Notes under the pieces: model-generated
Databases searched by the model: none
What the model saw: the letters and a program-made list of their open reading frames with translations, nothing else
Told to the model about the DNA's origin: nothing
Position numbers and translations under genes: made by a program
Origin: Elusimicrobiota bacterium
GTDB lineage: Bacteria > Elusimicrobiota > Elusimicrobia > UBA1565
Direction: 5' to 3'
NCBI GenBank assembly: GCA_016196755.1
Contig: JACPXC010000020.1
Span: forward strand, 1-64,000
Length of the DNA: 64,000 nucleotides
In this document: positions 1-64,000 of the stretch, in pieces
Position numbering within the stretch: position 1 is the stretch's first letter
How the letters are laid out: each line of letters starts with the position of its first letter

Positions 1-65
1 CGACTGCTTCTGCGGGGTGGAAGGGTAAGCGGGGCTGGGTCGCCATGGCGTTGTAAGTTACATAG

Positions 66-446
66 ATTATTGCGAATAGGCGGCATGAATGTCAAGCCCT
101 TTCGACGGAATCCCTAGGACAGGTCAGGAGTCCTGAAATTATCCTGTCGATCGACGGCCGTTCGACGAAAGGGATGCCATTGGGAGAGGCGGCAAAGTCT
201 CTCCGCGGCAAGGCTGGCACGATTGTAGTCTTGCGAATCAAGTCGGGTATCCTGCCTTGGGGCAAGAAAGTAGCGCTGGTCCGCATTCCTCCCTCTGCGG
301 TCGAACCGGACAAGCCAGTGGACGGCATGATTGTTAAGCGCGTTCCTCTTAAGGACACCGGAGCGAAGGCTTGTCCTGCTGAATGGGAAGGCTGTCACCT
401 CGTTCTAGCTCAAGAAACCTGTCATTACGTCTGCAAGGCTCAATAG
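66..446 (+). pseudogene. PDZ-domain fragment without N-terminus
   Basis: The frame is open from just after a stop at 63-65. It encodes a stretch reading ILSIDGRSTKGMPLGEAAKS followed by LRGKAGT and a short beta strand. That is the carboxylate-loop and helix pattern of PDZ domains in C-terminal processing and HtrA-like proteases. No protease domain precedes or follows it. The only ATG (174) lies inside the PDZ motif, so the frame is best read as a truncated remnant rather than a working gene. The last ~50 residues contain three Cys. It lies upstream of the first attC-like site and may be a cassette passenger. The PDZ match is by eye. Confidence 0.45.
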
Positions 447-505
447 GCAGCCCACCCATTCGGAGGGTGTCTCCAGTTTTCCGCAATAGGTGCCCTCCTG
501 TACAG

Positions 506-580
506 GTGAACGCTGACAAAATAGGGCGCGCTAACGGCGGGGCCGGGCCATAACGCGCGCCGCTCAGCCATGCGTTATGC
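506..580 (+). other. attC-like site 1 (degenerate left half)
   Basis: The right half (about 553-580, ending GCGTTATGC) is nearly identical to the right half of the clear attC at 1151-1226. Both contain GCGCGCCGCTCA, then CCATGCGTTA. The left half pairs only partly: GCTGA with TCAGC and GGCGCGC with GCGCGCC. The site would form the upstream border of the toxin-antitoxin cassette. Its left core does not fit the RYYYAAC consensus well, so it may be decayed or recombined. Confidence 0.5.
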
Positions 581-605
581 GGAACGAGAACGGCTGGGAT
601 AGGCC

Positions 606-634
606 TTGACGCAACGTACGCTTTCCGGTACGCT
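606..634 (+). promoter_or_regulatory. Sigma70-type promoter of the antitoxin gene
   Basis: TTGACG (606-611), a 17-nt spacer and TACGCT (629-634). The -10 box ends 6 nt before the ATG at 641, so the predicted transcript would start at or next to the start codon. Confidence 0.6.
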
Positions 635-640
635 ATTGGC

Positions 641-883
641 ATGACCACCCTAACCGCCAGTGTTGCCCGCGCGACCCTCTATCGGCTTCTTGATCAGACG
701 GCGTCCTCCCATGAGCCAATCCAGATAACGGGCCGGCGCTCGAGCGCGGTCCTTATTTCTGAGGATGATTGGCGCTCGATTCAGGAGACGCTCTATCTCC
801 TTTCTATTCCTGGGATGAGGGAGTCCATTCGCAAGGGTCTCAAGACGCCGACGAAGAAGCTGGCGAGAAAGGTGTCTTGGTAG
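641..883 (+). CDS. YefM/Phd-family antitoxin
   Basis: An 80-aa protein with the Phd/YefM pattern. The N-terminal part (ATLYRLLDQ... EPIQITGRRSSAVLISEDDW) is the DNA-binding fold that also represses its own operon; the C-terminal helix (SIPGMRESIRKG) would wrap the toxin. Length is normal for the family. The toxin frame begins inside the last codons of this gene, as in yefM-yoeB operons. The pair sits between two attC-like sites, a common place for toxin-antitoxin cassettes. Autoregulation is inferred from the family. Confidence 0.85.
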   Translation: MTTLTASVARATLYRLLDQTASSHEPIQITGRRSSAVLISEDDWRSIQETLYLLSIPGMRESIRKGLKTPTKKLARKVSW

Positions 884-1143
884 TCTGGCAGCTCGTTTAC
901 ACGAAGCAGGCCCAGAAGGACGCCAAGAAGCTGTCGTCGGCCGGTTTGCGCCCCAAGGCCGAAGAGCTCCTGGCCGTACTAGAGAAGAATCCGTTTCAAA
1001 ACCCTCCCCGATTCGAAAAGCTGGTGGGTGATTTGTCGGGTGCCTATTCTCGGCGGATAAACATCCACCATCGCCTGGTCTACCAGGTCGTCAAGAAAGA
1101 GAGAGTTGTGAAAGTGATTCGCATGTGGACGCATTACGAATGA
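877..1143 (+). CDS. YoeB/Txe-family mRNA interferase toxin
   Basis: An 88-aa RelE-superfamily toxin expected to cleave mRNA at the ribosome until neutralised by the adjacent antitoxin. Family landmarks include W-x-L-V-Y-T-K-x-A-x-K-D near the N-terminus, the central NPFQNPPRFEKLVGDLSGAYSRRIN, and the C-terminal H-R-L-V-Y and R-M-W-T-H-Y-E. The last carries the conserved His-Tyr end of YoeB. The frame is open further upstream, but homology begins at V-V-W-Q. I therefore place the start at TTG 877, preceded by AAGGTG and overlapping the antitoxin stop, which gives the usual YoeB length. Confidence 0.85.
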   Translation: MVVWQLVYTKQAQKDAKKLSSAGLRPKAEELLAVLEKNPFQNPPRFEKLVGDLSGAYSRRINIHHRLVYQVVKKERVVKVIRMWTHYE

Positions 1144-1150
1144 CGAGTCT

Positions 1151-1226
1151 GCATAACTTCGGGTGGAGCGGGCGCGCGCGTGTCTAAAGAATCCATTAGC
1201 GCGCGCCGCTCACCCATGCGTTAGGC
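1151..1226 (+). other. Integron attC recombination site
   Basis: An imperfect palindrome with the layout of a folded attC. The outer arms are GCATAAC (1151-1157) and GTTAGGC (1220-1226). Unpaired central spacers follow (TTC against ATGC). Then GGGTG pairs with CACCC, AGCGG with CCGCT, and a 7-bp CG stem closes the structure. Two extra G residues on the left arm are unpaired, matching the extrahelical bases that fix strand choice by integron integrases. The terminal loop is about 19 nt. No integrase gene lies in the window. Confidence 0.8.
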
Positions 1227-1369
1227 ATATCTGAGTTTAGTCAGAACGAGCTTGTGGTGCGGATGGAACGGCGGGACGGGTAACGGCGAACCGTTGGCCC
1301 GACTTGGATGTCGACCTCGATATGGAATCACTCGAGCATCCAGAGCGCTTCCCCCTCGTCGCAAAGAAT

Positions 1370-1439
1370 GCCTAACTTGCGGTTGACCCGCCGCGCGCAG
1401 GAGCCCGATAGCCGCGACGGCTGAGCGAGAGCGTTCGGC
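1370..1439 (+). other. Possible third attC-like site
   Basis: It begins with a perfect R'' core (GCCTAAC, 1370-1376) and ends with GTTCGGC (1433-1439), which pairs at 6 of 7 positions with that core. The inner arms do not pair convincingly. If real, 1227-1369 would be a short cassette without a recognisable gene, and the DUF2975 gene would be the next passenger. Confidence 0.3.
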
Positions 1440-1448
1440 GGCCATAAG

Positions 1449-1772
1449 ATGAAAATGCGGTCACTCGGAATTCCGACGAAATTTTTTCAGACAGTCATCG
1501 TGCTCGTCAGCATTGGGGCTGTTGCTCTCATGCTTTGGGAGCCTCACATCGAAGGCGGAAACGCGCACGCCACGCTCTTTGAGATCTATTTCAAAGATCC
1601 CTTTTTGGCGTACGCGTATTTTGGGTCCATTCCATTTTTCGTGGCGCTCTATCAAACATCCAAGGTTCTGGGATATATCGGACAAGACAAGGCATTCTCG
1701 CAGGCGACCGTGAAAGCTCTGCGGACTATAAAAATTTGTGCGTTCGGCATCATCGGTTTCGTGATCCGATGA
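1449..1772 (+). CDS. DUF2975-like membrane protein, C-terminally shortened
   Basis: A 107-aa hydrophobic protein with helices at about residues 12-30, 48-66 and 92-106. The ending K-A-L-R-T-I-K-I-C-A-F-G-I-I-G-F resembles the third helix of DUF2975 proteins, small bacterial membrane proteins often paired with a regulator. Typical members run to about 160 aa, so the fourth helix appears missing. The stop overlaps the next start in an ATGA, although the two genes differ in composition and function. This looks like a junction between acquired and resident DNA. ATG 1455 is an alternative start. Function is unknown. Confidence 0.55.
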   Translation: MKMRSLGIPTKFFQTVIVLVSIGAVALMLWEPHIEGGNAHATLFEIYFKDPFLAYAYFGSIPFFVALYQTSKVLGYIGQDKAFSQATVKALRTIKICAFGIIGFVIR

Positions 1773-4700
1773 GGACCCTGGCTCTCATCCTGCTCGCTTG
1801 CCTTCCGGCCCTGGCCGCCGACGCCGACTGGGTGGACTGGCGCTACGAGGGCCTCGAGTTCAAGACCGCGGCCCGGCTCCGGCTCCTGCGCAACGAGGTC
1901 TTCGCGCGCCGCGGCCGCTCCTTTGAGTCCGCCGACCTGCGCGAGCATTTCGCCAAACAGCGCTGGTACAAGCCCGACCCCGAGCTCAGCGAGGCGGCGC
2001 TGTCGAACAAGGAGCGCGCGCTGGTGGCGGAGCTCCTCGAGCGGGAAAACACCGCCCCGCGCACCGCAGCGGAGCTCGTGGCGCGCGGCAAGGCCGCGCT
2101 GGCCGCTCCCAGGAGCGCGTACGACTACGAGCTCGCCGCCTATGCCGCCATAGAACTCTTCACCGAGGCCCTCGAGCTCGAGCCCGACGACGTGGCGGCT
2201 CTCAAGGGCCGCGCGGAGGCGCACAGCCACCTGCCCGGGGAGTGGGAGGCCGTGGCGACCGCCGACCTCGACCGCGCGATAGCCTTGGCGCCCACGGACG
2301 CCGACGCCTTTCGCCGGCGCGGGCAATGGCGGCTCTGGTCGGAGGCCGCTGACGGCCCGGTGCGCGCGTTGGCCGACTGCCGCAAGGCCGTCGAGCTCGA
2401 TCCGAAGGACGCCGCCGCCCACGTCTGCGCGGCCATGGCGCATCAGGAGGGCGGCGACCGCGCCCAGTCCGAGGAAGCCTACGCGAAGGCCGTGGCGCTG
2501 ACTCCCAAGGACGCCGGTCTGCGCCGGCGGCGCGCCGAGAACCTGCTCCGCCTGGGCCGCCTCGAGGAGGCGCTGGGCGAGTGCGACGCCTCCTTGGCGA
2601 TCGACCCGGACGACTGCCTGCTCTATCGCGCGGAGATCCTCCGCGGCCTGCACCGCGACGAGGAAGCGGCCCGCGACCAGGAGAAGGGCGGACGTCAGGT
2701 GATGGAGCGCCTCATGAACACGGGAACCGCGGCCGCCGGGTCCGCCACGGCGGCCGGCGGCTTGGACGTCATCCTCTCGGCCAAGACGCTGGCGCGCGAG
2801 GACCAGGCGGCGCTCAGCCTGGACGGCCGCCGCATCGCCTACACCGTGCAGGCCCCGCAGGACGGCGCCAAGGACGATGCGCGCTTTCTGCCCAACGGCA
2901 CGCCCTCCGGTCTGGCCGGCACAAGGATCAAGATCGCCGACCGTAACGGCTCTCCCGCAGTCGACCCCTGCCCGTCTCAGGGCACCTGCTGGCGCCCATC
3001 CTGGTCGCCGGACGGCAAACAGCTGGCGTATTACTCCGACGCCGATGGAGCGCCTCGCCTATGGGTCTTCGACGGCGAACGCCCCCGCCGCGTCGCCGAC
3101 GCGCCGATGCGAGGCCACCATTGGATCGGGGACGCTCCGTTATGGACTCCCGACGGACGCGGACTCATCGTGCCGTTGCGTCCCGAGGGCGCCGATTCCA
3201 AGGCGGAGAAAGCGGCCGCGCCCGGTCCCGAACCGCGCGAGTACCGGAGCCCCGGGCCGAAGCCCGGCGGGAACGCCGGCAAGGCCGCGTCCGATTTCTA
3301 CGCCAAGGAGAACCTCTCGGCGCTGGGACTGGTCGATCCGGAAAACGGCGTGGTCCGCATCGTGGTCTCCTCCGGCGCAGAGCCCTCTCCGAGCGTAGCG
3401 CGCCTCTCGCCGTCGGGCCGCTGGCTTTCGTACCTGTCTGTGTACCGCCGCGAGAAGCCCACGGACCGGCGCTCCGTGCACGATCTGGCCGTGGTCCCGG
3501 TCGCCGGCGGCGCCGCGCGCGTCTTGGCGCATGGGCTGCCGGTGCCGGAGCTCGACTACTTTCTCAACAACTACCGCTGGCATCCCACCGAGGACCGCCT
3601 GGTCTTCCTCGACGGGGGAGTGCTGCGCGAGGCGGACTTCCGCCAAGGGCGGGACGCGAGCCCTCATGCGGTCGCCGCCGGGCCGTTCCTCGAGGCCCCG
3701 CTCTTCTTCGCGCGCGACGGCAAGGATGTCCTGGTCGGCTCGGGCCCCGACGACCCCGCGCGTTTCGGGGCCCCGAAGCCCCAGCGCCTGCATTGGGTGC
3801 CGTTGAACGGAGGGCCGACCCGAGAGTTGGCTGTTCCCGCCCCCTGGACGAGCCTCGCCGTGCTGAGCGCCGACGAGCGCACGGCCTGGCAGCCCGTTCC
3901 CGGGACCCTGTCGGTCTTGGGCCGCGACGGCGACGGCTCCCTCGTCGTGCTCCGCTATCCGGCCGCCGGAGAGCCGCGCGAGCTCTGGCGCGGACGCGGC
4001 GCCTTGTCGCGCTTCGCCAACCCCGTCCATGACGGCGGCATCCTCGCCCGCTACGAAGACTCCGGCACGCCGCCGGGGCTCTACTGGTTCGACGCCGCTT
4101 TCAAGGACCGCCGCCGGGCGGCCGCCGTCGACCCGGCCTTGGACGCGCTGGCCGGCGGAAGGTCCGTCAGCCTTTCCTGCAAGGTCCCGGGTGGGGGAAA
4201 GGAGATCAGCTTCGCCCTGGTCCTGCCGCCGAACGCCAAGCCCGGCCCCCTGCCCACCGTCGCCGTGGTTTACCCCGACCTCGACTACTCGGTCCTGGGA
4301 GACCGCTTCCCCGCCTCCTCGCGCGTCGCCGACATCCCGCTGGCGGCCCTCACCTCGGCCGGCTATGCCGTGCTCTTGGCTCACATGCGGATCGGCCCGC
4401 TGGGCAAGGCCGGCGAGCCCGCGCGGGAGATCACCGAGCATCTCCTGCCCCAGGTCCGCGCCGCCGCGGCCCAAGGCTTCACCGACCCCGCTCGGGTCGC
4501 CGTGCTCGGGCATTCCTACGGAGGCTACGCGGCCGCCGCGGTCATCGCGAGCACGGACGCCTTCCGTGCCGCGGTCGCGATCTCCGGTATGTTCGACCTG
4601 GGCGGGCTCTATGGCCTGCGCACGCCCGACGGCCGCGCGCCCTTCGTCGAGCGCTCGGAGGGAGGCCAGCACCGGATGGGCTCCCCGCCTTGGCGGGACT

Positions 4701-4951
4701 CCCGGCGATATCTGGACAACTCGCCGTACTACCAGGCCGGGAAGATCGTCACCCCGCTGCTCCTGATCCATGGGACCGAGGACGCCGCCGCGGCGGACGC
4801 CCAGAAGATGTTCACCGCGCTGGAGCGCCAGGGAAAACCCGCCGTCCTGGCGCTCTATCCAGGCGAGGGCCACTCGCCCCACCTGTGGTCGCGCGCGCAT
4901 GAGGAGCATGCGATCGCGCGGGTGCTGTCCTTCTTGAAGGAGCGCCTGTAG
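1769..4951 (+). CDS. Exported YARHG-TPR-beta-propeller-prolyl oligopeptidase (S9) protein
   Basis: A 1060-aa exported protein. After a signal peptide (1-16) comes a YARHG domain (about 17-75, LRLLRNEVFARRGRSF... W-Y-K-P), which is typical of envelope proteins. Tetratricopeptide repeats follow (about 85-300), then a WD40/TolB-like propeller (about 320-810, with SPDG-type blade motifs). The C-terminal alpha/beta hydrolase is of the S9 type. Its catalytic triad can be read as Ser916 in GHSYGG, Asp1005 in HGTEDA and His1035 in GEGHS. It probably cleaves short peptides outside the cytoplasm. Start 1769 is chosen because the signal peptide begins there. It overlaps the upstream stop and converges on the next gene. 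Confidence 0.85.
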   Translation: MRTLALILLACLPALAADADWVDWRYEGLEFKTAARLRLLRNEVFARRGRSFESADLREHFAKQRWYKPDPELSEAALSNKERALVAELLERENTAPRTAAELVARGKAALAAPRSAYDYELAAYAAIELFTEALELEPDDVAALKGRAEAHSHLPGEWEAVATADLDRAIALAPTDADAFRRRGQWRLWSEAADGPVRALADCRKAVELDPKDAAAHVCAAMAHQEGGDRAQSEEAYAKAVALTPKDAGLRRRRAENLLRLGRLEEALGECDASLAIDPDDCLLYRAEILRGLHRDEEAARDQEKGGRQVMERLMNTGTAAAGSATAAGGLDVILSAKTLAREDQAALSLDGRRIAYTVQAPQDGAKDDARFLPNGTPSGLAGTRIKIADRNGSPAVDPCPSQGTCWRPSWSPDGKQLAYYSDADGAPRLWVFDGERPRRVADAPMRGHHWIGDAPLWTPDGRGLIVPLRPEGADSKAEKAAAPGPEPREYRSPGPKPGGNAGKAASDFYAKENLSALGLVDPENGVVRIVVSSGAEPSPSVARLSPSGRWLSYLSVYRREKPTDRRSVHDLAVVPVAGGAARVLAHGLPVPELDYFLNNYRWHPTEDRLVFLDGGVLREADFRQGRDASPHAVAAGPFLEAPLFFARDGKDVLVGSGPDDPARFGAPKPQRLHWVPLNGGPTRELAVPAPWTSLAVLSADERTAWQPVPGTLSVLGRDGDGSLVVLRYPAAGEPRELWRGRGALSRFANPVHDGGILARYEDSGTPPGLYWFDAAFKDRRRAAAVDPALDALAGGRSVSLSCKVPGGGKEISFALVLPPNAKPGPLPTVAVVYPDLDYSVLGDRFPASSRVADIPLAALTSAGYAVLLAHMRIGPLGKAGEPAREITEHLLPQVRAAAAQGFTDPARVAVLGHSYGGYAAAAVIASTDAFRAAVAISGMFDLGGLYGLRTPDGRAPFVERSEGGQHRMGSPPWRDSRRYLDNSPYYQAGKIVTPLLLIHGTEDAAAADAQKMFTALERQGKPAVLALYPGEGHSPHLWSRAHEEHAIARVLSFLKERL

Positions 4952-4954
4952 GGG

Positions 4955-6235
4955 TTAACGCCCGAACAGCGTCGACCAGTCGGCGTCCACCGGCCACGGA
5001 CCTTCCCAGCCCTGGGGAATCTCCACCGGCGCCGCCGGCGCGTTGGCGATCGCGTAGAAGATCGTCCCGTAGACCAGTACCGTCAGAGCCAACAGCACCA
5101 AGGCGGTCAGCGCCTGCGCCAGGAGCGCGTACGGCTGGGGGACGACGACCGCCCCGGTGGCCGCGTTGACCGACTTGAGTTCGCGCTCCTTCGCGTCGCG
5201 GAGCACGTACACCAGCTCCGCCGGCCCCATCCCGGACTCGCTCCAGCGCGCCGCCAGCTCGAGCGACTTGGCCTCGGCTCCGGCGGCCCGCGCCACCGCC
5301 AGCGGGTCGAGCTTGATGAGCGACTTGGCCTCGGAGGCCATCACGCCGGCGAACATGCCGGTTTCGCCCAAGTCTTTCGCGCCGAAAGCGTCGAGCTGGG
5401 TCTCGGCCACCGTCGTCCGGCGCACCGTCACCTGGAACTTGCGCGGAGCCTTGGAATAGCCCTCGCGCGGCGAGACGAAGGAGAAGGTCCAGTCCTCGCC
5501 CCAGGCGCGCGGCTTGAGCCAGGCGTAGGTCAGGCGCAGGTTGTCGGGCTTGTAGCCGGCGGCGGCGGCCAGCGGCAGGACCGCCTCGAGCGCCGCGTCG
5601 TAGATGTAGGTGCCCAGCCCCTCGACCGGGCCGGCCGGAGCGGGAGTCTTGGGCGCGGACCGGGCGGCGTCGCCCTCGGAGATGCCGTTGACCGGCCGGG
5701 CCAGGGTCGGACGCAGGGCCGCCATAGGAGCGGCGGCGGCGGCCAGGCCCTCGGTCGCCCGGCCCTTGGTCATGCCCAACAAGGCGATGTTGTCGCTGAT
5801 GAAGGTCGTGACCCGCTTCGAGACCGCGCGCCCCGCGGGGCGGCCGGCGGGCGCCGTCGGCGCGGCGGTCACGGAGGTCTGGACGGCACGGATCTTCCCG
5901 CCGATGTCGGTGTCGCGGGCGGCGGCCGCGGGCGCGGCGACGGCTTGCTCGGCGGCCGCCGCCGGCTGGGCCGGGGCGGGAAGCGCCGCCTCCGAGGCCT
6001 TGGGGGCGGCGGCCCGCGGCGTCGCCTTCGGCGAGACCAGCGGCGAGTTCACCGACGGCAAGGAGAGCGTGAAGGAGGGGGAGGCCAGCGACGGAGCGGC
6101 GAGCGCGGCCGCGGCGGCGGGAGCGGCGCCGGCCGGCGCCGTGAAGGTGCGTACGCCTTCCACCGGGACGACCCTCACCTGCGCGGATGCCAGGCCCGGC
6201 AGCAGAGCGACGATGGCGGCTAATGATCGGAACAT
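4955..6235 (-). CDS. Exported Ala/Pro-rich protein with membrane helix
   Basis: A 426-aa protein with a signal peptide (1-19, ending LASA-Q), a long Ala/Pro-rich linker (about 20-190) and a folded C-terminal half. A strand-rich segment ends in a PepSY-like phrase (Y-V-L-R-D-A-K-E-R-E-L-K-S-V-N-A-A-T-G). One or two transmembrane helices follow at about 370-398. The start ATG 6233-6235 is preceded by AGGGAGA, and a TACCAT hexamer lies 25 nt upstream. I do not recognise a family. The PepSY comparison is weak. Confidence 0.65.
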   Translation of the reverse strand: MFRSLAAIVALLPGLASAQVRVVPVEGVRTFTAPAGAAPAAAAALAAPSLASPSFTLSLPSVNSPLVSPKATPRAAAPKASEAALPAPAQPAAAAEQAVAAPAAAARDTDIGGKIRAVQTSVTAAPTAPAGRPAGRAVSKRVTTFISDNIALLGMTKGRATEGLAAAAAPMAALRPTLARPVNGISEGDAARSAPKTPAPAGPVEGLGTYIYDAALEAVLPLAAAAGYKPDNLRLTYAWLKPRAWGEDWTFSFVSPREGYSKAPRKFQVTVRRTTVAETQLDAFGAKDLGETGMFAGVMASEAKSLIKLDPLAVARAAGAEAKSLELAARWSESGMGPAELVYVLRDAKERELKSVNAATGAVVVPQPYALLAQALTALVLLALTVLVYGTIFYAIANAPAAPVEIPQGWEGPWPVDADWSTLFGR

Positions 6236-6342
6236 GGGTTCTCCCTGCGGCGTCATCCCTATGGTACCCGCCCGGGCGATAATTGACTTGGGCCAAACGG
6301 GGAAGCCGGAGGCAGGATTTCGGCCCGGGCTTTTGGGCCCGC

Positions 6343-7167
6343 TCAGCGCGCCGACGAGCCGCCCGCGGAGGGCCCCAGGGTGCTGATGATGTCGCCGAAC
6401 AGCGCCTGGTGCCCGGAGATGCGCTGGGCCAGCGAGCCCACGTAGACGCTGGCGCCCGTGCGCGGCGCCTCGATGATGGAGTCGCCGCCCGTGTAGATGA
6501 AGACGTGGTGGACCGCGCCGTTCTTGGCGAAGAAGACCAGGTCGCCCGCCTTGAGCTGGCCGGCGTCGCTCAGCGGCTGGGCGGCGCGCTGCTGGTCCTT
6601 GGAGACCCGCGGCACCATGCCGCCGTAACCGAGCTGGTTGAAGGCCCAGAACACCAGGCCCGAGCAGTCGACGCCCTTCTCCGACGTGCCGCCCCAGACG
6701 TAGGGGACGCCCACGAGCTCGGCCGCCTTCTTGGTGAAGGCCTCCCGCAGGCCGGTCGGGTCCTCGGCCTCGCGGCTCATCGCCAGCGCGGCGTCGGCGG
6801 ACAGGCCGCTGAAGGGCACCCAGCCCGCGATGCGGCCCCAACTCTTGGCCGTGTCGTCGTACTGGCGCTGGTCGGACTCGACGTAGGCCCACTCGCCCTC
6901 GACCTTCAAGAGCTTGACCGCCGCGCCCTGCTCGAGCTCGGTCAGCGACTGGCCCGTCCCGCCGCCTTCGTTTCTTTCCGGGAACATGCGCAGGTAGAGC
7001 TTGGTCTTCTCGCCGGGCCGCACGTACATGTACTTCTCGGGCGGGCGCATGACCGGAGCCTCGACCTGGAGGGACGAGCCGCCGAGGAAGCCGTCGAAAT
7101 CGGGGGAAGCTTGGGCGGCGGAGACGGTCAGCGCGGCCAGGCCTGCGGCGAGGGCTAGTCTGTTCAT
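6343..7167 (-). CDS. NlpC/P60 cell-wall endopeptidase with SH3-like domain
   Basis: A 274-aa exported protein with a signal peptide (1-20). An SH3b-like region (about 45-120, including EGEWAYVES and G-W-V-P) probably binds the wall. The NlpC/P60 domain (about 140-260) follows. Cys168 (VDCSGLVFWAF) is the nucleophile, His221 (VHHVFIYTG) the base and Glu233 (IIEAPRTG) the third residue, a Cys-His-Glu triad as known in RipA. Family members hydrolyse gamma-D-Glu-diamino acid bonds in peptidoglycan stems. The -10 box TACTCT ends 6 nt before the ATG. Confidence 0.88.
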   Translation of the reverse strand: MNRLALAAGLAALTVSAAQASPDFDGFLGGSSLQVEAPVMRPPEKYMYVRPGEKTKLYLRMFPERNEGGGTGQSLTELEQGAAVKLLKVEGEWAYVESDQRQYDDTAKSWGRIAGWVPFSGLSADAALAMSREAEDPTGLREAFTKKAAELVGVPYVWGGTSEKGVDCSGLVFWAFNQLGYGGMVPRVSKDQQRAAQPLSDAGQLKAGDLVFFAKNGAVHHVFIYTGGDSIIEAPRTGASVYVGSLAQRISGHQALFGDIISTLGPSAGGSSAR

Positions 7168-7173
7168 GCCTTC

Positions 7174-7179
7174 AGAGTA
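7174..7179 (-). promoter_or_regulatory. -10 box (TACTCT) of the NlpC/P60 gene
   Basis: TACTCT read on the minus strand ends 6 nt before the ATG. No clear -35. Confidence 0.4.
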
Positions 7180-7265
7180 GCCCCCGAGGGGCCCAGGAGG
7201 CAGGGCCGGGCGGGAGCACCTTTTATGGGCCCAAAGGCCTATCCTGAGGGCTCCGCCGGAAGCGC

Positions 7266-7271
7266 TAGAAT
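7266..7271 (+). promoter_or_regulatory. -10 box (TAGAAT) of the DUF1338 gene
   Basis: TAGAAT followed by six C residues and the ATG at 7278. There is no Shine-Dalgarno sequence in the gap, consistent with leaderless mRNA. Confidence 0.45.
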
Positions 7272-7277
7272 CCCCCC

Positions 7278-8177
7278 ATGCTGGCCCCGCACCGCTCGAT
7301 CGCGCCGCAGGACGACGCCGAGCGCTTCCTCATCGAGCTGCTCGACGGCCTCTGGGCGCGCTACCGCTCGAGGCTCGAGCCCGTGCGCCGCTACGAGGCC
7401 TTGGTCGAGCGCCATGGCGGGATATTCCGCAACGACCACATCGCTTTCCGCACGCTGGCATGGCAGGATCCCGCGGCGGGGATCTTCTCGATCTCGCGGC
7501 TCTTCGAGGCGCTGGGCTATTCGGCCGCCGGCTGCTACGAGTTCCCGGACAAGAAGCTCTCCTCCATCCACTATAGGCACCGCAACCCGCTCATGCCCAA
7601 GCTCTTCATCTCCCAGCTAAAGACCTGGGAGCTCTCGGACCCCGCGCGCGCCGTCGTCGGCCGGACCATGGCCGGCCACCGCCCGCCCCCGGGAGACGAC
7701 CTGCTGAGCAAGCCGTCGCTCGACGCCTACCTGCGCCATTTCGCCGAGCGGCCCTGGCCGGCGCCGCCCAAGGCCGACGTCGAGACCCTCGAGCGCGAGT
7801 CGCAGTTCGGGGCCTGGGTGCTCGTCCACGGCTACGACGTCAACCACTTCACCGCCTCGGTGGACTCGCACGGCTGCGAAGCGCTCTCCGACATCGAGAA
7901 GACCGTGGCCGCCCTGCGCGCCGAAGGCGTCACGATGAAGGCCGAGATCGAGGGCGAACGCGGCTCGGCCCTGCGCCAGTCCTCGACGACCGCCGCCGTC
8001 CTCCCGGTCCAGACCGCCGAGGGGACCATGGACTGGACCTACGCCTACTTCGAGCTGGCTGAGCGCCCCGCGCGGCCCAACCCGAAGACCGGGGAGCTCG
8101 AGCGCTTCGAGGGCTTCTTCGGCGCCCAGGCGGCGAACCTCTTCGACGTCACCGCGTTCGGCGGCCGGAAGGAATAG
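7278..8177 (+). CDS. DUF1338 / HglS-type 2-oxoadipate dioxygenase-decarboxylase
   Basis: A 299-aa protein of the DUF1338 family. Characterised members (HglS of Pseudomonas putida) convert 2-oxoadipate to 2-hydroxyglutarate in lysine breakdown, using Fe(II) held by His-His-Glu. Matching residues are His54 (NDHIAFRT), His189 (YDVNHFT) and probably Glu277 (FEGFF). The phrase YEFPDKKLSSIHY is also typical. No other lysine-degradation gene is adjacent and the gene looks monocistronic. Substrate assignment is by family only. Confidence 0.8.
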   Translation: MLAPHRSIAPQDDAERFLIELLDGLWARYRSRLEPVRRYEALVERHGGIFRNDHIAFRTLAWQDPAAGIFSISRLFEALGYSAAGCYEFPDKKLSSIHYRHRNPLMPKLFISQLKTWELSDPARAVVGRTMAGHRPPPGDDLLSKPSLDAYLRHFAERPWPAPPKADVETLERESQFGAWVLVHGYDVNHFTASVDSHGCEALSDIEKTVAALRAEGVTMKAEIEGERGSALRQSSTTAAVLPVQTAEGTMDWTYAYFELAERPARPNPKTGELERFEGFFGAQAANLFDVTAFGGRKE

Positions 8178-8208
8178 GGCCCGCCAGGCCTAGATTGAAT
8201 ACGGGTTC

Positions 8209-8237
8209 TTGACAGGTTTTCTGTCCGCCCTTATCCT
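8209..8237 (+). promoter_or_regulatory. Strong sigma70-type promoter for the 2004-aa gene
   Basis: A perfect -35 TTGACA (8209-8214), 17-nt spacer and -10 TATCCT (8232-8237). The GTG start follows 8 nt later, with GGAGG squeezed into that gap. Confidence 0.75.
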
Positions 8238-8245
8238 CGGAGGAC

Positions 8246-11200
8246 GTGAAGAAACCGGCGGCCGTCCTCCTGGCCCTGCTCCTCCTGCCCTGGCCCCCGT
8301 CCGCGGCCTTCGCGCAGGAAGACCCTGATCCGCCCGAGGAGCAGGTCGACCCGGTCCCGCCTACGCCGCCCCAGCTCGATCCGCTCTCCCAGCGGCTCAT
8401 GTCGCTCAACGAGCCCGGGACCAGCGTCGATTTCGCCGCGACGCGCGCGGCGCTGCTGCGCGTCGGCGACCCTGGGCGCCTGAGCGATATCGCCGCGCAG
8501 TTCGACTCCATCCTGCGCGGTGCCTCGCCGCGCGTGGTGGCCGGCCTCATCAATCTCCTCACCCCTGGGATACTTAAGCGGCTCGGGCCGCATCTGCCCG
8601 AAGGCTTCATGGAGCGGCTGCAGGCGGCCGGCCTTGACCCCAACGTTCAGGCGATGCTGGCGCCGATGCTGCCGCCCGACGGAGAAGAAGAGGAGGAGGA
8701 CGCCGGAGGCGGCGATGATGGCGCCCCGCCTGTCCTCGCCGAGGTCGCCCCGCTATCGGCCCCGCCGCCCGGCGCGCTGAACCCCGGCGCGCTCTTTGAC
8801 GGGATGGCCCTGGGGCCTTCGGCCGTCGCGCCGGGCATGGCCCCGCCCGAGGGACTGGATGTCCCGTCCATCCTCGACGCTTTCCTCAGAGACGACCCCA
8901 TGCGGTCCGTCCCGGGAGAGACCGGGCCTATCTCCGGCCGAGGCCAACTCGAGGCCGTCCTCCTGGGCATCCAGAACCGCCTGCGGAGTCCGGTCCCCTC
9001 CATGGAACCGATTCAATGGGCGCAGTATTTCCGGCTGACCGGGAACACGGCGGCGGCGGACTTGGCCGCCCAGGCCGTCATCGGCGAACTCATGGGTCCC
9101 GACGCGATGCGGCTGGCCGCTTGGAGGCGGTTTCCATGGCCTCATGAACGCGTCGTGGCCGGTCTGCTCGCTCGCCGTTCGCTGGATCAGCCGCTCACCG
9201 CGCAGCAAAACGACATACTGGACGCGGCGCTGGCGCGCAGAAGCGGCGAGGATGCCGCCGATGCCGGTCAGGTCGAGGCCAACCTTCTGGAGGTGGCCCG
9301 CCGCGAGAGAGAGCAGGCCGAGCGCGCGGAATTGTCGGCGTTGAGGCGCCTCCTGGCCGATGGACGGAACCTGGGTGCCAGCATGAATCTGACTCGCGAC
9401 CAGCTCAGGCGATTGGGACAGCTGCTCGGCTCGGTGGGCGGGGACGCCGGCATGGCGGGTGTCATCAGCGCCGTGCTCGACGGCACGGCCAGCGAGTCAC
9501 AGCGGAACCGCTTCTGGCTGCTCGACGCGCTCGGCTTCGACGCGGGGCTGGCCGAGCTGTGGGCGCGATTCGGATCGGACCCTCCGCTGTCGGCCGAAGA
9601 GCGCAACCGGCTCCATTACGCGGTCGTCACGCGGATCGTGGCCCGCATCGAGGGCTTGCGCGGCCTTTCGTCGCGGGGAGATTTCGACCAACAGCGCCTG
9701 ACCCGTCTGGACGCGCTCCTGCAGGACCACCTGCGCGCGGCCGGCCCAGGTTTCGCCCAGAGGAGGGCCGCGATCGGGAGGCTGGGCGCTACCATGGCGG
9801 CGCAATTGGCGGAGATCGGCCTGCGGCTCGAGGAGATCGCTCTGATCCCCGACCCGGAGCGGCGCCGGAGGGAGGAAGGCGCCCTCGGCGAGAGGCGCGT
9901 GAGGCAGTATCGCGAGACGGTCGAAGACCCGGCGCGCTGGACCAGGTTCCAGGCTGAGCACCTGCGCCCGTACGAGACCCGCTTGGAAGCCGAGGTGACG
10001 AGTGTCTTGTCCACGCTGGAAATCCGCATGGCCGCGCTCATGGCCGACCAGGCGCTCGCCGCGCGCGAGGGCCAGTTGCCCGCCTGGTTCGCCCGCTTCG
10101 AGCTCGAGGCGGAGGCGATGCTGGCACGGCTGCGTCAGGCCCGGGATTCCCTGGCCGCCCTCCGCGCGGAGGTCGATGAGCGCTATTACAGGCGTTCCAC
10201 CAGCATGTCGGACCTTCAACGCGACGCGATCGCAAGTCTGTTCGCCAGCCTGGGCGCTTCACAGACAAGGACCGCTCGCCGCTTCTTGGAGGTCCTGGAT
10301 GCCGGCCGCCTCAGTCCTCTGGGGCGGATCGCCGACTGGCGCGAGGTCGAGAGTCCGCAATGGGGGAGCGTTCTCGGCCGTTTGAACCTCCCGTCCGAGA
10401 GCCTGTGGGGCGCCGCCCTGCACCTCCATGAGATGCGGGCCAGGTTGGCGGAGTTCGCGGGTCCGGGTCAGACGTGGGCGGGCGGAGGGTTGGCCTCCTT
10501 GGACCGCGGCCTCGCCGCGTTGACGGTTCGGATCCGCCAAAGGGCTGTCGCCGACCTGGAGACGGCGCGTGAGCTCACCCCCGCCGGTCCCCGGCGGTTG
10601 GAGCGCCTGCGCGCGCTGGAACAGCTGACCGGCCTCGAGCAGCAGCTGCAAGGGGAGCAGAACCGAGCCTTGCGCGAGGCCTTTACGGCGGCCCTGCCGC
10701 TCTACCATCAGGAGCTTCGCCTCCATTATGACGCTACCTACGGAGTGGCCGGCGGGGCTCCGTCCGCCCCGGCCGTGCTGCGAGGCAACGAGCCCTTCGT
10801 GATGGATGCCCGGGTCCGCGCTCCGCTGCTCGATACGATGGCCTTGGCCGAGCTCCAGCGCTGGGCGCGGGTGTTGGTCCCGGGCACGTGGTTCTCGGAA
10901 GCCAGCCACCAGCGCTCCTTTGATCAGGCCCGGACGGAGGTCCACGCGGCCTTGGCGCGCCGCAGGGACGGCTTGATCGAGCGCTGGACGGCGTTGTCGC
11001 CGAGCGACCGCGCGCGGGCCCTGGAACGCGGGGAGTTCTCGCGCGGCGCGCTCTCCGTCATGGTCGCCTCCATGCGGGCCGGGCCGCCGCGCGATCAGGC
11101 CCTGGCGCTCCTGACTCTGGCGCAGCTTCGCCTCTTGGCTGACGACCTCTCCAGGCTCGCCGCGCGGACCCCATTGCAGGAGCAGCTGCTCACGCAAGTC

Positions 11201-14200
11201 CGGGCCGGGACCAGGAGGCTGATGGACCGCTGGTCGGGGCTGTCCGAGTCGGACCGCCAACGCGCTTTCGAAGCGGGGGAGATCTCACGGGACGATATCG
11301 CCGCTCTGGCGGGCTCCATGCCCGCGGGGCCGGCGCGCATCCATGCCCTGTCCCTCTTGACGCTAACCCAGCTCGGCACCCTCTCCTACGGTCTGGCCCG
11401 CCTTCCGACACGGACCCCGGCGCAGCAGGACCTCCTCACCCAGGTCCAAGCCCTCCTCCCCGCCAGGACCGTCGCCGTGGCCGATGACTGGCTGGCCATG
11501 TCCGCGGACCAGCGCAACCTGGCTTTGCTCGAGGGGCGCTTTCCGCGCGAAGACCACATGCGCATCATCTGGGACTTGGAACGGAGGCTGCGCGCCGTCG
11601 CCGTTCCGGCGGCCGGAAATCCCGCGGCCGCCCGGGAGGCCGCCTTGACCAGACTGTGGCTCGAGCGAGCCATCCACCGCTTACGCTGGAGCGCGATAGA
11701 CCCGGACCTCTATGCCGCCTTGCCGCGCACCCCCGGGCGCGCCGATCTGGCCCTGCTCGAGATCCTGCAGAGGCAAAGCCCGGAGCATCTCGCCACGCGC
11801 TGGCAGGACTGGGATCGCGGTCGGCAGCTCAGGGAGGCGGATGCGGTGATCAGGGGCTCCATCGCCACGGCTCCCATCGGTGTCCGGAGGACATTCGCGG
11901 AAGGAGAAGCCGCCGCGCTCGAGACCATGATCACGGAGTATCGCAGCGCGCTCCCGGACCTATCCCGCGCGCAGATTCTCGAGCATTTTTCCGTTCACGC
12001 CCGGCTCACGCCGCAAGGCGGGCTCAGCTTCAGCCTGGAGCTAAGACCGAACAGCCCGCTCAGGGCGCTGCAATCGCTGCAATTCCTGACCGCCGGCGGG
12101 AGCCAGGATACCTATCACGACACCCCGACCGCTTATTTTCGCGATCCCCGAATCCGCCCTCCGGGAACCACGGCCGAGCGCCTGGCCTGGCTCGCCGAGG
12201 TGGGGCTGGTGGGGCACCATGATCCAAGCCTCTACCGAGCCACCTCGCGGGCCGCGGCGACGGACGCGACGTTGGATGTCACCTATCTGACGCCGGTCGG
12301 ACTGGCGCGCGGGGTCGCCTTCACCAGCCTTAGGACCTTGGTCACGCAGGTCGGGGCCCGGGCGGCAGCCAGGCACCTCGCCGTCCGGGGGCTCCAGGTC
12401 ATGGGCGTGGGGGCGAGCTTCGGCGCCGGTTTCTACGGGGCCGGGGTCGTCGCGGCGCGGATGGACGGCTTGAACGTCAACTTCACGCTGGCAGGTCTGA
12501 CGGAGCACATGTTCATGGGCGCTGTCCTGGCGCCCGTCTTCGCGCTCAACCCGTCGGCCGCCCTGCCGATGGCCGCCCACGGCATGCAGGGCGTCTCGGA
12601 ATCCCTCCAGCGCGGACACACCTATACCGCGATCTTGGGCGCGGCCCAGACGGCGCTGATGGGAGTGATGGTCTATAGGCACGCGCGCGCCAGCCGGCCT
12701 TCCAGGGCTCCCGGGGCCCCGGAGGGGCCCACGCCGTACGAAACCCTCGGGCTTCGGCCGGGTGCCAGTCGGGCGGAAGTCCGAGCCGCGTTTCGGCGCG
12801 AAGCGTTTCGATGGCACCCGGACCGGAATCCGGGCGACGCCGCGGCCGTGGCGAGATTCAAAGCCATCGTCGAGGCGCACGAGGCCTTGTTCAGGGTCTT
12901 CAACAGCGGGGCTCCCTCCGCGGGACCGGCTCCCGCGCCGGCAACCGCGGCTGGCCCGGCAGCGGCTCCCGGGTCCTTGGTCTTGCTTACCGGGACCTCG
13001 GCGCCGGCGGCGCCTTCCGCCCTGGCCCTTCCGCGGCCGTTCCTCGCCCCGCCCGCCGTTTCAGCGGCGCCGGCTGCCGGAATCCGCGTCCCCGGCACCG
13101 AGATGGCCGGGCGCCAGGTCGCGGCCCGGCGCTCGATGGCCGACCTGGTCCGAGACCTCTTTGGCCAGCGTCCCCAGAACCCTAACGGCGTCGTCGACCC
13201 GGCGCGCCTCATAGAGCATCTCGAGGACATCGGCGCGCTTCCCAGCGCGCCGGTGGCGCGCCGGACCCGTCTCGAAGCGTTCGTCCGGGCACACATGGGC
13301 CTGGAAGGCCCCATCGAGCTGAGTGCGCCCACCACGACGCCCTTGTCCGGGGACCAGGTCTACCTGGTGCGCCAAGCCGGGAACATCGTGGCCGTCGTCA
13401 AGGTCTTCGCCTCGCGCAGCGCCAGCGCCACCTTGGTCAATGAGCTCGGCGGCGCGGAGGCCGTCGGCCGCCTGGGCCTGGCACGCTCGGCGCCGGTGGG
13501 AGCGCACGGCGCCTTCCGGGCCGGGCCAGGCGAGATGGTCTACCTCATGGAGGCGGCGATCGGACGGGACGTCTACGCCGCCCTCAGCGCGGTCGGCCGG
13601 GCGCGGGGCGCCGAGGCCCGCGGCCGGGCGATGGTCGAGGCCCAGGCCGACGTCGTGGCCGTCGCCGAGGCCATGGGCGAGCTGCACCGTGTCAGCCGAA
13701 CCCCGTCGGTCGCTCCCGAGACGAGCGTGTACGATGTCGTTGGCGCGCGCCGCATGCTGGAGGGCCTGCGCGCGGACCTTTCCGGAGACGTTTATCAGAG
13801 CCTGCTAAGCCATTTCGAGCGCCTGGCCCCGGCGGTGGAGGGCGGAGGCGGCCCGGGAGCCCTCACCCACGGAGACGCACATCCAGGGAATTTCTTCGTG
13901 CGCAACGGGCGCGTGACCCTTATCGACCTGGAGACCGCCATGTACTCTTTGGACCCCCAGGGCCGGGGGGCGGGCAACCCCGCCGCCGACATCGGGCGGT
14001 TCCTGGAGGCCATGCGGCTCAACAACGTCACGCGCGGACACAACCTCACGGGGGGGGAGCTTGCCGCTCTCGAGCGGGCCTTCGTCGACGCCTACGCGCG
14101 GGAATCAGGTTTGGCGCCGGGCTCGCTGCGCAACCAGGTGGCCTTCTATCGGCTTCGCCTGACGCTCGTCGCGATGAGCCGCGACCCCGTGAACCGGGCG

Positions 14201-14260
14201 CGTTACATCGAATCCGCGCGCTTGCTGCTGGCCGAGCTCGACGCGCTCGGCGCGCGCTAG
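8246..14260 (+). CDS. Giant exported helical protein with J domain and APH-like kinase domain
   Basis: A 2004-aa protein from GTG 8246, with GGAGG just upstream. A signal peptide (1-24) leads into a Pro/Ala-rich segment (to about 190) and a long, mostly helical body (190-1300). The body contains about three tandem 82-86-residue repeats marked by Trp914, Trp996 and Trp1082. Hydrophobic helices at about 1345-1480 precede a J domain (1496-1555, HPD at 1524-1526). After a linker comes a phosphotransferase/choline-kinase-like fold with Lys1719, His1875-Gly-Asp1877...Asn1882 and Asp1894 (L-I-D-L-E). J domains activate Hsp70-type ATPases, so this end is probably cytoplasmic with the body outside. 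Substrate unknown. Two further giants in the window share the layout. Confidence 0.8.
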   Translation: MKKPAAVLLALLLLPWPPSAAFAQEDPDPPEEQVDPVPPTPPQLDPLSQRLMSLNEPGTSVDFAATRAALLRVGDPGRLSDIAAQFDSILRGASPRVVAGLINLLTPGILKRLGPHLPEGFMERLQAAGLDPNVQAMLAPMLPPDGEEEEEDAGGGDDGAPPVLAEVAPLSAPPPGALNPGALFDGMALGPSAVAPGMAPPEGLDVPSILDAFLRDDPMRSVPGETGPISGRGQLEAVLLGIQNRLRSPVPSMEPIQWAQYFRLTGNTAAADLAAQAVIGELMGPDAMRLAAWRRFPWPHERVVAGLLARRSLDQPLTAQQNDILDAALARRSGEDAADAGQVEANLLEVARREREQAERAELSALRRLLADGRNLGASMNLTRDQLRRLGQLLGSVGGDAGMAGVISAVLDGTASESQRNRFWLLDALGFDAGLAELWARFGSDPPLSAEERNRLHYAVVTRIVARIEGLRGLSSRGDFDQQRLTRLDALLQDHLRAAGPGFAQRRAAIGRLGATMAAQLAEIGLRLEEIALIPDPERRRREEGALGERRVRQYRETVEDPARWTRFQAEHLRPYETRLEAEVTSVLSTLEIRMAALMADQALAAREGQLPAWFARFELEAEAMLARLRQARDSLAALRAEVDERYYRRSTSMSDLQRDAIASLFASLGASQTRTARRFLEVLDAGRLSPLGRIADWREVESPQWGSVLGRLNLPSESLWGAALHLHEMRARLAEFAGPGQTWAGGGLASLDRGLAALTVRIRQRAVADLETARELTPAGPRRLERLRALEQLTGLEQQLQGEQNRALREAFTAALPLYHQELRLHYDATYGVAGGAPSAPAVLRGNEPFVMDARVRAPLLDTMALAELQRWARVLVPGTWFSEASHQRSFDQARTEVHAALARRRDGLIERWTALSPSDRARALERGEFSRGALSVMVASMRAGPPRDQALALLTLAQLRLLADDLSRLAARTPLQEQLLTQVRAGTRRLMDRWSGLSESDRQRAFEAGEISRDDIAALAGSMPAGPARIHALSLLTLTQLGTLSYGLARLPTRTPAQQDLLTQVQALLPARTVAVADDWLAMSADQRNLALLEGRFPREDHMRIIWDLERRLRAVAVPAAGNPAAAREAALTRLWLERAIHRLRWSAIDPDLYAALPRTPGRADLALLEILQRQSPEHLATRWQDWDRGRQLREADAVIRGSIATAPIGVRRTFAEGEAAALETMITEYRSALPDLSRAQILEHFSVHARLTPQGGLSFSLELRPNSPLRALQSLQFLTAGGSQDTYHDTPTAYFRDPRIRPPGTTAERLAWLAEVGLVGHHDPSLYRATSRAAATDATLDVTYLTPVGLARGVAFTSLRTLVTQVGARAAARHLAVRGLQVMGVGASFGAGFYGAGVVAARMDGLNVNFTLAGLTEHMFMGAVLAPVFALNPSAALPMAAHGMQGVSESLQRGHTYTAILGAAQTALMGVMVYRHARASRPSRAPGAPEGPTPYETLGLRPGASRAEVRAAFRREAFRWHPDRNPGDAAAVARFKAIVEAHEALFRVFNSGAPSAGPAPAPATAAGPAAAPGSLVLLTGTSAPAAPSALALPRPFLAPPAVSAAPAAGIRVPGTEMAGRQVAARRSMADLVRDLFGQRPQNPNGVVDPARLIEHLEDIGALPSAPVARRTRLEAFVRAHMGLEGPIELSAPTTTPLSGDQVYLVRQAGNIVAVVKVFASRSASATLVNELGGAEAVGRLGLARSAPVGAHGAFRAGPGEMVYLMEAAIGRDVYAALSAVGRARGAEARGRAMVEAQADVVAVAEAMGELHRVSRTPSVAPETSVYDVVGARRMLEGLRADLSGDVYQSLLSHFERLAPAVEGGGGPGALTHGDAHPGNFFVRNGRVTLIDLETAMYSLDPQGRGAGNPAADIGRFLEAMRLNNVTRGHNLTGGELAALERAFVDAYARESGLAPGSLRNQVAFYRLRLTLVAMSRDPVNRARYIESARLLLAELDALGAR
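10973..11590 (+). repeat. Three tandem ~84-residue protein repeats
   Basis: Within the 2004-aa protein, three consecutive units begin L-I-E-R-W / L-M-D-R-W / V-A-D-D-W. Each continues L-S-x-S-D-R-x-R-A followed by an E-x-G-E-[FI]-S-R segment. The first two also share ALxLLTLxQL and R-T-P-x-Q-[EQ]-x-L-L-T-Q-V. The third is shorter and more diverged. Confidence 0.6.
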
Positions 14261-14315
14261 AGCCGGTCGAAACGCCGCCTGTCGCGCCCCCCTGGCGCGC
14301 CGGCCGTGCCGGGGC

Positions 14316-14321
14316 TATCCT
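14316..14321 (+). promoter_or_regulatory. -10 box (TATCCT)
   Basis: TATCCT ends 6 nt before the ATG at 14328. A weak TGGCGC lies 17 nt upstream (14293-14298). Confidence 0.45.
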
Positions 14322-14327
14322 GATGGC

Positions 14328-15914
14328 ATGCCGGCTCTCAGCCGCCTTCTCCTGGTCCTGGCCTTCGCGCTCTCCGTCGCGGCGCCCGCGATCAAGGCCG
14401 AGGAGGGCTTCAAGAAGAATCTGCTGAGGCCAGACAGCGGCTACCAGAAGAATCCTTGGGACGGATTCACTCCCTGGAAGCCCGGCGAGTCGCAGGAGGA
14501 TTACGCGGCGCGCAAGGCGCGCTTCGCGGCAAAATACGGTCCCTATCGGCCCGGCAGCCCGCCGGCCTCGCCGGTGCCGGAGACTCCCGGCGCCGAGCCT
14601 CCGACGGATACCCCAACGCCGACTCCCACGCCGGATCCTGCCCCGGAAGCCTCGGAAACGACTCCTCCGGGCGGCGTCGAGCCCGCCGAGCTCTCCGGGT
14701 CGGAGTCCGATCCGCTGACCGGCCCCGCGGCGCAGGATCCTAACGGGGGGCTGGACGTCGCCCCGCCGGCCTTGGGTTCGGGCTCCGAGTCGGACGGCGA
14801 GTCCGGCGCCGCGGCGGCCACTCCGCAGGCCCAGTCCCGCGCTCGGGCGCGGACGCGGGCGCGGGACATGGGCCGGGCGCTCGAGCAGTTCGGCGATCCG
14901 GAGGAAGCCGGCGGGCCCGAAGGAGGGCCGGAAGGCGGCCCCGGTGCGGGCGGCCCGCGCGGCGGCGGACTCGGCCTCGGCGGTGGACCGGCCGCGAAGC
15001 CCCCGGCCGGCATGGCCGAGACGGGCGGCTCCGAGGAGCCGACGATCGAGTCGACGCCGCTCATGAGCGGCGGCGGCGCGCCGCCCAAGCTCGACCCGGC
15101 CAACCCCGCCACCAACGAGGACCTCAGGCTGGCCGCGTCCAGCTTCTCCACTCCCTTCCAGGAACTGGGGCTCAAGATGGCCCAGGGGCCGGCCAACCGC
15201 CCGGCGGTAGTGCGCGCGGACGGCCGCCCGGCCGCGCCGGCGGAGGTGGCGCGGCTCAAGGAGCGCATCCGGAAGGAGCCCGCGGCGCTGAGCCAGTATC
15301 CGGCGATGTTCCGCACCGTGCCGCGGACGGAGTATGAGGGGCTCAAGTCCCAGTACAGCGCCGGTGCCGGCGCCTCGCCGGATTTCAAGGACGTCGGCCT
15401 GAGCGAGGCTCAGCGCGACTTCAACTGGTCGCAGTCCTGCGACCGGGTCTCGGGCAAATGCAACCGCAACGCGGGGGACTCCTACAAGAAGGGGACCTAC
15501 GTGTCGCCCGAGGACCTGGCGCGCATCGCCAAGAAGCTGAGCTCCTTGGCGGGGGCCCCGACCGGTCCCAAGTCTCAGATGGGCGGCTTTTCGCTCTCGG
15601 GTCTGCTCAACAAGCTCAAGAACGGCGCGGCGTCGGCGCCGGCCCCGGAAATCGCCGAGGCGGGTTTCATGGCCGCCCCGGCCGAGGGCTGGTCGTCGCT
15701 GCCGCGCTTGTTCGGCTTCGGCCGGCGGGCCGCGCCGGCCGCTCTGCCGGCCGGCCGGCCGGCGCCCACGAACACCGACTATATCCCCGAGGAGCTCGCC
15801 GCCGCGCGGCCCCAGCCCCCGGCGCCCGTCCGCCGCATGCCGCTCTGGCCGTGGCTGGCCGCTCTGGGCGGCGGGATCATCGCCGTCACCCTCCTCAAGC
15901 GCGACCGGGACTGA
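14328..15914 (+). CDS. Exported Pro/Gly-rich protein with C-terminal membrane anchor
   Basis: A 528-aa protein of unknown family. The signal peptide (1-24, ending IKA-EE) is followed by a conserved-looking short block rich in K, W and Y (GFKKNLLRPDSGYQKNPWDG). A Pro/Thr/Glu/Gly-rich linker follows (about 75-250), then a folded segment (about 255-420) with a close Cys pair (S-C-D-R-V-S-G-K-C) that could form a disulphide. The C-terminus is a single hydrophobic helix ending K-R-D-R-D, like a tail anchor or sorting signal. It follows the 2004-aa gene by 67 nt with its own -10 box. Confidence 0.7.
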   Translation: MPALSRLLLVLAFALSVAAPAIKAEEGFKKNLLRPDSGYQKNPWDGFTPWKPGESQEDYAARKARFAAKYGPYRPGSPPASPVPETPGAEPPTDTPTPTPTPDPAPEASETTPPGGVEPAELSGSESDPLTGPAAQDPNGGLDVAPPALGSGSESDGESGAAAATPQAQSRARARTRARDMGRALEQFGDPEEAGGPEGGPEGGPGAGGPRGGGLGLGGGPAAKPPAGMAETGGSEEPTIESTPLMSGGGAPPKLDPANPATNEDLRLAASSFSTPFQELGLKMAQGPANRPAVVRADGRPAAPAEVARLKERIRKEPAALSQYPAMFRTVPRTEYEGLKSQYSAGAGASPDFKDVGLSEAQRDFNWSQSCDRVSGKCNRNAGDSYKKGTYVSPEDLARIAKKLSSLAGAPTGPKSQMGGFSLSGLLNKLKNGAASAPAPEIAEAGFMAAPAEGWSSLPRLFGFGRRAAPAALPAGRPAPTNTDYIPEELAAARPQPPAPVRRMPLWPWLAALGGGIIAVTLLKRDRD

Positions 15915-15970
15915 GCCGCGTCCGCGCGGCCCTAGGACTTTGAGCCCACGATGAGTTCGCGGGCTTCCCT

Positions 15971-15976
15971 TATAAT
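15971..15976 (+). promoter_or_regulatory. -10 box (consensus TATAAT)
   Basis: A perfect TATAAT ends 8 nt before the ATG at 15985. No good -35 at 16-18 nt. Confidence 0.55.
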
Positions 15977-15984
15977 CTTAAGTC

Positions 15985-16737
15985 ATGACATACTTCTTCG
16001 TCGTCTTCCTCGCCTACCAGACCCCGCTCAACATCCCGCGCGGCTCGCATACCGCGGCGGTTTTCGCGCGGACCACGGCCGACGGCCGCCCCGTGGAGGC
16101 CTTCACGATCAGCTGGCTGCCGACGCGCCTGGGCACGGACCCGCGCGAGGCCATCTTCCTCCTGCAGCGCCCCGAGCCGGGCCGGAACTACTCGGTGGCC
16201 GAGACCCTGGAGCAGGGTTCGGTCCGGAGCCGCCAGCTCAGGCGCTGGGGGCCGTTCCAGATCCGTCCCGAGGTCTACACGCGCGCCCTGGAGCGCCATC
16301 ATCAACTCAACTCGGGCCGCATCCAGTACACCGTCCTCGACCACGCCGCGCGAGGGGCGGTCAACTGCATCCACGCGCTGGCCGGCGCCGTCGACGCCGT
16401 CCCGCTCGTCACCGGCTTCAAGCGCGGCTTCGCCGCCACGCGGGCCGTCCTCGGACACTTCCTCGGCGACGACCCCCAGCGCCGCTTCGTGCGCTACCCC
16501 GTGGTGCACGAGTGGCTGTCCGGGCCGCTGGGCGTGGCGGGCGTTCCGCATGCCGCGGCGCTCCCTTATAGAGGAAGCACGGTGGCATTGTCCGAGCTCG
16601 AGAGCCGCGGCGTCGTGCGCCGCGAGCTCGCCGCGGGGGCGCTCTTCGCCCCCGAGGTCGGGGTCCGGCTCCTGCCGCCCGAGGCGCTCACGCCCGCGGG
16701 CTGGGCGCCGGCCCTGCCCGGCCCCGTCTCGCGCTAG
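15985..16737 (+). CDS. LRAT-like / permuted papain-fold protein (putative)
   Basis: A 250-aa protein with no certain family. His22 lies in an N-terminal strand (RGSHTAAVFAR) and Cys128 in the phrase VNCIHAL. That order, His before Cys with an N-C-x-H motif, is seen in LRAT/HRASLS acyltransferases and other circularly permuted NlpC/P60 enzymes, whose signature is N-C-E-H-F. Such enzymes hydrolyse or transfer acyl or peptide groups. The protein has no clear signal peptide, although its first residues are hydrophobic. The fold assignment is inference from two short motifs. Neighbours do not suggest a substrate. Confidence 0.55.
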   Translation: MTYFFVVFLAYQTPLNIPRGSHTAAVFARTTADGRPVEAFTISWLPTRLGTDPREAIFLLQRPEPGRNYSVAETLEQGSVRSRQLRRWGPFQIRPEVYTRALERHHQLNSGRIQYTVLDHAARGAVNCIHALAGAVDAVPLVTGFKRGFAATRAVLGHFLGDDPQRRFVRYPVVHEWLSGPLGVAGVPHAAALPYRGSTVALSELESRGVVRRELAAGALFAPEVGVRLLPPEALTPAGWAPALPGPVSR

Positions 16738-16755
16738 GCGCCCGGCCTAGTTTCG

Positions 16756-16761
16756 TATCAT
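16756..16761 (+). promoter_or_regulatory. -10 box (TATCAT) of cstA
   Basis: TATCAT ends 6 nt before the GTG start at 16768. No Shine-Dalgarno sequence fits in the gap. Confidence 0.45.
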
Positions 16762-16767
16762 GACGGC

Positions 16768-18615
16768 GTGAACGCCGCGCCGTTCCTCGTCGTCGCGCTG
16801 TGCGTGATGGCGCTGGGCTACCGCTACTACAGCGCCTTCATTGCGGCCAAACTGCTGGTCCTCGACGACTCCCGCGTCACGCCGGCCCACCGGCTCGAGG
16901 ACGGCAGCAACTACCATCCGACCAACAAGTGGGTGCTCTTCGGCCACCACTTCGCGGCCATCTCGGGGGCGGGGCCGCTGATCGGCCCGGTGCTGGCCGC
17001 CCAGTTCGGCTTCCTGCCGGGCTTCCTCTGGCTGCTTGGCGGGGTGGTGCTGGCCGGGGCGGTCCACGACTTCATGATCCTCGGCTTGTCGATCCGCCAC
17101 GACGGGCGCTCGCTGGCCGAGATCGCCCGCCGCGAGGTCAGCCCCCTGGCCGGGATGGTGGCCTCGGCGGCGATCCTGCTCATCATCGTCATCGCGCTGG
17201 CCGGCCTCGGCATCGCCGTGGTCAACGCCCTGCACGACAGCGCCTGGGGCACCTTCACGATCGGCGCGACCATCCCCATCGCGCTGTTCGTCGGCCTCTA
17301 CATGTACCGCTTGCGGCCCGGCAAGATCGCCGAGGCCAGCGTCTTGGGCGTCTTGGCCGTGCTGGTCGCCGTGGTGGCGGGGGCCAAGGTGCAGGCCTCG
17401 AGCTGGGCTCCCTTGTTCACGCTGACCAAGGGGCAGATCACCGGCTCCATGGCCGTCTACGGCTTCGTGGCCTCGGTGCTCCCGGTCTGGCTGCTGCTCT
17501 GCCCGCGCGACTACCTGAGCTCGTACATGAAGATCGGGACGATCTTCGCGCTCGTCGCCGGCACCGTGATCGTCATGCCCGCCATCAAGATGCCGATGCT
17601 GACCCCCTTCATGGACGGCGGCGGGCCGATCATCCCCGGCAAGGCCTTCCCGTTCGTCTTCATCACGATCGCCTGCGGGGCGATCTCGGGCTTCCACGGC
17701 TTGGTGGCCTCCGGGACGACCCCCAAGATGATCGGGCGCGAGTCCGACGCCCGCGCCATCGGCTACGGGGCCATGCTGCTCGAGGGCCTGGTCGGCATCG
17801 TGGCCCTGATCGCCGCCTCCGCGCTCGAGCCCGGCGACTATTTCGCGATCAACGTTCCCGTCGAGCGCTTCGCGGCGCTGGGCATGCCGGCCGTCCACCT
17901 GCCCGAGCTCTCGGCCGCCGTCGGCGAGGAGTTGGCGGGCCGGACCGGCGGAGCGGTCTCGCTGGCGGTGGGCTTTGCGGGGATCTTCTCGGCCCTGCCC
18001 GGCCTCAAGGGGTGGACGGCGTACTGGTACCACTACGCCATCATGTTCGAGGCGCTCTTCATCCTCACGACGATCGACACCGGTACGCGCGTGGGGCGCT
18101 TCCTGCTCCAGGAGTTCCTGGGGCGCTTCTGGGCGCCGTTCAAGCGCCCGGACTGGGTGCCGGGCTCGGTGCTCGCTACGGGCCTCCTCGTGGGGGCCTG
18201 GTCGTATTTGATCGTCACCGGCAGCATCGCCACGATCTGGCCGATGTTCGGGGTGGCCAACCAGCTTTTGGCCGCGGTCTCCTTGAGCGTGGCCACGACG
18301 GCGCTGATCAACGCCGGCAAGGCGCGCTACGCCTGGGTGACCGGCCTGCCCTTCGTGTTCGTGACGGTCACCACGCTGGCCGGGGGCTGGCTCAACATCA
18401 CGCGGACCTTCCTGCCGCTGGCGCGGGCCCCCGAGACCCGCCTCCAGGGCGTCGTGGACCTGACCCTGACCGTCCTCATCATGGCCTGCGCGGTGCTGAT
18501 CCTCGGCGAGGCCGCGCGGCGGATCGCCCGCGTGCGCGCGGGCAAGGCCGAGCCGGCGCCGGACGACGCTCCCTTCGCGCTGGGGAAGCCCGGCATGCCC
18601 ACCGGCTGTTGTTAG
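16768..18615 (+). CDS. cstA: CstA-family carbon-starvation transporter
   Basis: A 615-aa inner-membrane protein with about 16 hydrophobic helices. The CstA hallmark lies near the N-terminus (D-G[28 protein letters not shown]). Characterised relatives take up pyruvate or peptides during starvation. It is shorter than the E. coli proteins (about 700 aa), like many CstA homologues outside enterics. The start is GTG 16768, directly after a -10 box. The last four bases overlap the 3' end of the convergent gene. Substrate is not determinable here. Confidence 0.9.
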
Positions 18616-19415
18616 TAGCCGAAGCCGCTGGCGCCGGGCATCACGTCGGCCGCACCCTTGTTGATGCCCCCGAGGCGCTCGCTGAGCTGGCGCGCTTCCT
18701 GCTCGCTGATCTTGAACGTGCCGTCGGGCTGGACGTACTGGTTGAGCTCGACGCCCATCTTGTCGAGCCGGTAGAGCATCTCCTTCTCGACTCCGAAGCG
18801 CTGGAGCGAGCCGTCCTGGCCGGCGATGACGATGGCGCGCATCGTGCGCGCGCGCTTGGGGTCGGCGCCGCCCTCTCCGGCCGGGCCGCCCACCGCCGCG
18901 TCGACGCGCTCCTCGCGCTCCTTGTCCTCGCGCTGGCCGAAGCTCGGCAGGGCGGAGATCACGCGCTTGCCGCCGTTGTCGCCGGCGTTCGACGGCACGG
19001 CCACGGCCTTCTTGGCGGCCTTCCCGGGCACGATGGGACGCTCGTAGGTGATCGGATTCTCCACCGGTCCGGACTCGGGCTCGGGCGCGGGCGCCGCGGC
19101 GGGCTTCTCCGCCGGGGCCGGGGCGGGGGGCTGCTCGCCGCTGAGCGGCAGGCCGGCCCAGCGCGGGGCGAAGTCGAGGCCGGAGGGCGGCGCCGGGGCC
19201 CCGGCGACGGCCGCCGGCCGGGTGCTCGGGTCATCGTCCTGCTGCGAGAACACCGACATCCGCGCCCCGGACGGGCCGGCGGGCCGCATGACCAGCGCGC
19301 AGACGATGCAGAGCCCGACGGCCATCGCGGTGAGGATGAGCGCCGCGTGCTCGCGGATCGAGTCCTTGACCGGGTCGAACCTCTTCGTCGAGCGCGTGGT
19401 GCGGGTAGGGAGCAT
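18612..19415 (-). CDS. Membrane-anchored Pro/Ala-rich protein
   Basis: A 267-aa protein with a basic N-terminus and one helix (about 25-43, [19 protein letters not shown]), hence N-in/C-out. A Pro/Ala-rich spacer follows (about 60-150). The compact C-terminal module (about 195-267: [25 protein letters not shown]...) may bind something in the periplasm. No family recognised. The stop overlaps the cstA stop by four bases on the other strand. It has a good promoter: TTGATA, 17 nt, TATCCT, 6 nt, ATG. Confidence 0.65.
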
Positions 19416-19421
19416 CGCTTA

Positions 19422-19450
19422 AGGATAGGGCCCAGGACGGGGATTATCAA
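19422..19450 (-). promoter_or_regulatory. Sigma70-type promoter, leaderless spacing
   Basis: On the minus strand: TTGATA (19445-19450), 17-nt spacer, TATCCT (19422-19427), then 6 nt to the ATG at 19415. Confidence 0.6.
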
Positions 19451-19484
19451 GGGTCCCGCCACTCCCAGTTTCCGGGGTTCTCAT

Positions 19485-19498
19485 ATTCGCCGGCGAAT
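19485..19498. repeat. 14-nt perfect palindrome
   Basis: ATTCGCCGGCGAAT, 35 nt upstream of the minus-strand promoter and 12 nt outside the nested repeat element. It could be an operator. Confidence 0.5.
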
Positions 19499-19510
19499 GT
19501 AAGGCGACAG

Positions 19511-19763
19511 TTACGCGCTTCGGGCGCGTGGATCGAAGGATTGCGATACGGCCGCAATCCTTCGATCTCGAGCAATAACGGCGGAGGCGGAACTGCGAGG
19601 TCGTGTGCACGCTTCGCGCACGGAGAGTGGCGACCGGTTTATCGATTGCAAGCGCCGTGCGCGAAGCGTGCACACGACGCGCCCTGGTTTCTCCGTTTGC
19701 CGTTCGAGATCCGCGAATCGCCGCCGTTGGCGATTCACGGATCCACGCGCCCGAAGCGCGTAA
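19511..19763. repeat. 253-nt nested inverted-repeat element
   Basis: Four inverted repeats are nested symmetrically. The outer arms are 24 nt and perfect (19511-19534 with 19740-19763). Just inside the left arm is a 15-bp hairpin (19531-19545 with 19553-19567, 7-nt loop). In the middle is a perfect 24-nt inverted repeat (19600-19623 with 19655-19678, 31-nt spacer). Just inside the right arm is a 15-bp hairpin with one mismatch (19708-19722 with 19729-19743, 6-nt loop). Both small hairpins share a GATC with the adjacent outer arm. No transposase gene is inside, and no protein is convincingly coded here. It could be a MITE-like element or a structured RNA. Confidence 0.85.
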
Positions 19764-19899
19764 ATTCTGCCGTAGCCAAACCCCGGGTGGGAGTCCATAC
19801 GGAGACTGCGGAAACTTGGGACTGAAGACCTATTTTGATTAGGACACGATGGCCCTGCTGGACATCAGGTCCTCCAGGCACACTTTGCCAGACCGGCGG

Positions 19900-19905
19900 T
19901 ATCCT
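19900..19905 (+). promoter_or_regulatory. -10 box (TATCCT)
   Basis: TATCCT followed by CGGAGG and, 12 nt after the box, the ATG at 19918. Here a short leader with a real Shine-Dalgarno sequence seems to be used. Confidence 0.45.
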
Positions 19906-19917
19906 CGGAGGAATGAA

Positions 19918-20421
19918 ATGTCGACCTTAAAGAACGCGGCGGCGGTGTTGACGGCGGCGTTGGCATTGGCGGGGACGGCAGCCTCGGCCCAGGTCATCGC
20001 GGCGCCGGTGCCGGCAAGGGCCGCCGCCCGCTTAGATCCCCTGCCTCCCATCCTGCACCCCTATCGCGCCGTCATGCCCGGGGCTCCGGACGAGGCGGCG
20101 ATCCGGCGCGAGAACATGATCGTGGCCAAGCTCGACTTGCAGCGGCTCGACGGCTATCTCGCCGCTCTCGCCGAGCTTCAGGCCAAGGACCCCAGCGAGG
20201 GGCGGGCCAAGCAGATCGAGACGTATCGCGGCTATCGCGAGCGGGTCCAAGAGGCCTTGGAACGCTCCGAGGCCGGCGTGCCCGAAGGGCAGCGCGCGGC
20301 GGATGTCCAGGAAACCTACAGCTTTGACGCGGACGGCAATCTCACCGTCACGCGAACCGTGACCTTCGGCGACGGCACCAGCGAGACGACCGAGCGGACC
20401 ATCCCGGCAGAGCCCCGATAG
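19918..20421 (+). CDS. Small exported protein, unknown
   Basis: A 167-aa protein with a signal peptide (1-25, AGTAASA-Q). A helical middle follows (about 60-125, charged, possibly coiled coil), then a short C-terminal beta hairpin (YSFDADGNLTVTRTVTFGDG). The open frame extends upstream to 19849. The start at 19918 is preferred because GGAGG precedes it and the signal peptide begins there. No family recognised. Confidence 0.65.
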   Translation: MSTLKNAAAVLTAALALAGTAASAQVIAAPVPARAAARLDPLPPILHPYRAVMPGAPDEAAIRRENMIVAKLDLQRLDGYLAALAELQAKDPSEGRAKQIETYRGYRERVQEALERSEAGVPEGQRAADVQETYSFDADGNLTVTRTVTFGDGTSETTERTIPAEPR

Positions 20422-20467
20422 GGCGGGACAGGGGCGCATACCCGCCGCCCTGGCCGGAATATCCCCG

Positions 20468-21022
20468 TCAGTGCCCCGCCAGCGCCCGGCGCGTCCGGGA
20501 CCGCGGCGGCGCCGGCGGGGCGGGAGGCGGGGCGGGCTGAGCCGCCGCCCGCGCCGGTTGGCGCGCCGGCTTGGGAGAGTCCAGGAAGGCCGAGGACGCG
20601 GCCCGACCCCCGGAGCTGCCGAGAAACGACTCCGCCATCGGCGCGATGCGCGGGCGCTCGGGGGCCGGCCTCGGCTCGGGGGCCGGCGCGGGGGTGGGGA
20701 AATACGGCTCCTCTTCGGCGGCAGGCTCCGGCTCGCTCTGTACTTGGACGGCCTGCCGGACCTTAGGCTCCTCCACGACGGGCTCCTTCCAGACGATGAG
20801 CGGGTCGGGCACCGGCCGCATGTCCTTTTTCCCCAGCGCGGCCTCCAGCCAGAGCTCGTCCATCCCATGCGGCGAGGTCGACTTGGGCGATTCCACCGTC
20901 TCCGGCGGCTTCTCGGGACGCGAGGTGAAGCGTATGAGCTCCATGACCGCGACGAGGACCAGCAGGATGAGCATGAAGTCCCAGCGGTCCGCCTTGCGGA
21001 CCAGCCGGCGCAAAGGGCGCAT
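20468..21022 (-). CDS. Single-pass membrane protein with Pro-rich tail
   Basis: A 184-aa protein: basic N-terminus, one helix (about 15-32, FMLILLVLVAVMELIRF), then an acidic and Pro/Ala-rich periplasmic tail ending in an Arg-rich cluster (R-S-R-T-R-R). It converges with the preceding small exported gene and diverges from the 3232-aa giant, whose start is 100 nt away. No family recognised. The codon pattern supports this frame over the antisense ones. Confidence 0.5.
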   Translation of the reverse strand: MRPLRRLVRKADRWDFMLILLVLVAVMELIRFTSRPEKPPETVESPKSTSPHGMDELWLEAALGKKDMRPVPDPLIVWKEPVVEEPKVRQAVQVQSEPEPAAEEEPYFPTPAPAPEPRPAPERPRIAPMAESFLGSSGGRAASSAFLDSPKPARQPARAAAQPAPPPAPPAPPRSRTRRALAGH

Positions 21023-21083
21023 GGCATGTTTTAGCAGGAGAGCGGCCGGCCTTCAAGGGTCCGGCGGCGGCCCAACCGTCCCC

Positions 21084-21112
21084 TTGCGCCCCTGGGGGAC
21101 GCCTCCTATCCT
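21084..21112 (+). promoter_or_regulatory. Promoter of giant gene 1 (TTGCGC-N17-TATCCT)
   Basis: TTGCGC (21084-21089), 17 nt, TATCCT (21107-21112), then a 9-nt gap to ATG 21122. Both hexamers, both spacings and most of the gap sequence are the same upstream of the paralogous giant at 32435. Confidence 0.6.
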
Positions 21113-21121
21113 GGGGGTTGG

Positions 21122-24100
21122 ATGCCAGCGCCTCCGCCGCCGAGACCGGGACCGTCGGGCCGCGCCGCGCCGCGGGAGGTCTTCCGCCGCGTCTGCGCCG
21201 TCGGACTGTCGCTCACGCTGGCCTTCCCCGCTTCGGCCGGCGCGGCCTTCGTCCAGGAGTGGGAGTCCGAGAGTACCTCCCGCGCGCGGCCCGGTTCCGA
21301 AGTCGACACCGGGAACTGGATTTTCACCGGCCTCGACTGGGTCGACCCGGCGACCAATGAATCCTATACCGAGGCCGAGTACCAAGCCTTGCGCGAGGGG
21401 CAGGCCCCGGCGCCGTCCGCGCCGCCGGCGTCCGCTCCACAGGCGCCGCCGGCCGGCGGCGCGCCGCCCGACGCCGCTCCCCAGGCCCCGGCGGCGCCTC
21501 CGGCACCGGCCTCCGCCGGTCCGAACCCCTCCGCTCGACAGGATGCCGCAGCGGCGTCCGTCTCGCCTGCCGCTCCCGCGGCGCTCCCCGGGCCGGCGGC
21601 CCCGGCGCCGGCGCGGCCGCCGCGCGCTCCTCAGCTTCGCGAGAACATGGCGGGAGCGGGCAAGACCGTAGGGGAGGCCGGCGAGCGCGCGGGCGTGGCC
21701 GCGCCGCCGGCCGGAGGCGAGAGGGGCGGGGCCGGCGGGCCTTCCGTCCCTGGGCGCGGCCTTGGAGTGTTCTTCGACGGCGGGGCGGCCGCCGAGCCCG
21801 ACACTAGGCTGGCCGCGGGCGGACGGGCCCTCCCTCCCGGCTCGGACCCTCGGCGCGCCGAGGCGATCGAGAGGACGCCGCTGCCGGCCGGCTTCGACCC
21901 GCATTTCAAGGCTCCCGGCCTGGAGCGCCTTCCGGGCGCGCCGGCCGAGGCCGGCGAGGATCCCTTCGAGGGGCTGGCGTCCTTCGTCTCGCCGCGGCCC
22001 GTAGTCGTCCCGCAGCCTCTGAGGCCGCACGCGCCGGTCTTCCCGCGCCTTCCCGGCGCGCTCGCGGAAGCGGGAGACGCCCTCGCCTCGGCCGATCCCG
22101 GGCGGGCGGCGGCCGCCTGGGAGCGGGTCGCCTCCCTGCGGCCGCAGGAGCGCGCGCAGGCCGCCCTGCAGGCGCTTCGCCGCCTGCACGAAGAGCGCGG
22201 CGAGCGGCCCTCGGAGATTACGGGGAAGAACTCTTCCCAGGCCCGTCTCGGGCGGTTCATCGGCCTCCTGGCGGAGCTCCCGGCGGACGCCCTCGCCGAG
22301 CTCGTCCATGCGGACCCCGCCGCGCTGCGCGACATCCTCGCGGCGATGAAGCCGGTGGCGGCCGACGACTCCCTGTATGTGGCGCTGCAGCAGCCCATGC
22401 TCGCGCTGAGCGCCAAGCTCCCGCAGCGGGAACTGGCGGCGGAGCTCCTGGCGTTGAGGGATTCCGGCGCGCTGAGATACGAGGCGCGCGGACGAAGCCA
22501 GGATATGAACGGCCTCGCGGACCTCCTGCTCGAGCGCTTCGCGGGCCGGGTCGGCCGACTGCGCGAGGCGGGCGAGCAATTCCTGCCGGAGCTCGAGCGC
22601 CTGCTTGCCAGCGAGAATCCCAGCGTCCGGCGCTACGGCGCGGAAGCGGCCTTCGCGCTCACCGAGGACCTCAAGGGCAGGGGGGGGCGCCGCCCGCTGG
22701 CGGGGGAAGGCCGCTTGTCGCCCCGCGTGGCGGAACTGCTCTCGCCCCTGCTCCGCGACCCGGACCCTCTGGTCCGGGGGGCCGCCGCCTTTTATTCGGG
22801 GCGCATCGCCCGGGGCTTTCGGCTCCCGACCGACGATCTCTTGCTCCTCCTGCGTTGGGACGAAAAGCCCGGGGCCGCCTTCGATGCCGACCGGGGGCGC
22901 CACTCAGACGCCATCCTCGGCCTGCTCCGCGTGCCGCCCGGGGAGATGACGCAGGCGCAGGTCGACGCGGTCTTGTCGGTCCTGGAGGAAAAGCTCGGCG
23001 ATGAAGCTTTCCTATCGGCGCCATGGGAGGACGTGGGACGCTTGTCCGCCCATCTCGGCCCGCGGGCGGAACGGCTCTTCCCCCTGCTCGCCAAGGCCTA
23101 CGACCGGTGGGACGGCGAATATCGCCGCCGCTTGCGCGGGCATGAGGAGAGGCATCCGTTCCAACTCGCGCGCGTCTACGCCGGCATCGCGATGGGAAAG
23201 ACGACCCATTCCGACGCGCGCTCCGTCCCGGCCCTGCTCGACCTCCTCGAGGATATGCTGGGCAAGGATTGGCCGCCCGAGCCGTCGTTCGGCATGAACC
23301 CGAGGGAGCTCGTCCTCGACGCGCTCGCGCGGCTGGGAGTCAAGGCCGAGCCCCACCTTCCCCGCCTGCTGGCCGTCCTCGACGGCCGGGCCCGCCCCGG
23401 CTGGGACAAGGAAGGCCCGATCCCGGCTTGGGCGATGGGAGCGGTGCGGGAGGTCGGCAAGGACTCCTTTTATCCGCGCCTCCTCGACCTGTTCTTGGAC
23501 CATCGAAAGTCATGGAACGCCGACGCGGCCGCGTTCTTCGACGAGACCTTCGTCAAGCTGAGGGACGTCCATTCGAGTCCGAGCCGCCTGATGTCGCTGA
23601 TGCTGAGCCGCCGCGGAGCCTCGACCGAGGTGCGCCTGCTGGCGCTCAAGATGATCGACGCGGCCCTCGAGGAATATGCCGTCCGAGGACAAGGCGGCTT
23701 CGCCCAGCACATCCCCGAGCTCATCGAGTTCGCGCGCGGGACCGACGACGAGGCCGTGCACGACGCGGTGTCCGACCTCATAGCCAGGGCCCCGGTGGAA
23801 AGCACGGCGCAGAGGGTCAGCGACCTGCGGATCATGCTCGAGGGAGCGGAAGGGGTCGAAAAGGAGTTGGCGGGGGACGCGCTGGGCCGCCTGGGCCCGG
23901 GCGGGGAGATCGCGATCGCCGACCTGCTGGAGAAGGCCGCGCTTTGGGAGGACATCGCGCGCCGCGAAAAAAAGCTCCGCGCGCGCGACCCGAGCTACAA
24001 AGGCGACGGCTCCGAGCCCGTCATCGGGGAGGCCCGCGCCGCAAGGCTCCGGAGATCGCTCGAGGCGCTCGTCGGACGGATGCGGCCCGGGCATGGCGAA

Positions 24101-27100
24101 GCCGCGGACATGGCCGACCTGCTGGCCCGAAGGCTCGATGCGCCGCATTACGCCGCCCCGCGGGGCGTCGCCGCGGCCGCCGGGACGGCCGACCCGCTGA
24201 CCCAGGCCTACCACGACGAGATCGCCCGCATCCTCGCCTTGAGCGGGTCCGACGGGGCCGCGGCCGCTGCCCGGCTGCTCAAGCAGGCCAAGAGCGCCGA
24301 AGGGCGCCGGCGCGCGGGCGCCGTCCTCGGCGAGCTCGGCGCGCCGGCGTTCGACGTCCTTGCCGCGGCCGCGGCCGTCGATGAGCGCACGCCGGCGGGA
24401 CTCGAGCGGCGGCGGGCGGCGGTGGAAGGGCTGGGCAGGCTCGGCGCGGACGCCGAGGGGGCGGCGGGGCTGCTCGAGGGCGTCCTGCGCTCGGGCGGGG
24501 GGGACGCGTCCGGACGCCTGCGCGAGGCCGCGGCCGCGGCGTTGGCCCGCATCGGGAAGGTCGATCCCCTGGCGTCGGCGCTCGTGTCGGAGGACCCCGG
24601 CCTGCGGCTGGCGGCGGCGCGGGCCGCGGAGAAAGCGCCCGTCGACGCGGCAGCGGCGCTCGTCGACGGTCTCTTGGCGTCGACGGGGGCCGGAAGGCCC
24701 GCGGCGGAACGCCTGGCGGCGCTGGCGGCCTTGGCGCGCATGCGCTCCCCGGGGTCCGCGGACACGCTGGCCGGATTGCTGGGCGACCGGGACCCCGCCG
24801 TGCGCGGCGGGGCGGGGAAGGCGCTGGCCGCCCTAGGGGTGCTGGCGCTCCCAACCTTGGAAAAGGCCTTGGCCAGCCCTCTCGCCAACGCGCGCTGGCG
24901 CGCGGCGGAGGCGCTTGAAGGGATCGGCCGTCCCGCGGCCGAGGTCTCCGAGGCCCTGCTCCGCCTGGCCGAGAGCGACCCGGACGCGGCCGTGCGCGCG
25001 CGGGCGCTCAAGTCGCTCGCCGCGTTGGCCGGCTGGAGCGATGTCGATCCCGCGCGGGTAGCCAAGCTCGACGCGCGCGCCGGGGAGGCCGTCCGAAAGG
25101 CGCGGCTGCTCCGCCCGGGAGCGGTCCTCGACGGGGCCTCGCTTCCGGCCCTGCTCGGCGGGTGGACGGAGAAAGCGTCCCTCCCGGCGCCCGAGGAGTT
25201 CGGGGAGTGGTTCGCGGCGGTCGGCCGCGTCACCGCCGGCGACGCCGACGCCCGCGGGGCGGCCGTAGCGTTCCTGGGACGGCCCGGACTGCCGGCCGCC
25301 CATCGCGGGGCCGCCGTTGCCGCGCTCTCACGCGCCGACCCGGCGTTCCCCGAGGCCTACGCCTCGGAGCGCCTGCGGGGACTGCCGTTGGCCGCGCCGC
25401 GCCGGAAAGCGGGTGTCGCCGCCGCCGCGGCTTGGGTCGGGGAGAGCTTCGCGGCGGCGGTCTCGGCGGGGGAGTCGTTGGTGACGGGCGGGGATTGGCG
25501 GGAGTGGACGCGCTATTCGCTGGCGCTCGACCAGCGCGACCCCGAAGGACGCGTCCAGGGATTCTCCTTTACGACGCTGACCGATGGGGCCGGGACGGCC
25601 CGCGACGGCGTCCTCATCGTCTATAAAGACGGTTCCCTGCGCTTCGAGAGCGAGGCGGGATTCTACGCGGTGTTCGAGGCCGACGGACGGCGCGCGGCGG
25701 CCGACCCCGAGAACGGCCTCTACGCGACCGAGCACGCCGGCGCCGGCCAGGCCGGCGACGAGGCGGGCGGGGATTACGCCCGGCGGGAAGCCGGGGCCGA
25801 GGTCGCCGCGTGGCGCCGCGACCCCGCGAGCGGGGCGACGGGCGGGGTCTTTTACGGCCTGGCCTTCAGCGCGGACGCGGGCTGGCGCGTCAGCGAGGCC
25901 GATACCCCCCAACAAGGGCGCCTGCTGTTCCTATACGAGCCTCGACGCGACCCCGCGACGGGAGAGCCGGGGTTCATACTCCGCAAGACCCTCGACTCGA
26001 AGGGGATCTGGGTCGAGTACCTCCCGGACAACATCGGGTACGTGCGCACCTCCCACCCCTCCGCGAAGGAAGGCGTCGAGCGCACCATCGTCCTCCAGCC
26101 CTCGGAGTTCGCCGCTTCGCTTAAAAAGGGGGCGGCGCTGGATTTCTCCTTTTTGGCGCCGTTTCTCAAGGACGAGGGCGCGGCGCGCGCGAAAGCCTAC
26201 ACGCAATGGGCGGAGCGCTATCCCGCCCGGCTCAAGGAGCTCTATGAGGTGGAGGAGGGCCGGGGCCGGGTCCGGCCCCACACCGACGCGATCTGGAAGG
26301 CGTTCTACGGCGTCGACGAGCTCGTGCAGGAGACGGGCCGCGACGGGGCCCCCGTCTCGCGGCGCTACCGGCACAGGGTCGCCCAGATGTACGTCGACCC
26401 GCAGGACCGGCTGATGCTGGTGCTGGAGCGGCGCCGGTCGGACGGGGTCGTCTTCCAGGACACGCTGTTCGTCGATTACAAGACCCCCGGCCCGAAGCGC
26501 GTCGACCACGGCCCCGACCCGCTCGCCAAGCTGTTGGGGCAGGATTGGAGTTGGCAGGAAAAACCGGAGGACCGCCCGCGCCGTCTCGAGGTCTTCTACA
26601 TCCAGGACCCCAAGGTCTTCGCCCAAGCCGGCGTCGGTACCGCCAGCCGCCGTGAGCAGGTGATAAAAGAAGAGCGTGCCGAGGACCTCGGCTACGCCTA
26701 CTTCACTCTGGGCTTCTCGGGGGGCGGGCCAAAAGTCGATGTCCGGCGCCTGCCTCTCAACGACATGGAGCTGCACGTGTTTTCTCCGGACTTCGGCGAT
26801 TTTACGCGCTTGGTCGCCGACCCCAAGGAACGCGGCGACGGCGGCCCGATCGGCTGGAGGCCGATGCAGACGTTCAACCGCTGGGAGGAGGACCGCGTCT
26901 TCTCCCGCGGCGAGCGCCCCGTCTTCTACCAGGAAGCCCCCAACGGCCTCGCGGACTTCATGCATCACGTCGGCGCGATCGGCGAGGTGGTCTTCTCGCC
27001 GTTTCAAACCGCCCTCTACGACCTCGTGTACCTTCAGGGCAAGCTGCCCGGCGCTGAGCTGGCCGACGACCTGGCCGCGGACCTCGGCAAGCTCGACCGG

Positions 27101-30100
27101 GAGGAGCTCCGGGCTCAGCGCGGCCTGTATGGGTGGTATTCGGCGAACCAAGGCACCCTCAACAAGTGGGTCGTCCATAAGATGGCGCTGGGGCTCGATG
27201 AAACGGGAGGCGATGCCGAACAGAAGCATGAGCTCTACATGAAGCTCTACTTCAACGGGCTCGACGGGATGTCGGATGGCCAGAAGGAGGCCGTGCGCGC
27301 GCTGCTCGACAAGCAGATAGTCGCCGCGCGGCGGGCGTACTTCCGCAACACGCCGGTCACGCCGGACGAGACGGTCACCGAGGGCGAGCGCGCCGAGTTC
27401 GCCTACTACTTCTACGGCTTGGGAAGCGTCCCGTCCCAGTTTTTCAAGATGGGCCAGGAGTCCTGGGAAAAGGGCCACCGGCTGACCTCGGCGGCGGCGT
27501 TCGCGGCCGGAGGCGGGACGATCGTGCTCGAGAGCGTGGCCGAGATGGCGTTCTTCAGCATGGCCGCCGCGCCGCTCAAGTCTTTCGCGGTGGCCCGCCT
27601 GTTCGGGATATCCACGGCCGATTTCGCCCGCGCCGTCGAGGTCGCGCGGGTGGTGGACGCTCTCAAGACGGAGGGGCAGCTCGCCCAGGCCGCCGAGCTC
27701 GTGCTCCAGCTCTCGCGCCGCCAACGCATGGCGGCGGTGTTCTTCCACGGCATGAACACCGCCGAAGCGGCGTTTTTCCTGTCGCCTTCGGCCTACGAGG
27801 GCGCCGACGCCGCGGGGAAGGCGTTCCTATCGGACCGCGAGTCCGTGCGGTGGGAGGGCATCAAAGGGCTCGTGAGCAGCGCGGCCGGGCTCGTGGGTCT
27901 GGCCGGCGGGATGGGGGTCGGCCGCATGATGCAGGGCCCCGCGCGCGCCCCGCACGACGTCCTCGGCCTGCGGCCCGGCGCCTCCAAGGGGGAGATCCAG
28001 GGGCGGATCAACCATGTCTCGCTCGATGCCCTCGATGTCCTCACCCGAACGCGCGATCCCGGTCTGCGCCAGGACGCGCTGAACCATTGGTACCGCGCGC
28101 TCGAGGCCGCCGCGGCGCTGGACGCCTCGTTTAAGGGACGGACGATCCCGCCCGAGCTGATCCGTCTCGCGCCCCTCGCGGAGGCGGCCCCCGGCGCGCC
28201 CGCGGCCGCGGCGCCGCGCGGGGGACTGCCGGCCTTCGCGGCCGCGGCTATGGACTGGCTTTGGGGCGCGCGGCGCGAACGCGCGCCCCCGCCGGCCGCG
28301 GCCGACGCCGCCGGCAAAGCGGCTTATGACTCGCTGCCCGCCGCCGTGCGGGGGTTCGGCGAACCGTATTATGCCGCCGTGGAGGCGAAGTCCTCGGCCA
28401 GGGAGCTTGCCGCGCTCGGCGAGCTGACGGCGGCCAATCCGGAGATCTGGGCCAATCACGACGCCAAGCACATGGCGGAGGTCGTGGGACTCTTCCCTGG
28501 GACCCTTCAGGCGGCGATGGAGGCGCGGCTCATCGACCCGCGCGTGGACGCGCCGCGTCAGGTCTTCATGGACGCGACCGGGCGCCTCTGGGGGGTCACG
28601 CACGACATCTGGATGCGCGACCTGACCCAGGAGGGCCGGGCCCTGCATCCCCAGCGGGCGGCCCAGGAGGCGTTCAACCCGGGCTTCGACGCCGCCGCGC
28701 GGGAGATGCTCTCGTGGCGGCCCGGCGGCGAGGGAACGGCGACCTACGGAGAGATCCTCGAGCGCTATGGGATCAAGGCGGAGGACCTGCCCCGCGTGAT
28801 GCGGGAGATCGCCTCCATGTCGTTTGCGCACAGCAAGTCGAACGTACCCTTGGAGATCCTGCGCGATCCGGCGGCCTTGCGCGAGGCGATGCTCGAGACC
28901 CTGCAGGCGGACGCGGGCATCGACTCTCAGTTCCTGCGCTTCTACGGCCGAGAGGGGGAGGCTCCGGGCGAGGCGCGCGCGCGCTTCAAGCGGACGGCGT
29001 TCGATTGGCTGGTGAGCTCGGACGCCGCGGGGAAGGCGCTGGCCGTGGACGTGATCGACTCGGCGCGCACGATCCGCATGGCCGACGCGTTCCGTTCCCG
29101 GGGGCTCTCGGATTTCCGCGCCTCGCAGGAGGCGGTGTTGACCATGGCCGTCGTCGACGGCGAGGCGCGCGCGGTCCTGCGCCTGGCCGACGGGCGCCGC
29201 GGCTACCTCGCCGTTTACGACGACGCGCAGACGGTCGGGGAGGCCAACACGCGGGCCACCTATCTCGTCTCCGACGCGAAGGCGGCCGAGCCGGCCGTTC
29301 GGGCGGTCGCCGGGGCCGGAGACCTCGTCTTCGGGATGGAGCGCGGCCTGGGGCCCAAGGAGGCCGGCCGCGGCGGCTTGGCCGCGGCCACGGCGAAAGT
29401 ATTCATCGACATCTATCGCGATTACGCGGGGAGCTTCGAGACCGCCCCGGAGCGCCGCGTCGTGCTCCAGCGTCCCGCCCGCGGCGACGGCGCCTTCGCC
29501 GAGGCCGTCCGCGCGGAGGTCCTAAAGCAGGTCGCGGCCGAGATCGTCGCGGCCGAAGCCAAGGGGAAGGCGGCGAAGGCGGCCGAATACCGCGGGCTCC
29601 TGGCGGACCTCTCGCGTCCTGACAAGTTCGCTTTCGCCGACGCGCCCGGCAGCCCCCCCGTGCTTGCGGGGGCCGGCGCGCTCGAGGCGGCGCGCTTCGG
29701 TTCGGACTCGCGTTCCCGACCCCTGACGCCTACGGTCGAACGGACGGCGGAGATCCGGGCGCTCGCGGAAAGAGGAGGCGTGGACGTCGACGCGATCGGG
29801 GATTTCGGCGCCGCGCTGGAAGGCGCCCGGGTCGCGGCGGTGGGGGCCGGAGAGACCCTCATGGCCCGCGGAGCGGCGGGCGAGTACGTCTATATCCCGC
29901 TCGCGGACGCGGCGTTGAAGGTCGTGCGGAGCAACGGATACGGGGAAGTCCCGGCCCCGCGCGGCGTCCCGCTCGGGGAGCTCTCGGTCATCTCCGGAGG
30001 CGGACGCAACGCCGACGTGGTGGTCGCAAGGCCGACGGAGGTCCTCATCCTGCCCAAGCGGACCTACCTGAGGCATTGGCTTCCGGCCGCCTATTCCCTC

Positions 30101-30820
30101 AAGGGCCTGCACGCGCGCTTGGGCGCCGATTACGGCGCCGGCTACCGCACGCACGCTTTCGAGGACGCCCTGGGGCCGGGGGAGGTGAGGCTGTCCGACC
30201 GGGTATTCGGCGGGCAGAGCGCCCCTAAGGCCGTCGGGCAGGGGACGACGCGGCTGGTCTTCGAGGCCACGCTGCCCGGCGAAGCGGCCTCCGCCATGGG
30301 GCTGGAACCGGGCGCGAGTGCCGTCGTAAAGATCGTAAAGCCCGTCTTCGCCGAGGCCGGGCTCAACGCGCGGGACGCGGGAGTCGTGCGCGAACTGCGC
30401 CGGCAGGCCCGGGAGCTGGGGCGCGACGCGGACCTCTTCCCGCGTTCCTTCTACGACGAGGCCACGGGCTATCTGTTCGAGGAGAATCTCGCCGGCTACA
30501 AGACGCTCGACGGCCTTTTGGCGGACCCTCCGGCCGGTTTCGGCCCGAAGGCCCGCGAAAGCGTGGCGCGGCAGATCGATGACGCCGTCGCCATCATGGA
30601 CCGGGCCGGAGTCATGCACGGCGACCTCCACGGGGGCAACATCCTCGTCGATCCGAAGACCTTCGCGGTGAAGGTTGTCGACTTCGCGACCGCGACGGCG
30701 GGCCGGGAGCTCGCCGTCCTCAGCGCCGAGGCGCGCGCGGCCGGCGCCTTCGACCCGCTCGACTACAACAGCGAGCGCGTGAAGCCGCACCTCGAAAGCC
30801 TGCTGAGAGCGCCGCGCTAG
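21122..30820 (+). CDS. Giant exported HEAT-repeat protein with HD, cNMP-like and kinase-like domains
   Basis: A 3232-aa protein. An Arg-rich, signal-like N-terminus (1-43) leads to two blocks shared with the giant at 32435: W-x-D-P-[AV]-T-N-E-x-Y-T-E-A-[EQ] and LRENMAGAGKTVGEAG. HEAT-like helical repeats fill about 330-1430, then a beta-rich region (1450-1960, with VFSPFQT) and hydrophobic helices (about 2110-2270). A J-like segment (about 2276-2335) lacks HPD. An HD-phosphohydrolase-like region has His2450, His2494-Asp2495 and a late M-A-D-A-F-R. A cyclic-nucleotide-binding-like segment has LGELS...R-N-A-D-V-V (Glu2953, Arg2962). The protein ends in a kinase-like fold (Lys3070, HGDLHGGN 3166-3173, Asp3187). 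Function unknown; a sensor or contact-dependent effector is possible. Confidence 0.8.
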   Translation: MPAPPPPRPGPSGRAAPREVFRRVCAVGLSLTLAFPASAGAAFVQEWESESTSRARPGSEVDTGNWIFTGLDWVDPATNESYTEAEYQALREGQAPAPSAPPASAPQAPPAGGAPPDAAPQAPAAPPAPASAGPNPSARQDAAAASVSPAAPAALPGPAAPAPARPPRAPQLRENMAGAGKTVGEAGERAGVAAPPAGGERGGAGGPSVPGRGLGVFFDGGAAAEPDTRLAAGGRALPPGSDPRRAEAIERTPLPAGFDPHFKAPGLERLPGAPAEAGEDPFEGLASFVSPRPVVVPQPLRPHAPVFPRLPGALAEAGDALASADPGRAAAAWERVASLRPQERAQAALQALRRLHEERGERPSEITGKNSSQARLGRFIGLLAELPADALAELVHADPAALRDILAAMKPVAADDSLYVALQQPMLALSAKLPQRELAAELLALRDSGALRYEARGRSQDMNGLADLLLERFAGRVGRLREAGEQFLPELERLLASENPSVRRYGAEAAFALTEDLKGRGGRRPLAGEGRLSPRVAELLSPLLRDPDPLVRGAAAFYSGRIARGFRLPTDDLLLLLRWDEKPGAAFDADRGRHSDAILGLLRVPPGEMTQAQVDAVLSVLEEKLGDEAFLSAPWEDVGRLSAHLGPRAERLFPLLAKAYDRWDGEYRRRLRGHEERHPFQLARVYAGIAMGKTTHSDARSVPALLDLLEDMLGKDWPPEPSFGMNPRELVLDALARLGVKAEPHLPRLLAVLDGRARPGWDKEGPIPAWAMGAVREVGKDSFYPRLLDLFLDHRKSWNADAAAFFDETFVKLRDVHSSPSRLMSLMLSRRGASTEVRLLALKMIDAALEEYAVRGQGGFAQHIPELIEFARGTDDEAVHDAVSDLIARAPVESTAQRVSDLRIMLEGAEGVEKELAGDALGRLGPGGEIAIADLLEKAALWEDIARREKKLRARDPSYKGDGSEPVIGEARAARLRRSLEALVGRMRPGHGEAADMADLLARRLDAPHYAAPRGVAAAAGTADPLTQAYHDEIARILALSGSDGAAAAARLLKQAKSAEGRRRAGAVLGELGAPAFDVLAAAAAVDERTPAGLERRRAAVEGLGRLGADAEGAAGLLEGVLRSGGGDASGRLREAAAAALARIGKVDPLASALVSEDPGLRLAAARAAEKAPVDAAAALVDGLLASTGAGRPAAERLAALAALARMRSPGSADTLAGLLGDRDPAVRGGAGKALAALGVLALPTLEKALASPLANARWRAAEALEGIGRPAAEVSEALLRLAESDPDAAVRARALKSLAALAGWSDVDPARVAKLDARAGEAVRKARLLRPGAVLDGASLPALLGGWTEKASLPAPEEFGEWFAAVGRVTAGDADARGAAVAFLGRPGLPAAHRGAAVAALSRADPAFPEAYASERLRGLPLAAPRRKAGVAAAAAWVGESFAAAVSAGESLVTGGDWREWTRYSLALDQRDPEGRVQGFSFTTLTDGAGTARDGVLIVYKDGSLRFESEAGFYAVFEADGRRAAADPENGLYATEHAGAGQAGDEAGGDYARREAGAEVAAWRRDPASGATGGVFYGLAFSADAGWRVSEADTPQQGRLLFLYEPRRDPATGEPGFILRKTLDSKGIWVEYLPDNIGYVRTSHPSAKEGVERTIVLQPSEFAASLKKGAALDFSFLAPFLKDEGAARAKAYTQWAERYPARLKELYEVEEGRGRVRPHTDAIWKAFYGVDELVQETGRDGAPVSRRYRHRVAQMYVDPQDRLMLVLERRRSDGVVFQDTLFVDYKTPGPKRVDHGPDPLAKLLGQDWSWQEKPEDRPRRLEVFYIQDPKVFAQAGVGTASRREQVIKEERAEDLGYAYFTLGFSGGGPKVDVRRLPLNDMELHVFSPDFGDFTRLVADPKERGDGGPIGWRPMQTFNRWEEDRVFSRGERPVFYQEAPNGLADFMHHVGAIGEVVFSPFQTALYDLVYLQGKLPGAELADDLAADLGKLDREELRAQRGLYGWYSANQGTLNKWVVHKMALGLDETGGDAEQKHELYMKLYFNGLDGMSDGQKEAVRALLDKQIVAARRAYFRNTPVTPDETVTEGERAEFAYYFYGLGSVPSQFFKMGQESWEKGHRLTSAAAFAAGGGTIVLESVAEMAFFSMAAAPLKSFAVARLFGISTADFARAVEVARVVDALKTEGQLAQAAELVLQLSRRQRMAAVFFHGMNTAEAAFFLSPSAYEGADAAGKAFLSDRESVRWEGIKGLVSSAAGLVGLAGGMGVGRMMQGPARAPHDVLGLRPGASKGEIQGRINHVSLDALDVLTRTRDPGLRQDALNHWYRALEAAAALDASFKGRTIPPELIRLAPLAEAAPGAPAAAAPRGGLPAFAAAAMDWLWGARRERAPPPAAADAAGKAAYDSLPAAVRGFGEPYYAAVEAKSSARELAALGELTAANPEIWANHDAKHMAEVVGLFPGTLQAAMEARLIDPRVDAPRQVFMDATGRLWGVTHDIWMRDLTQEGRALHPQRAAQEAFNPGFDAAAREMLSWRPGGEGTATYGEILERYGIKAEDLPRVMREIASMSFAHSKSNVPLEILRDPAALREAMLETLQADAGIDSQFLRFYGREGEAPGEARARFKRTAFDWLVSSDAAGKALAVDVIDSARTIRMADAFRSRGLSDFRASQEAVLTMAVVDGEARAVLRLADGRRGYLAVYDDAQTVGEANTRATYLVSDAKAAEPAVRAVAGAGDLVFGMERGLGPKEAGRGGLAAATAKVFIDIYRDYAGSFETAPERRVVLQRPARGDGAFAEAVRAEVLKQVAAEIVAAEAKGKAAKAAEYRGLLADLSRPDKFAFADAPGSPPVLAGAGALEAARFGSDSRSRPLTPTVERTAEIRALAERGGVDVDAIGDFGAALEGARVAAVGAGETLMARGAAGEYVYIPLADAALKVVRSNGYGEVPAPRGVPLGELSVISGGGRNADVVVARPTEVLILPKRTYLRHWLPAAYSLKGLHARLGADYGAGYRTHAFEDALGPGEVRLSDRVFGGQSAPKAVGQGTTRLVFEATLPGEAASAMGLEPGASAVVKIVKPVFAEAGLNARDAGVVRELRRQARELGRDADLFPRSFYDEATGYLFEENLAGYKTLDGLLADPPAGFGPKARESVARQIDDAVAIMDRAGVMHGDLHGGNILVDPKTFAVKVVDFATATAGRELAVLSAEARAAGAFDPLDYNSERVKPHLESLLRAPR

Positions 30821-32319
30821 AGCGCCAAGAAGGCGAAGGCGACGATGAGCGTCGCGGGGAGCGCCCCCAGGAGGAGGGACAGCGGCGAGACGCCCCCCTC
30901 GAAGTGGCGGCCGAGGATGGACTGGCCCGCGGGGTTGGGGGCGTTGGCGATGACGGTGAGGCCGCCGCCCGTGACCGCGCCCGCCACCACGGCGAACTTG
31001 AGCGGCTCCGTGAAGCCGGGGACCAAGGTCGCAAGGTAGGTGATGAGGGCGTTGTCGTTGAAGGCGGTCAATACCGCGGCTCCGATGAAGAGCGGGACCT
31101 CGCCCAGGCTCCCCAGGACGGGCTCGATCCACCAGGCTTGCAGGCCGCCGTGCGTGACGAGCCCCGCGAGGAAGAAGCCCACGAGCAGCGGGCTCTTGAG
31201 CTCGACGGGACTCTGGTGGTGGGCCGTCGCTTGGACGAAGGCCAGGAAGAAGAGGAAGCCGCCGATGAAGAGGGCCGGGTAGTGGGCCATCCAAACGGTG
31301 AACCCCAAAAAGCACAGGTGGACCGCCGTCACCCAGAGCGGCACGGGCTCGTCGCCGCTCTCCTGCGCGGGCGCCGGCGCGCGCAGGCTCATGAGCTCCT
31401 TGCGGAAGACCAGGAGGTAGGCGACGTTGGAGAGCAGGATGCCCAAGACGGCCTGCAAGCCGAACTCGGTGAACATGAACGCCATATCCCAGCCCCAGGC
31501 CGCGGCGACCATCAACACGGGGGGGGCGGCGAAGTGGGTCAAGGTCCCGCCTATGGAGACGTTGACGAAGAGGAGGCCCAGCGTCGCGTAGCGCAGCCGG
31601 GCGCTCGGCTTGAGCGCGTAGAACTGCTTGGCCAGGAGCAGGGCGCCGATGGTCATCGCCGCGGGCTCGGTGATGAGAGAGCCCATCAGCGGAGCCAGGG
31701 TGAGGATGGCCAGCCACCAGGCGACGGGCCGGCCCTTCCCCATGGAGGCCGCGGCGCGAAGGAGGGTCTCGGCCAGCTTCAGGACCGGCCGGGTCGAGGC
31801 CAGGGTCATGATGACGACCACGAATATGGGCTCCGTGAAGTCGACCTTCTCGCCGATGTAGTAGACGGCCGTCGGGAGACCCTTGAACCAGGCGATGGCG
31901 GCCCCCAGCACGACCGCCCAAATCCCGAACACCGCCTCGACCTCGCCGAAGAAATGGAGGACCTGGCCGCCGAAGCTGACCTCGTCGGGGAGGCCGTCGG
32001 CGTTGGCGTCGCGGGACGGGGCGCGCAGCTTGACGGCCGCGTGGTGGCGCTCTTCCACCAGGTGCGCCCAATGCCGGATGCGGGCCGTCAGGAACGTATG
32101 GAGGACGGCGAGCACGAAGATGACGGTGGCCGCGACGTTGAGCGGCTCGGCCTTCGCCCGCGCCCGGAGGACCGCCGACGTCGGGGCGCCGGCCGCGGCC
32201 GTGTAGCTGGAGAGCTCGCGCGGGAACGGCTCGTCCGGGACGTGGCCCGGAGCCGAAGCCAGAGCGGCCCCCGGGAAGGCCAACGCCGCCGAGAGCAGGA
32301 ACCCGCGCGCGAAGTTCAT
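30817..32319 (-). CDS. Putative Na+/H+ antiporter (Na_H_antiport_3-like)
   Basis: A 500-aa membrane protein with a signal-like N-terminus (1-22) and about 12 helices. It resembles the putative Na+/H+ antiporter family with G-S-L-I-T-E-P-A-A-M-T, N-x-S-I-G-G-T-L-T-H-F-A-A-P-P-V and A-F-N-D-N-A-L-I-T-Y-L-A-T-L. Such proteins exchange cations for protons across the inner membrane. A periplasm-facing loop carries D-A-N-A-D-G-L-P-D-E, which fits an EF-hand/dockerin calcium loop. The -10 box TATCCT ends 6 nt before the ATG, divergent from giant gene 2. Its stop overlaps that of giant gene 1 within one CTAG. Confidence 0.8.
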   Translation of the reverse strand: MNFARGFLLSAALAFPGAALASAPGHVPDEPFPRELSSYTAAAGAPTSAVLRARAKAEPLNVAATVIFVLAVLHTFLTARIRHWAHLVEERHHAAVKLRAPSRDANADGLPDEVSFGGQVLHFFGEVEAVFGIWAVVLGAAIAWFKGLPTAVYYIGEKVDFTEPIFVVVIMTLASTRPVLKLAETLLRAAASMGKGRPVAWWLAILTLAPLMGSLITEPAAMTIGALLLAKQFYALKPSARLRYATLGLLFVNVSIGGTLTHFAAPPVLMVAAAWGWDMAFMFTEFGLQAVLGILLSNVAYLLVFRKELMSLRAPAPAQESGDEPVPLWVTAVHLCFLGFTVWMAHYPALFIGGFLFFLAFVQATAHHQSPVELKSPLLVGFFLAGLVTHGGLQAWWIEPVLGSLGEVPLFIGAAVLTAFNDNALITYLATLVPGFTEPLKFAVVAGAVTGGGLTVIANAPNPAGQSILGRHFEGGVSPLSLLLGALPATLIVAFAFLAL

Positions 32320-32325
32320 GGGGTC

Positions 32326-32331
32326 AGGATA
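32326..32331 (-). promoter_or_regulatory. -10 box (TATCCT) of the antiporter gene
   Basis: Minus-strand TATCCT ends 6 nt before the ATG at 32319. The -35 is weak. Confidence 0.45.
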
Positions 32332-32396
32332 TGAAATGCGGCGGCGCAGATGCAGCTACGTGCTGACTTCCTTAATATGGGGTCCGGGCGGGCCTC

Positions 32397-32425
32397 TTGC
32401 GCGCTCGAACTTTGCCCCCTATCCT
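32397..32425 (+). promoter_or_regulatory. Promoter of giant gene 2 (TTGCGC-N17-TATCCT)
   Basis: TTGCGC (32397-32402), 17 nt, TATCCT (32420-32425), 9 nt, ATG 32435. It matches the promoter of giant gene 1 in both hexamers and both spacings. Confidence 0.6.
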
Positions 32426-32434
32426 GGGGTTGGC

Positions 32435-35400
32435 ATGCGAACCCCTCCGCTGCCGCCGGAAGCTGGATCGCCGAGCCGTCCCGCGCCCCGGGGCGTCTTC
32501 CGACGCGTCTGCGCCGTCGTGCTTTCGCTGGCGCTGGCTTGTCCCGTCCCCGCCGGGGCCGCCGATGACCAGGCGATAGTATCCGAGGATGTCTTCCGCG
32601 CGCAGCCCGGCTCCGGGGCCGACACCAGTCTCTGGATTTTCGATGGCCGCGGCTGGGTGGATCCGGTGACTAATGAATACTACACCGAGGCTCAGTTCCA
32701 GGCGCTGCGCAATCCGACTCCGCCGTCTCCGGCGCAGGCCGCTCCGGTCTCCGCCTCGCCGCCAGAGGTCCAGACTCCGGCGGCCTCCGTTTCCGCCACG
32801 CCAAACCCGTTGGCTGTCGCCGCGCCAGCTCCGGCCGCCGCAGCGGGACCGGCGACGGACGCCCCCGGCGCGTTGGCCGCCGGGCCTTCGCCCGCGACGC
32901 CGGCCGGCCAGCCGGCTCAAGGGCCGGCGGCACAGCGCCAGGCTCCGGCGCTGCGGGAAAACATGGCCGGGGCGGGCAAGACGGTGGGCGAGGCCGGCAA
33001 GCGCATCGGCGTGGCGGCCGCGCCGGGCGCGGCCAAGTCGGAGGGTGGGGGCGGTATCGGCGCGGCGCCGGCCGGCGGGCTCGGGCTCTTCTTCGACGGC
33101 AGGGAGGGTGGGGGCGGCGAGGAGCAGTTGGCGGCCGTGGGGGTGCCGAATCTGGGCGCTGCGTCGGGCGCTGCCGAGGTCCGGCCAGCGTATCTGCCGC
33201 GGGCTTCCGGTCCGGCTGGTTTTCGAAGCGACATTGAGCTTTCCATTGAAGGGCTCCCGGTCCCAGAGCAGCAGATCCTTAAGAAGAGGGATTTTACGGC
33301 GCCGAGATCCGCCACGCTCCTGGGCGGCGGCGCAAGCGAGAGGATCCCGGCGGCATGGCAGGCCGCCTACCCACCCGCGTTCGACATCGCCGGCCGGATT
33401 CTGGGGCGAGGACCGTCGGCCCCGGTCGAGCCTTCCCCGCTCGGCCACGTGCTATCGGCGGCGCCATTGCCCGCGCGCCTCGACGCCGCGGCGCCGCAGG
33501 TAATTCCCGCCGAAGGCGCTTCGGCCAAGGACCTTCTCGAGACCCTGGCGGCGCTCGATCCCGCCAAGGACAAGGCGGCCTACGACGCCGCCGTCGCCGT
33601 TCTCACGAGGCGGGCGGGCGAGATCCTGCCTCAGCTCAAAGCGATTCTCTTGCGCGCCCGGGGCAGCGACATCGCCGGGGCGATGCGGATCCTTGCGGCT
33701 ATGGGGACGCCGGGCTTGGGGCTGGCCCAGGAGCTCCTGGAAGCTGGGCCGATCGGGCGCCGCCGTGCCGCCGCGGCGCTGGCCAGGATGGCCCCGTTCG
33801 ACGCGCGGAAGGCGGCGGGCTTAGTGCCTCCGCTGCGGGCGCTGTTGACCCAGCGGTTCAAGGACGGCGGCGACGAGATAAAGGCGGACGCGGCCCGCGC
33901 GCTGGCCAAAATCGGCCCCGCAGCGCGGGCCGCTCTGCCGGACCTGCTGGGGCCGGCGGCGTCCTATGCCCGTCTGAAGAGCGGTTCTGACTGGATCGCC
34001 GGCGAGGAACGTAAGTTCGGCGAATTCGGCCTCTCTCGGCAATTCTCCGAGGCGGCGTTCGAGGCGGTGGCCGCCTTGGACCCCGACGCCAGCCGGTTCT
34101 TGAGCGCTGTCGTCTCCGGAAGCGTCTCAGCACCTGCGGCCGCCGAGCGGGCCGGCCCTGCCTCCGGGCGCAATCCCTTCGGCCAGGGACCAGACGAAGG
34201 CGAGCGCCTTGACAAAGAAGCTCAGAGGCAGTTCGAGCAAGACGGTCTTTGGGTGATGCAGCTCATGAGCCGGCGCGGCGCGGCCTTGCAGGTCCCGGCG
34301 GCCGCTCTCGAGCGGCAGTTGGCCGGGGGGTACGATGAGGACGCTTCTTTCGATGCCCGCCAGCGCATCGACGCGGCGGAGCTCCTCGCGCGGCTGTATC
34401 CGGAACGCCAGGCCGCGGCCATAGCGGAGTTGCGGAAGGTCGTCGAGGGGACAGGGCTTGCCGATGTGCTGCGCTGGGCGGGCGAAGCCCTGGGCCGATT
34501 GGACGCGCCGGGCCCCGCGGCGCTCCGTCTGGCGGAAGATCTGTCGGCGCCAGACAAGTCCCCAGGCCGGCGCTGGCGTGACCAATATCGGCCGGACGCC
34601 GTCCGCCTCCTTGCCAAGCTCGGAGGAGGCGCGGCCTTCGCCCGGCTGCGCAGCTATGCGTCGTCGCCGGCTGCCAAGGGGCATCCGTTGACGGGCGCCG
34701 CTCCCCCGGAGACTGACCCGAAGGTCAGGCGCGCCGCTGCGGCGGCCTTGATCGCGTTGATTCCAACCGAGCCACAAGCTGCGGGGGCGTTAACGGCCGT
34801 CCTGCTCGACCCTGACGGCGCGGCGGCAGCGTCGGCTCTGGAGGTCCTTGAGTCCATGGAGTTGCCGCGCGCAGCGTTGCCAGGGCTGGTCTTCGCGTTG
34901 ACCAAGGATGCCGACGCGGGGACTCTAGGCTGGCAGAGTGCCTTGAGCGACTCCATGCGAGCGCGGGTTGTGGCCCTGACGGAAGGCCTTCTCGAGGGTG
35001 GTAGCCCGGAAGCGGCGCTCTTCCAGGCCATGCGCGACTCCCGCTACCGGGAGGTCCGTGCGCTCTCCCGCCGCGCCCTGGGCGCGCTTCTCCTCGACGC
35101 CGACGCGGGCAAGGCCATAAGGACTCTAGCTGAGGCGTGGCGGGGCGAGAACCTCGCTCGGGCCCCCGAGGAAACCCAGGTCGTGGCCCTCCTAGCGGCG
35201 TTCGCCGTTGAGCGGACCGATGCCGCTGGCGCCCTCGTGCCGGCGCTGTATCGTAGCGCTGAAACGGCGGAGGCCGCGCGGGAGGTCTTGCGGGCGATGG
35301 GGCCGCGCGCCTTCGAAGCCCTTAACGCCGGTTGGCGCGAGCGGGACGTTCCGGACCGCCAACTCTCGCTTCTGGCCCACTCTGGCTCCGAGGGACTGCG

Positions 35401-38400
35401 GATCGTCGCGGGGATCGTCGCGGACCGCAGTCTTCCGATGAGTCTGCGCCGGGCGGCTCTGGGGGGCTTGGGGGTCGGCGATTCTCATACCCGCCGGGTG
35501 GAGATCGAGGAGACCCTCGTCCCGGTTCTCGCGCAGATCGTACTCCAGGGCGAAGAGGGACTCTGGAAGTCATCGACCAAGGCTCTCGAGCTCATCGGCG
35601 GGCGAGCGGCGGGTAAGGCTCTGCTCGCGGCGTTCGAAAAGTTCCGCGGCGGGGACACGCCGGGGGACCGGGAGCGCGCCACGGCATTCTTGGTCTTCGC
35701 GGCGAAGAATCCGGACCTGGACGTAGTCAAGCTCCTGGGCGAGGAGGTCGACCGGACCTCCGGGGCGCAGCGCTCGTCCTACTTGGTCGCGTTGGCGCCG
35801 CTCGACCCGGGGGCGGTGCGCACGCACCTGGCCGGCGAGGGTGCGCCGAGTCTGTCCCAGATCGCCGCCGCGTCCGAGGGGGACCTTCAGCGCGAGGCCA
35901 TGGACCTGCTCATCGCGAAGATCCCCGCGCTTAGCGAGAGCGAGATCCGACGGGCTTTCGGCCAGCCTCGTCTGCCGGAATCCGCCGGCGCCACCGCAGC
36001 TCTGATCCTAAGGCTCAAGAGCGACGATGAGTTGGTCCGCATGGCTGCGCTGGACGCTCTTGCTGAACACGCCGCGCCGGATGATGCTCTAGAGACCGCG
36101 CTGGTGGCGGCTGTCTTGCGGCCGCGGCCCCGCGTCGGCTATACCGTCCGAGAATCGGCGATCAACGCTATCGGCCGCCTCGCTGAGCGTTTCCCCGGAT
36201 GGCGGCTGGAGTCAGCCGCGGCTGCGCTCTTGAAGGTGGAAGCGGAATCCACGCTCCTCGCTGCGGTGTTGGGCAAGCTCGGCTGGCGGGCCGGTCCTGA
36301 GTCGATTTTGGTGTTGGATAAGCAGCGCGCAGAGATCAAGGCCACGCCAGGCGTCATCCGCCGTCAGGAAACCATCGACGACGTCTCTGCTGCGATCGAG
36401 AAGATTCGGGCTGAATTGGCTGCGCCGCCGCCGATTCCCCAGGCGGTCGTCTATGGGCCGCAGGAAAAGGCCGCCGGCCCGAGGCCGGAGGATCCTAGCC
36501 TTAGGCTGTTCGTGGCGGATGGTCCAGGGATCGGGCTGGTCGACCCGTACGCATTTCCTGGGGCCGCCGCGCGTATCGCGGCTCTGGGCCCAGCGGCGCG
36601 AGAGTTCGTTCCAGACTTGAAGCGCGCCGCCGCCGGCTTGTTCATCGTCTCGGCCCCGCGCTCAGGCGAGACGCCGGAAGCGTCGGCCGCCGTGGTGCGC
36701 GCCGCGGCGATGAAGGCCTTGGGACGGATCGAGCCCGATACGCTGGCTTCTCTGGCAGCCGGCGTGGCGGCCGAGCTGGAGGAAACCCCCGGAGCCGGGC
36801 TGCTGGAGATCGCGGGGCGGGCGCTGCGAGCCAGCGCGGCGGAGATGGGCCTCCCGATACCGCTCCTTGCGACGGAATCTTGGGACGAGGAGATGGAGCG
36901 AGCGTTCGCCGCGCTCGAGGCGGCCGGGGAAGTCCTGTGGCACAGGAAGACGGTCTTCATCGACGCGCGCGGGCGCAAACACGTCGGCTATGCGCACCAG
37001 AAGGAGAACGGCGCCTGGCAGTTCGTCACTGAGGATGGATTTCTCGCGGCGCTGGCCCCCGATGGCGACCGGCTGGCCACGGACCTGAGCTCCGGCGCTG
37101 GCGTGCGTCGCCAGGCTGACGGCACGGTGGCGCGCATGGACTCCGAGGGGGGGTTCTCGCTGGTCGAAATGGTTCCGGCGCCGCCTTCCTGGCGCGATCT
37201 CCCCGGCGTTCCATCGATATCGCCGCGGCTGGCGCGCGAGACGGTGAGTTGGTCCGCGCCGGATTCGGAATCCGGCGAAACCGTCATCCGCTTCCACGGT
37301 ACAGAAACGATCGCCCCCCGGGGCGCGACCGTGCTGTTCGAGGACGGTCGTGTGCGAATCTTCCGGAAAGACGCGAATGGGACGATGCTCCCCCTGGCTT
37401 GGCTCGAGCGTGAGGATGGGTTGGGGCTGACGACCATCTTTCGCTACGAGGTCCTCCAAGGGGGACTCGGCGTGATCCGCGAGAGGCTCAAGGGACTCAA
37501 GCTCGAGGGCGAGGGTAAGAAGGTCATCTTCTTTCCCGAGGCCGTGGCCGGTCTGCGCGCGGGCAGCCTCGATCTCGCGGGCCTTCCGGCGGAGCTGCTC
37601 TCAAGCGCCGACCGTCGGGCCTTCGAGGGCTTTTTCGACGCCTATGCCTCGTTCGCCGGGGATTCCGGAGTTGCTCCCGAGGTGGAGCGGGCCTTCCGCG
37701 GAGAGAGTTGGACCGACGAGGAGGGCACTCGGTTCAGTTGGCAGGTGGGGGGCTTCAACCTGGTCCGCGACGCAGACGCGAAGCAGCGTTTGCAGTTGCT
37801 AGTGCTCGAAACGGTCGAGCGCTACGGGTTTCCCGCCAAGATCAACGCGCTACAGCTCTACGTCGAGGCCAAGAAGGATGGGTTCGACGTCGTGAGCGCC
37901 CGAGAATCCGGCAAGCTCGAGGTGCACGCCTTTCGCCGCGCCGGGTCCGGTGGCTCCGTCACGGTCGAGCGTCTCGTCCTTGATGAACGCCACGGCTCTG
38001 AGGGGCGCTTGCGGACCCGGCTTGGAGAAAAATTCTCCTCCATGGGCGCAGGAGTATGGCGCACGACCGAAATGGGGCTGCCGAGCTCTGTGGAGGTCCC
38101 GGATCCGGTCCTTGGCGCCATCGGTCAAGGAGTGGATGTCGTCTTTTCCCCTTTTCAGACGATTCTCTATGGGGTCGTCGGACTCGGCAAGCTGGGAATC
38201 GGCAGGGGCGCGGGCGCGATGGGCTATGAGGATACCGAGTTGATCTACGCCTCCGATGGCATCCACACGATGGGTCAGGGCCGCTTCATGCAATGGGCTG
38301 ATTATTACGGAAATGGTTTGGAAGGTCGTGAGCGGGACGTGGACGTCCAGAGAAAGGTGCTGGCGGCGCTCTCCCCGCGGCAGAGGCAGGCCTATCGGGC

Positions 38401-41400
38401 GACGATGGAAGCGGAGTTCGAGCGCCGCGAGCGCAAACGCACGGGGCGGTTCTACTTCTTGGCTGACCGTTTCGCCGAAGATGCCGACCTTGCCGTTACA
38501 GCCGCGCAGGTCCTCGGGCAGGGGAATCGGGCGCGCCTATACATGGAAAGCGGGCGGGAAGCCTACGAGCGTGGCGATCACGGCGGCTTCGTCCGGAACT
38601 ATGCGATGGGCGGAGTTTACGTCGGCGGCGAGATGTTCATTGTGAGCGCAGGTTTCGGCCTCATCGTCTCAGGTCCGGTGCGCGTGGCGCTAGCTGCGCG
38701 CAATCTGACGGCGGCGGCGCAAATCCTCAGCGCGGCTGAAACGGTCGTGTTCGTGGGGCCGATGCTCATCAATACCGTCGACGCGTTGGGCGACCTGCGC
38801 ACCGAGAGCGATCCCGAGTTTCGGTGGCAGCATTTCGACCGCGCGTTCGAAGGATCCGTGGGGGTCCTTGGACTCTTCGCGGGGTGGGCTTGGGGCCGCA
38901 TGGAAGGCTCTGCCGAACCCGCGCTGTCCGTTAAGGCGGAGCGCGCGCTGGAATCCCTGGGTATTAAGCCCGCGGAGATTCAGGGCAAGCCGGTCGCAGA
39001 GGTGCGCGAACTGGTCGATCGCGCATATCGTCGGAGACTGACTAAGGGAGCCCATCCCGACATTTGGGAGTCGTTGCCCCCCGGACCGAAGAGGGCCGCG
39101 GGGGAGGCTTCGTATAAGGCGGTTCGCGAGGCGCAGGGCACGCTGCTATCCCTGCTTGACGTGGGATCGCTGGAGGGCGCGCCGCCGCCCGCCCCACGAG
39201 GCGAAGGCGGGAGCCTGTTCTCGAGGCTGGCGGCCTGGCTGTTCCCGGCGGGGAAGGCCGCGGCGCCGAGCGCGCCGCGGGCCGGGAGCGGACTGCTGCC
39301 CGGGCCGGCCGCAGAAGTGGCCGGCCGCGCCCCTCCGGCCCGGACCACCTCCAAGCAGGTCGTCGACTCGTTGAAGGACTTCCTTGCGGCGCCCGAGGGG
39401 GACTGGACCGCGAAGCATCTGGCCAATCTCCTTGCCCGCGAGGGCGTCGCGGCCGAGCGCGGGTTGACCAAGGAGCAGGCGCTCGGGCGCATCCGCGAGG
39501 CCCTGGAATCCGGAGACATCGAGATCGGCGAGCTTGCGCCCGAGATGGCGGCCGGCTTCGATCCGAAGACGGGCCGCATCACGATCAATAGGTCGTTTGC
39601 GGACGCGCCGCCCGAGCTCCTGCGCGGCGCGCTCCTTCACGAGCTCATTCACCGCGCCTTCCCGAAGTCCTACGAGATCGTCGCCCATCGGATCGAGAAT
39701 TACGTCTATGACCGCTGGGGCTGGCGGTCCGACCCGGCGGTGGAGACCGCCTACGGGCGCGGCGTGGCCGCGCGGCGGGCCGCGGAACGCCGGGGCGACT
39801 ACCGCCGGATCTTGGAGGCTTACCCGGAGAACCAGCTCGGTCCCCTCGAGACCCGCAAGAAGCTCCAGCCGCTGCTCGAGGACCTGCGGTGGGCCGCCAA
39901 GACGCTTGGGGAGCTGTACCGGGAGATAGACGCCGGGACCCTGAAGGCCGAAGGGATCGAGGCGAGGCTTGGCGAGAAGGCCGCGGCGCGCCGCGGCGCC
40001 GACGGCGCGCAGGCGCGCCGGGACGTGGCGCTCATCAAGGAGCTCCTCAATGAGACCAACCCCGAGACCCTGAGCGGAGGGAGAGGCCTGGCGGCCGTGG
40101 AGCGCGGACTGGAGGAGGCCGGGTCTCGGCTCGAGCTCGTGGAGAACGATCTTCGCCGCCTCAGGAGCGAGTCGGCGGCCGGACGCAAGCTCGCCGCGGA
40201 ACCCTCGGTCGAGGGCGCCGGGTCGGCTCACCTGGACAAGGTCGTCGCCGACGTGACCCCGCTCCGCTCGGGGGCGTTCGCGGACGTCTCCGTCTCGAAG
40301 ATCGCCCCGGATGTCGTCGTCAAGGTGGGCAAGGCGTTCCCGGATTCCCCGGCCTTGAACGCGGTATGGGAAGCGGACCGGGCGCGGGTAGAGGCGATCG
40401 CCGCCCGTTTGGGCTCGACGGTCGAGGTAGTCAACGGCGTGGCCCTGAAGAGGCTGGACCTCCCCGTCACTCCCTACCTTTTCCGGGACGGGCGCGTCCT
40501 CTTGACGATGAAGGTGGAGACCGAAGGGGTCACGACGGCGCACGTCCGCGAGGTGCAGGCGGCCCTATTCGAGAAGGGCGTGGCCTGGCTGGACCTGGAT
40601 ATCTCGAACGTGGGCCTGATCCAGACCCCAAAGGGCGGCCTGCGTCCTGTGCTCATCGACTTCGGAGGTCTCGTCGACTTCAATGCGCTTCCGGGGAGCG
40701 CGGCCACGGGTCGGGCCCTCGCTGGCCTCGTCCGGTCGCCGGTGGGTGAATGGGGCGTGTGGCTCCGCCAGACGGTGAGGCTCAAGCCCCTCATCGACTT
40801 CTTTGCCGCCCCGCCGAAGGGCGGGGAAGGCGTCGGCCGGGCTTCGGCGTTCGGCAAGCTGCAGGAGCTCTCCAAAGAGACGCCCAAGAAGGACTTCCCC
40901 GGAGTCCCCGGCGCCATCGACCATGTCGAGGGGCCGCTGCGGGCCTTGCGCACCATCGAGATCCCTCCCGACATGCTCGGCTACGGCAGCGAGCTCAGGG
41001 AGCCGCTGGCTCCCCGGGCCGAGCTGTCCAGCCTCGCGGAGGTGCCCAAGGCCGACGTCGTCGAGGTCTCGAACGTCGTATTCGCCAGCGAGGAGCACAG
41101 CGGCAGCTCAGGCCTGGTCCGCTTGGCCAAGCTCAAGGACGGCCGCGCCGTCGCGGTCAAGGCGATCCTCGCCTCTCCTCCGGTCTCCGAGGCGCGTACG
41201 GCCGGATGGATACTCGAGGAAGCCAACTCGGCGGCTCTCTTCTCGGACCTCGGCGTGGGGCCCAAGTTCCACGGTATTTGGACCGACGGGGCGGGACGCC
41301 TCAACGTCGTCATGGACATCGCCCGCGGCGACTTCAGCGGCACTCCCGTCAAGGACGCCACCTTCGCCGACCTCGAGGCGATCATCGGCCGGCTGCGCGG

Positions 41401-43327
41401 CGCCGGGATCAAGGAGGTCGGGGATTTCCAGGCCTATCGCACTCCAGAGGGCCGGCTCACGCTCATAGACCCGGCAACGGCGATCAAGGACCGGGGCGTG
41501 AAACCGCCTGCGGACCCCGACAGCCGCTACGGCTTCGCCACGGGCCAGCGCCTGGCCCTGTTCGAGGCGGCCCCAGCCGATGTCGGCGCGCGCTACCTGG
41601 AGGGGCTGCGCGCGAAAGACCCGGCCGCCTACCGCGGCCTGCTCGAGGCCCTGCCGGCCGCCAAGCGGCCCAGCCCCCAGGCATCCGCTCCGCCGGCGCC
41701 GCCCGCGCCCCTGTTCGACCGCTTCCTGCGCGCGGTCGGCCTCGGCGGCCAAGCCGTCCCCGAGCTCCCGATCACGGTGCTGGGCAGCGGCGAGGCCGGC
41801 GTCGTGCTCCGCTTCCAGCGGCCCGGCGAGCCGCCGCTGGCCGTCAAGGTCTCCCGCACCGGGCCGAGCCGCCTCAACGCCAAAGCCTGGGAGGCGTTTC
41901 TCGACGAGCCGGAACGGGTGGACTCGGTTTCGCGCGCCTATGACCGCCGCCCCATGGCGAATTTCGAGGTCCCGCGGCCGGCGCATCCGACGTTCACGCC
42001 CGGGGAACTGCGCGCGCTCAAGGCCGCCAGCGGAGCCCCCGGCGAGGTGGTCGAAAACGGCCGCATGGTCGTCACCAACGCCGTGCCCGGCCAGACCCTC
42101 AAGGCGTATTTCGAAAGCGGCGGGCGACTCACGCCGGCGGAGGCCAAGACCATGCGCGAGGGCCTGCGCGCCCTCAACGGCGAGGGCTACTTCGCCTTCG
42201 ATCTCAAGTCCGACAACATGATGGTCTACGACGACCCGGTCCGCGGCCGGGTATTCGTGCTCATCGACACCGGCGCGATGAGCTTCAAGACCCCGAAGAC
42301 CTCGGAGCACGCCGCGGCCCTGGCGCGGCAGAGCGGCCTCTTCGATGGGATGGTGAAGCCCTTTCTCGAAAAACCGGCGTCCGGCGGACCGGTCACGACC
42401 CAGGGCCGGGCGGTCCGGGAGACCGTCCCGCCGTCGGCGCGCCGGACCGCGGTGCTCGCGGAGATTCTCTCGCCGGACTCGGCGCTTGCCGCCGACCCGG
42501 GCCTCGCCCCGTTCGCGGCGAAGCTCGAGGCCATCAACGTCAGCATGCGGCGCGCCTACGATGAATTGGCGGCCGCGCCGCCCAAAGACGCCGATATCCT
42601 GTTCGATAAGGCCATCGCCTTGCGGCGCCGCACGGCCGCCGACGTCGCGGCCCTGGCCGCCGATCCGACCGTGCCCGAGGTCCTGCGCAAGACGTTCGTC
42701 AAGGCGGCCGAGAAGTACGGGGTGAGCGCTAAAGAGGAAGCCAAGCTCCGCAAGAAAGTCGCCACGGACCCCGCGAATACCATCAGAGGAGTCCTAGGTG
42801 AAGCCGCCGAGCTGGACGTCAGCCTGCGCGTTTCGGGCTTCGTCGAACGCGGCGGGACCATCCGGGAGAGACTCCTCGCCGATGGCGTCGGCAAGAAGGA
42901 GCTGCTGGGCGCGGCCCGCGATTGGGTCCGCGCGGCCGACCCCGCCGCGCAGGAGGCCCTCCTCGCGCTGGCCCGCGAGCGCCTGGCGGCCCGGGAGCCG
43001 GGCGCCGTCATCGCCGACGTCGAAGCGATCCCCGCCGACATCCTGGACTCGCTGACGCTCCAGAAAGAGGTCGCCGACGTCGTGTTCAAGGACGGCCGCG
43101 CCTGGGGCGAGGTCAAGAACCTCGACTCCGTCACGACCCTCGAAGGCCTGCTCGACGGCGCCAAGGGCAAGTCCCTGTTCACCCAGGCGCGCGAGAACCT
43201 CCTGGTCAGCCGCTTGTTCGGCCCCGAGGTGCGGGAGTATCATTACTTCTTCGTGGACGGCATCACCCCGCAGGCCGCCGCGCGCCTCCAGGCGCTCGGC
43301 ATCATCGTGCACGGGATCGCCCGTTGA
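32435..43327 (+). CDS. Giant exported protein: HEAT, J, metalloprotease-like, three kinase-like domains, nuclease-like C-terminus
   Basis: About 3630 aa from ATG 32435, where similarity to giant 1 begins and a promoter fits; the frame is open further upstream. A signal-like N-terminus and shared blocks precede HEAT-like repeats (about 380-1350) and a beta-rich part with VFSPFQT (near 1902). Hydrophobic helices (about 2065-2160) precede a J domain (about 2175-2235, HPD 2207-2209). A zinc-protease-like segment has HELIH (2402-2406). Three kinase-like folds follow: Asp2722/Asn2725/Asp2742 (DFG); Lys2909/Asp2997/Asp3012; Lys3138/Asp3256/Asn3261/Asp3278. The last ~110 residues show Asp3548...Glu3559-x-Lys3561, as in PD-(D/E)xK nucleases. 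A small gene overlaps the stop. It resembles a polymorphic toxin, though with an unusually elaborate body. Confidence 0.8.
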   Translation: MRTPPLPPEAGSPSRPAPRGVFRRVCAVVLSLALACPVPAGAADDQAIVSEDVFRAQPGSGADTSLWIFDGRGWVDPVTNEYYTEAQFQALRNPTPPSPAQAAPVSASPPEVQTPAASVSATPNPLAVAAPAPAAAAGPATDAPGALAAGPSPATPAGQPAQGPAAQRQAPALRENMAGAGKTVGEAGKRIGVAAAPGAAKSEGGGGIGAAPAGGLGLFFDGREGGGGEEQLAAVGVPNLGAASGAAEVRPAYLPRASGPAGFRSDIELSIEGLPVPEQQILKKRDFTAPRSATLLGGGASERIPAAWQAAYPPAFDIAGRILGRGPSAPVEPSPLGHVLSAAPLPARLDAAAPQVIPAEGASAKDLLETLAALDPAKDKAAYDAAVAVLTRRAGEILPQLKAILLRARGSDIAGAMRILAAMGTPGLGLAQELLEAGPIGRRRAAAALARMAPFDARKAAGLVPPLRALLTQRFKDGGDEIKADAARALAKIGPAARAALPDLLGPAASYARLKSGSDWIAGEERKFGEFGLSRQFSEAAFEAVAALDPDASRFLSAVVSGSVSAPAAAERAGPASGRNPFGQGPDEGERLDKEAQRQFEQDGLWVMQLMSRRGAALQVPAAALERQLAGGYDEDASFDARQRIDAAELLARLYPERQAAAIAELRKVVEGTGLADVLRWAGEALGRLDAPGPAALRLAEDLSAPDKSPGRRWRDQYRPDAVRLLAKLGGGAAFARLRSYASSPAAKGHPLTGAAPPETDPKVRRAAAAALIALIPTEPQAAGALTAVLLDPDGAAAASALEVLESMELPRAALPGLVFALTKDADAGTLGWQSALSDSMRARVVALTEGLLEGGSPEAALFQAMRDSRYREVRALSRRALGALLLDADAGKAIRTLAEAWRGENLARAPEETQVVALLAAFAVERTDAAGALVPALYRSAETAEAAREVLRAMGPRAFEALNAGWRERDVPDRQLSLLAHSGSEGLRIVAGIVADRSLPMSLRRAALGGLGVGDSHTRRVEIEETLVPVLAQIVLQGEEGLWKSSTKALELIGGRAAGKALLAAFEKFRGGDTPGDRERATAFLVFAAKNPDLDVVKLLGEEVDRTSGAQRSSYLVALAPLDPGAVRTHLAGEGAPSLSQIAAASEGDLQREAMDLLIAKIPALSESEIRRAFGQPRLPESAGATAALILRLKSDDELVRMAALDALAEHAAPDDALETALVAAVLRPRPRVGYTVRESAINAIGRLAERFPGWRLESAAAALLKVEAESTLLAAVLGKLGWRAGPESILVLDKQRAEIKATPGVIRRQETIDDVSAAIEKIRAELAAPPPIPQAVVYGPQEKAAGPRPEDPSLRLFVADGPGIGLVDPYAFPGAAARIAALGPAAREFVPDLKRAAAGLFIVSAPRSGETPEASAAVVRAAAMKALGRIEPDTLASLAAGVAAELEETPGAGLLEIAGRALRASAAEMGLPIPLLATESWDEEMERAFAALEAAGEVLWHRKTVFIDARGRKHVGYAHQKENGAWQFVTEDGFLAALAPDGDRLATDLSSGAGVRRQADGTVARMDSEGGFSLVEMVPAPPSWRDLPGVPSISPRLARETVSWSAPDSESGETVIRFHGTETIAPRGATVLFEDGRVRIFRKDANGTMLPLAWLEREDGLGLTTIFRYEVLQGGLGVIRERLKGLKLEGEGKKVIFFPEAVAGLRAGSLDLAGLPAELLSSADRRAFEGFFDAYASFAGDSGVAPEVERAFRGESWTDEEGTRFSWQVGGFNLVRDADAKQRLQLLVLETVERYGFPAKINALQLYVEAKKDGFDVVSARESGKLEVHAFRRAGSGGSVTVERLVLDERHGSEGRLRTRLGEKFSSMGAGVWRTTEMGLPSSVEVPDPVLGAIGQGVDVVFSPFQTILYGVVGLGKLGIGRGAGAMGYEDTELIYASDGIHTMGQGRFMQWADYYGNGLEGRERDVDVQRKVLAALSPRQRQAYRATMEAEFERRERKRTGRFYFLADRFAEDADLAVTAAQVLGQGNRARLYMESGREAYERGDHGGFVRNYAMGGVYVGGEMFIVSAGFGLIVSGPVRVALAARNLTAAAQILSAAETVVFVGPMLINTVDALGDLRTESDPEFRWQHFDRAFEGSVGVLGLFAGWAWGRMEGSAEPALSVKAERALESLGIKPAEIQGKPVAEVRELVDRAYRRRLTKGAHPDIWESLPPGPKRAAGEASYKAVREAQGTLLSLLDVGSLEGAPPPAPRGEGGSLFSRLAAWLFPAGKAAAPSAPRAGSGLLPGPAAEVAGRAPPARTTSKQVVDSLKDFLAAPEGDWTAKHLANLLAREGVAAERGLTKEQALGRIREALESGDIEIGELAPEMAAGFDPKTGRITINRSFADAPPELLRGALLHELIHRAFPKSYEIVAHRIENYVYDRWGWRSDPAVETAYGRGVAARRAAERRGDYRRILEAYPENQLGPLETRKKLQPLLEDLRWAAKTLGELYREIDAGTLKAEGIEARLGEKAAARRGADGAQARRDVALIKELLNETNPETLSGGRGLAAVERGLEEAGSRLELVENDLRRLRSESAAGRKLAAEPSVEGAGSAHLDKVVADVTPLRSGAFADVSVSKIAPDVVVKVGKAFPDSPALNAVWEADRARVEAIAARLGSTVEVVNGVALKRLDLPVTPYLFRDGRVLLTMKVETEGVTTAHVREVQAALFEKGVAWLDLDISNVGLIQTPKGGLRPVLIDFGGLVDFNALPGSAATGRALAGLVRSPVGEWGVWLRQTVRLKPLIDFFAAPPKGGEGVGRASAFGKLQELSKETPKKDFPGVPGAIDHVEGPLRALRTIEIPPDMLGYGSELREPLAPRAELSSLAEVPKADVVEVSNVVFASEEHSGSSGLVRLAKLKDGRAVAVKAILASPPVSEARTAGWILEEANSAALFSDLGVGPKFHGIWTDGAGRLNVVMDIARGDFSGTPVKDATFADLEAIIGRLRGAGIKEVGDFQAYRTPEGRLTLIDPATAIKDRGVKPPADPDSRYGFATGQRLALFEAAPADVGARYLEGLRAKDPAAYRGLLEALPAAKRPSPQASAPPAPPAPLFDRFLRAVGLGGQAVPELPITVLGSGEAGVVLRFQRPGEPPLAVKVSRTGPSRLNAKAWEAFLDEPERVDSVSRAYDRRPMANFEVPRPAHPTFTPGELRALKAASGAPGEVVENGRMVVTNAVPGQTLKAYFESGGRLTPAEAKTMREGLRALNGEGYFAFDLKSDNMMVYDDPVRGRVFVLIDTGAMSFKTPKTSEHAAALARQSGLFDGMVKPFLEKPASGGPVTTQGRAVRETVPPSARRTAVLAEILSPDSALAADPGLAPFAAKLEAINVSMRRAYDELAAAPPKDADILFDKAIALRRRTAADVAALAADPTVPEVLRKTFVKAAEKYGVSAKEEAKLRKKVATDPANTIRGVLGEAAELDVSLRVSGFVERGGTIRERLLADGVGKKELLGAARDWVRAADPAAQEALLALARERLAAREPGAVIADVEAIPADILDSLTLQKEVADVVFKDGRAWGEVKNLDSVTTLEGLLDGAKGKSLFTQARENLLVSRLFGPEVREYHYFFVDGITPQAAARLQALGIIVHGIAR

Positions 43328-43680
43328 GGTGGGAGTTCCAGCTCCGCGTGGCGGGAGCCGAGGGCGGCGCGGCGGCCATCCTGATCGACACGACCTACGC
43401 GGACATAGAGGACGCCTGCGGCGTGCTCGCCGGGCCGGAGCCGGCCTGGCTGGATTTCTTCATGTCCCCGGCCGCGGCGCTGGCGCCCTACGAGGTCAAG
43501 CTCGTCCCCGGGGGCCGATACTCGAAGGAGGAGGCTCTGAGCGCCCTCGGGGGCCTGCGCTCATGTCTGGAGCGGCACGGCGGCCACGAAGAGCTCATCC
43601 GATGGCTAGGCTGGGCCGAGGAGGCGGTCGGCAAGACCCGCCCCGAGGCGCGCTTCGACACGGTCATCCAGGATGATTGA
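43324..43680 (+). CDS. Candidate immunity protein for the giant's nuclease-like tip
   Basis: A 118-aa protein from TTG 43324, whose TTGA overlaps the giant's stop. Upstream in this frame is only antisense-type noise, and protein-like sequence begins at R-W-E-F-Q-L-R-V. It has strand-helix features (AAAILIDTTYADIEDACGVL...), two Cys, no signal peptide and a slight acidic bias. A small cytoplasmic protein placed directly after a nuclease-tipped exported giant is the usual layout of a toxin-immunity pair. No immunity family recognised. The assignment rests on position. Confidence 0.6.
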   Translation: MRWEFQLRVAGAEGGAAAILIDTTYADIEDACGVLAGPEPAWLDFFMSPAAALAPYEVKLVPGGRYSKEEALSALGGLRSCLERHGGHEELIRWLGWAEEAVGKTRPEARFDTVIQDD

Positions 43681-43730
43681 CCGGCAATGGACGCCCTACT
43701 CTCCAGTTGCCCCAGTCTCTTCGAATCAAA

Positions 43731-43863
43731 CACCCGTCAAAGAAACTGTTTTTTAAAGATAGAAATATCTCTATATTTTCACTGCTTAATTTTATTTAAA
43801 ATCTCCCGGTCTCCCATTATCCCCTCATTACCACCCATATCCATCAAAGAGAATCGAACCAGG
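43731..43863. other. AT-rich intergenic patch
   Basis: A stretch rich in A and T (for example TTTTTTAAAGATAGAAATAT) in otherwise very GC-rich DNA, between the immunity candidate and the AlbA-type gene. I see no coding sequence or clear terminator. It looks like the border of acquired DNA. Confidence 0.6.
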
Positions 43864-45270
43864 TTATGCCCAATAAGGGACGTATCTCATGAGCTTGTTG
43901 GCAGCCTCCGAATCGACAGGCTTGATTTTTTTAGCCGCAACAGCCTCCTTCAACAACCTCGACGCAGTCGCGGCATTTTGTTTCTCAATTTTAAAACGCT
44001 CTCGGATCGACTCATTATTCGTGATGCCGTTAGTCACATACCGGAGGACGCTATGTTGATAGACCGCAAGAACACGCTCCTCCGGGGTCAAAGCCTTGAG
44101 CGGCTTGTACTTCGAGAGCACAAACGTCGTGTGCCGGCTCCCTAAGCGAAGGACATAGGGCGGCAACTGAAAGACCTCGATGCTGGACACGATCTCGTCC
44201 ATGCCGTGTCCCCGCTCTTCGCAGATGCCCAACTGGCGAAGCGCATAGGCGAAGCGCTCATTGCGAGATTGGTTCTCATCTATAAGTCGGTCTGGAGGCA
44301 AAATGGGAAGCCCGGGATTGGTGACCTCAATGCGGTCTTCAAAGATCTCGACGGTCACTCCCGTGCCTTTCTCGGTGAGATCCTGATGGACGATGGCGTT
44401 CGCAATGAGCTCACGGATAGCCTTCTCGGGATAGGCTCGCGTCGTCGTCCGAAGCGCCGTCGAGATCGCCTCGCTCGCCGGCAGATGATCGTTGATATAG
44501 GCGATTAGGGTCTCAAAGCTGGCAGCGTATCCTTTCTGGCCGGTGATATCCTTGCCGTCCTTGACTTTCGCCTTAGACGGGCCCTCGTAGACGATCACAC
44601 GAACGCCCTTCCGCTCCAGGTCGCCAAAATCGGGGAGGCGTTTGGCGAAAAGCAAGGCGCCAAGATTAGTGATGGCATAGCCGCTCCCCTCGGCTCGCAG
44701 GAAACCGCGCTGGATAAAAGCATCCAATGCTTCTTTACGGGTAGACGGGAAGGGCCGCTTCTTCAGATCGAAATAGCTCTGAACGTCCAGGAGAGTGACG
44801 ACGTCTGCCTCCCCACAGCCGACCTTGGCAAGCAGGTCGACGAAATCAGGCTGACCTTCATCGATGATCTTTTTGAGCTGGTCGGGAGTCATCGGGACCA
44901 GTTCCTCGCCCGCTCGCATCAAGTAACGGCCATTGTAGTGCACGGGCTGGCCTAGGGGGCGCGACGGCACATCGAACACCAACACCCGTCCTTCAGGATG
45001 AGCCGCCTCATGCCAACGAACCTTAAGATGGATGCGCTCGAAGATGCCGCCGACCGTGCGCTCGGGAATCTCAAACGCTTTGGTGCCGACAACCCGTCTC
45101 GGCGGGGCGTTCGTCACGCCCAGCACGAAACGCCCGCCGCCCTCATTGGCCAGCGCGACGCAATAGTTGACCAGAGTCTCGAAATCATAACCGCCCTTGG
45201 CTTCCTTGAACTCCAAGTGCTCATCTTCGGACCTGGCCAATAGAAGCGGCTGAAGTTCTTCGATAGTCAT
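43864..45270 (-). CDS. AlbA_2 (Schlafen-type) / HATPase_c_4 putative regulator
   Basis: A 468-aa protein with an N-terminal AlbA_2 domain (about 10-130: D-E-H-L-E-F-K-E-A-K and L-A-N-E-G-G-G). A GHKL-type ATPase segment follows (about 280-345: R-E-L-I-A-N-A-I-V-H-Q-D-L...F-E-D-R-I-E-V-T-N-P-G), then a helical C-terminus resembling winged-helix modules (about 390-460). Proteins of this layout are often annotated as ATP-binding or RecG-like regulators and commonly sit in mobile or defence regions. GC content is clearly lower than the flanking genes, and an AT-rich patch lies downstream. A GATAAT hexamer and AAAGG precede the ATG. Target unknown. Confidence 0.8.
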   Translation of the reverse strand: MTIEELQPLLLARSEDEHLEFKEAKGGYDFETLVNYCVALANEGGGRFVLGVTNAPPRRVVGTKAFEIPERTVGGIFERIHLKVRWHEAAHPEGRVLVFDVPSRPLGQPVHYNGRYLMRAGEELVPMTPDQLKKIIDEGQPDFVDLLAKVGCGEADVVTLLDVQSYFDLKKRPFPSTRKEALDAFIQRGFLRAEGSGYAITNLGALLFAKRLPDFGDLERKGVRVIVYEGPSKAKVKDGKDITGQKGYAASFETLIAYINDHLPASEAISTALRTTTRAYPEKAIRELIANAIVHQDLTEKGTGVTVEIFEDRIEVTNPGLPILPPDRLIDENQSRNERFAYALRQLGICEERGHGMDEIVSSIEVFQLPPYVLRLGSRHTTFVLSKYKPLKALTPEERVLAVYQHSVLRYVTNGITNNESIRERFKIEKQNAATASRLLKEAVAAKKIKPVDSEAANKLMRYVPYWA

Positions 45271-45330
45271 CGCCTTTGGAACCAGATTATCGCAAAAAAT
45301 AGAAATGGCCCTGCCATACGGCGGGTGCCC

Positions 45331-46629
45331 CTACTCGTAGCGCAGGGCCTCGACCGGGTCGAAGGCCGAGGCCTGGTAGGCGGGGTAGAGGGAGAACAGG
45401 AAGCAGGTGCCCATCGCCACGCCCATCGTGGCGAGGAAGTGCCACCAGGCCAGGGCGGCCAGCTTGTCGGGGCCGCCCTCGGCGAGGAAGAGCAGGCAGG
45501 CCAGGCCGAGGCCGATCCCCACGAAGCCCCCGAAGACCCCGAGCAGCATGGCCTCGGTGACGAACTGGAACAGCACGTCGTAGCGGGTCGCTCCCACGGC
45601 GCGCCGCACGCCGATCTCGCGGATGCGCGAGAAGATGGTGGCCAAGGTGACGTTCATGATCCCCACCCCGCCGGCCAGGATGGCGATGACCCCCAGCGAC
45701 ATGATCGTGACGGCTTGGGCGCGCATCTCGTTGACCTTGTTCTGGATCTCCTGCTTCAAGTCGACGACCGTGAAGTCCTCCTCGCCCCGGTGGAGCTCCT
45801 TGAAGAGGGCGTTGAGGCGCTCCTTGGCGAGCTCGACGGTGCCGAGCGAACCGGTGTCGAGGTCGATCTGCTCGATGCGGTCGGGGTCGGGCTTGTCGTC
45901 GTTCCAGCTGTTCTGCAGGTAGCGCTGGGAGGCCTTGAGCGGCACGACGACCTGGGCGCGGTCATTGGTCTGGAACCAGCGCGGGTCCATGTCCTTGGGC
46001 GGCTCTTTGAGGATGCCGATGACCGTGAAGGGGAGCTTCGAGATGAGGATGTCCTTGCCGATGAGGTCATGGTGGGTGACCAGGGTCTCGACGTCGTTGG
46101 TGTAATAGGACCAGCGGCGCTCCTCGGGCGGCTTGCCCTTGGCCCAGCCGCCCGGCTCGACGAGCACGCAGACCCGGGTCCCCTCGGCGTAGTCCGAGGC
46201 CCGGAAGTAGCGGCCGCGCAGGGTGTAGACCCAGTTCCGCTTGGCCCATTCCGGCCCGACGCCCCGGACGTTCATGCCGCCCTCGAGGCCGCCGTACTCG
46301 AAGCGGCCGTAGCTGCTGATCGTCGGCGAGACCATGTTCAGCCAGGGCAGCACCTTGCGGATGGCGTCGGCGTCGCGCGAGGTCAGGCCCGGCGAGAGGC
46401 GCAGGCTCTTGTCCTCCTTCTTGCGCCAGCTGATGTGGGTGATCTGGATCGGCCCGGGGCCCACGAGGTCGAAGGCGGCCTTCTGCTTTTGGAAGGACTC
46501 GCTGACGATGGCGCAGGTGTAGAGGACGGCGGCGGCCCCGAAGGCGATGGCGGCCAGGCTCAAGACCGAGCGCAGCTTGTGGGCGGCGATGTCGGTCAAG
46601 CCGCTGCGGACCGCCTCGTCGAGGTTCAC
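45331..46629 (-). CDS. MacB-like ABC transporter permease (FtsX domain)
   Basis: A 432-aa inner-membrane permease with an N-terminal helix (about 18-40), a periplasmic MacB-PCD-like domain (about 45-290) and three C-terminal helices. It carries the FtsX signature (GGVGIMN... R-x-R-E-I-G-V-R-R-A-V-G-A). Such permeases work with a MacA-type adaptor and a separate ATPase in export or mechanotransmission. The GTG start overlaps the stop of the upstream macA-like gene (GTGA). No ATPase gene is present on either side, so the energising subunit must be elsewhere. Confidence 0.85.
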   Translation of the reverse strand: MNLDEAVRSGLTDIAAHKLRSVLSLAAIAFGAAAVLYTCAIVSESFQKQKAAFDLVGPGPIQITHISWRKKEDKSLRLSPGLTSRDADAIRKVLPWLNMVSPTISSYGRFEYGGLEGGMNVRGVGPEWAKRNWVYTLRGRYFRASDYAEGTRVCVLVEPGGWAKGKPPEERRWSYYTNDVETLVTHHDLIGKDILISKLPFTVIGILKEPPKDMDPRWFQTNDRAQVVVPLKASQRYLQNSWNDDKPDPDRIEQIDLDTGSLGTVELAKERLNALFKELHRGEEDFTVVDLKQEIQNKVNEMRAQAVTIMSLGVIAILAGGVGIMNVTLATIFSRIREIGVRRAVGATRYDVLFQFVTEAMLLGVFGGFVGIGLGLACLLFLAEGGPDKLAALAWWHFLATMGVAMGTCFLFSLYPAYQASAFDPVEALRYE

Positions 46630-47651
46630 TTCTCGGCGAGCGCGATGGCGGGGGCGGAAGGCGCCGCGGCCTTGGGCAGGGCCTCGAAGTCGACCGGCTT
46701 CTCGGGGAAGACCTTGTCGCCCTCTTTGAGGCCCTCGAGCACCTCGGCCTCGGTGGCGGTCTTAAAGCCCAGCTTGACCTCCACCTGCTTGGGCCGGTCG
46801 CCCTCGCGGTGGACGAAGGCCGAGGTGCGGCCGTCCTCCTCGAAGACCGCGCCGAGGGAGACCTTAAGGACCTTCTCGCGCTTCTCCATGACCGCGAGGA
46901 CCCGGGCGGTCATCCCGATGCGCAGCTTCTCGTCGACCTTGTCGAGCGAGACCTCGGCCTGGAACACCTTCCCGGAATTGTAGCCGCGCGACTCCTCGGC
47001 CTGGCGCGAGAGCATGGTCACCGTCCCCGGGAACTCGACGCCGGGCAGCGAGTCGACCGTCACGTTCACCGACATGCCTTCCGAGAGCTTGAGGATGTCG
47101 ACCTCGTTGATCTGCAGTTTGATGACGAGCTTCTTCATGTCGACGATGGTCATGAGGCAGGTGAAGTCCTTGGCGCTGTCGAAGCGCCCGGTCAGATAGT
47201 CCTCGCGGAGCACGAAGGGGGTGACGTTGGTCCCGCCGCCGCCGTTGTCGCGCATGCAGCGCAGGAGCACCCCGCCCACGGGGGCGTTGAGGGTCGAGGG
47301 CATGAACTTCTCGGCGCCAGTCCGGCCCGGCTGGACCACGGCCAGCGGCTGGCCGGCCTTGACGGTCTGGCCCTCGCGCACGAAGAGCTCGGTGACGCGT
47401 CCGCTGACCAGCGAGGCGATGTCGATGTTGCCTTTCGGGGTGACGGCGCCGGTCTCCTGGAACTTCTTCTCGAGCTTGCCCCGCTCGACGCTCATGAGGG
47501 TCGTGAGGTCGAGGCGCACGTTGGCCAGCTTGCGGCGCTGGTAGAACCGGTTGGTGAAGACGGCGGCGGGGATCAAGGCTAGGACGGCCAGCGTCGCCCA
47601 GACCCTGCGGTCGCGGGCCAAGGCCAGGAGCCGCCCTTTCGCGTCCACCAC
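46626..47651 (-). CDS. MacA/HlyD-family membrane fusion protein
   Basis: A 341-aa periplasmic adaptor anchored by one helix (about 18-34). A beta-barrel/lipoyl segment (V-S-G-R-V-T-E-L-F-V-R-E-G-Q-T-V-K-A-G-Q-P-L) is the family signature. There is little room for a coiled-coil hairpin, so it is a short-hairpin type. It probably couples the adjacent MacB-like permease to an outer-membrane partner. The start is GTG 47651, 6 nt after a TATCCT -10 box. The 3' end overlaps the permease start. Confidence 0.85.
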   Translation of the reverse strand: MVDAKGRLLALARDRRVWATLAVLALIPAAVFTNRFYQRRKLANVRLDLTTLMSVERGKLEKKFQETGAVTPKGNIDIASLVSGRVTELFVREGQTVKAGQPLAVVQPGRTGAEKFMPSTLNAPVGGVLLRCMRDNGGGGTNVTPFVLREDYLTGRFDSAKDFTCLMTIVDMKKLVIKLQINEVDILKLSEGMSVNVTVDSLPGVEFPGTVTMLSRQAEESRGYNSGKVFQAEVSLDKVDEKLRIGMTARVLAVMEKREKVLKVSLGAVFEEDGRTSAFVHREGDRPKQVEVKLGFKTATEAEVLEGLKEGDKVFPEKPVDFEALPKAAAPSAPAIALAEK

Positions 47652-47657
47652 GCGGGT

Positions 47658-47663
47658 AGGATA
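47658..47663 (-). promoter_or_regulatory. -10 box (TATCCT) of the macA-like operon
   Basis: Minus-strand TATCCT with 6 nt to the GTG start at 47651. Confidence 0.45.
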
Positions 47664-48103
47664 GCACGCGCGCCGCGTGGGCCGACACCGGGGCCCGGGT
47701 TCATCACGGGCCGTCGGCCGGGGTCGGCCTGCGCGGGTCTGCCATCACGGTCGTCTCCAATCCTTTCGGCGGGGAGCGCCGCGTCTACTTTGACGACGTC
47801 GAGGCGGACGTTCGCTACGCGTCGCTGACCTACGCGCATGAGGTCTCGGAGATCTACCGGACGGACTGCGTCCGCCGGCCGGCCAATCACCTCTGCGGCC
47901 CGTCCTTCGCGTTCGTGTGCACCCCGCGCGCCGTCTCGTCGCCGCGGACGGTGGAGTGCCGCCAAGTCGACGCCGAGAATCTTCTCTGTCGGACGCGCCA
48001 TGCCAACGGCGTCGTGAACGCCGGACATTATTGCGCTCAGGACGCCCGCGGCGGGGAGCGGGCCGACTACACCTCCTATACGGGCTATACCCGCCGACGC
48101 TAG
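47660..48103 (+). pseudogene. Cys-rich open frame without a start codon
   Basis: The frame is open from 47660 to the TAG at 48101-48103 (about 147 codons). It reads like protein: ITVVSNPFGGERRVYFDDVE, then a segment with seven Cys (TDC, LCG, VCT, VEC, LLC, YC), ending Y-T-S-Y-T-G-Y-T-R-R-R. There is no ATG, GTG or TTG in the first 85 codons; the first is GTG 47915. It starts against the divergent macA promoter. I read it as an N-terminally deleted exported protein. A short gene from 47915 is possible. Confidence 0.4.
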
Positions 48104-48124
48104 CCCACGCTAGCCCGGGCCGGT

Positions 48125-48153
48125 TTGCCGCCGTCGTCTGCGCCGGATACAAT
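48125..48153 (+). promoter_or_regulatory. Promoter of the CheY-CheC operon
   Basis: TTGCCG (48125-48130), 17 nt, TACAAT (48148-48153), 13 nt to ATG 48167. Confidence 0.55.
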
Positions 48154-48166
48154 GTAGGCTCAGACC

Positions 48167-48538
48167 ATGGCCCTCCGCATCCTCATCGTCGATGACAACG
48201 AGGTCATCCGCGCGATGCTCCGTCACGTCGTGACGAAGCTTGGCCATGAGGTGGCGGCCGAGGCGGCGACGGGCGCCGAGGCCGTGGCGGCCTTCGCGGC
48301 GGCCAAGCCCGGCCTCGTCACGCTAGACATCTCCCTGCCCGACATGGACGGTCTTGCCGTCCTCTCCAGGCTCCGCGCCATCGACCCGGCCGCCAAGGTC
48401 ATCGTCATCACGGGGAACAACTCCGCCGTCCTCGAGAAGGACGTCCGCGCCGCGGGGGCCTTGGCCGTGGTGCACAAACCCTTCGACCTGGCCGGCCTGA
48501 GGCGCCTCATCGACGGCGTCGACGGGGGCGAGCCGTGA
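48167..48538 (+). CDS. CheY-like single-domain response regulator
   Basis: A 123-aa receiver domain only. The acidic pair is Asp9-Asp10 (VDDNE), the phosphorylation site Asp54 (VTLDISLPDMDG), with the switch Thr in VITGNN and Lys in HKPFD. It carries no output domain, so it acts through partners. The next gene, CheC-like, overlaps by a GTGA, and CheC proteins dephosphorylate CheY-P, so the two plausibly form one module. No cognate kinase is in the window. Confidence 0.9.
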   Translation: MALRILIVDDNEVIRAMLRHVVTKLGHEVAAEAATGAEAVAAFAAAKPGLVTLDISLPDMDGLAVLSRLRAIDPAAKVIVITGNNSAVLEKDVRAAGALAVVHKPFDLAGLRRLIDGVDGGEP

Positions 48539-49134
48539 CCCTGGGCCCCGCGGAGCGCGAGCTGATGGTCTCGCTCATCCACGCCGGCGTCCAATCGAGC
48601 ACCGAGCGGCTGGGCAGGCTCTCGGAGACCGAGTGGGGGGTGAACTTCTCGGGCACCCAGGAGATGTCCCCGGTGCGGGTCCTCTCCTGGTTCGCCCACA
48701 ACGCGCAGAACCACGTGGCGGTGCGCTTCCGCTCCACGAGCGAGATGCCGCTCGAGATGGTGATCCTGTTCTCCGAGGCCAGCGCGCGCTCGGTGGCCGA
48801 GGCCGTGATCCGGCCGTACAAGGACAGCCTGACCGGGGTCAAGGACCTCTTGCGCTCGACGATCGGCGAGGTCTCCAACATCCTGGCCCAGAACGTCCTT
48901 GCCGTGCTCTCCGACCGGGCCGGGGTCTCGATCATCCTCACCGTCCCCGAGGTCGACGAGGGCTCCAAGTCCGACCTGGCCTCGAGCGCCCTGGAGGGCT
49001 ACGACGGTCGGCGCGACATCCTGCTGCTGGCCAACGTCCAGCTTCATTCCGAGCGCCTCGACTCGGAGTGCAGCATGATGGTGACGATCAACGAGGCCGC
49101 CATGCGCGGCCTGCTCTCGCGCCTCAACCCCTAG
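48535..49134 (+). CDS. CheC/CheX-like phosphatase-type protein
   Basis: A 199-aa protein resembling CheC-family CheY-P phosphatases. The helix phrase IGEVSNILAQNVLAVLSDRA matches the family's E-x-x-N active-site helix, followed by the I-x-L-T-V-P-E-V strand. A second E-x-x-N copy is not obvious. The start is GTG 48535, overlapping the response-regulator stop. It probably removes phosphate from the adjacent regulator. No chemotaxis or flagellar gene is nearby, so the pathway may be other than motility. Confidence 0.7.
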   Translation: MTLGPAERELMVSLIHAGVQSSTERLGRLSETEWGVNFSGTQEMSPVRVLSWFAHNAQNHVAVRFRSTSEMPLEMVILFSEASARSVAEAVIRPYKDSLTGVKDLLRSTIGEVSNILAQNVLAVLSDRAGVSIILTVPEVDEGSKSDLASSALEGYDGRRDILLLANVQLHSERLDSECSMMVTINEAAMRGLLSRLNP

Positions 49135-49139
49135 GCGGG

Positions 49140-49168
49140 TTGATTTTTCCGGGCTCTCCCCTTATCCT
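49140..49168 (+). promoter_or_regulatory. Promoter of the cyclase-HD-GYP gene
   Basis: TTGATT (49140-49145), 17 nt, TATCCT (49163-49168), 7 nt to ATG 49176. It gives the cyclase its own transcript in addition to any read-through. Confidence 0.55.
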
Positions 49169-49175
49169 CCGGGGG

Positions 49176-50978
49176 ATGCCCCTCATCGAGGCCTTGACGC
49201 TTGCCGCCTGCCCCTTGGCGGTGGCGGCCCTCCTGGCCCTGTTCGGACACGATGCCGGCGCGGCGTTCGCTGCCGCCGGGCTGACCCTGGCGGGCCTCTT
49301 GGCCGGGTCGCTGGCGCGGCGCCGGGGCGAGACGTCCGCCGAGCCTTCCGTCCCCGTCGTCGCCGCGGTGCCCGTCCCGGCTCCGGCTCCCGTGACGCCG
49401 CCTCCCGCCGACGCCACGGCCTCCCTCATCGAGCGGGCCCGGGCCCTCGAAAGCGAGAAACAGCGCATCGAGGCTGTCCTGCACACCTCGATGGACCCCT
49501 TCGTCGCCAAGCTCATCATCGACGGCAAGATCAACAACGAGAAGCGCAAGGCCACGGTCCTGTTCGCCGACCTCGTGGCCTATACCACCGCTTCCGAGTC
49601 GCGGCCGCCGGAGGCCGTCATCGAGGAGGTCGACATCCTCTTCTCGGCCATGGAGCCCGTCCTCAAGCGCTTCCGCGGCCACCTCGACAAGTACATGGGC
49701 GACGCGCTCATGGCCGAGTTCGGCGCGCCGTTCCCGTGCCGCAGCCACGCCCTGATGGCGGCCCTGGCGGCCCTGCGCATGCAGGAGCGCATGGCGAGTT
49801 GGGAGTTCCCCTGGAAGATGCGCATCGGCATCACCAGCGGCACCTTGCTCGTCGGCCTCATCGGCTCGGGCACGCGCAAGAACTACACCGCCATCGGCGA
49901 TAAGGTCAACCTCGCCTCGCGCCTCCAGCAGCTCTGCCCCCCGGGCGGCATCTGGATCGACGACGAGGTCTACAAGGCGGTGCACCGCTGGTTTCTGACC
50001 CGCCGCGTGCGCAGCGGCTTGACTCCCGAGGAGACCCGCGACATCGAGGCCAAACTGGCTTTTCTGAAGGAAGCCCTGGCCCAGGCGCCGACCGGCAAGA
50101 TGTGCTCGGAGGCCGCGAACCTTTGCTCCGAGCTCGGCGACATGGACCAGGCGCTCACGTTCCATAAACAGGCTCTCGATCTCGACAAGGACAGCGGCCC
50201 GGCCCAGCATGCGCTGGCGGCCACCATCATGACCGGCGAGGAGCGCGCCTTCCTCACGATCAAGGGCAAGAAGCAGCGCGTCGAGGTCCATGAGCTGCTC
50301 GGCCTCAAGGAGACGATCTGCTACGGCCGGCGGCTGCCCAAACGCGTGGTCGACGTCTTCCAGCGGCTCTCGAAGGAGGTGACGGTCCCCGAGGAGTGGG
50401 TGCTCTGCATCGAGGCCGCCGAGGGCAGCCTCGGGCACGCCAAGTCCACGGCGGCCCTGAGCGCCGCGCTGGCCGAGTATGTCGGGCTCGACGAGGCGGT
50501 GGTCCGCCAGGCATTCCTCGCCGGCTACCTCCACGACGTCGGCAAGCGCTCGGTCCCCGAGCACCTGCTGACCTACGACGGCCTGCTCTCCGACCTGCCG
50601 GCCTCCGACCGGCTCCTCGTCCTCGACCACGTCACGGCCGCCGAGGCCGTTCTCAAGGATATCAAGGTGCCGGTGAGCGCCGAGGTCCTGGCCGGCATCA
50701 ATCAGCACCACGAGAGTTTCGACGGCTCGGGCTATCCCAAGAAGCTCAAGGGCAAGGAGATCAGCGTGCTGGCCCGCATCATAAAAATCGCCGAGACCTA
50801 CGACACGCTGACGAGCTGGCACCCGTACCAGGAGGCCTGGACGCCCGAGGCCGCCTTGGCCGAGGTGGGGCGCGACATCAACCGGCGCCGCGCCGACCCC
50901 GAACTCGGCGAGGCCTTCCTGCGCATGATGGGCGTCAACGAGACGGAGTCCGCGACGCTCCTGCCGCCCGTGACCTAG
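49176..50978 (+). CDS. Class III nucleotide cyclase fused to HD-GYP phosphodiesterase
   Basis: A 600-aa membrane protein. Two N-terminal helices (about 8-48) lead to a class III cyclase domain (about 115-290) with metal Asp132 (LFADLVAYT) and Asp176 (YMGDALMAEFG), plus N-Y-T-A-I-G-D-K-V-N. A helical TPR-like stretch follows (about 300-385). The HD-GYP domain (about 410-590) has His453-Asp454 (YLHDVGKRSVPEHLL) and HHESFDGSGYP. Family knowledge gives cAMP (or cGMP) synthesis and cyclic-di-GMP degradation respectively. Having both in one chain would link the two second messengers. It lies directly after the CheY/CheC-like pair. Confidence 0.88.
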   Translation: MPLIEALTLAACPLAVAALLALFGHDAGAAFAAAGLTLAGLLAGSLARRRGETSAEPSVPVVAAVPVPAPAPVTPPPADATASLIERARALESEKQRIEAVLHTSMDPFVAKLIIDGKINNEKRKATVLFADLVAYTTASESRPPEAVIEEVDILFSAMEPVLKRFRGHLDKYMGDALMAEFGAPFPCRSHALMAALAALRMQERMASWEFPWKMRIGITSGTLLVGLIGSGTRKNYTAIGDKVNLASRLQQLCPPGGIWIDDEVYKAVHRWFLTRRVRSGLTPEETRDIEAKLAFLKEALAQAPTGKMCSEAANLCSELGDMDQALTFHKQALDLDKDSGPAQHALAATIMTGEERAFLTIKGKKQRVEVHELLGLKETICYGRRLPKRVVDVFQRLSKEVTVPEEWVLCIEAAEGSLGHAKSTAALSAALAEYVGLDEAVVRQAFLAGYLHDVGKRSVPEHLLTYDGLLSDLPASDRLLVLDHVTAAEAVLKDIKVPVSAEVLAGINQHHESFDGSGYPKKLKGKEISVLARIIKIAETYDTLTSWHPYQEAWTPEAALAEVGRDINRRRADPELGEAFLRMMGVNETESATLLPPVT

Positions 50979-50998
50979 CGCGTCCGCTCCCGCGCAGG

Positions 50999-51004
50999 TA
51001 TACT
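50999..51004 (+). promoter_or_regulatory. -10 box (TATACT)
   Basis: TATACT ends 9 nt before ATG 51014. No clear -35. Confidence 0.4.
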
Positions 51005-51013
51005 CCCAAAGCC

Positions 51014-51523
51014 ATGGGCGGCCCTACCATCGAGCTGTTCTACTACGACGAGAAGCCCGCGTGGCGCATCCTCGTGCCGCACCCGGCGCGCTTTAAGCGC
51101 GTCCAGTACCGGATCCGCTTCCAGCTCTTCGTTTTGCCCCAGGGTGTGCTCCTGGGCTGGTGGCTGAGGCTCTACGACGTCCCCGACCAGCCTTATTTCG
51201 TGCACCGTGTCGTCGACCTGGGCGACTCCGTGGTCTGGGACTACATGCGCCGCCTCTCGGCCAAGAAGGTCATCGTCCTGGTCTTCGAGAGCACCGGCAC
51301 CGAGCCGGGATTCGCCGAGGAGCTCTCGGTGGAGGGGACCGACCTCGACACCCTCCTGCGCGAGGGCGAGAAGCGGCTCCAGGCCCTAAGCGGCCAGCGT
51401 CAGGACGGCCGCGCCGCGCTCGACGTCTTCATGGGCATCTTCAACGAAGCCCTGCCTACCCGCGGGGACGTCGGCGCGGCCTGGAAGGCCGTGCTCGAGC
51501 AGTACCCGTCCCCCGCCGTCTGA
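51014..51523 (+). CDS. Conserved-looking protein of unknown function
   Basis: A 169-aa soluble protein without signal peptide. The first half is strand-rich and aromatic (R-I-R-F-Q-L-F-V-L-P-Q-G-V-L-L-G-W-W-L-R-L-Y-D) and the second half helical. No family recognised. It has its own -10 box after the cyclase gene and converges with the CDF transporter; the two stop codons abut in TGATCA. Confidence 0.65.
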   Translation: MGGPTIELFYYDEKPAWRILVPHPARFKRVQYRIRFQLFVLPQGVLLGWWLRLYDVPDQPYFVHRVVDLGDSVVWDYMRRLSAKKVIVLVFESTGTEPGFAEELSVEGTDLDTLLREGEKRLQALSGQRQDGRAALDVFMGIFNEALPTRGDVGAAWKAVLEQYPSPAV

Positions 51524-52537
51524 TCAGGTCGTCGGTTCGACCTGCGTCGCATCCTCGACGTTGATCGGGCAGACGCCTTGGAAGGGCTCCTGGCGGATCG
51601 GGCAGGCCGGGTCGGAGCAGCGCGCGCAGTATTTCCGCCGGCATGGGTCGAGGTGGGCGTGCACCTCGCCCTCGATGCCGGCGGCCGCGATCAGGGCCTT
51701 CTCGAAGCCCTCGGCCTGGTCGTGGGCCAGAGCCAGCTCGCGATATTCCGGCACGACCATATGGATGTCGACGTGGGTGGTCCGCCCGGCGCGGATCGCG
51801 CGCAGGCCGTGCACCGTGATGACGCCGTGCGCCAACCCGGGCTCGAGCAGGCGGCCGATGGCGGCCACCAGCCGGCCGATCATGGGCTCGTCTTCCTCGT
51901 CGAGCAGGGCGGCGGCCGACTCTCGGACCAGGGTGATGCCGGTCCGGGCCAGCCAGACCCCGACGAGCGCCGCCGTCAGCGGGTCGAGCCACCAGAGGCC
52001 GGTGGCCTTGACGAGGAGGAGGCCGGCCAGGATGCCGCCGGTCGTGGCGAAGTCCGAGAGCACGTGGAAGCCGTCGGCCTCCAGCGTCTTCGAGCCCAGC
52101 GCGCGGCCGCGGCTGATGAGATACCAGCCGAGCAGGCCGTTGAGCGCGCCGGCGCCGAGGTTCACGGCCATGCCGAGGCCCAGGTCGTGCGGCGCGGCCC
52201 CGCGCATGAACGCGCGGGCCGCCTCGACGACGATGAGGACGGCCGCCAGGGAGACCAGCCCGCCCTCGAAAGCCGCGGCGAAGTACTCCATCTTGCCGTG
52301 GCCGTAGGGGTGGTTGCGGTCGGCCGGCCGGCCGGCGAAGACGACCGCGCCCAGGCCGAAGGCGGCGGCCAGCACGTTGACGATGCTCTCGAGGGCGTCC
52401 GATTCGAGGGCGGCCGAGCCGGTCAGACGCCAGGCCGCCATCTTGAGGCCGAGGATGACGAGCCCAGCCCCCAGCGAGACGGCGATCGCCCTGACGCGCT
52501 GGGGCTGGCGTGGGTCCGGCGTCGCTCCGGCGTCCAT
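51524..52537 (-). CDS. CDF-family cation efflux transporter with Cys-rich tail
   Basis: A 337-aa transporter with six helices (about 18-210) and a cytoplasmic C-terminal domain. It shows CDF signatures (SDALESIVN in helix 2, R-P-A-D-x-x-H-P-Y-G-H-G-K-M-E and A-D-G-F-H-V-L-S-D in helix 5). The family exports Zn2+, Fe2+, Mn2+ or Co2+ in exchange for protons. An added tail with four Cys in C-x5-C-x2-C-x4-C and a fifth further on may bind metal. Start 52537 is chosen because a TATACT box ends 6 nt upstream. The metal is not determinable. Confidence 0.88.
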   Translation of the reverse strand: MDAGATPDPRQPQRVRAIAVSLGAGLVILGLKMAAWRLTGSAALESDALESIVNVLAAAFGLGAVVFAGRPADRNHPYGHGKMEYFAAAFEGGLVSLAAVLIVVEAARAFMRGAAPHDLGLGMAVNLGAGALNGLLGWYLISRGRALGSKTLEADGFHVLSDFATTGGILAGLLLVKATGLWWLDPLTAALVGVWLARTGITLVRESAAALLDEEDEPMIGRLVAAIGRLLEPGLAHGVITVHGLRAIRAGRTTHVDIHMVVPEYRELALAHDQAEGFEKALIAAAGIEGEVHAHLDPCRRKYCARCSDPACPIRQEPFQGVCPINVEDATQVEPTT

Positions 52538-52543
52538 TGTAGT

Positions 52544-52549
52544 AGTATA
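52544..52549 (-). promoter_or_regulatory. -10 box (TATACT) of the CDF gene
   Basis: Minus-strand TATACT ends 6 nt before the ATG. A TTGTGG lies 18 nt upstream. Confidence 0.45.
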
Positions 52550-52573
52550 GGACCGAAGCTCATCCCACCACAA

Positions 52574-53266
52574 ATGCGCGCGGCACTCCTCGCGGCGGCC
52601 CTGGCGGCCTGCGCCCACTCCCCGACCCGCTCCCCGCGCAGCCTCGTCGAGCTGCGTTCGAAGGGCACTGTCCTGCAGACCCACGAGTACTCCTGCGGCG
52701 CGGCGGCGCTGGCCACCTTGATGGGGCGCTTCGGGAAGACCGCCACCGAGGCGGAGGTCTTAGACGGCATCTTCGGCGGCAAGCTGCCGATGGAGGCCGG
52801 ACCTCAGGGCCGCCCGCGCCTGCGCGCGCTGAGCTTGGCCGACCTCGAGGCCGGGGCGCGCGGCGCCGGCTTCAAGGTCGTGTCGACCCAGGTCCCCGAC
52901 CGCAAGTCCTTCCCCGAGGTCTTGCGCGCCCTGGGGCCGGGGATCGCGCGCATGCGGCTCTACGGCGAGATCCCGCACTTCGTCCTGCTCGACGAACTGC
53001 GCGACGGCTGGGTCAAGGTGGCCGACCCCGGCTACGGGAATTTCTGGCTGCCGGCCGGCAAGCTCTTCGACGCATGGGACGCCGGCGACCGGGTCTTCCT
53101 GACCATCTCGAAGCGTCCGTTCTACGCCTGGAAGGAGGGCGACGACAAGCCGGTATACCTCAAGCGCCACGACGCCGAGACCCGGCCGCCGGGAGAGGCC
53201 CCGGCGCCGCCCGAGCTCGAGCGGACGCTCCAGCGCCGGCAGGGCCGCATGGGCTCCTTGCCGTGA
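52574..53266 (+). CDS. C39-like cysteine peptidase lipoprotein
   Basis: A 230-aa protein with a lipobox (L-A-A-C, Cys13) and a C39-type papain fold: Gln35 (oxyanion), Cys41 (YSCGAAALATLM), His135 (PHFVLLDE) and Asp151 (VKVADPGYG). Free-standing C39-like proteins occur outside bacteriocin transporters and often sit beside outer-membrane proteins. Here the next gene overlaps by GTGA and encodes an outer-membrane channel-like protein. The substrate is probably a periplasmic or outer-membrane peptide, but this is inferred. Confidence 0.85.
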   Translation: MRAALLAAALAACAHSPTRSPRSLVELRSKGTVLQTHEYSCGAAALATLMGRFGKTATEAEVLDGIFGGKLPMEAGPQGRPRLRALSLADLEAGARGAGFKVVSTQVPDRKSFPEVLRALGPGIARMRLYGEIPHFVLLDELRDGWVKVADPGYGNFWLPAGKLFDAWDAGDRVFLTISKRPFYAWKEGDDKPVYLKRHDAETRPPGEAPAPPELERTLQRRQGRMGSLP

Positions 53267-54072
53267 GGGTGGTATGGCTGGCCTGCGCCCTCCTGGCGGC
53301 CCCCGCCGCGGCGCAGGAATGGTACATCCCCAAGCGCGCGACCCTGCTCGAGCGCGGGCGCGGAGAGCTGGGCCTGCGCATGCAGTTCTCGGCCAACAAC
53401 GACGGCCTGCTCGACAACCTGCGCCTCGACGGAATCCCGCACTTGCGCTACGCGCCCCTTCGCCGGCTCGAATTCTACGTCGAGGCGCCGGTAAGCTACG
53501 CCGAGCGCGAGGACGTGGTGGGCTTTAACATCGTCAAGAACCAGACCACCGGGGTCGGCGACACCTTCCTGCAGACCAGCCTCGAGGGCTTCTCGGGCGA
53601 GGACTGGAAGATCCTCTACAACCTCGACACCAGCCTCCCCACCGGCAAGAGCCCGTACCGCCACCGCGTGAACACCGGCGGCGGACATTTCCAGGCCGCC
53701 GTCGGCCAGACCGCGATGCTGGTCATGGATCCCCTAGTGTTGTTCTTCCACCTCGGCTACCAGCACATCTTCGCCCGCCGCGGGGGGACGGCCTGGGTGG
53801 CCCCGGGGCGCTCGGTCCGCTACCGCTTCGGCACGGTCGTCGCACTCAACCCGCGGGTGCAGACCACCCTGCACGTCACCGGCGACCAGGTGGCCAACAC
53901 CAAGGTCGGCGGCCGGGTCGTGGCGGGCAGCTCGGGGTCGCTGATCCGGTTCGGCTGGGGTCTCGACATGCGGGTGGGCAAGCGCAGCCGGCTCGGCACC
54001 GACGCCATCTTCGGCATGACCAAGAACACGCCCGACGCCACCCTCGCCTTCGGCTGGGGCTGGTCGTTCTAG
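53263..54072 (+). CDS. Outer-membrane beta-barrel, transporter-like (MetA-pathway type)
   Basis: A 269-aa protein with a short signal peptide (1-17, APAAA-Q) and alternating strands ending in aromatic W-G-W-S-F, the C-terminal pattern of outer-membrane barrels. It resembles the family linked to the phenol/MetA degradation pathway, usually labelled 'transporter' without a known substrate. The start is GTG 53263, overlapping the C39-like stop (GTGA), so the two proteins are probably made together. Confidence 0.7.
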   Translation: MRVVWLACALLAAPAAAQEWYIPKRATLLERGRGELGLRMQFSANNDGLLDNLRLDGIPHLRYAPLRRLEFYVEAPVSYAEREDVVGFNIVKNQTTGVGDTFLQTSLEGFSGEDWKILYNLDTSLPTGKSPYRHRVNTGGGHFQAAVGQTAMLVMDPLVLFFHLGYQHIFARRGGTAWVAPGRSVRYRFGTVVALNPRVQTTLHVTGDQVANTKVGGRVVAGSSGSLIRFGWGLDMRVGKRSRLGTDAIFGMTKNTPDATLAFGWGWSF

Positions 54073-54079
54073 GCCCCAT

Positions 54080-54094
54080 AGATTCGCGGAATCT
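54080..54094. promoter_or_regulatory. Small palindrome before a promoter
   Basis: AGATTC-GCG-GAATCT, followed by TTTGGG and then the -35 at 54100. It could be an operator or a weak terminator for the upstream gene. Confidence 0.3.
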
Positions 54095-54099
54095 TTGGG

Positions 54100-54127
54100 T
54101 TGACTTTCAGAGCTTTCCGGCTAAATT
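54100..54127 (+). promoter_or_regulatory. Sigma70-type promoter
   Basis: TTGACT (54100-54105), 16 nt, TAAATT (54122-54127), 7 nt to ATG 54135. Confidence 0.6.
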
Positions 54128-54134
54128 CATAGGG

Positions 54135-55082
54135 ATGCCCGCCTCGCCGTTCCTGCTCGCTATCGCCCTGTTCGCCGGCCCGGCTTCAGCCAAGCCGCCG
54201 GTCGCCAAGCCGGTTTCTTTAGAGGCCCGCGTGGCCTTGGGCGACGTGGTCTACTCGGAACGCGCGCGGCGCGGGGCGCCGTTATGGCTGGTGGAAAAGC
54301 CGGATCGCCACGCCGCCGGGTTGGCGATGCCGGCGGGGGTGGCCACCCTGTACTCGAACGGCAATGGGAACGGCAACTCCGGCAATGATGGGAATGGCAA
54401 CAACGGCGGCGGCAACGGCAACAGCGACCACGACGGCAACGACCACAACGACGACGGCCATACCGACAGCGGGCAAGGCAACGGGAACAACGGCAACAAC
54501 AACGCCCCGCCGGTGACGGCCAGCGAGCTGATCGCCAACAACGAGTTCATCCAGGGCTTGAGCGGCTGGGAGGCGGACGGCGCCTACGTCTCCACCGAGT
54601 ACGGCCCGATCCGCGCCGACCCGGGCCTGACCGCCGACGGGGTCTTCGCGGTGGTCCACAACGGCTATTGGGACCAGCGCACCCAGGGCCATATCTCCCA
54701 GTCGATCCAAGTCCCGATGGCGCGCACGGCGAACTTCGCGATGCTCTACAACTTCGTCACCGCCGAGTTCCCGACCTGGCAGGGCACCGAGTTCAACGAC
54801 CACTTCAAGATGACCTTGACCGGCCCTTCCGGAGAGCTCGAGCTCTCGAAGGCCGAGTTTCTAAACTCGGGCTCCTTCACCGAGGTCCGCGGAGTGCCGA
54901 TGTACGGCTGGGACTACGACTCGGATGGGAACGTGATCGCCGGCCAGACCGGCTGGCAGAGCTTCAACTATTCCCGCCTGCCCCTCAAGAGCGGCCTCTA
55001 CAGCCTGCGCATCGAGGTCAACGACGTCGGCGACGACATCGTCGACTCGGCCATCCTGGTCGACCGCGTCAGCCTGCGCTAG
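54135..55082 (+). CDS. Exported Gly/Asn/Asp-repeat protein with beta-sandwich domain
   Basis: A 315-aa exported protein with a signal peptide (1-20). An N-terminal part (to about 72) is followed by a low-complexity Gly/Asn stretch with Asp/His (about 73-120, N-G-N-G-N type). The C-terminal domain (about 130-315) resembles carbohydrate-binding or jelly-roll modules (N-N-E-F-I-Q-G-L-S-G-W... ending D-S-A-I-L-V-D-R-V-S-L-R). It is a possible surface or matrix protein, and the Asp/Asn repeat could bind calcium. It precedes the radical SAM operon but has its own promoter, so a functional link is uncertain. Confidence 0.7.
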   Translation: MPASPFLLAIALFAGPASAKPPVAKPVSLEARVALGDVVYSERARRGAPLWLVEKPDRHAAGLAMPAGVATLYSNGNGNGNSGNDGNGNNGGGNGNSDHDGNDHNDDGHTDSGQGNGNNGNNNAPPVTASELIANNEFIQGLSGWEADGAYVSTEYGPIRADPGLTADGVFAVVHNGYWDQRTQGHISQSIQVPMARTANFAMLYNFVTAEFPTWQGTEFNDHFKMTLTGPSGELELSKAEFLNSGSFTEVRGVPMYGWDYDSDGNVIAGQTGWQSFNYSRLPLKSGLYSLRIEVNDVGDDIVDSAILVDRVSLR

Positions 55083-55107
55083 GACGACCAGCCGCCCTCT
55101 AAGGTGG

Positions 55108-55113
55108 TAGAAT
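55108..55113 (+). promoter_or_regulatory. -10 box (TAGAAT) of the radical SAM/prenyl operon
   Basis: TAGAAT ends 9 nt before ATG 55123. No clear -35. It is the only promoter-like signal I see before the seven-gene operon. Confidence 0.45.
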
Positions 55114-55122
55114 AGGGCCCTC

Positions 55123-56067
55123 ATGTCCGTCGAGGCCCTAGACAGTTCCCTGGACCGCGTGCGTACGGGTCTCGAGCGCCGCGTGGCCGCCTTGGGGGCC
55201 CGGGTGGGCGACCACCTGGCCGGGTACGTCGGCCAGCCCGGCAAGCTCCTCCGGACGCGCTACACCTTGCTCCTCGGCCGCGCGCTCGGCGTGGACTCGA
55301 TCCAGGCCGAGTCGGTGGCGCGGGCCGTCGAGCTGGTCCATAACGCCTCCCTGCTCCACGACGACTGCATCGACGAGGGGCTGCTGCGCCGCGGCGTGCC
55401 CACCCCGAACGCGCTCTTCGGCGACCGCACGGGCATCCTGGTGGGCGATCTGGCCTTCACCCAGGGGATGGCCGAGGCGGCGCTGGTGTCCTCCGAGGCC
55501 GTCCGGAGCCTGGTGGCCGCGGTCCAGGAGATGACGATCGGCGAGCTGCAGGAGGAGTTCCTCAAGGGCTCGCTCAACGTCTCGGTCGAGGGCTACTACG
55601 GCGTGGCGGCGCGCAAGACCAGCGCGCTCTTCGAGTGGGCGGGCCGCGTGCTCTCCGACGAGAGCCCCCTGGACCATCGCCGCGAGGACCCTCCGCGCCT
55701 GGGCGTGGCCGCCGGAGTGCTCCTGCAGATCGTCGACGACATCCATGATTTCACGCTGGCCGAGGCCGTGGCCGGCAAGCCGCCCGGCCAGGACCTCCAC
55801 AACGGCCGCCTGACCCTGCCGGGCATCATCGCGATGGACGACGACGCCTCGCGTGAGCGCTGGATCGGCCTGTGGGGCGAGCGGTCCTCGGGCCGCCTCG
55901 ACCAGGCTCTGGCCCTCTTCAAGGAAGGCGGGCACCTCGACACCGCGCGCGGCGAGGCGCGGCGCATCATGACGGCGATGCTTCCCTGGGCCGAGGCCCT
56001 GCCTCAGCGCGAGGCCGCCGCCGAGCTCTGCGGCTTCATGACCGCGCTCTTTAACCGGGAGTTCTGA
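55123..56067 (+). CDS. Polyprenyl diphosphate synthase (IspA/IspB type)
   Basis: A 314-aa trans-prenyltransferase that condenses isopentenyl diphosphate onto an allylic primer. It has G-K-L-L-R (41-44 region), the first Asp-rich motif DDCID (80-84) followed by RRG, and the second motif DDIHD (205-209) preceded by G-V-L-L-Q. Length fits the long-chain (quinone side-chain) enzymes, though chain length cannot be read safely. It is the first gene of the operon. A UbiA-type prenyltransferase three genes later is its obvious partner, providing and attaching a prenyl tail. Confidence 0.88.
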   Translation: MSVEALDSSLDRVRTGLERRVAALGARVGDHLAGYVGQPGKLLRTRYTLLLGRALGVDSIQAESVARAVELVHNASLLHDDCIDEGLLRRGVPTPNALFGDRTGILVGDLAFTQGMAEAALVSSEAVRSLVAAVQEMTIGELQEEFLKGSLNVSVEGYYGVAARKTSALFEWAGRVLSDESPLDHRREDPPRLGVAAGVLLQIVDDIHDFTLAEAVAGKPPGQDLHNGRLTLPGIIAMDDDASRERWIGLWGERSSGRLDQALALFKEGGHLDTARGEARRIMTAMLPWAEALPQREAAAELCGFMTALFNREF

Positions 56068-56068
56068 C

Positions 56069-56515
56069 GTGAGCCTATACCAGAAGCTGTCGCGGCTGGC
56101 CTGGAAGACCGGGGAGTACAAGGTCTCCGAGGACGCCGTCGCCGACGGCAAGGGCCTGACCGGCGCGGCCCTGAGGGATTTTTTGCGCTCTAAGATGGAG
56201 TGGATCGTCGCCCGCGAGGCCTTGGAGCCCACCGCGGCGTCGCCGCAGAGCAAGGAGGGACGGATGAAGCTGGCCCAATACGTGAAGTTCCGCGAAGAGA
56301 AGTTCGGCGGAGTACTATTTGAGACGAAGTCCGAGAAGGTGTTCACGCTGTCGCAGACCGGCGCGGCCATCCTGCGCGAGATCGTCGCCGGCGGCGTGGA
56401 GTCCGAGGTCGTGGCGCGCCTGCGGGAGCGCTTCGCCGACAAGTCCGGCGCGCTCGAGAAGGAAGCCAAGGAGTTCATCGCCGACCTGCGCGCCAAGGGG
56501 CTGGTGACCGAGTGA
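56069..56515 (+). CDS. PqqD-like peptide-recognition protein
   Basis: A 148-aa protein. The C-terminal ~80 residues are PqqD-like (E-K-F-G-G-V-L-F-E-T-K-S-E-K-V-F-T-L-S-Q-T-G, then a helix, then F-I-A-D-L-R-A-K-G-L-V). PqqD domains bind the leader of a ribosomal peptide and hand it to a radical SAM enzyme. The N-terminal ~65 residues are an added helical region. The start is GTG 56069, just after the synthase stop, and the end overlaps the radical SAM start (GTGA). The small peptide at 59434 is the likely client. Confidence 0.8.
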   Translation: MSLYQKLSRLAWKTGEYKVSEDAVADGKGLTGAALRDFLRSKMEWIVAREALEPTAASPQSKEGRMKLAQYVKFREEKFGGVLFETKSEKVFTLSQTGAAILREIVAGGVESEVVARLRERFADKSGALEKEAKEFIADLRAKGLVTE

Positions 56516-57531
56516 GCTCGGTCACCGAGAAGCTCCAGAAGAGCTCCAGCCTGGGCTACACCGGCGAGAACCCCGCCGTGCGCCCCGGGGACACCGGCTC
56601 CGGCGACCTGGGCGCCCCGCTCTACGTGGCCTGGCAGATCACCAACGAGTGCAACCTGGCCTGCCTGCACTGCATCGAGGAGTCGGGCCCCGGCAAGGCG
56701 TTCAAGGACGAGCTCTCCAAGGAGCAGATATTCGCCGTCCTCAAGCAGATGGTCGAGCACCAGGTGCCGTACATGTCCTTCTCCGGCGGCGAGCCGATGG
56801 TGCATCCCCATTTCTGGGAGATGACCGAGTACCTCTGCGCCAACGGGGTCCAGCTCAAGGTCGAGACCAACGGCCACTACCTCACGCCCGAGGCCTGCAA
56901 GCGCCTCAAGGACCTGGGCGTCAAGGCCGTCCAGGTGTCGATGGACGGAGGCTCCAAGGAGACCTTCAAGAAGATGCGCGTGCACGGGAACTGGGACACC
57001 ATGGTCCAGGGCCTCAAGAACCTGCGCGCCGCCGGCGTGCCGCTCGAGATCAACTACTCGCCGACCAAGTTCAACACCCACGAGATCGCCCAGGCCGTCG
57101 ACCTCTCCCACGAGCTCGGCGCCTACAGCTTCTACACCGGCCGCACGATGTACACCGGCAACGCGGTGCGGACCTGGCACCTGCTCGTCCCCACCGACGA
57201 GCAGTACACGGCGTACTTCAAGACCCTCCACGAGAAGACCGCGCAGTACGAGGGCCGCATGCGGGTCTACTTCCACGAGATGGGGCTCTTGGAGGAGCTG
57301 CGCTACCGGCTCGAGAACCCGGCGGCGCTCTTCATCATCCTGCCCAACGGGCTCGTCAAGCTCATCAACGCCCTGCCCTTCATCTGCGGCGACCTGCGCA
57401 CGGACTCGGTCACCAAGGTCTGGGCGGGCTTCCAGACCGCCTGGAAGGACCCCAAGGTGGCGGCGTTCGTCTCCGACATGGCCACCGACCCGAAGCTGAC
57501 CTCGGCGCTCCATAAATGGGTGTTCGTGTGA
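56512..57531 (+). CDS. Radical SAM enzyme 1 (peptide-modifying type)
   Basis: A 339-aa radical SAM protein. Cys47-x3-Cys51-x2-Cys54 (ECNLACLHC) holds the catalytic Fe4S4 cluster and SGGEP is the SAM-contacting motif. The sequence resembles PqqE/SPASM enzymes in its first 250 residues. The C-terminus keeps only one conserved Cys (PFICGD), so a full SPASM domain with two extra clusters is not present. It overlaps both neighbours by four bases (GTGA), directly after PqqD. The likely task is modification of the 36-aa peptide. Confidence 0.88.
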   Translation: MSSVTEKLQKSSSLGYTGENPAVRPGDTGSGDLGAPLYVAWQITNECNLACLHCIEESGPGKAFKDELSKEQIFAVLKQMVEHQVPYMSFSGGEPMVHPHFWEMTEYLCANGVQLKVETNGHYLTPEACKRLKDLGVKAVQVSMDGGSKETFKKMRVHGNWDTMVQGLKNLRAAGVPLEINYSPTKFNTHEIAQAVDLSHELGAYSFYTGRTMYTGNAVRTWHLLVPTDEQYTAYFKTLHEKTAQYEGRMRVYFHEMGLLEELRYRLENPAALFIILPNGLVKLINALPFICGDLRTDSVTKVWAGFQTAWKDPKVAAFVSDMATDPKLTSALHKWVFV

Positions 57532-58454
57532 TCAAGGCCGTGGTCAACGATCCCCCGCACCTCAAGCCCGGAGCGGCCATCCCGCTCAAGGTCTTCAGCA
57601 TCGTCCGCTACCGCTTCTTCCTCTACGCGGGGCTCTTGCCGTACCTGCTGGGGGCCGCCTGGGCTTACGGGATCGAGGAGACCTTCCGGCCCGGCGTGTT
57701 CTGGACCGGCTTCATGGGGATATTCCTCTCGGTGGTCGGCGTCGAGGCCTTCAACGAGTACTTCGATTCGCGCATGGGCACCGACCGGGTGTTCAACCCC
57801 GACGACGAGGACCCGATCCCGGACTGGGTGTTGACCCTGGGGATCGGCGCGTTCGCGGCGGCGGCCTCGGTCGGCCTCTATCTGGCCGTGGCCGGCGGCT
57901 GGCCGATCGTGCTCTACACTTTGCTCGGCGGCCTGGCGGCGGTGTTCTACGTCGGCCCACCCATCCGCTGGGTCTACCGCGGCCTTGGCGAGACGATGAT
58001 CGCGCTCTCCTACGGCCCGTGGATGACGCTGGGCAGCCTGCACCTGCAGACCGGGCATTTCTCCTGGGGAGCGCTCCTGGCCTCCTGCGTGCCGGGCTTT
58101 CTCATCATGGCCCTGGCCGTCGTCAACGCCATCCCGGATTTCCACCAGGACCGCCTGGTCGGCAAGCGCAACATCGTCGTGCGCGTGGGACGGCTCAACG
58201 GCGTGCGTGTCTATCTCGGCCTGGCCGCGCTGGGCCTACTGACTCCGGTGGCAGGCGTGGCGGCCGGCCTGTTCCCGACCGGCGCGCTGGCCGCGCTCCT
58301 GGCGGCCCCGCTCCTGGTCTTGAGCGGCCGCGAGGCCTTCAAGACCTACGACACCCCGCGCGAGTTCATCCCCGCGGTGCGCTACATCGTGGTCTGCTAC
58401 ATCGCCGGGACGACGCTGTTTACCGCCGCATTGTTCCTCCACCGATGGATCTGA
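57528..58454 (+). CDS. UbiA-family prenyltransferase
   Basis: A 308-aa inner-membrane protein with about nine helices. It has the two Asp-rich loops of the family: N-E-Y-F-D-S-R-M-G-T-D and D-F-H-Q-D-R-L-V-G-K-R-N. UbiA proteins transfer a polyprenyl chain to an aromatic or other acceptor at the membrane; MenA and UbiA make quinones. The start is GTG 57528, whose GTGA overlaps the upstream stop; ATG 57516 is an alternative. The next gene starts ten bases before this one ends. Its acceptor may be the product of the radical SAM enzymes. Confidence 0.88.
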   Translation: MIKAVVNDPPHLKPGAAIPLKVFSIVRYRFFLYAGLLPYLLGAAWAYGIEETFRPGVFWTGFMGIFLSVVGVEAFNEYFDSRMGTDRVFNPDDEDPIPDWVLTLGIGAFAAAASVGLYLAVAGGWPIVLYTLLGGLAAVFYVGPPIRWVYRGLGETMIALSYGPWMTLGSLHLQTGHFSWGALLASCVPGFLIMALAVVNAIPDFHQDRLVGKRNIVVRVGRLNGVRVYLGLAALGLLTPVAGVAAGLFPTGALAALLAAPLLVLSGREAFKTYDTPREFIPAVRYIVVCYIAGTTLFTAALFLHRWI

Positions 58455-59437
58455 GCGCCCCGTTGTTCGTGTCCTGGCAGTTGACCCGGGACTGCAACCT
58501 GGCCTGCCTGCACTGCTGCACCGACTCGGCGCCGGGCCGCAAGGCGCCGGGGGAGCTCTCCCGCGAGGAGGCGCTCCGCGTGGCGCGCCAGATCGTGGAG
58601 GCCGGCGTCCCCTACGCCATGGTCTGCGGCGGCGAGCCGACCATCGTGCCGTGGTTCTGGGAGGTCGTGGAGGTCCTGGGGCGCGGCGGCGTCCAGCTCA
58701 AGATCGAGACCAACGGGCAGTCCTTCGGCCCCTCCGAGGCGGCGCGTCTGGCCTCCCTGCCGATCCGCTCGGTCCAGATAAGCCTCGACGGCGACAGCGA
58801 GGCTGTCTACGCCAAACAGCGCCCCGGGGGCGTCCTCTCCAAGGCTCATGCCGCCTGCCGGGCCGTCGTCTCCGCCGGCCTGCCGCTCGAGATCACCTTC
58901 GCCCCGACCCGGGTCAACATCCACGAGGCCGAGGCCGTGGCCGCGCGGGCCGTCTCCCTGGGCGCCTTCCGCTTCAACACCGGGGCCCTCATGCGCCTGG
59001 GCACGGCCGCCAAGCTCTGGGACCGCCTCGAGCCGACGGTCGAGCAGTATGCGGCTTTCCGTGCCGTCCTCGAGCGGCTCGACGGCGGTCTTAACAAGAA
59101 AATCGAGTACTGCTATACTCCTTTTACTATCGAGGAAGGCCTCCGCGAAGGCCTGTCCGCCCCTCCGGCCACGCTCTTGGTGCTGCCGGACGGCCGGGTG
59201 AAGGTGGCCGCGCCCCTTCCCTTTACGTGCGCCGACCTGCGCCAGGCGAGCCTGGCCCAGGCTTGGGACGACTACCGCTCGGCATGGGAGCGCCCCCAAG
59301 TGCGCGAGGCCGCCGACCGGCTCCTAGCGGAGCCCGAACGGCTGGCCGACGCGAACACGTGGCGCGTGCTCGACACAGATCTGCGCTCGACGGGTGACCG
59401 TACGACGCGGAATGCGGTGTATCAGGAGACCCAATGA
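58445..59437 (+). CDS. Radical SAM enzyme 2 (peptide-modifying type)
   Basis: A 330-aa paralogue of the 56512 gene. Cys17-x3-Cys21-x2-Cys24 (DCNLACLHC) and CGGEP are intact. The C-terminus again has a single conserved Cys (PFTCADLR). The start ATG 58445 lies within the end of the UbiA gene. The stop overlaps the ATG of the small peptide gene (ATGA), tying peptide and enzyme expression together. Confidence 0.88.
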   Translation: MDLSAPLFVSWQLTRDCNLACLHCCTDSAPGRKAPGELSREEALRVARQIVEAGVPYAMVCGGEPTIVPWFWEVVEVLGRGGVQLKIETNGQSFGPSEAARLASLPIRSVQISLDGDSEAVYAKQRPGGVLSKAHAACRAVVSAGLPLEITFAPTRVNIHEAEAVAARAVSLGAFRFNTGALMRLGTAAKLWDRLEPTVEQYAAFRAVLERLDGGLNKKIEYCYTPFTIEEGLREGLSAPPATLLVLPDGRVKVAAPLPFTCADLRQASLAQAWDDYRSAWERPQVREAADRLLAEPERLADANTWRVLDTDLRSTGDRTTRNAVYQETQ

Positions 59438-59544
59438 ACAACAAGCCCGCATCGAATGTCGCTGAGAAGCCCGTCTGGGAGAAGCCGTGCCTCGAGGAAG
59501 TCTCCCAGCGCGTGATGGCTCAGCCGTACATTCGGTTCACGTGA
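59434..59544 (+). CDS. 36-aa PqqA-like precursor peptide (putative RiPP)
   Basis: A 36-aa peptide with a basic N-terminus and the stretch WEKPCLEEVSQRVMAQPY (15-32), then I-R-F-T. PqqA-type precursors commonly show W-x-K-P-x-x-x-E followed by a Glu-x3-Tyr pair that PqqE cross-links. Here Trp15, Lys17-Pro18 and Glu21/Glu22 match and Tyr32 falls where the PqqA Tyr would. The Glu position four before it is Met28. A Cys19 adds a possible thioether donor. AGGAGA precedes the ATG. It overlaps the upstream enzyme by ATGA and the downstream one by GTGA. Assignment as substrate is inference from size, motif and position. Confidence 0.75.
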   Translation: MNNKPASNVAEKPVWEKPCLEEVSQRVMAQPYIRFT

Positions 59545-60536
59545 GTAAAGAGAGGGGGGCCGACGTAGGAGACTACTCGGCCCCCCTCTTCCTTGCGTGG
59601 CAGCTCACCAACCGCTGCCAAGCCCGCTGCCTCCACTGCTGCGAGGAGTCGGGACCCGATAAGGCCTGGAAAGACGAGCTGACCCGCGAGGAGTCGCTCA
59701 AGCTGGCCCGCGACGCCGTCGCCGCCGGCATCCCCTACGCCGCCTTCGGCGGCGGCGAGCCGCTGGGAGTCAAGCACGTCTGGGAGGTGCTCAAGGTCCT
59801 CGTCGAAGGGGGGACCGAGCTCAAGCTCGAGACCAACGGCCTGCCGATCGGCGAGCGCGAGGCCGACCTCCTGGCCGAGTGGAAGGCGCAGTGCATCCAG
59901 ATCTCGATGGACGGAGCCACCAAGGAGGTCCACGAGACCGTGCGCCCCGGCGGCGACTTCGACGGCGCGCTGGCCTCGATCAAGCGCCTTGTAAAGCGCG
60001 GCCTGAGCCCCGAGTTCGTCTTCGTCCCCAACAAGCGCAATGCCCATCAGGCCGCCGCCGCCTACGAGCTGGCCGCCCAGCTCGGCTGCCGCACCTTCGT
60101 CACCGGCCCCATGATGCGTCTGGGCCGCGCCGCCCAGTCATGGAACGGCCTGAGCCTGGCCGACCGCGAGTGGGCCGACGCCGAGGCCGTCATGCGCCAA
60201 AAGGCCGCCCAGCTCGGCGAGCCGGTCAAGCTCTCCGTCTACCCCTGGGACATCCTGACCGAGATGCGCACCCGCCTCGAGAGCCCGCAGGCCATGATGC
60301 TGGTCGTCCCCAACGGGCGGGCCAAGCTCCTCAACGCCCTGCCCTTCGCCCCGGGGGACCTCCGCCGGCACAGCCTCGCCGAGTGCTGGGAGTTCTACAA
60401 GGAAGCCTGGCGCTCCGAGGAGGTCGCCGATTTCATCGAGCGCGCCCAGACCGACTCGAGCCTCCTCCGCTACGCCAACGACACCTGGGACACCGGCGAG
60501 TGGACTCTCCGCCGCAAAGCCCTGGCCTCCCGCTGA
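59541..60536 (+). CDS. Radical SAM enzyme 3 (peptide-modifying type)
   Basis: A 331-aa third paralogue from GTG 59541, overlapping the peptide stop. The frame is open further upstream, but similarity begins at S-A-P-L-F-L-A-W-Q. Cys26-x3-Cys30-x2-Cys33 (RCQARCLHC) and GGGEP are present. The C-terminal Cys kept in the other two copies is replaced (PFAPGDLR). It therefore appears to carry only the SAM cluster, suggesting a different step from enzymes 1 and 2. It is the last gene of the operon. Confidence 0.88.
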   Translation: MSKERGADVGDYSAPLFLAWQLTNRCQARCLHCCEESGPDKAWKDELTREESLKLARDAVAAGIPYAAFGGGEPLGVKHVWEVLKVLVEGGTELKLETNGLPIGEREADLLAEWKAQCIQISMDGATKEVHETVRPGGDFDGALASIKRLVKRGLSPEFVFVPNKRNAHQAAAAYELAAQLGCRTFVTGPMMRLGRAAQSWNGLSLADREWADAEAVMRQKAAQLGEPVKLSVYPWDILTEMRTRLESPQAMMLVVPNGRAKLLNALPFAPGDLRRHSLAECWEFYKEAWRSEEVADFIERAQTDSSLLRYANDTWDTGEWTLRRKALASR

Positions 60537-60583
60537 TTGTTGCGCTCGGGGTCAGACCTTGATGTTGCGTTTCCGCCAATCCC

Positions 60584-60766
60584 ATGAATGAGGAAGAATC
60601 CGAAGTCGATTGTCCCTACTGCGGCGAGGGGATAACCATCCTGGTCGATCCGTCGGTCTCTCGGCAGACCTATATCGAGGACTGCTCCGTCTGCTGCCGC
60701 CCCATCCAATTCGTCGTCTCGTGCGAGGACGGGGCGGTCGTGTCGATCGAAGCCGGAAAGTCATAG
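60584..60766 (+). CDS. CPXCG-motif small zinc-ribbon protein
   Basis: A 60-aa protein with two knuckles, Cys10-P-Y-Cys13-G and Cys34-S-V-Cys37-Cys38. It matches the CPXCG cysteine-rich family, a probable zinc ribbon of unknown role. Starts with M-N-E-E-E-S-E, as many members do. No strong promoter or Shine-Dalgarno sequence is seen; 47 nt separate it from the radical SAM operon. Confidence 0.8.
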
Positions 60767-60794
60767 ACCCCTGGCGCGTTTCGGCCATCCCGGC

Positions 60795-60800
60795 TATTAT
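60795..60800 (+). promoter_or_regulatory. -10 box (TATTAT)
   Basis: TATTAT ends 9 nt before ATG 60810. A weak TGGCGC lies 17 nt upstream (60772-60777). Confidence 0.4.
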
Positions 60801-60809
60801 TTCGGCTGC

Positions 60810-61283
60810 ATGGCATATAGGCTGAGGGCGTTCATCGCGGAGAGGCGGCAGCTCGAGGCTTTGGCTGCGCGCCTCCAGGGGGCGCGGGTCATCGACCTGA
60901 CCGGCTCGCTCGGAATCCTGCCGTTAGTCGACGGCGTGGAATCCATGCTGGCTTCCGGCGGCAAGCCGCCGTTCGGGGGGCTCAAGGTGTCCGAGGCCCT
61001 GGCCGCCGCGGCCGCCGCGGCGTCGGGCGACGGGCCCCTGGCCTACGCCGAGGCCGACTACCAGAGGGACAAGGATTTCCAGGCCGCGGTGGTCTGGGCG
61101 GCGGGCAAGGTCGTCTACGGCCCGCGCCTCGACGCCACGGCCTGGGATCCGCGCGAGGCCGGCGACTCCGGGAGGCCCGTCAACGGGGCCCTGCGTCTGC
61201 TCGGGGTCAGCGCCGCCGGCTTCGACGACGAGTGGGACGCCGTCGGCTTGGCGCGCCACATCGACACCTCGGCCTGGACTTAA
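60810..61283 (+). CDS. Protein of unknown function
   Basis: A 157-aa soluble protein. The N-terminal half is helical and Ala-rich (VSEALAAAAAAASGDG), followed by Y-A-E-A-D-Y-Q-R-D-K-D-F-Q-A-A-V-V-W-A-A-G-K-V-V-Y-G-P, which looks like a compact domain. No family recognised. Its stop overlaps that of the convergent response regulator in TTAA. Confidence 0.55.
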   Translation: MAYRLRAFIAERRQLEALAARLQGARVIDLTGSLGILPLVDGVESMLASGGKPPFGGLKVSEALAAAAAAASGDGPLAYAEADYQRDKDFQAAVVWAAGKVVYGPRLDATAWDPREAGDSGRPVNGALRLLGVSAAGFDDEWDAVGLARHIDTSAWT

Positions 61284-61651
61284 CGCTCGAGGCCCAGCAG
61301 CATCTTGGAGCGAAGCCCCATCTCGGCCAGGCTGAACGGCTTGGGCATGTATGCGTCGGCGCCGAGATCGAGCGCCTTGGTCACGTCCTTCTCGGTCTTG
61401 CGCGCGGTCAGCATGAGGATGCGGAGCTTGGAGGTCTCCGGGCTCTCGCGCAGGCGCTTGCAGACCTCGAGCCCGGTCATCTGGGGCATGTCGACGTCGA
61501 GGATGATGAGGTCGGGGTGGACGGCCTGGGCCATGCGCAGGCCCGAGACCCCGTTGGGCGCCGCGATCACGTGGTGGCCCTGCGCCTCGAAATAGTCCAC
61601 GAGCATGTCGCGGATCAGGGCGTCGTCGTCGACGACCAGGATGTTCGGCAT
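61280..61651 (-). CDS. Single-domain response regulator
   Basis: A 123-aa receiver domain with Asp8-Asp10 (VVDDDALI), phosphorylation site Asp52 (IILDVDMPQMTG), the Thr in L-M-L-T-A-R and the Lys in MPKPFS. It resembles PilG/CheY-like or gliding-type regulators. The frame is open to GTG 61669, but ATG 61651 gives the normal start and follows a TACAAT box by 8 nt. The divergent vanZ-like gene starts 47 nt away. Confidence 0.9.
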   Translation of the reverse strand: MPNILVVDDDALIRDMLVDYFEAQGHHVIAAPNGVSGLRMAQAVHPDLIILDVDMPQMTGLEVCKRLRESPETSKLRILMLTARKTEKDVTKALDLGADAYMPKPFSLAEMGLRSKMLLGLER

Positions 61652-61659
61652 CGTGCGGC

Positions 61660-61665
61660 ATTGTA
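61660..61665 (-). promoter_or_regulatory. -10 box (TACAAT) of the response regulator
   Basis: Minus-strand TACAAT, 8 nt before ATG 61651. It lies inside the longer open frame and so argues for the shorter start. Confidence 0.5.
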
Positions 61666-61687
61666 GCACGCAGTCCGCGGAAGGTCA

Positions 61688-61693
61688 TAGAAT
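61688..61693 (+). promoter_or_regulatory. -10 box (TAGAAT) of the vanZ-like gene
   Basis: TAGAAT, 5 nt before GTG 61699; divergent from the response-regulator promoter. Confidence 0.4.
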
Positions 61694-61698
61694 GGCGC

Positions 61699-62058
61699 GT
61701 GCCGCGCCTCCTGCCTCTGTGGCTGCCAGTCGCCCTGTGGTGCGTGGTCATCTTCGCGTTCTCGTCGGTCGGCGGCTCCGGGCTGTCGGGCGGTTTCCTC
61801 GACTTCCTCATGCGCAAGGGCGCGCACCTGGGCGAGTACGCCGTTCTCATGCTCTTGACCCGGCGCGCATTGGCCGGCAGCGGGGCTCCGCTGCCGGAGG
61901 CCGGGGCCTTCCTTTTCTGCCTGCTCTACGCCGCCGGCGACGAATGGCACCAGACCTTCGTGCCGCTGCGCGAGGGCCGGCCGAGCGATGTCCTCATCGA
62001 CGCCTGCGGCGCCGCGGCGGCCTGGGTCCTGGCGCGTTGGCGGCGCGCCAAGTTCTGA
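61699..62058 (+). CDS. VanZ-like membrane protein
   Basis: A 119-aa protein with about four helices and the VanZ-family phrases F-A-F-S-S, R-K-G-A-H-L-G-E-Y-A-V-L, D-E-W-H-Q-T-F-V-P-L-R-E-G-R-P-S-D-V-L-I-D. Its molecular function is unknown, although the first member slightly raises teicoplanin resistance. GTG start. The stop abuts the convergent solute-binding protein stop with no spacing. Confidence 0.85.
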   Translation: MPRLLPLWLPVALWCVVIFAFSSVGGSGLSGGFLDFLMRKGAHLGEYAVLMLLTRRALAGSGAPLPEAGAFLFCLLYAAGDEWHQTFVPLREGRPSDVLIDACGAAAAWVLARWRRAKF

Positions 62059-63804
62059 CTAGTCTTTCGCCCGGGCGTAGAAGTACGGGTGGGTGTTGAG
62101 GTTGAGGTTGTTGACGTTGTTGCGCGGGTCGGTCTCGCGCACCCAGGTCCGCATCGCCCGAAAGCGCGTCGGGTTGTAGGTGAAGATCTGGGCGATGTCC
62201 TCGGCCGCCTTGCGGCCGATCTCCACGTACATCCGTGTGAGCTTCGGCGAATCGGCCTCGGCGTCGGCCGCGTCGATCATGCCGTCGAGCTCGGGGTTCG
62301 AGTAGCCTTGGGCCTGCGGGAAGTAGCCGGCGCTGTGCAGGATCGAGGACGCGACGGACTGGGGGTCGGGGTAGTCGGCGCCGAAGCCGGTGATAAATAG
62401 CGCCAGGCGACGCTTCTCCATGGCGGTGTAGAGCTCCTCGCTGGGCATCGACTTGATGCGGACCTTGAACTTGGGGTTGACCTTCTCGACGCCGGCCTTG
62501 ATGAACTCGGCGAGGATCCGGCGGGAAAGCAGCGACGGGCTCAGGGAGACCGTCGCCGTGAAGCCCTTCTCCCAGACCTCCCCGCCGCGGGCCCGCTTAA
62601 ACGCCGCGGCGGCCTTCGCGAGGTCGTACTCGTAGGGAAGCGGCTCCTGCTCGGGGAGGAAGGCGTCGGGGAACGGCCCCCGGGCGCGCTTGCCGCGCAT
62701 GCCCATCCCGCGGCGCAGGAAGCCCTCGTAGTCGATGGCATGGGCGAAGCCGTCGCGCACGTCCCGGTCGGCGAAGAAGTCCGGCGGGATGCCCGAGCCG
62801 TCGAGCTTGCCGCTGCCGAGGTCCGCGCCGGCGTCGGGCTTGAAGTTGAAGAAGACCGCTTCGCCCAGCATGGTGTGGTGGGGGCTGTCGGCGATCTTGA
62901 CCCCGGGGATATCCTTGACCTCGGAGTAGTCCTGGTCCTCGAAGAAGCTGGCGTCGGCGTCGCCGGTCTCGAGCATCCACAGGCGCATGGCCTTGCTGGG
63001 CACGATGCGCAGGTAGACCTTGCTCAGCGCGGCGGGGGCGCGCCAGTACTTGTCGTTGCGCTTGAGGACGAGCTCCTTCTCGGGGTCGGCCGTCTCCACC
63101 GCGAACGGGCCGGTGCCGTTGGCGTGCGAGGCGAGGTAGGAGTCCGACGCCGGGCGGTTGTTGTGGCGCTTCCAGGACGCCTCGGTGCCGTCCCATTCCC
63201 CGTGCGACACGGCCCAGGGTTTGGAGACGATGATCGGCAGGGAGGCCATGATCTTGAGGAAGTGGCCGTTGGGGCGCTTGAGGCGGATGACGACGTCGCC
63301 GCCGTCGACGGCCACCGCCTTCTCGGCCTCCTTGAAGTCGACGCGGATGGCTCCGTCGGCGCCGCGCGTGCTGTAGACGCCGAGGATCGGGTTGAGGAGG
63401 ATCCCCGACGAGCCGCCTTCGGTGTCCTTGAGCATGAAGCGCAGGATCGAGTAGCGCACGTCCTCGGGGGTCAGGGGCCGGCCGTCGTGGAACGTCACCC
63501 CGGTCCGGATCGGGAACCGGTAGACGGTCTCGTCGGCCGAGAGCAGCTTGTTGGCCTTGGTCGGGACCTGGGCGGCGAGGAACGGAACGTACTCGAAGGG
63601 GACCTTGAGCTCCTTGAAGCTGATCAGCGACTCGTAGACGTTGCCGGTGACGATGAAGCTCACGGCGTCGGACGCGTCGGCGGGGTCCATGGTCAGCCAC
63701 TTGCGGGTCGTGAGGTGGACCAGGGCGCCGGGGTTGTGGGTGGCGCTCGACGCCGCGGGGGCTATGGCCGACAGGGCCAGGACGGCCGTCAGGATGTGCT
63801 TCAC
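62059..63804 (-). CDS. Family 5 extracellular solute-binding protein (oligopeptide ABC transporter)
   Basis: A 581-aa periplasmic protein with a signal peptide (1-20, ASSA-T). It has the SBP_bac_5 layout: W-L-T-M-D-P-A-D, V-Y-E-S-L-I, the T-F-H-D-G-R-P-L-T-P-E-D-V-R-Y-S signature, and a D-Y-P-D-P-Q motif near the C-terminus. It captures peptides or similar ligands for an ABC importer whose permeases are not in the window. The start GTG 63804 overlaps the upstream stop (GTGA) and begins the signal peptide. The open frame continues upstream without protein-like sequence. Confidence 0.88.
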   Translation of the reverse strand: MKHILTAVLALSAIAPAASSATHNPGALVHLTTRKWLTMDPADASDAVSFIVTGNVYESLISFKELKVPFEYVPFLAAQVPTKANKLLSADETVYRFPIRTGVTFHDGRPLTPEDVRYSILRFMLKDTEGGSSGILLNPILGVYSTRGADGAIRVDFKEAEKAVAVDGGDVVIRLKRPNGHFLKIMASLPIIVSKPWAVSHGEWDGTEASWKRHNNRPASDSYLASHANGTGPFAVETADPEKELVLKRNDKYWRAPAALSKVYLRIVPSKAMRLWMLETGDADASFFEDQDYSEVKDIPGVKIADSPHHTMLGEAVFFNFKPDAGADLGSGKLDGSGIPPDFFADRDVRDGFAHAIDYEGFLRRGMGMRGKRARGPFPDAFLPEQEPLPYEYDLAKAAAAFKRARGGEVWEKGFTATVSLSPSLLSRRILAEFIKAGVEKVNPKFKVRIKSMPSEELYTAMEKRRLALFITGFGADYPDPQSVASSILHSAGYFPQAQGYSNPELDGMIDAADAEADSPKLTRMYVEIGRKAAEDIAQIFTYNPTRFRAMRTWVRETDPRNNVNNLNLNTHPYFYARAKD

Positions 63805-64000
63805 CGGACCTCCAGCTGCTGGCCGTAGGGGGAATAGATGACGGTCCGCGTCACGTAGGACCCGTCGCGATAGTTGCCGAAGACGGTCTCCACGCTCACC
63901 GAGATGGTGCCGGTGTAGTCGATCGAGAAGCCGCGGATGTAGTTGCGTCCGCCGCCGTCGTACTCCTGGGCCCACTGGAAGCCGCCGTTGTTGCCGTACT
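63801..64000 (-). CDS. Partial gene running off the window
   Basis: The last 65 codons of a minus-strand gene, ending in the TGA that overlaps the solute-binding protein start. The visible part is rich in Gly, Tyr and Asn with alternating strand character (FSIDYTGTISVSVETVFGNY... IYSPYGQQLEVR), as in exported beta-rich proteins. Too little remains for a family call. Confidence 0.6.
   Translation of the reverse strand, partial: YGNNGGFQWAQEYDGGGRNYIRGFSIDYTGTISVSVETVFGNYRDGSYVTRTVIYSPYGQQLEVR

Follow-up and report, generated by a model that had tools for sequence, protein, structure and literature searches.

A conserved bacterial gene cassette pairing radical SAM peptide modification with a UbiA prenyltransferase, a candidate source of a prenylated, peptide-derived redox carrier

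A packed run of seven genes occupies positions 55123–60536 of the window (the whole 64,000-nucleotide stretch of Elusimicrobiota DNA that was analyzed). Its core genes encode a short precursor peptide, a PqqD-like protein, a radical SAM enzyme (rSAM1) and a UbiA-family prenyltransferase; they travel together across phyla, and the cassette is conserved in at least eight of them. We read the seven genes as one biosynthetic system and put at roughly even the chance that it makes a membrane-bound, prenylated, peptide-derived redox carrier.

An open reading frame check of the window found all seven genes where the original prediction had placed them, and Pfam scores agree with the families it had named. 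The features are:

55123..56067, + strand: polyprenyl diphosphate synthase (PPS; PF00348), both DDxxD motifs present (HDDCIDE and VDDIHDF)
56069..56515, + strand: PqqD-like protein, PqqD/RRE domain C-terminal (aa 82–146), with an N-terminal extension
56512..57531, + strand: rSAM1, CxxxCxxC radical SAM enzyme, full SPASM cysteine set absent
57516..58454, + strand: UbiA-family membrane prenyltransferase of the MenA/UBIAD1 type, conserved Asp motifs NEYFDxxxGTD and PDFHQD
58445..59437, + strand: rSAM2, restricted to layout A
59434..59544, + strand: precursor peptide, 36 aa, MNNKPASNVAEKPVWEKPCLEEVSQRVMAQPYIRFT
59476..59505, + strand: leader motif WEKPCLEEVS, consensus W-x-[KT]-P-x-[LMI]-x-[DE]-V-[ST]
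59512..59541, + strand: C-terminal core VMAQPYIRFT, invariant
59541..60536, + strand: rSAM3, restricted to layout A

PPS and the PqqD-like gene are separated by a gap of 1 nt. The remaining junctions are overlaps: GTGA (PqqD-like/rSAM1), 16 nt counted from the UbiA ATG or GTGA if the in-frame GTG at 57528 is the start (rSAM1/UbiA), 10 nt (UbiA/rSAM2), ATGA (rSAM2/peptide) and GTGA (peptide/rSAM3). The Radical_SAM model gives 96, 68 and 69 bits for rSAM1, rSAM2 and rSAM3 (cut-off 29.5). Only rSAM1 is common to all loci, and by fold comparison it is nearest to SkfB and then PqqE; rSAM3 maintains its CxxxCxxCC motif in Pseudomonadota. The PqqD-like protein (42 bits with the PqqD model, cut-off 23.4) is universal in the cassette, in the host's order and elsewhere, and is shorter in other phyla (about 82–87 aa). 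The prenyltransferase scores 72 bits with the UbiA model (cut-off 34.2) and has the fold and the two Asp-rich motifs that define the UbiA superfamily. PPS scores 137 bits with the polyprenyl_synt model; its top NCBIfam match is an encapsulin cargo model, at a score under that model's cut-off.

Neither Pfam nor NCBIfam has a model that matches the peptide. It is nevertheless coding, because it sits at the identical position in every complete locus and because its last ten codons occur in 60 distinct DNA versions across 81 contexts, with wobble sites varying almost throughout and amino acids near constant. This DNA scan presupposes the core; loci anchored on UbiA give the same peptides. A spurious short open reading frame is thereby ruled out. 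Across phyla the leader drifts while the C-terminal core is almost frozen: peptides outside the host's order end in [VIL]MAQP[YF]IRFT, with a single M-to-T exception among 41 untruncated loci, and Phe replaces the core Tyr in two loci (L253 and L257). The cassette thus shows the general signature of a radical SAM RiPP, a precursor with a variable leader and a conserved core, encoded beside an RRE/PqqD protein and a radical SAM enzyme. The leader motif is presumably the PqqD recognition site and the core the presumed source of the product. Because the core is fixed in amino acid and free at wobble sites, it resembles a cofactor precursor and not a diversifying toxin or pheromone.

As a check, the original prediction asked for a search of other genomes for the same gene order and for the pairing of peptide with UbiA. 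Both recur. All 37 of the 37 complete loci from the host's order preserve the gene order and the peptide, and a UbiA-based, peptide-blind search across 84,980 species genomes recovered the peptide in all 41 untruncated loci outside that order. No locus in either set lacks the peptide or carries the UbiA gene without a radical SAM gene. Carriers belong to Pseudomonadota, Omnitrophota, Planctomycetota, Lentisphaerota and distant Elusimicrobiota, with further contigs labelled Myxococcota, Chloroflexota and Bacillota. They include the cultured strains Rhodopila globiformis DSM 161, Rhodothalassium salexigens DSM 2132 and Rhodovibrio sodomensis DSM 9895. A second layout, peptide-PqqD-rSAM1-UbiA, defines the minimal core. 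PPS lies outside it and has two placements among the loci: beside the cassette in nearly every locus from the host's order, and as a separate gene 3′ of UbiA in Omnitrophota loci L236, L240 and L241 and in L242. None adjoins the core in Pseudomonadota. The flanks of 46 loci hold no conserved extra gene family beyond PPS, and no rSAM1 was found on plasmids in PLSDB at E 1e-40.

These conserved loci rule out chance co-location. Two unrelated pathways, a RiPP-type cofactor route and a lipid prenylation step, might still share the operon; pathways like either half are known on their own, and operons may hold functionally unrelated genes. However, the two halves stay together across phyla, in either layout and in all untruncated loci. 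Pseudomonadota copies moreover form one group in both the rSAM1 and the UbiA trees, suggesting that the cassette was transferred whole. The peptide–radical SAM half was not seen without the cassette UbiA, nor the converse, the one exception being an additional copy of the peptide, on a short contig (L116). We consider a merely shared operon improbable.

For a single system we infer five steps, given in order of falling certainty. Most certainly, the PqqD-like protein would bind the leader motif and offer rSAM1 the core, as happens when PQQ and mycofactocin are made. rSAM1, with rSAM2 and rSAM3 in layout A, would then remodel an aromatic portion of the core in the region of Tyr/Phe −5, of the invariant Phe −2, or of both. 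The MenA/UBIAD1-like UbiA would add a polyprenyl tail, for which several lineages encode the synthase alongside. Release would fall to host peptidases, since a peptidase gene is not conserved in the cassette. Least certainly, the product would be a membrane-bound redox carrier used by NADH:quinone oxidoreductases and the complexes after them, equivalent to isoprenoid quinones but of ribosomal origin. Judged from sequence, the first three steps as a class are quite probable; the respiratory role could about equally well prove wrong as right.

PQQ synthesis (PqqA, PqqD, PqqE) shares with the cassette a short precursor with an aromatic core residue, a PqqD chaperone and a radical SAM enzyme, and its product is a redox cofactor. 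It differs in the E-x3-Y pair of PqqA, which is absent here (the core reads VMAQPYIRFT in 81 contexts), in PqqB and PqqC, which were not found beside the core genes in the flanks of 46 loci, and in having no membrane prenyltransferase, a constant partner in the cassette. Mycofactocin (MftA–MftF), also a redox cofactor (PMC3023750), shares a PqqD-like protein (MftB) and a conserved C-terminal core, and MftC is the best NCBIfam match of all three radical SAM enzymes. Cassette peptides, however, end in IRFT and lack the C-terminal Val-Tyr of MftA, and the cassette has three radical SAM enzymes and, where mycofactocin has a glycosyltransferase, UbiA. Scores below the curated cut-offs rule out a PQQ or mycofactocin locus: 23 bits versus 46 for PqqD (TIGR03859), at most 85 versus 381 for PqqE (TIGR02109), and 127, 112 and 98 versus 265 for MftC with rSAM1, rSAM2 and rSAM3. 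As originally claimed, a pathway combining all these genes appears neither in NCBIfam and Pfam nor in the literature searched, which also yielded no papers on the peptide motif or on RiPPs with UbiA and radical SAM enzymes.

Evidence for a respiratory role comes from the carriers' genomes. Among 57 genomes of the host's order, NuoH is present in all, cytochrome b in 38 and an oxidase in most, so that complex I is present and bc and oxidase usually are. None of the 57 has MqnA/D (PF02621) or a MenD over cut-off. Across the phylum Elusimicrobiota, MqnA/D exceeds its cut-off in 33 genomes and the core occurs in 47; the sole overlap, G232, has a weak partial MqnA/D match. Besides the cassette UbiA, the window genome encodes a heme o synthase (257 bits, cut-off 210) and, in tandem, two further UbiA proteins, of which the one scored is nearest to GGGP-transferases. 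In Omnitrophota and Planctomycetota, nqrABCDEF lies directly 5′ of the cassette: nqrA–F on the same strand in L241, L242 and L239, with nqrC–F visible in the truncated L238 (NqrF 311 bits, cut-off 295; NqrB 359, cut-off 350). This linkage, support that the original prediction had not anticipated, spans about three lineages.

UBIAD1 is a menaquinone-4 enzyme, and the cassette shares with MenA/UBIAD1 and a polyprenyl synthase the UbiA fold, Asp motifs and nearest relatives, an adjacent PPS in some phyla and nqr neighbors. The UbiA protein may thus be the effective MenA of a menaquinone-like route that draws its ring from a different source (chorismate or some further route), with the peptide as carrier, scaffold or regulator, or with the radical SAM product as a cofactor for the route. 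Rhodopila globiformis, which contains menaquinone-9 (PMC12542754, PMC9640540), fits both this reading and that of a peptide-derived redox carrier. Its other four UbiA proteins are assigned, all over cut-off, as heme o synthase, 4-hydroxybenzoate and bacteriochlorophyll types and a HAD-UbiA protein close to DPPR synthases, leaving the cassette UbiA as the only candidate. Against it, the conventional ring source is missing in the 57 genomes of the host's order, which rules out an ordinary menaquinone locus there and, with it, the normal quinone locus that the original prediction had named as refuting it. The scores also fall short of the equivalog level (100.6 bits versus 264 with the nearest MenA model, 53 versus 102 with another), and the partners of the cassette UbiA are radical SAM, PqqD and peptide genes. 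Carriers such as Acidiphilium are, to our knowledge, reported with ubiquinone only. We think a MenA-like role of this kind unlikely, although less so than a merely shared operon.

A prenylated RiPP without redox function, for which radical SAM enzymes would cross-link the peptide and UbiA add the lipid, giving a membrane-anchored signal, antibiotic or structural lipid, is slightly more probable than the MenA-like role but still unlikely. Its leader/core build, PqqD and radical SAM enzyme match RiPPs, co-conservation fits it equally, and ribosomal peptides do gain isoprenoids, as we propose here, in ComX/ComQ, cyanobactins and prenylated lanthipeptides (PMC12715784). Those systems, however, are without the radical SAM/PqqD set, and their cores diversify, as in pheromones and antibiotics, whereas this core is frozen across phyla. 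The flanks show no conserved gene for transport, immunity or a receptor, and both the nqr link and the lack of known quinone genes in the host's order count against this reading. We know of no UbiA-type enzyme among the prenyltransferases of prenylated RiPPs.

The redox-carrier reading has its own difficulties. Five genomes of the host's order that are at least 90% complete (G014, G027, G028, G036 and G047) have NuoH, cytochrome b and an oxidase without the cassette or another quinone-type UbiA, and no divergent cassette was found near their UbiA-like genes; the cassette is therefore not the order's sole way to run the chain. The cassette also lacks a hydroxylase, an enzyme needed for ordinary benzoquinones. 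Acidiphilium and Acidocella MAGs carry it in genomes whose remaining UbiAs are of the ubiquinone and heme o types, as Pseudomonadota carriers also possess a ubiquinone UbiA, so it can be an addition. Of the original proposal of a ribosomal quinone, a prenylated, peptide-derived product is likely, and its quinone nature conjectural.

Methyl-plastoquinone of Nitrospirota, an isoprenoid quinone found recently (PMC11874023, as cited in PMC13386864), shows that the list of quinones was still incomplete; as described there, it is made by UQ/PQ/MK-type enzymes with no peptide, unlike what is proposed for the cassette. Rather tentatively, respiratory quinones might have a third origin, represented by the cassette: radical SAM chemistry would cut the head group of an isoprenoid carrier out of a ribosomal peptide, with no need for oxygen. 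The carrier could then be a main quinone in those lineages of Elusimicrobiota, Omnitrophota and Planctomycetota where no known quinone pathway is recognized, and may have been read as menaquinone in R. globiformis.

The cassette is a concrete, testable candidate in cultured strains. If the proposal is true, ribosomal peptide chemistry would be joined to membrane electron transport, a union for which we know of no described pathway, and the carrier would act in bacteria of which several lack any known quinone pathway. Should the product turn out to be something other than a quinone, RiPPs that depend on UbiA, present in eight phyla or more, would still make up a new class.

The seven genes at 55123-60536 stand where the original prediction placed them and are translationally coupled. 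They encode, in order, a polyprenyl diphosphate synthase (PPS), a PqqD-like protein, a radical SAM protein (rSAM1), a UbiA prenyltransferase, a second radical SAM protein (rSAM2), a 36-aa peptide and a third radical SAM protein (rSAM3). In a family scan the six proteins other than the peptide passed their Pfam cut-offs; scans including NCBIfam gave no family match for the peptide, and none of the seven proteins reached NCBIfam equivalog level. The tests run did not place the cassette in the PQQ, mycofactocin or MenA families. Catalytic Asp motifs are intact in both PPS and UbiA. Elsewhere in the window, two giant proteins of 3232 and 3669 aa (21122-30820 and 32318-43327) share similar N-termini and HEAT-repeat matches, the first with weak cNMP-binding and kinase-like matches near its C-terminus, and a 2004-aa protein (8246-14260) seems to carry a signal peptide and has a DnaJ domain in its interior.

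The window's genome (4.59 Mb) was compared with 57 relatives of its order, the named ones being Elusimicrobiota MAGs from groundwater and soil. UbiA was found in 42 of them, and the full gene order recurs in every order locus with sufficient contig; PPS was undetected in two order loci (L042 and L061). Since the original prediction tied the peptide to the prenyl genes, we looked for loci lacking it, and found the peptide in 37/37. Its N-terminal part drifts among these loci, and the C-terminal end, VMAQPYIRFT (the core), is constant. In one locus (L046:11646-13197, genome G012), about 1.55 kb, possibly a mobile element, splits rSAM3 between its first codons and the remainder. One short contig (L116, G049:C257) carries a second, divergent peptide with an identical core; the cassette enzymes were undetected there.

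A pattern scan of 341 phylum genomes found the core in 44 order genomes and in three genomes from two other families. Two of these outside loci (L112, L113) have a shorter peptide-PqqD-rSAM1-UbiA layout with a single radical SAM gene; the third (L114) reads PqqD-rSAM-UbiA-rSAM-peptide-rSAM. We also scanned 84,980 genomes, one per species, using a UbiA profile that takes no account of the peptide, which gave 80 loci. The layout with rSAM2 and rSAM3 (layout A) occurs in 21 Pseudomonadota loci, including those of Rhodopila globiformis, Rhodothalassium salexigens, Rhodovibrio sodomensis and Betaproteobacterium GR16-43 (complete chromosome). The shorter layout (layout B) occurs in Omnitrophota, Planctomycetota and Lentisphaerota, and on contigs labelled Bacillota, Chloroflexota and Myxococcota, MAG labels being possibly wrong for individual contigs. 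Outside the order, too, the peptide is present in all 41 untruncated loci, a set that leaves aside L251, which ends at a contig edge. The wide distribution recurs in many independent assemblies and is secure.

Non-order cores read [VIL]MAQP[YF]IRFT, with VTAQPYIRFT (L204) the sole exception. Across 81 sequence contexts, collected with a pattern that presupposes the core (the order and non-order sets are peptide-blind), the eight residues past Met are altered in only two, both Y to F, and the wobble positions of the core codons vary freely. Position -2 is always Phe. At -5 two loci have Phe in place of Tyr, so the peptide does not in every case supply a ready-made hydroxyl at that position.

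The universal part of the cassette is the peptide, the PqqD-like protein, rSAM1 and UbiA; rSAM2 and rSAM3 are confined to layout A, and the flanks of 46 loci hold no other conserved gene. In Elusimicrobiota PPS adjoins PqqD, whereas in three loci of Omnitrophota and one of a planctomycete it follows UbiA. This different placement, with only 30-34% identity, suggests that the tail-making enzyme was recruited separately to the same partner set. Pseudomonadota copies form one group in both the rSAM1 tree and the weakly supported UbiA tree, in the former beside the window's own genus and close kin, a pattern that fits transfer of the cassette as a unit. In one planctomycete of layout B, rSAM1-like genes are duplicated in tandem (L247:592-2562).

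Several loci point to a link between the cassette and quinone metabolism. In L241 (Omnitrophota), L242 (Planctomycetota) and L239, nqrABCDEF lies directly upstream on the same strand, as do nqrC to nqrF in L238, whose start is truncated; in L241 about 33 nt separate the nqrF stop from the predicted peptide start. Curated cut-offs are passed by NqrF in L241 and by NqrB in L242, which identifies the complexes as Nqr and not Rnf, although the RnfC model also picks up the NqrA-like subunit of L241. Upstream of L243 are subunits resembling a V/A-type ATPase, named by sequence alone.

Within the order, all 57 genomes have NuoH, 38 of them cytochrome b and most a heme-copper oxidase. A search for ordinary quinone genes, which could have claimed the prenyl genes, gave 0/57 for MqnA/D and 0/57 for MenD over cut-off. 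Across the phylum, MqnA/D exceeds cut-off in 33 genomes and the core occurs in 47, overlapping only in G232, where the MqnA/D match is weak and partial. The other UbiA proteins of the window's genome are a heme o synthase (257 bits, cut-off 210) and a tandem pair, one member of which was scored and came out closest to GGGP-transferases.

Against a redox carrier stand five near-complete order genomes (G014, G027, G028, G036, G047) with complex I, cytochrome b and oxidase, in which neither the cassette nor another quinone-type UbiA was found; they may scavenge quinones, use another route or be missing contigs. No hydroxylase is recognisable in the cassette. In Acidiphilium and Acidocella carriers there are further UbiAs, of ubiquinone and heme o types, so the product would be an addition there. 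In Rhodothalassium salexigens, apart from the cassette, a MenA-like UbiA gene adjoins a tryptophan 2,3-dioxygenase-like ORF (L293:7066-10159), an unusual pairing for quinone synthesis.

Rhodopila globiformis is a cultured carrier. Ubiquinone, menaquinone and rhodoquinone all occur in its membranes, and the QA site has been modelled with a menaquinone (PMC9640540); menaquinone-9 is reported as well (PMC12542754). Besides the cassette UbiA, its genome encodes four UbiA proteins, each above its own curated cut-off: heme o synthase, 4-hydroxybenzoate prenyltransferase, bacteriochlorophyll synthase and a HAD-UbiA (PRK08238 family, related to DPPR synthases). With these four assigned, the cassette UbiA is left as the sole candidate to prenylate menaquinone, barring a role of the DPPR-type protein or of a gene missing from the assembly.

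In the PQQ and mycofactocin schemes, a PqqD-like protein holds the leader while a radical SAM enzyme acts on the core. By analogy, the PqqD-like protein would hold the leader motif (WEKPCLEEVS in the window) and rSAM1 would act on the core. The fold of rSAM1, in a predicted model of moderate confidence (pLDDT 74.5), is nearest to SkfB and PqqE, and the protein is without the full set of SPASM cysteines. The cassette UbiA is nearest to UBIAD1; members of the UbiA family transfer prenyl groups, within the membrane, to lipophilic acceptors that are aromatic or have a polar head. On the simplest joint reading, an aromatic head made from the core by radical SAM chemistry would be the UbiA acceptor. 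The prenylated, peptide-derived redox cofactor originally predicted is partly supported: the cassette is probably one prenylated-peptide pathway. A redox carrier is suggested by the near-invariant core, the neighbouring nqr genes and the absence of recognised quinone pathways in the order, and we give roughly even chances that the product is a redox lipid.
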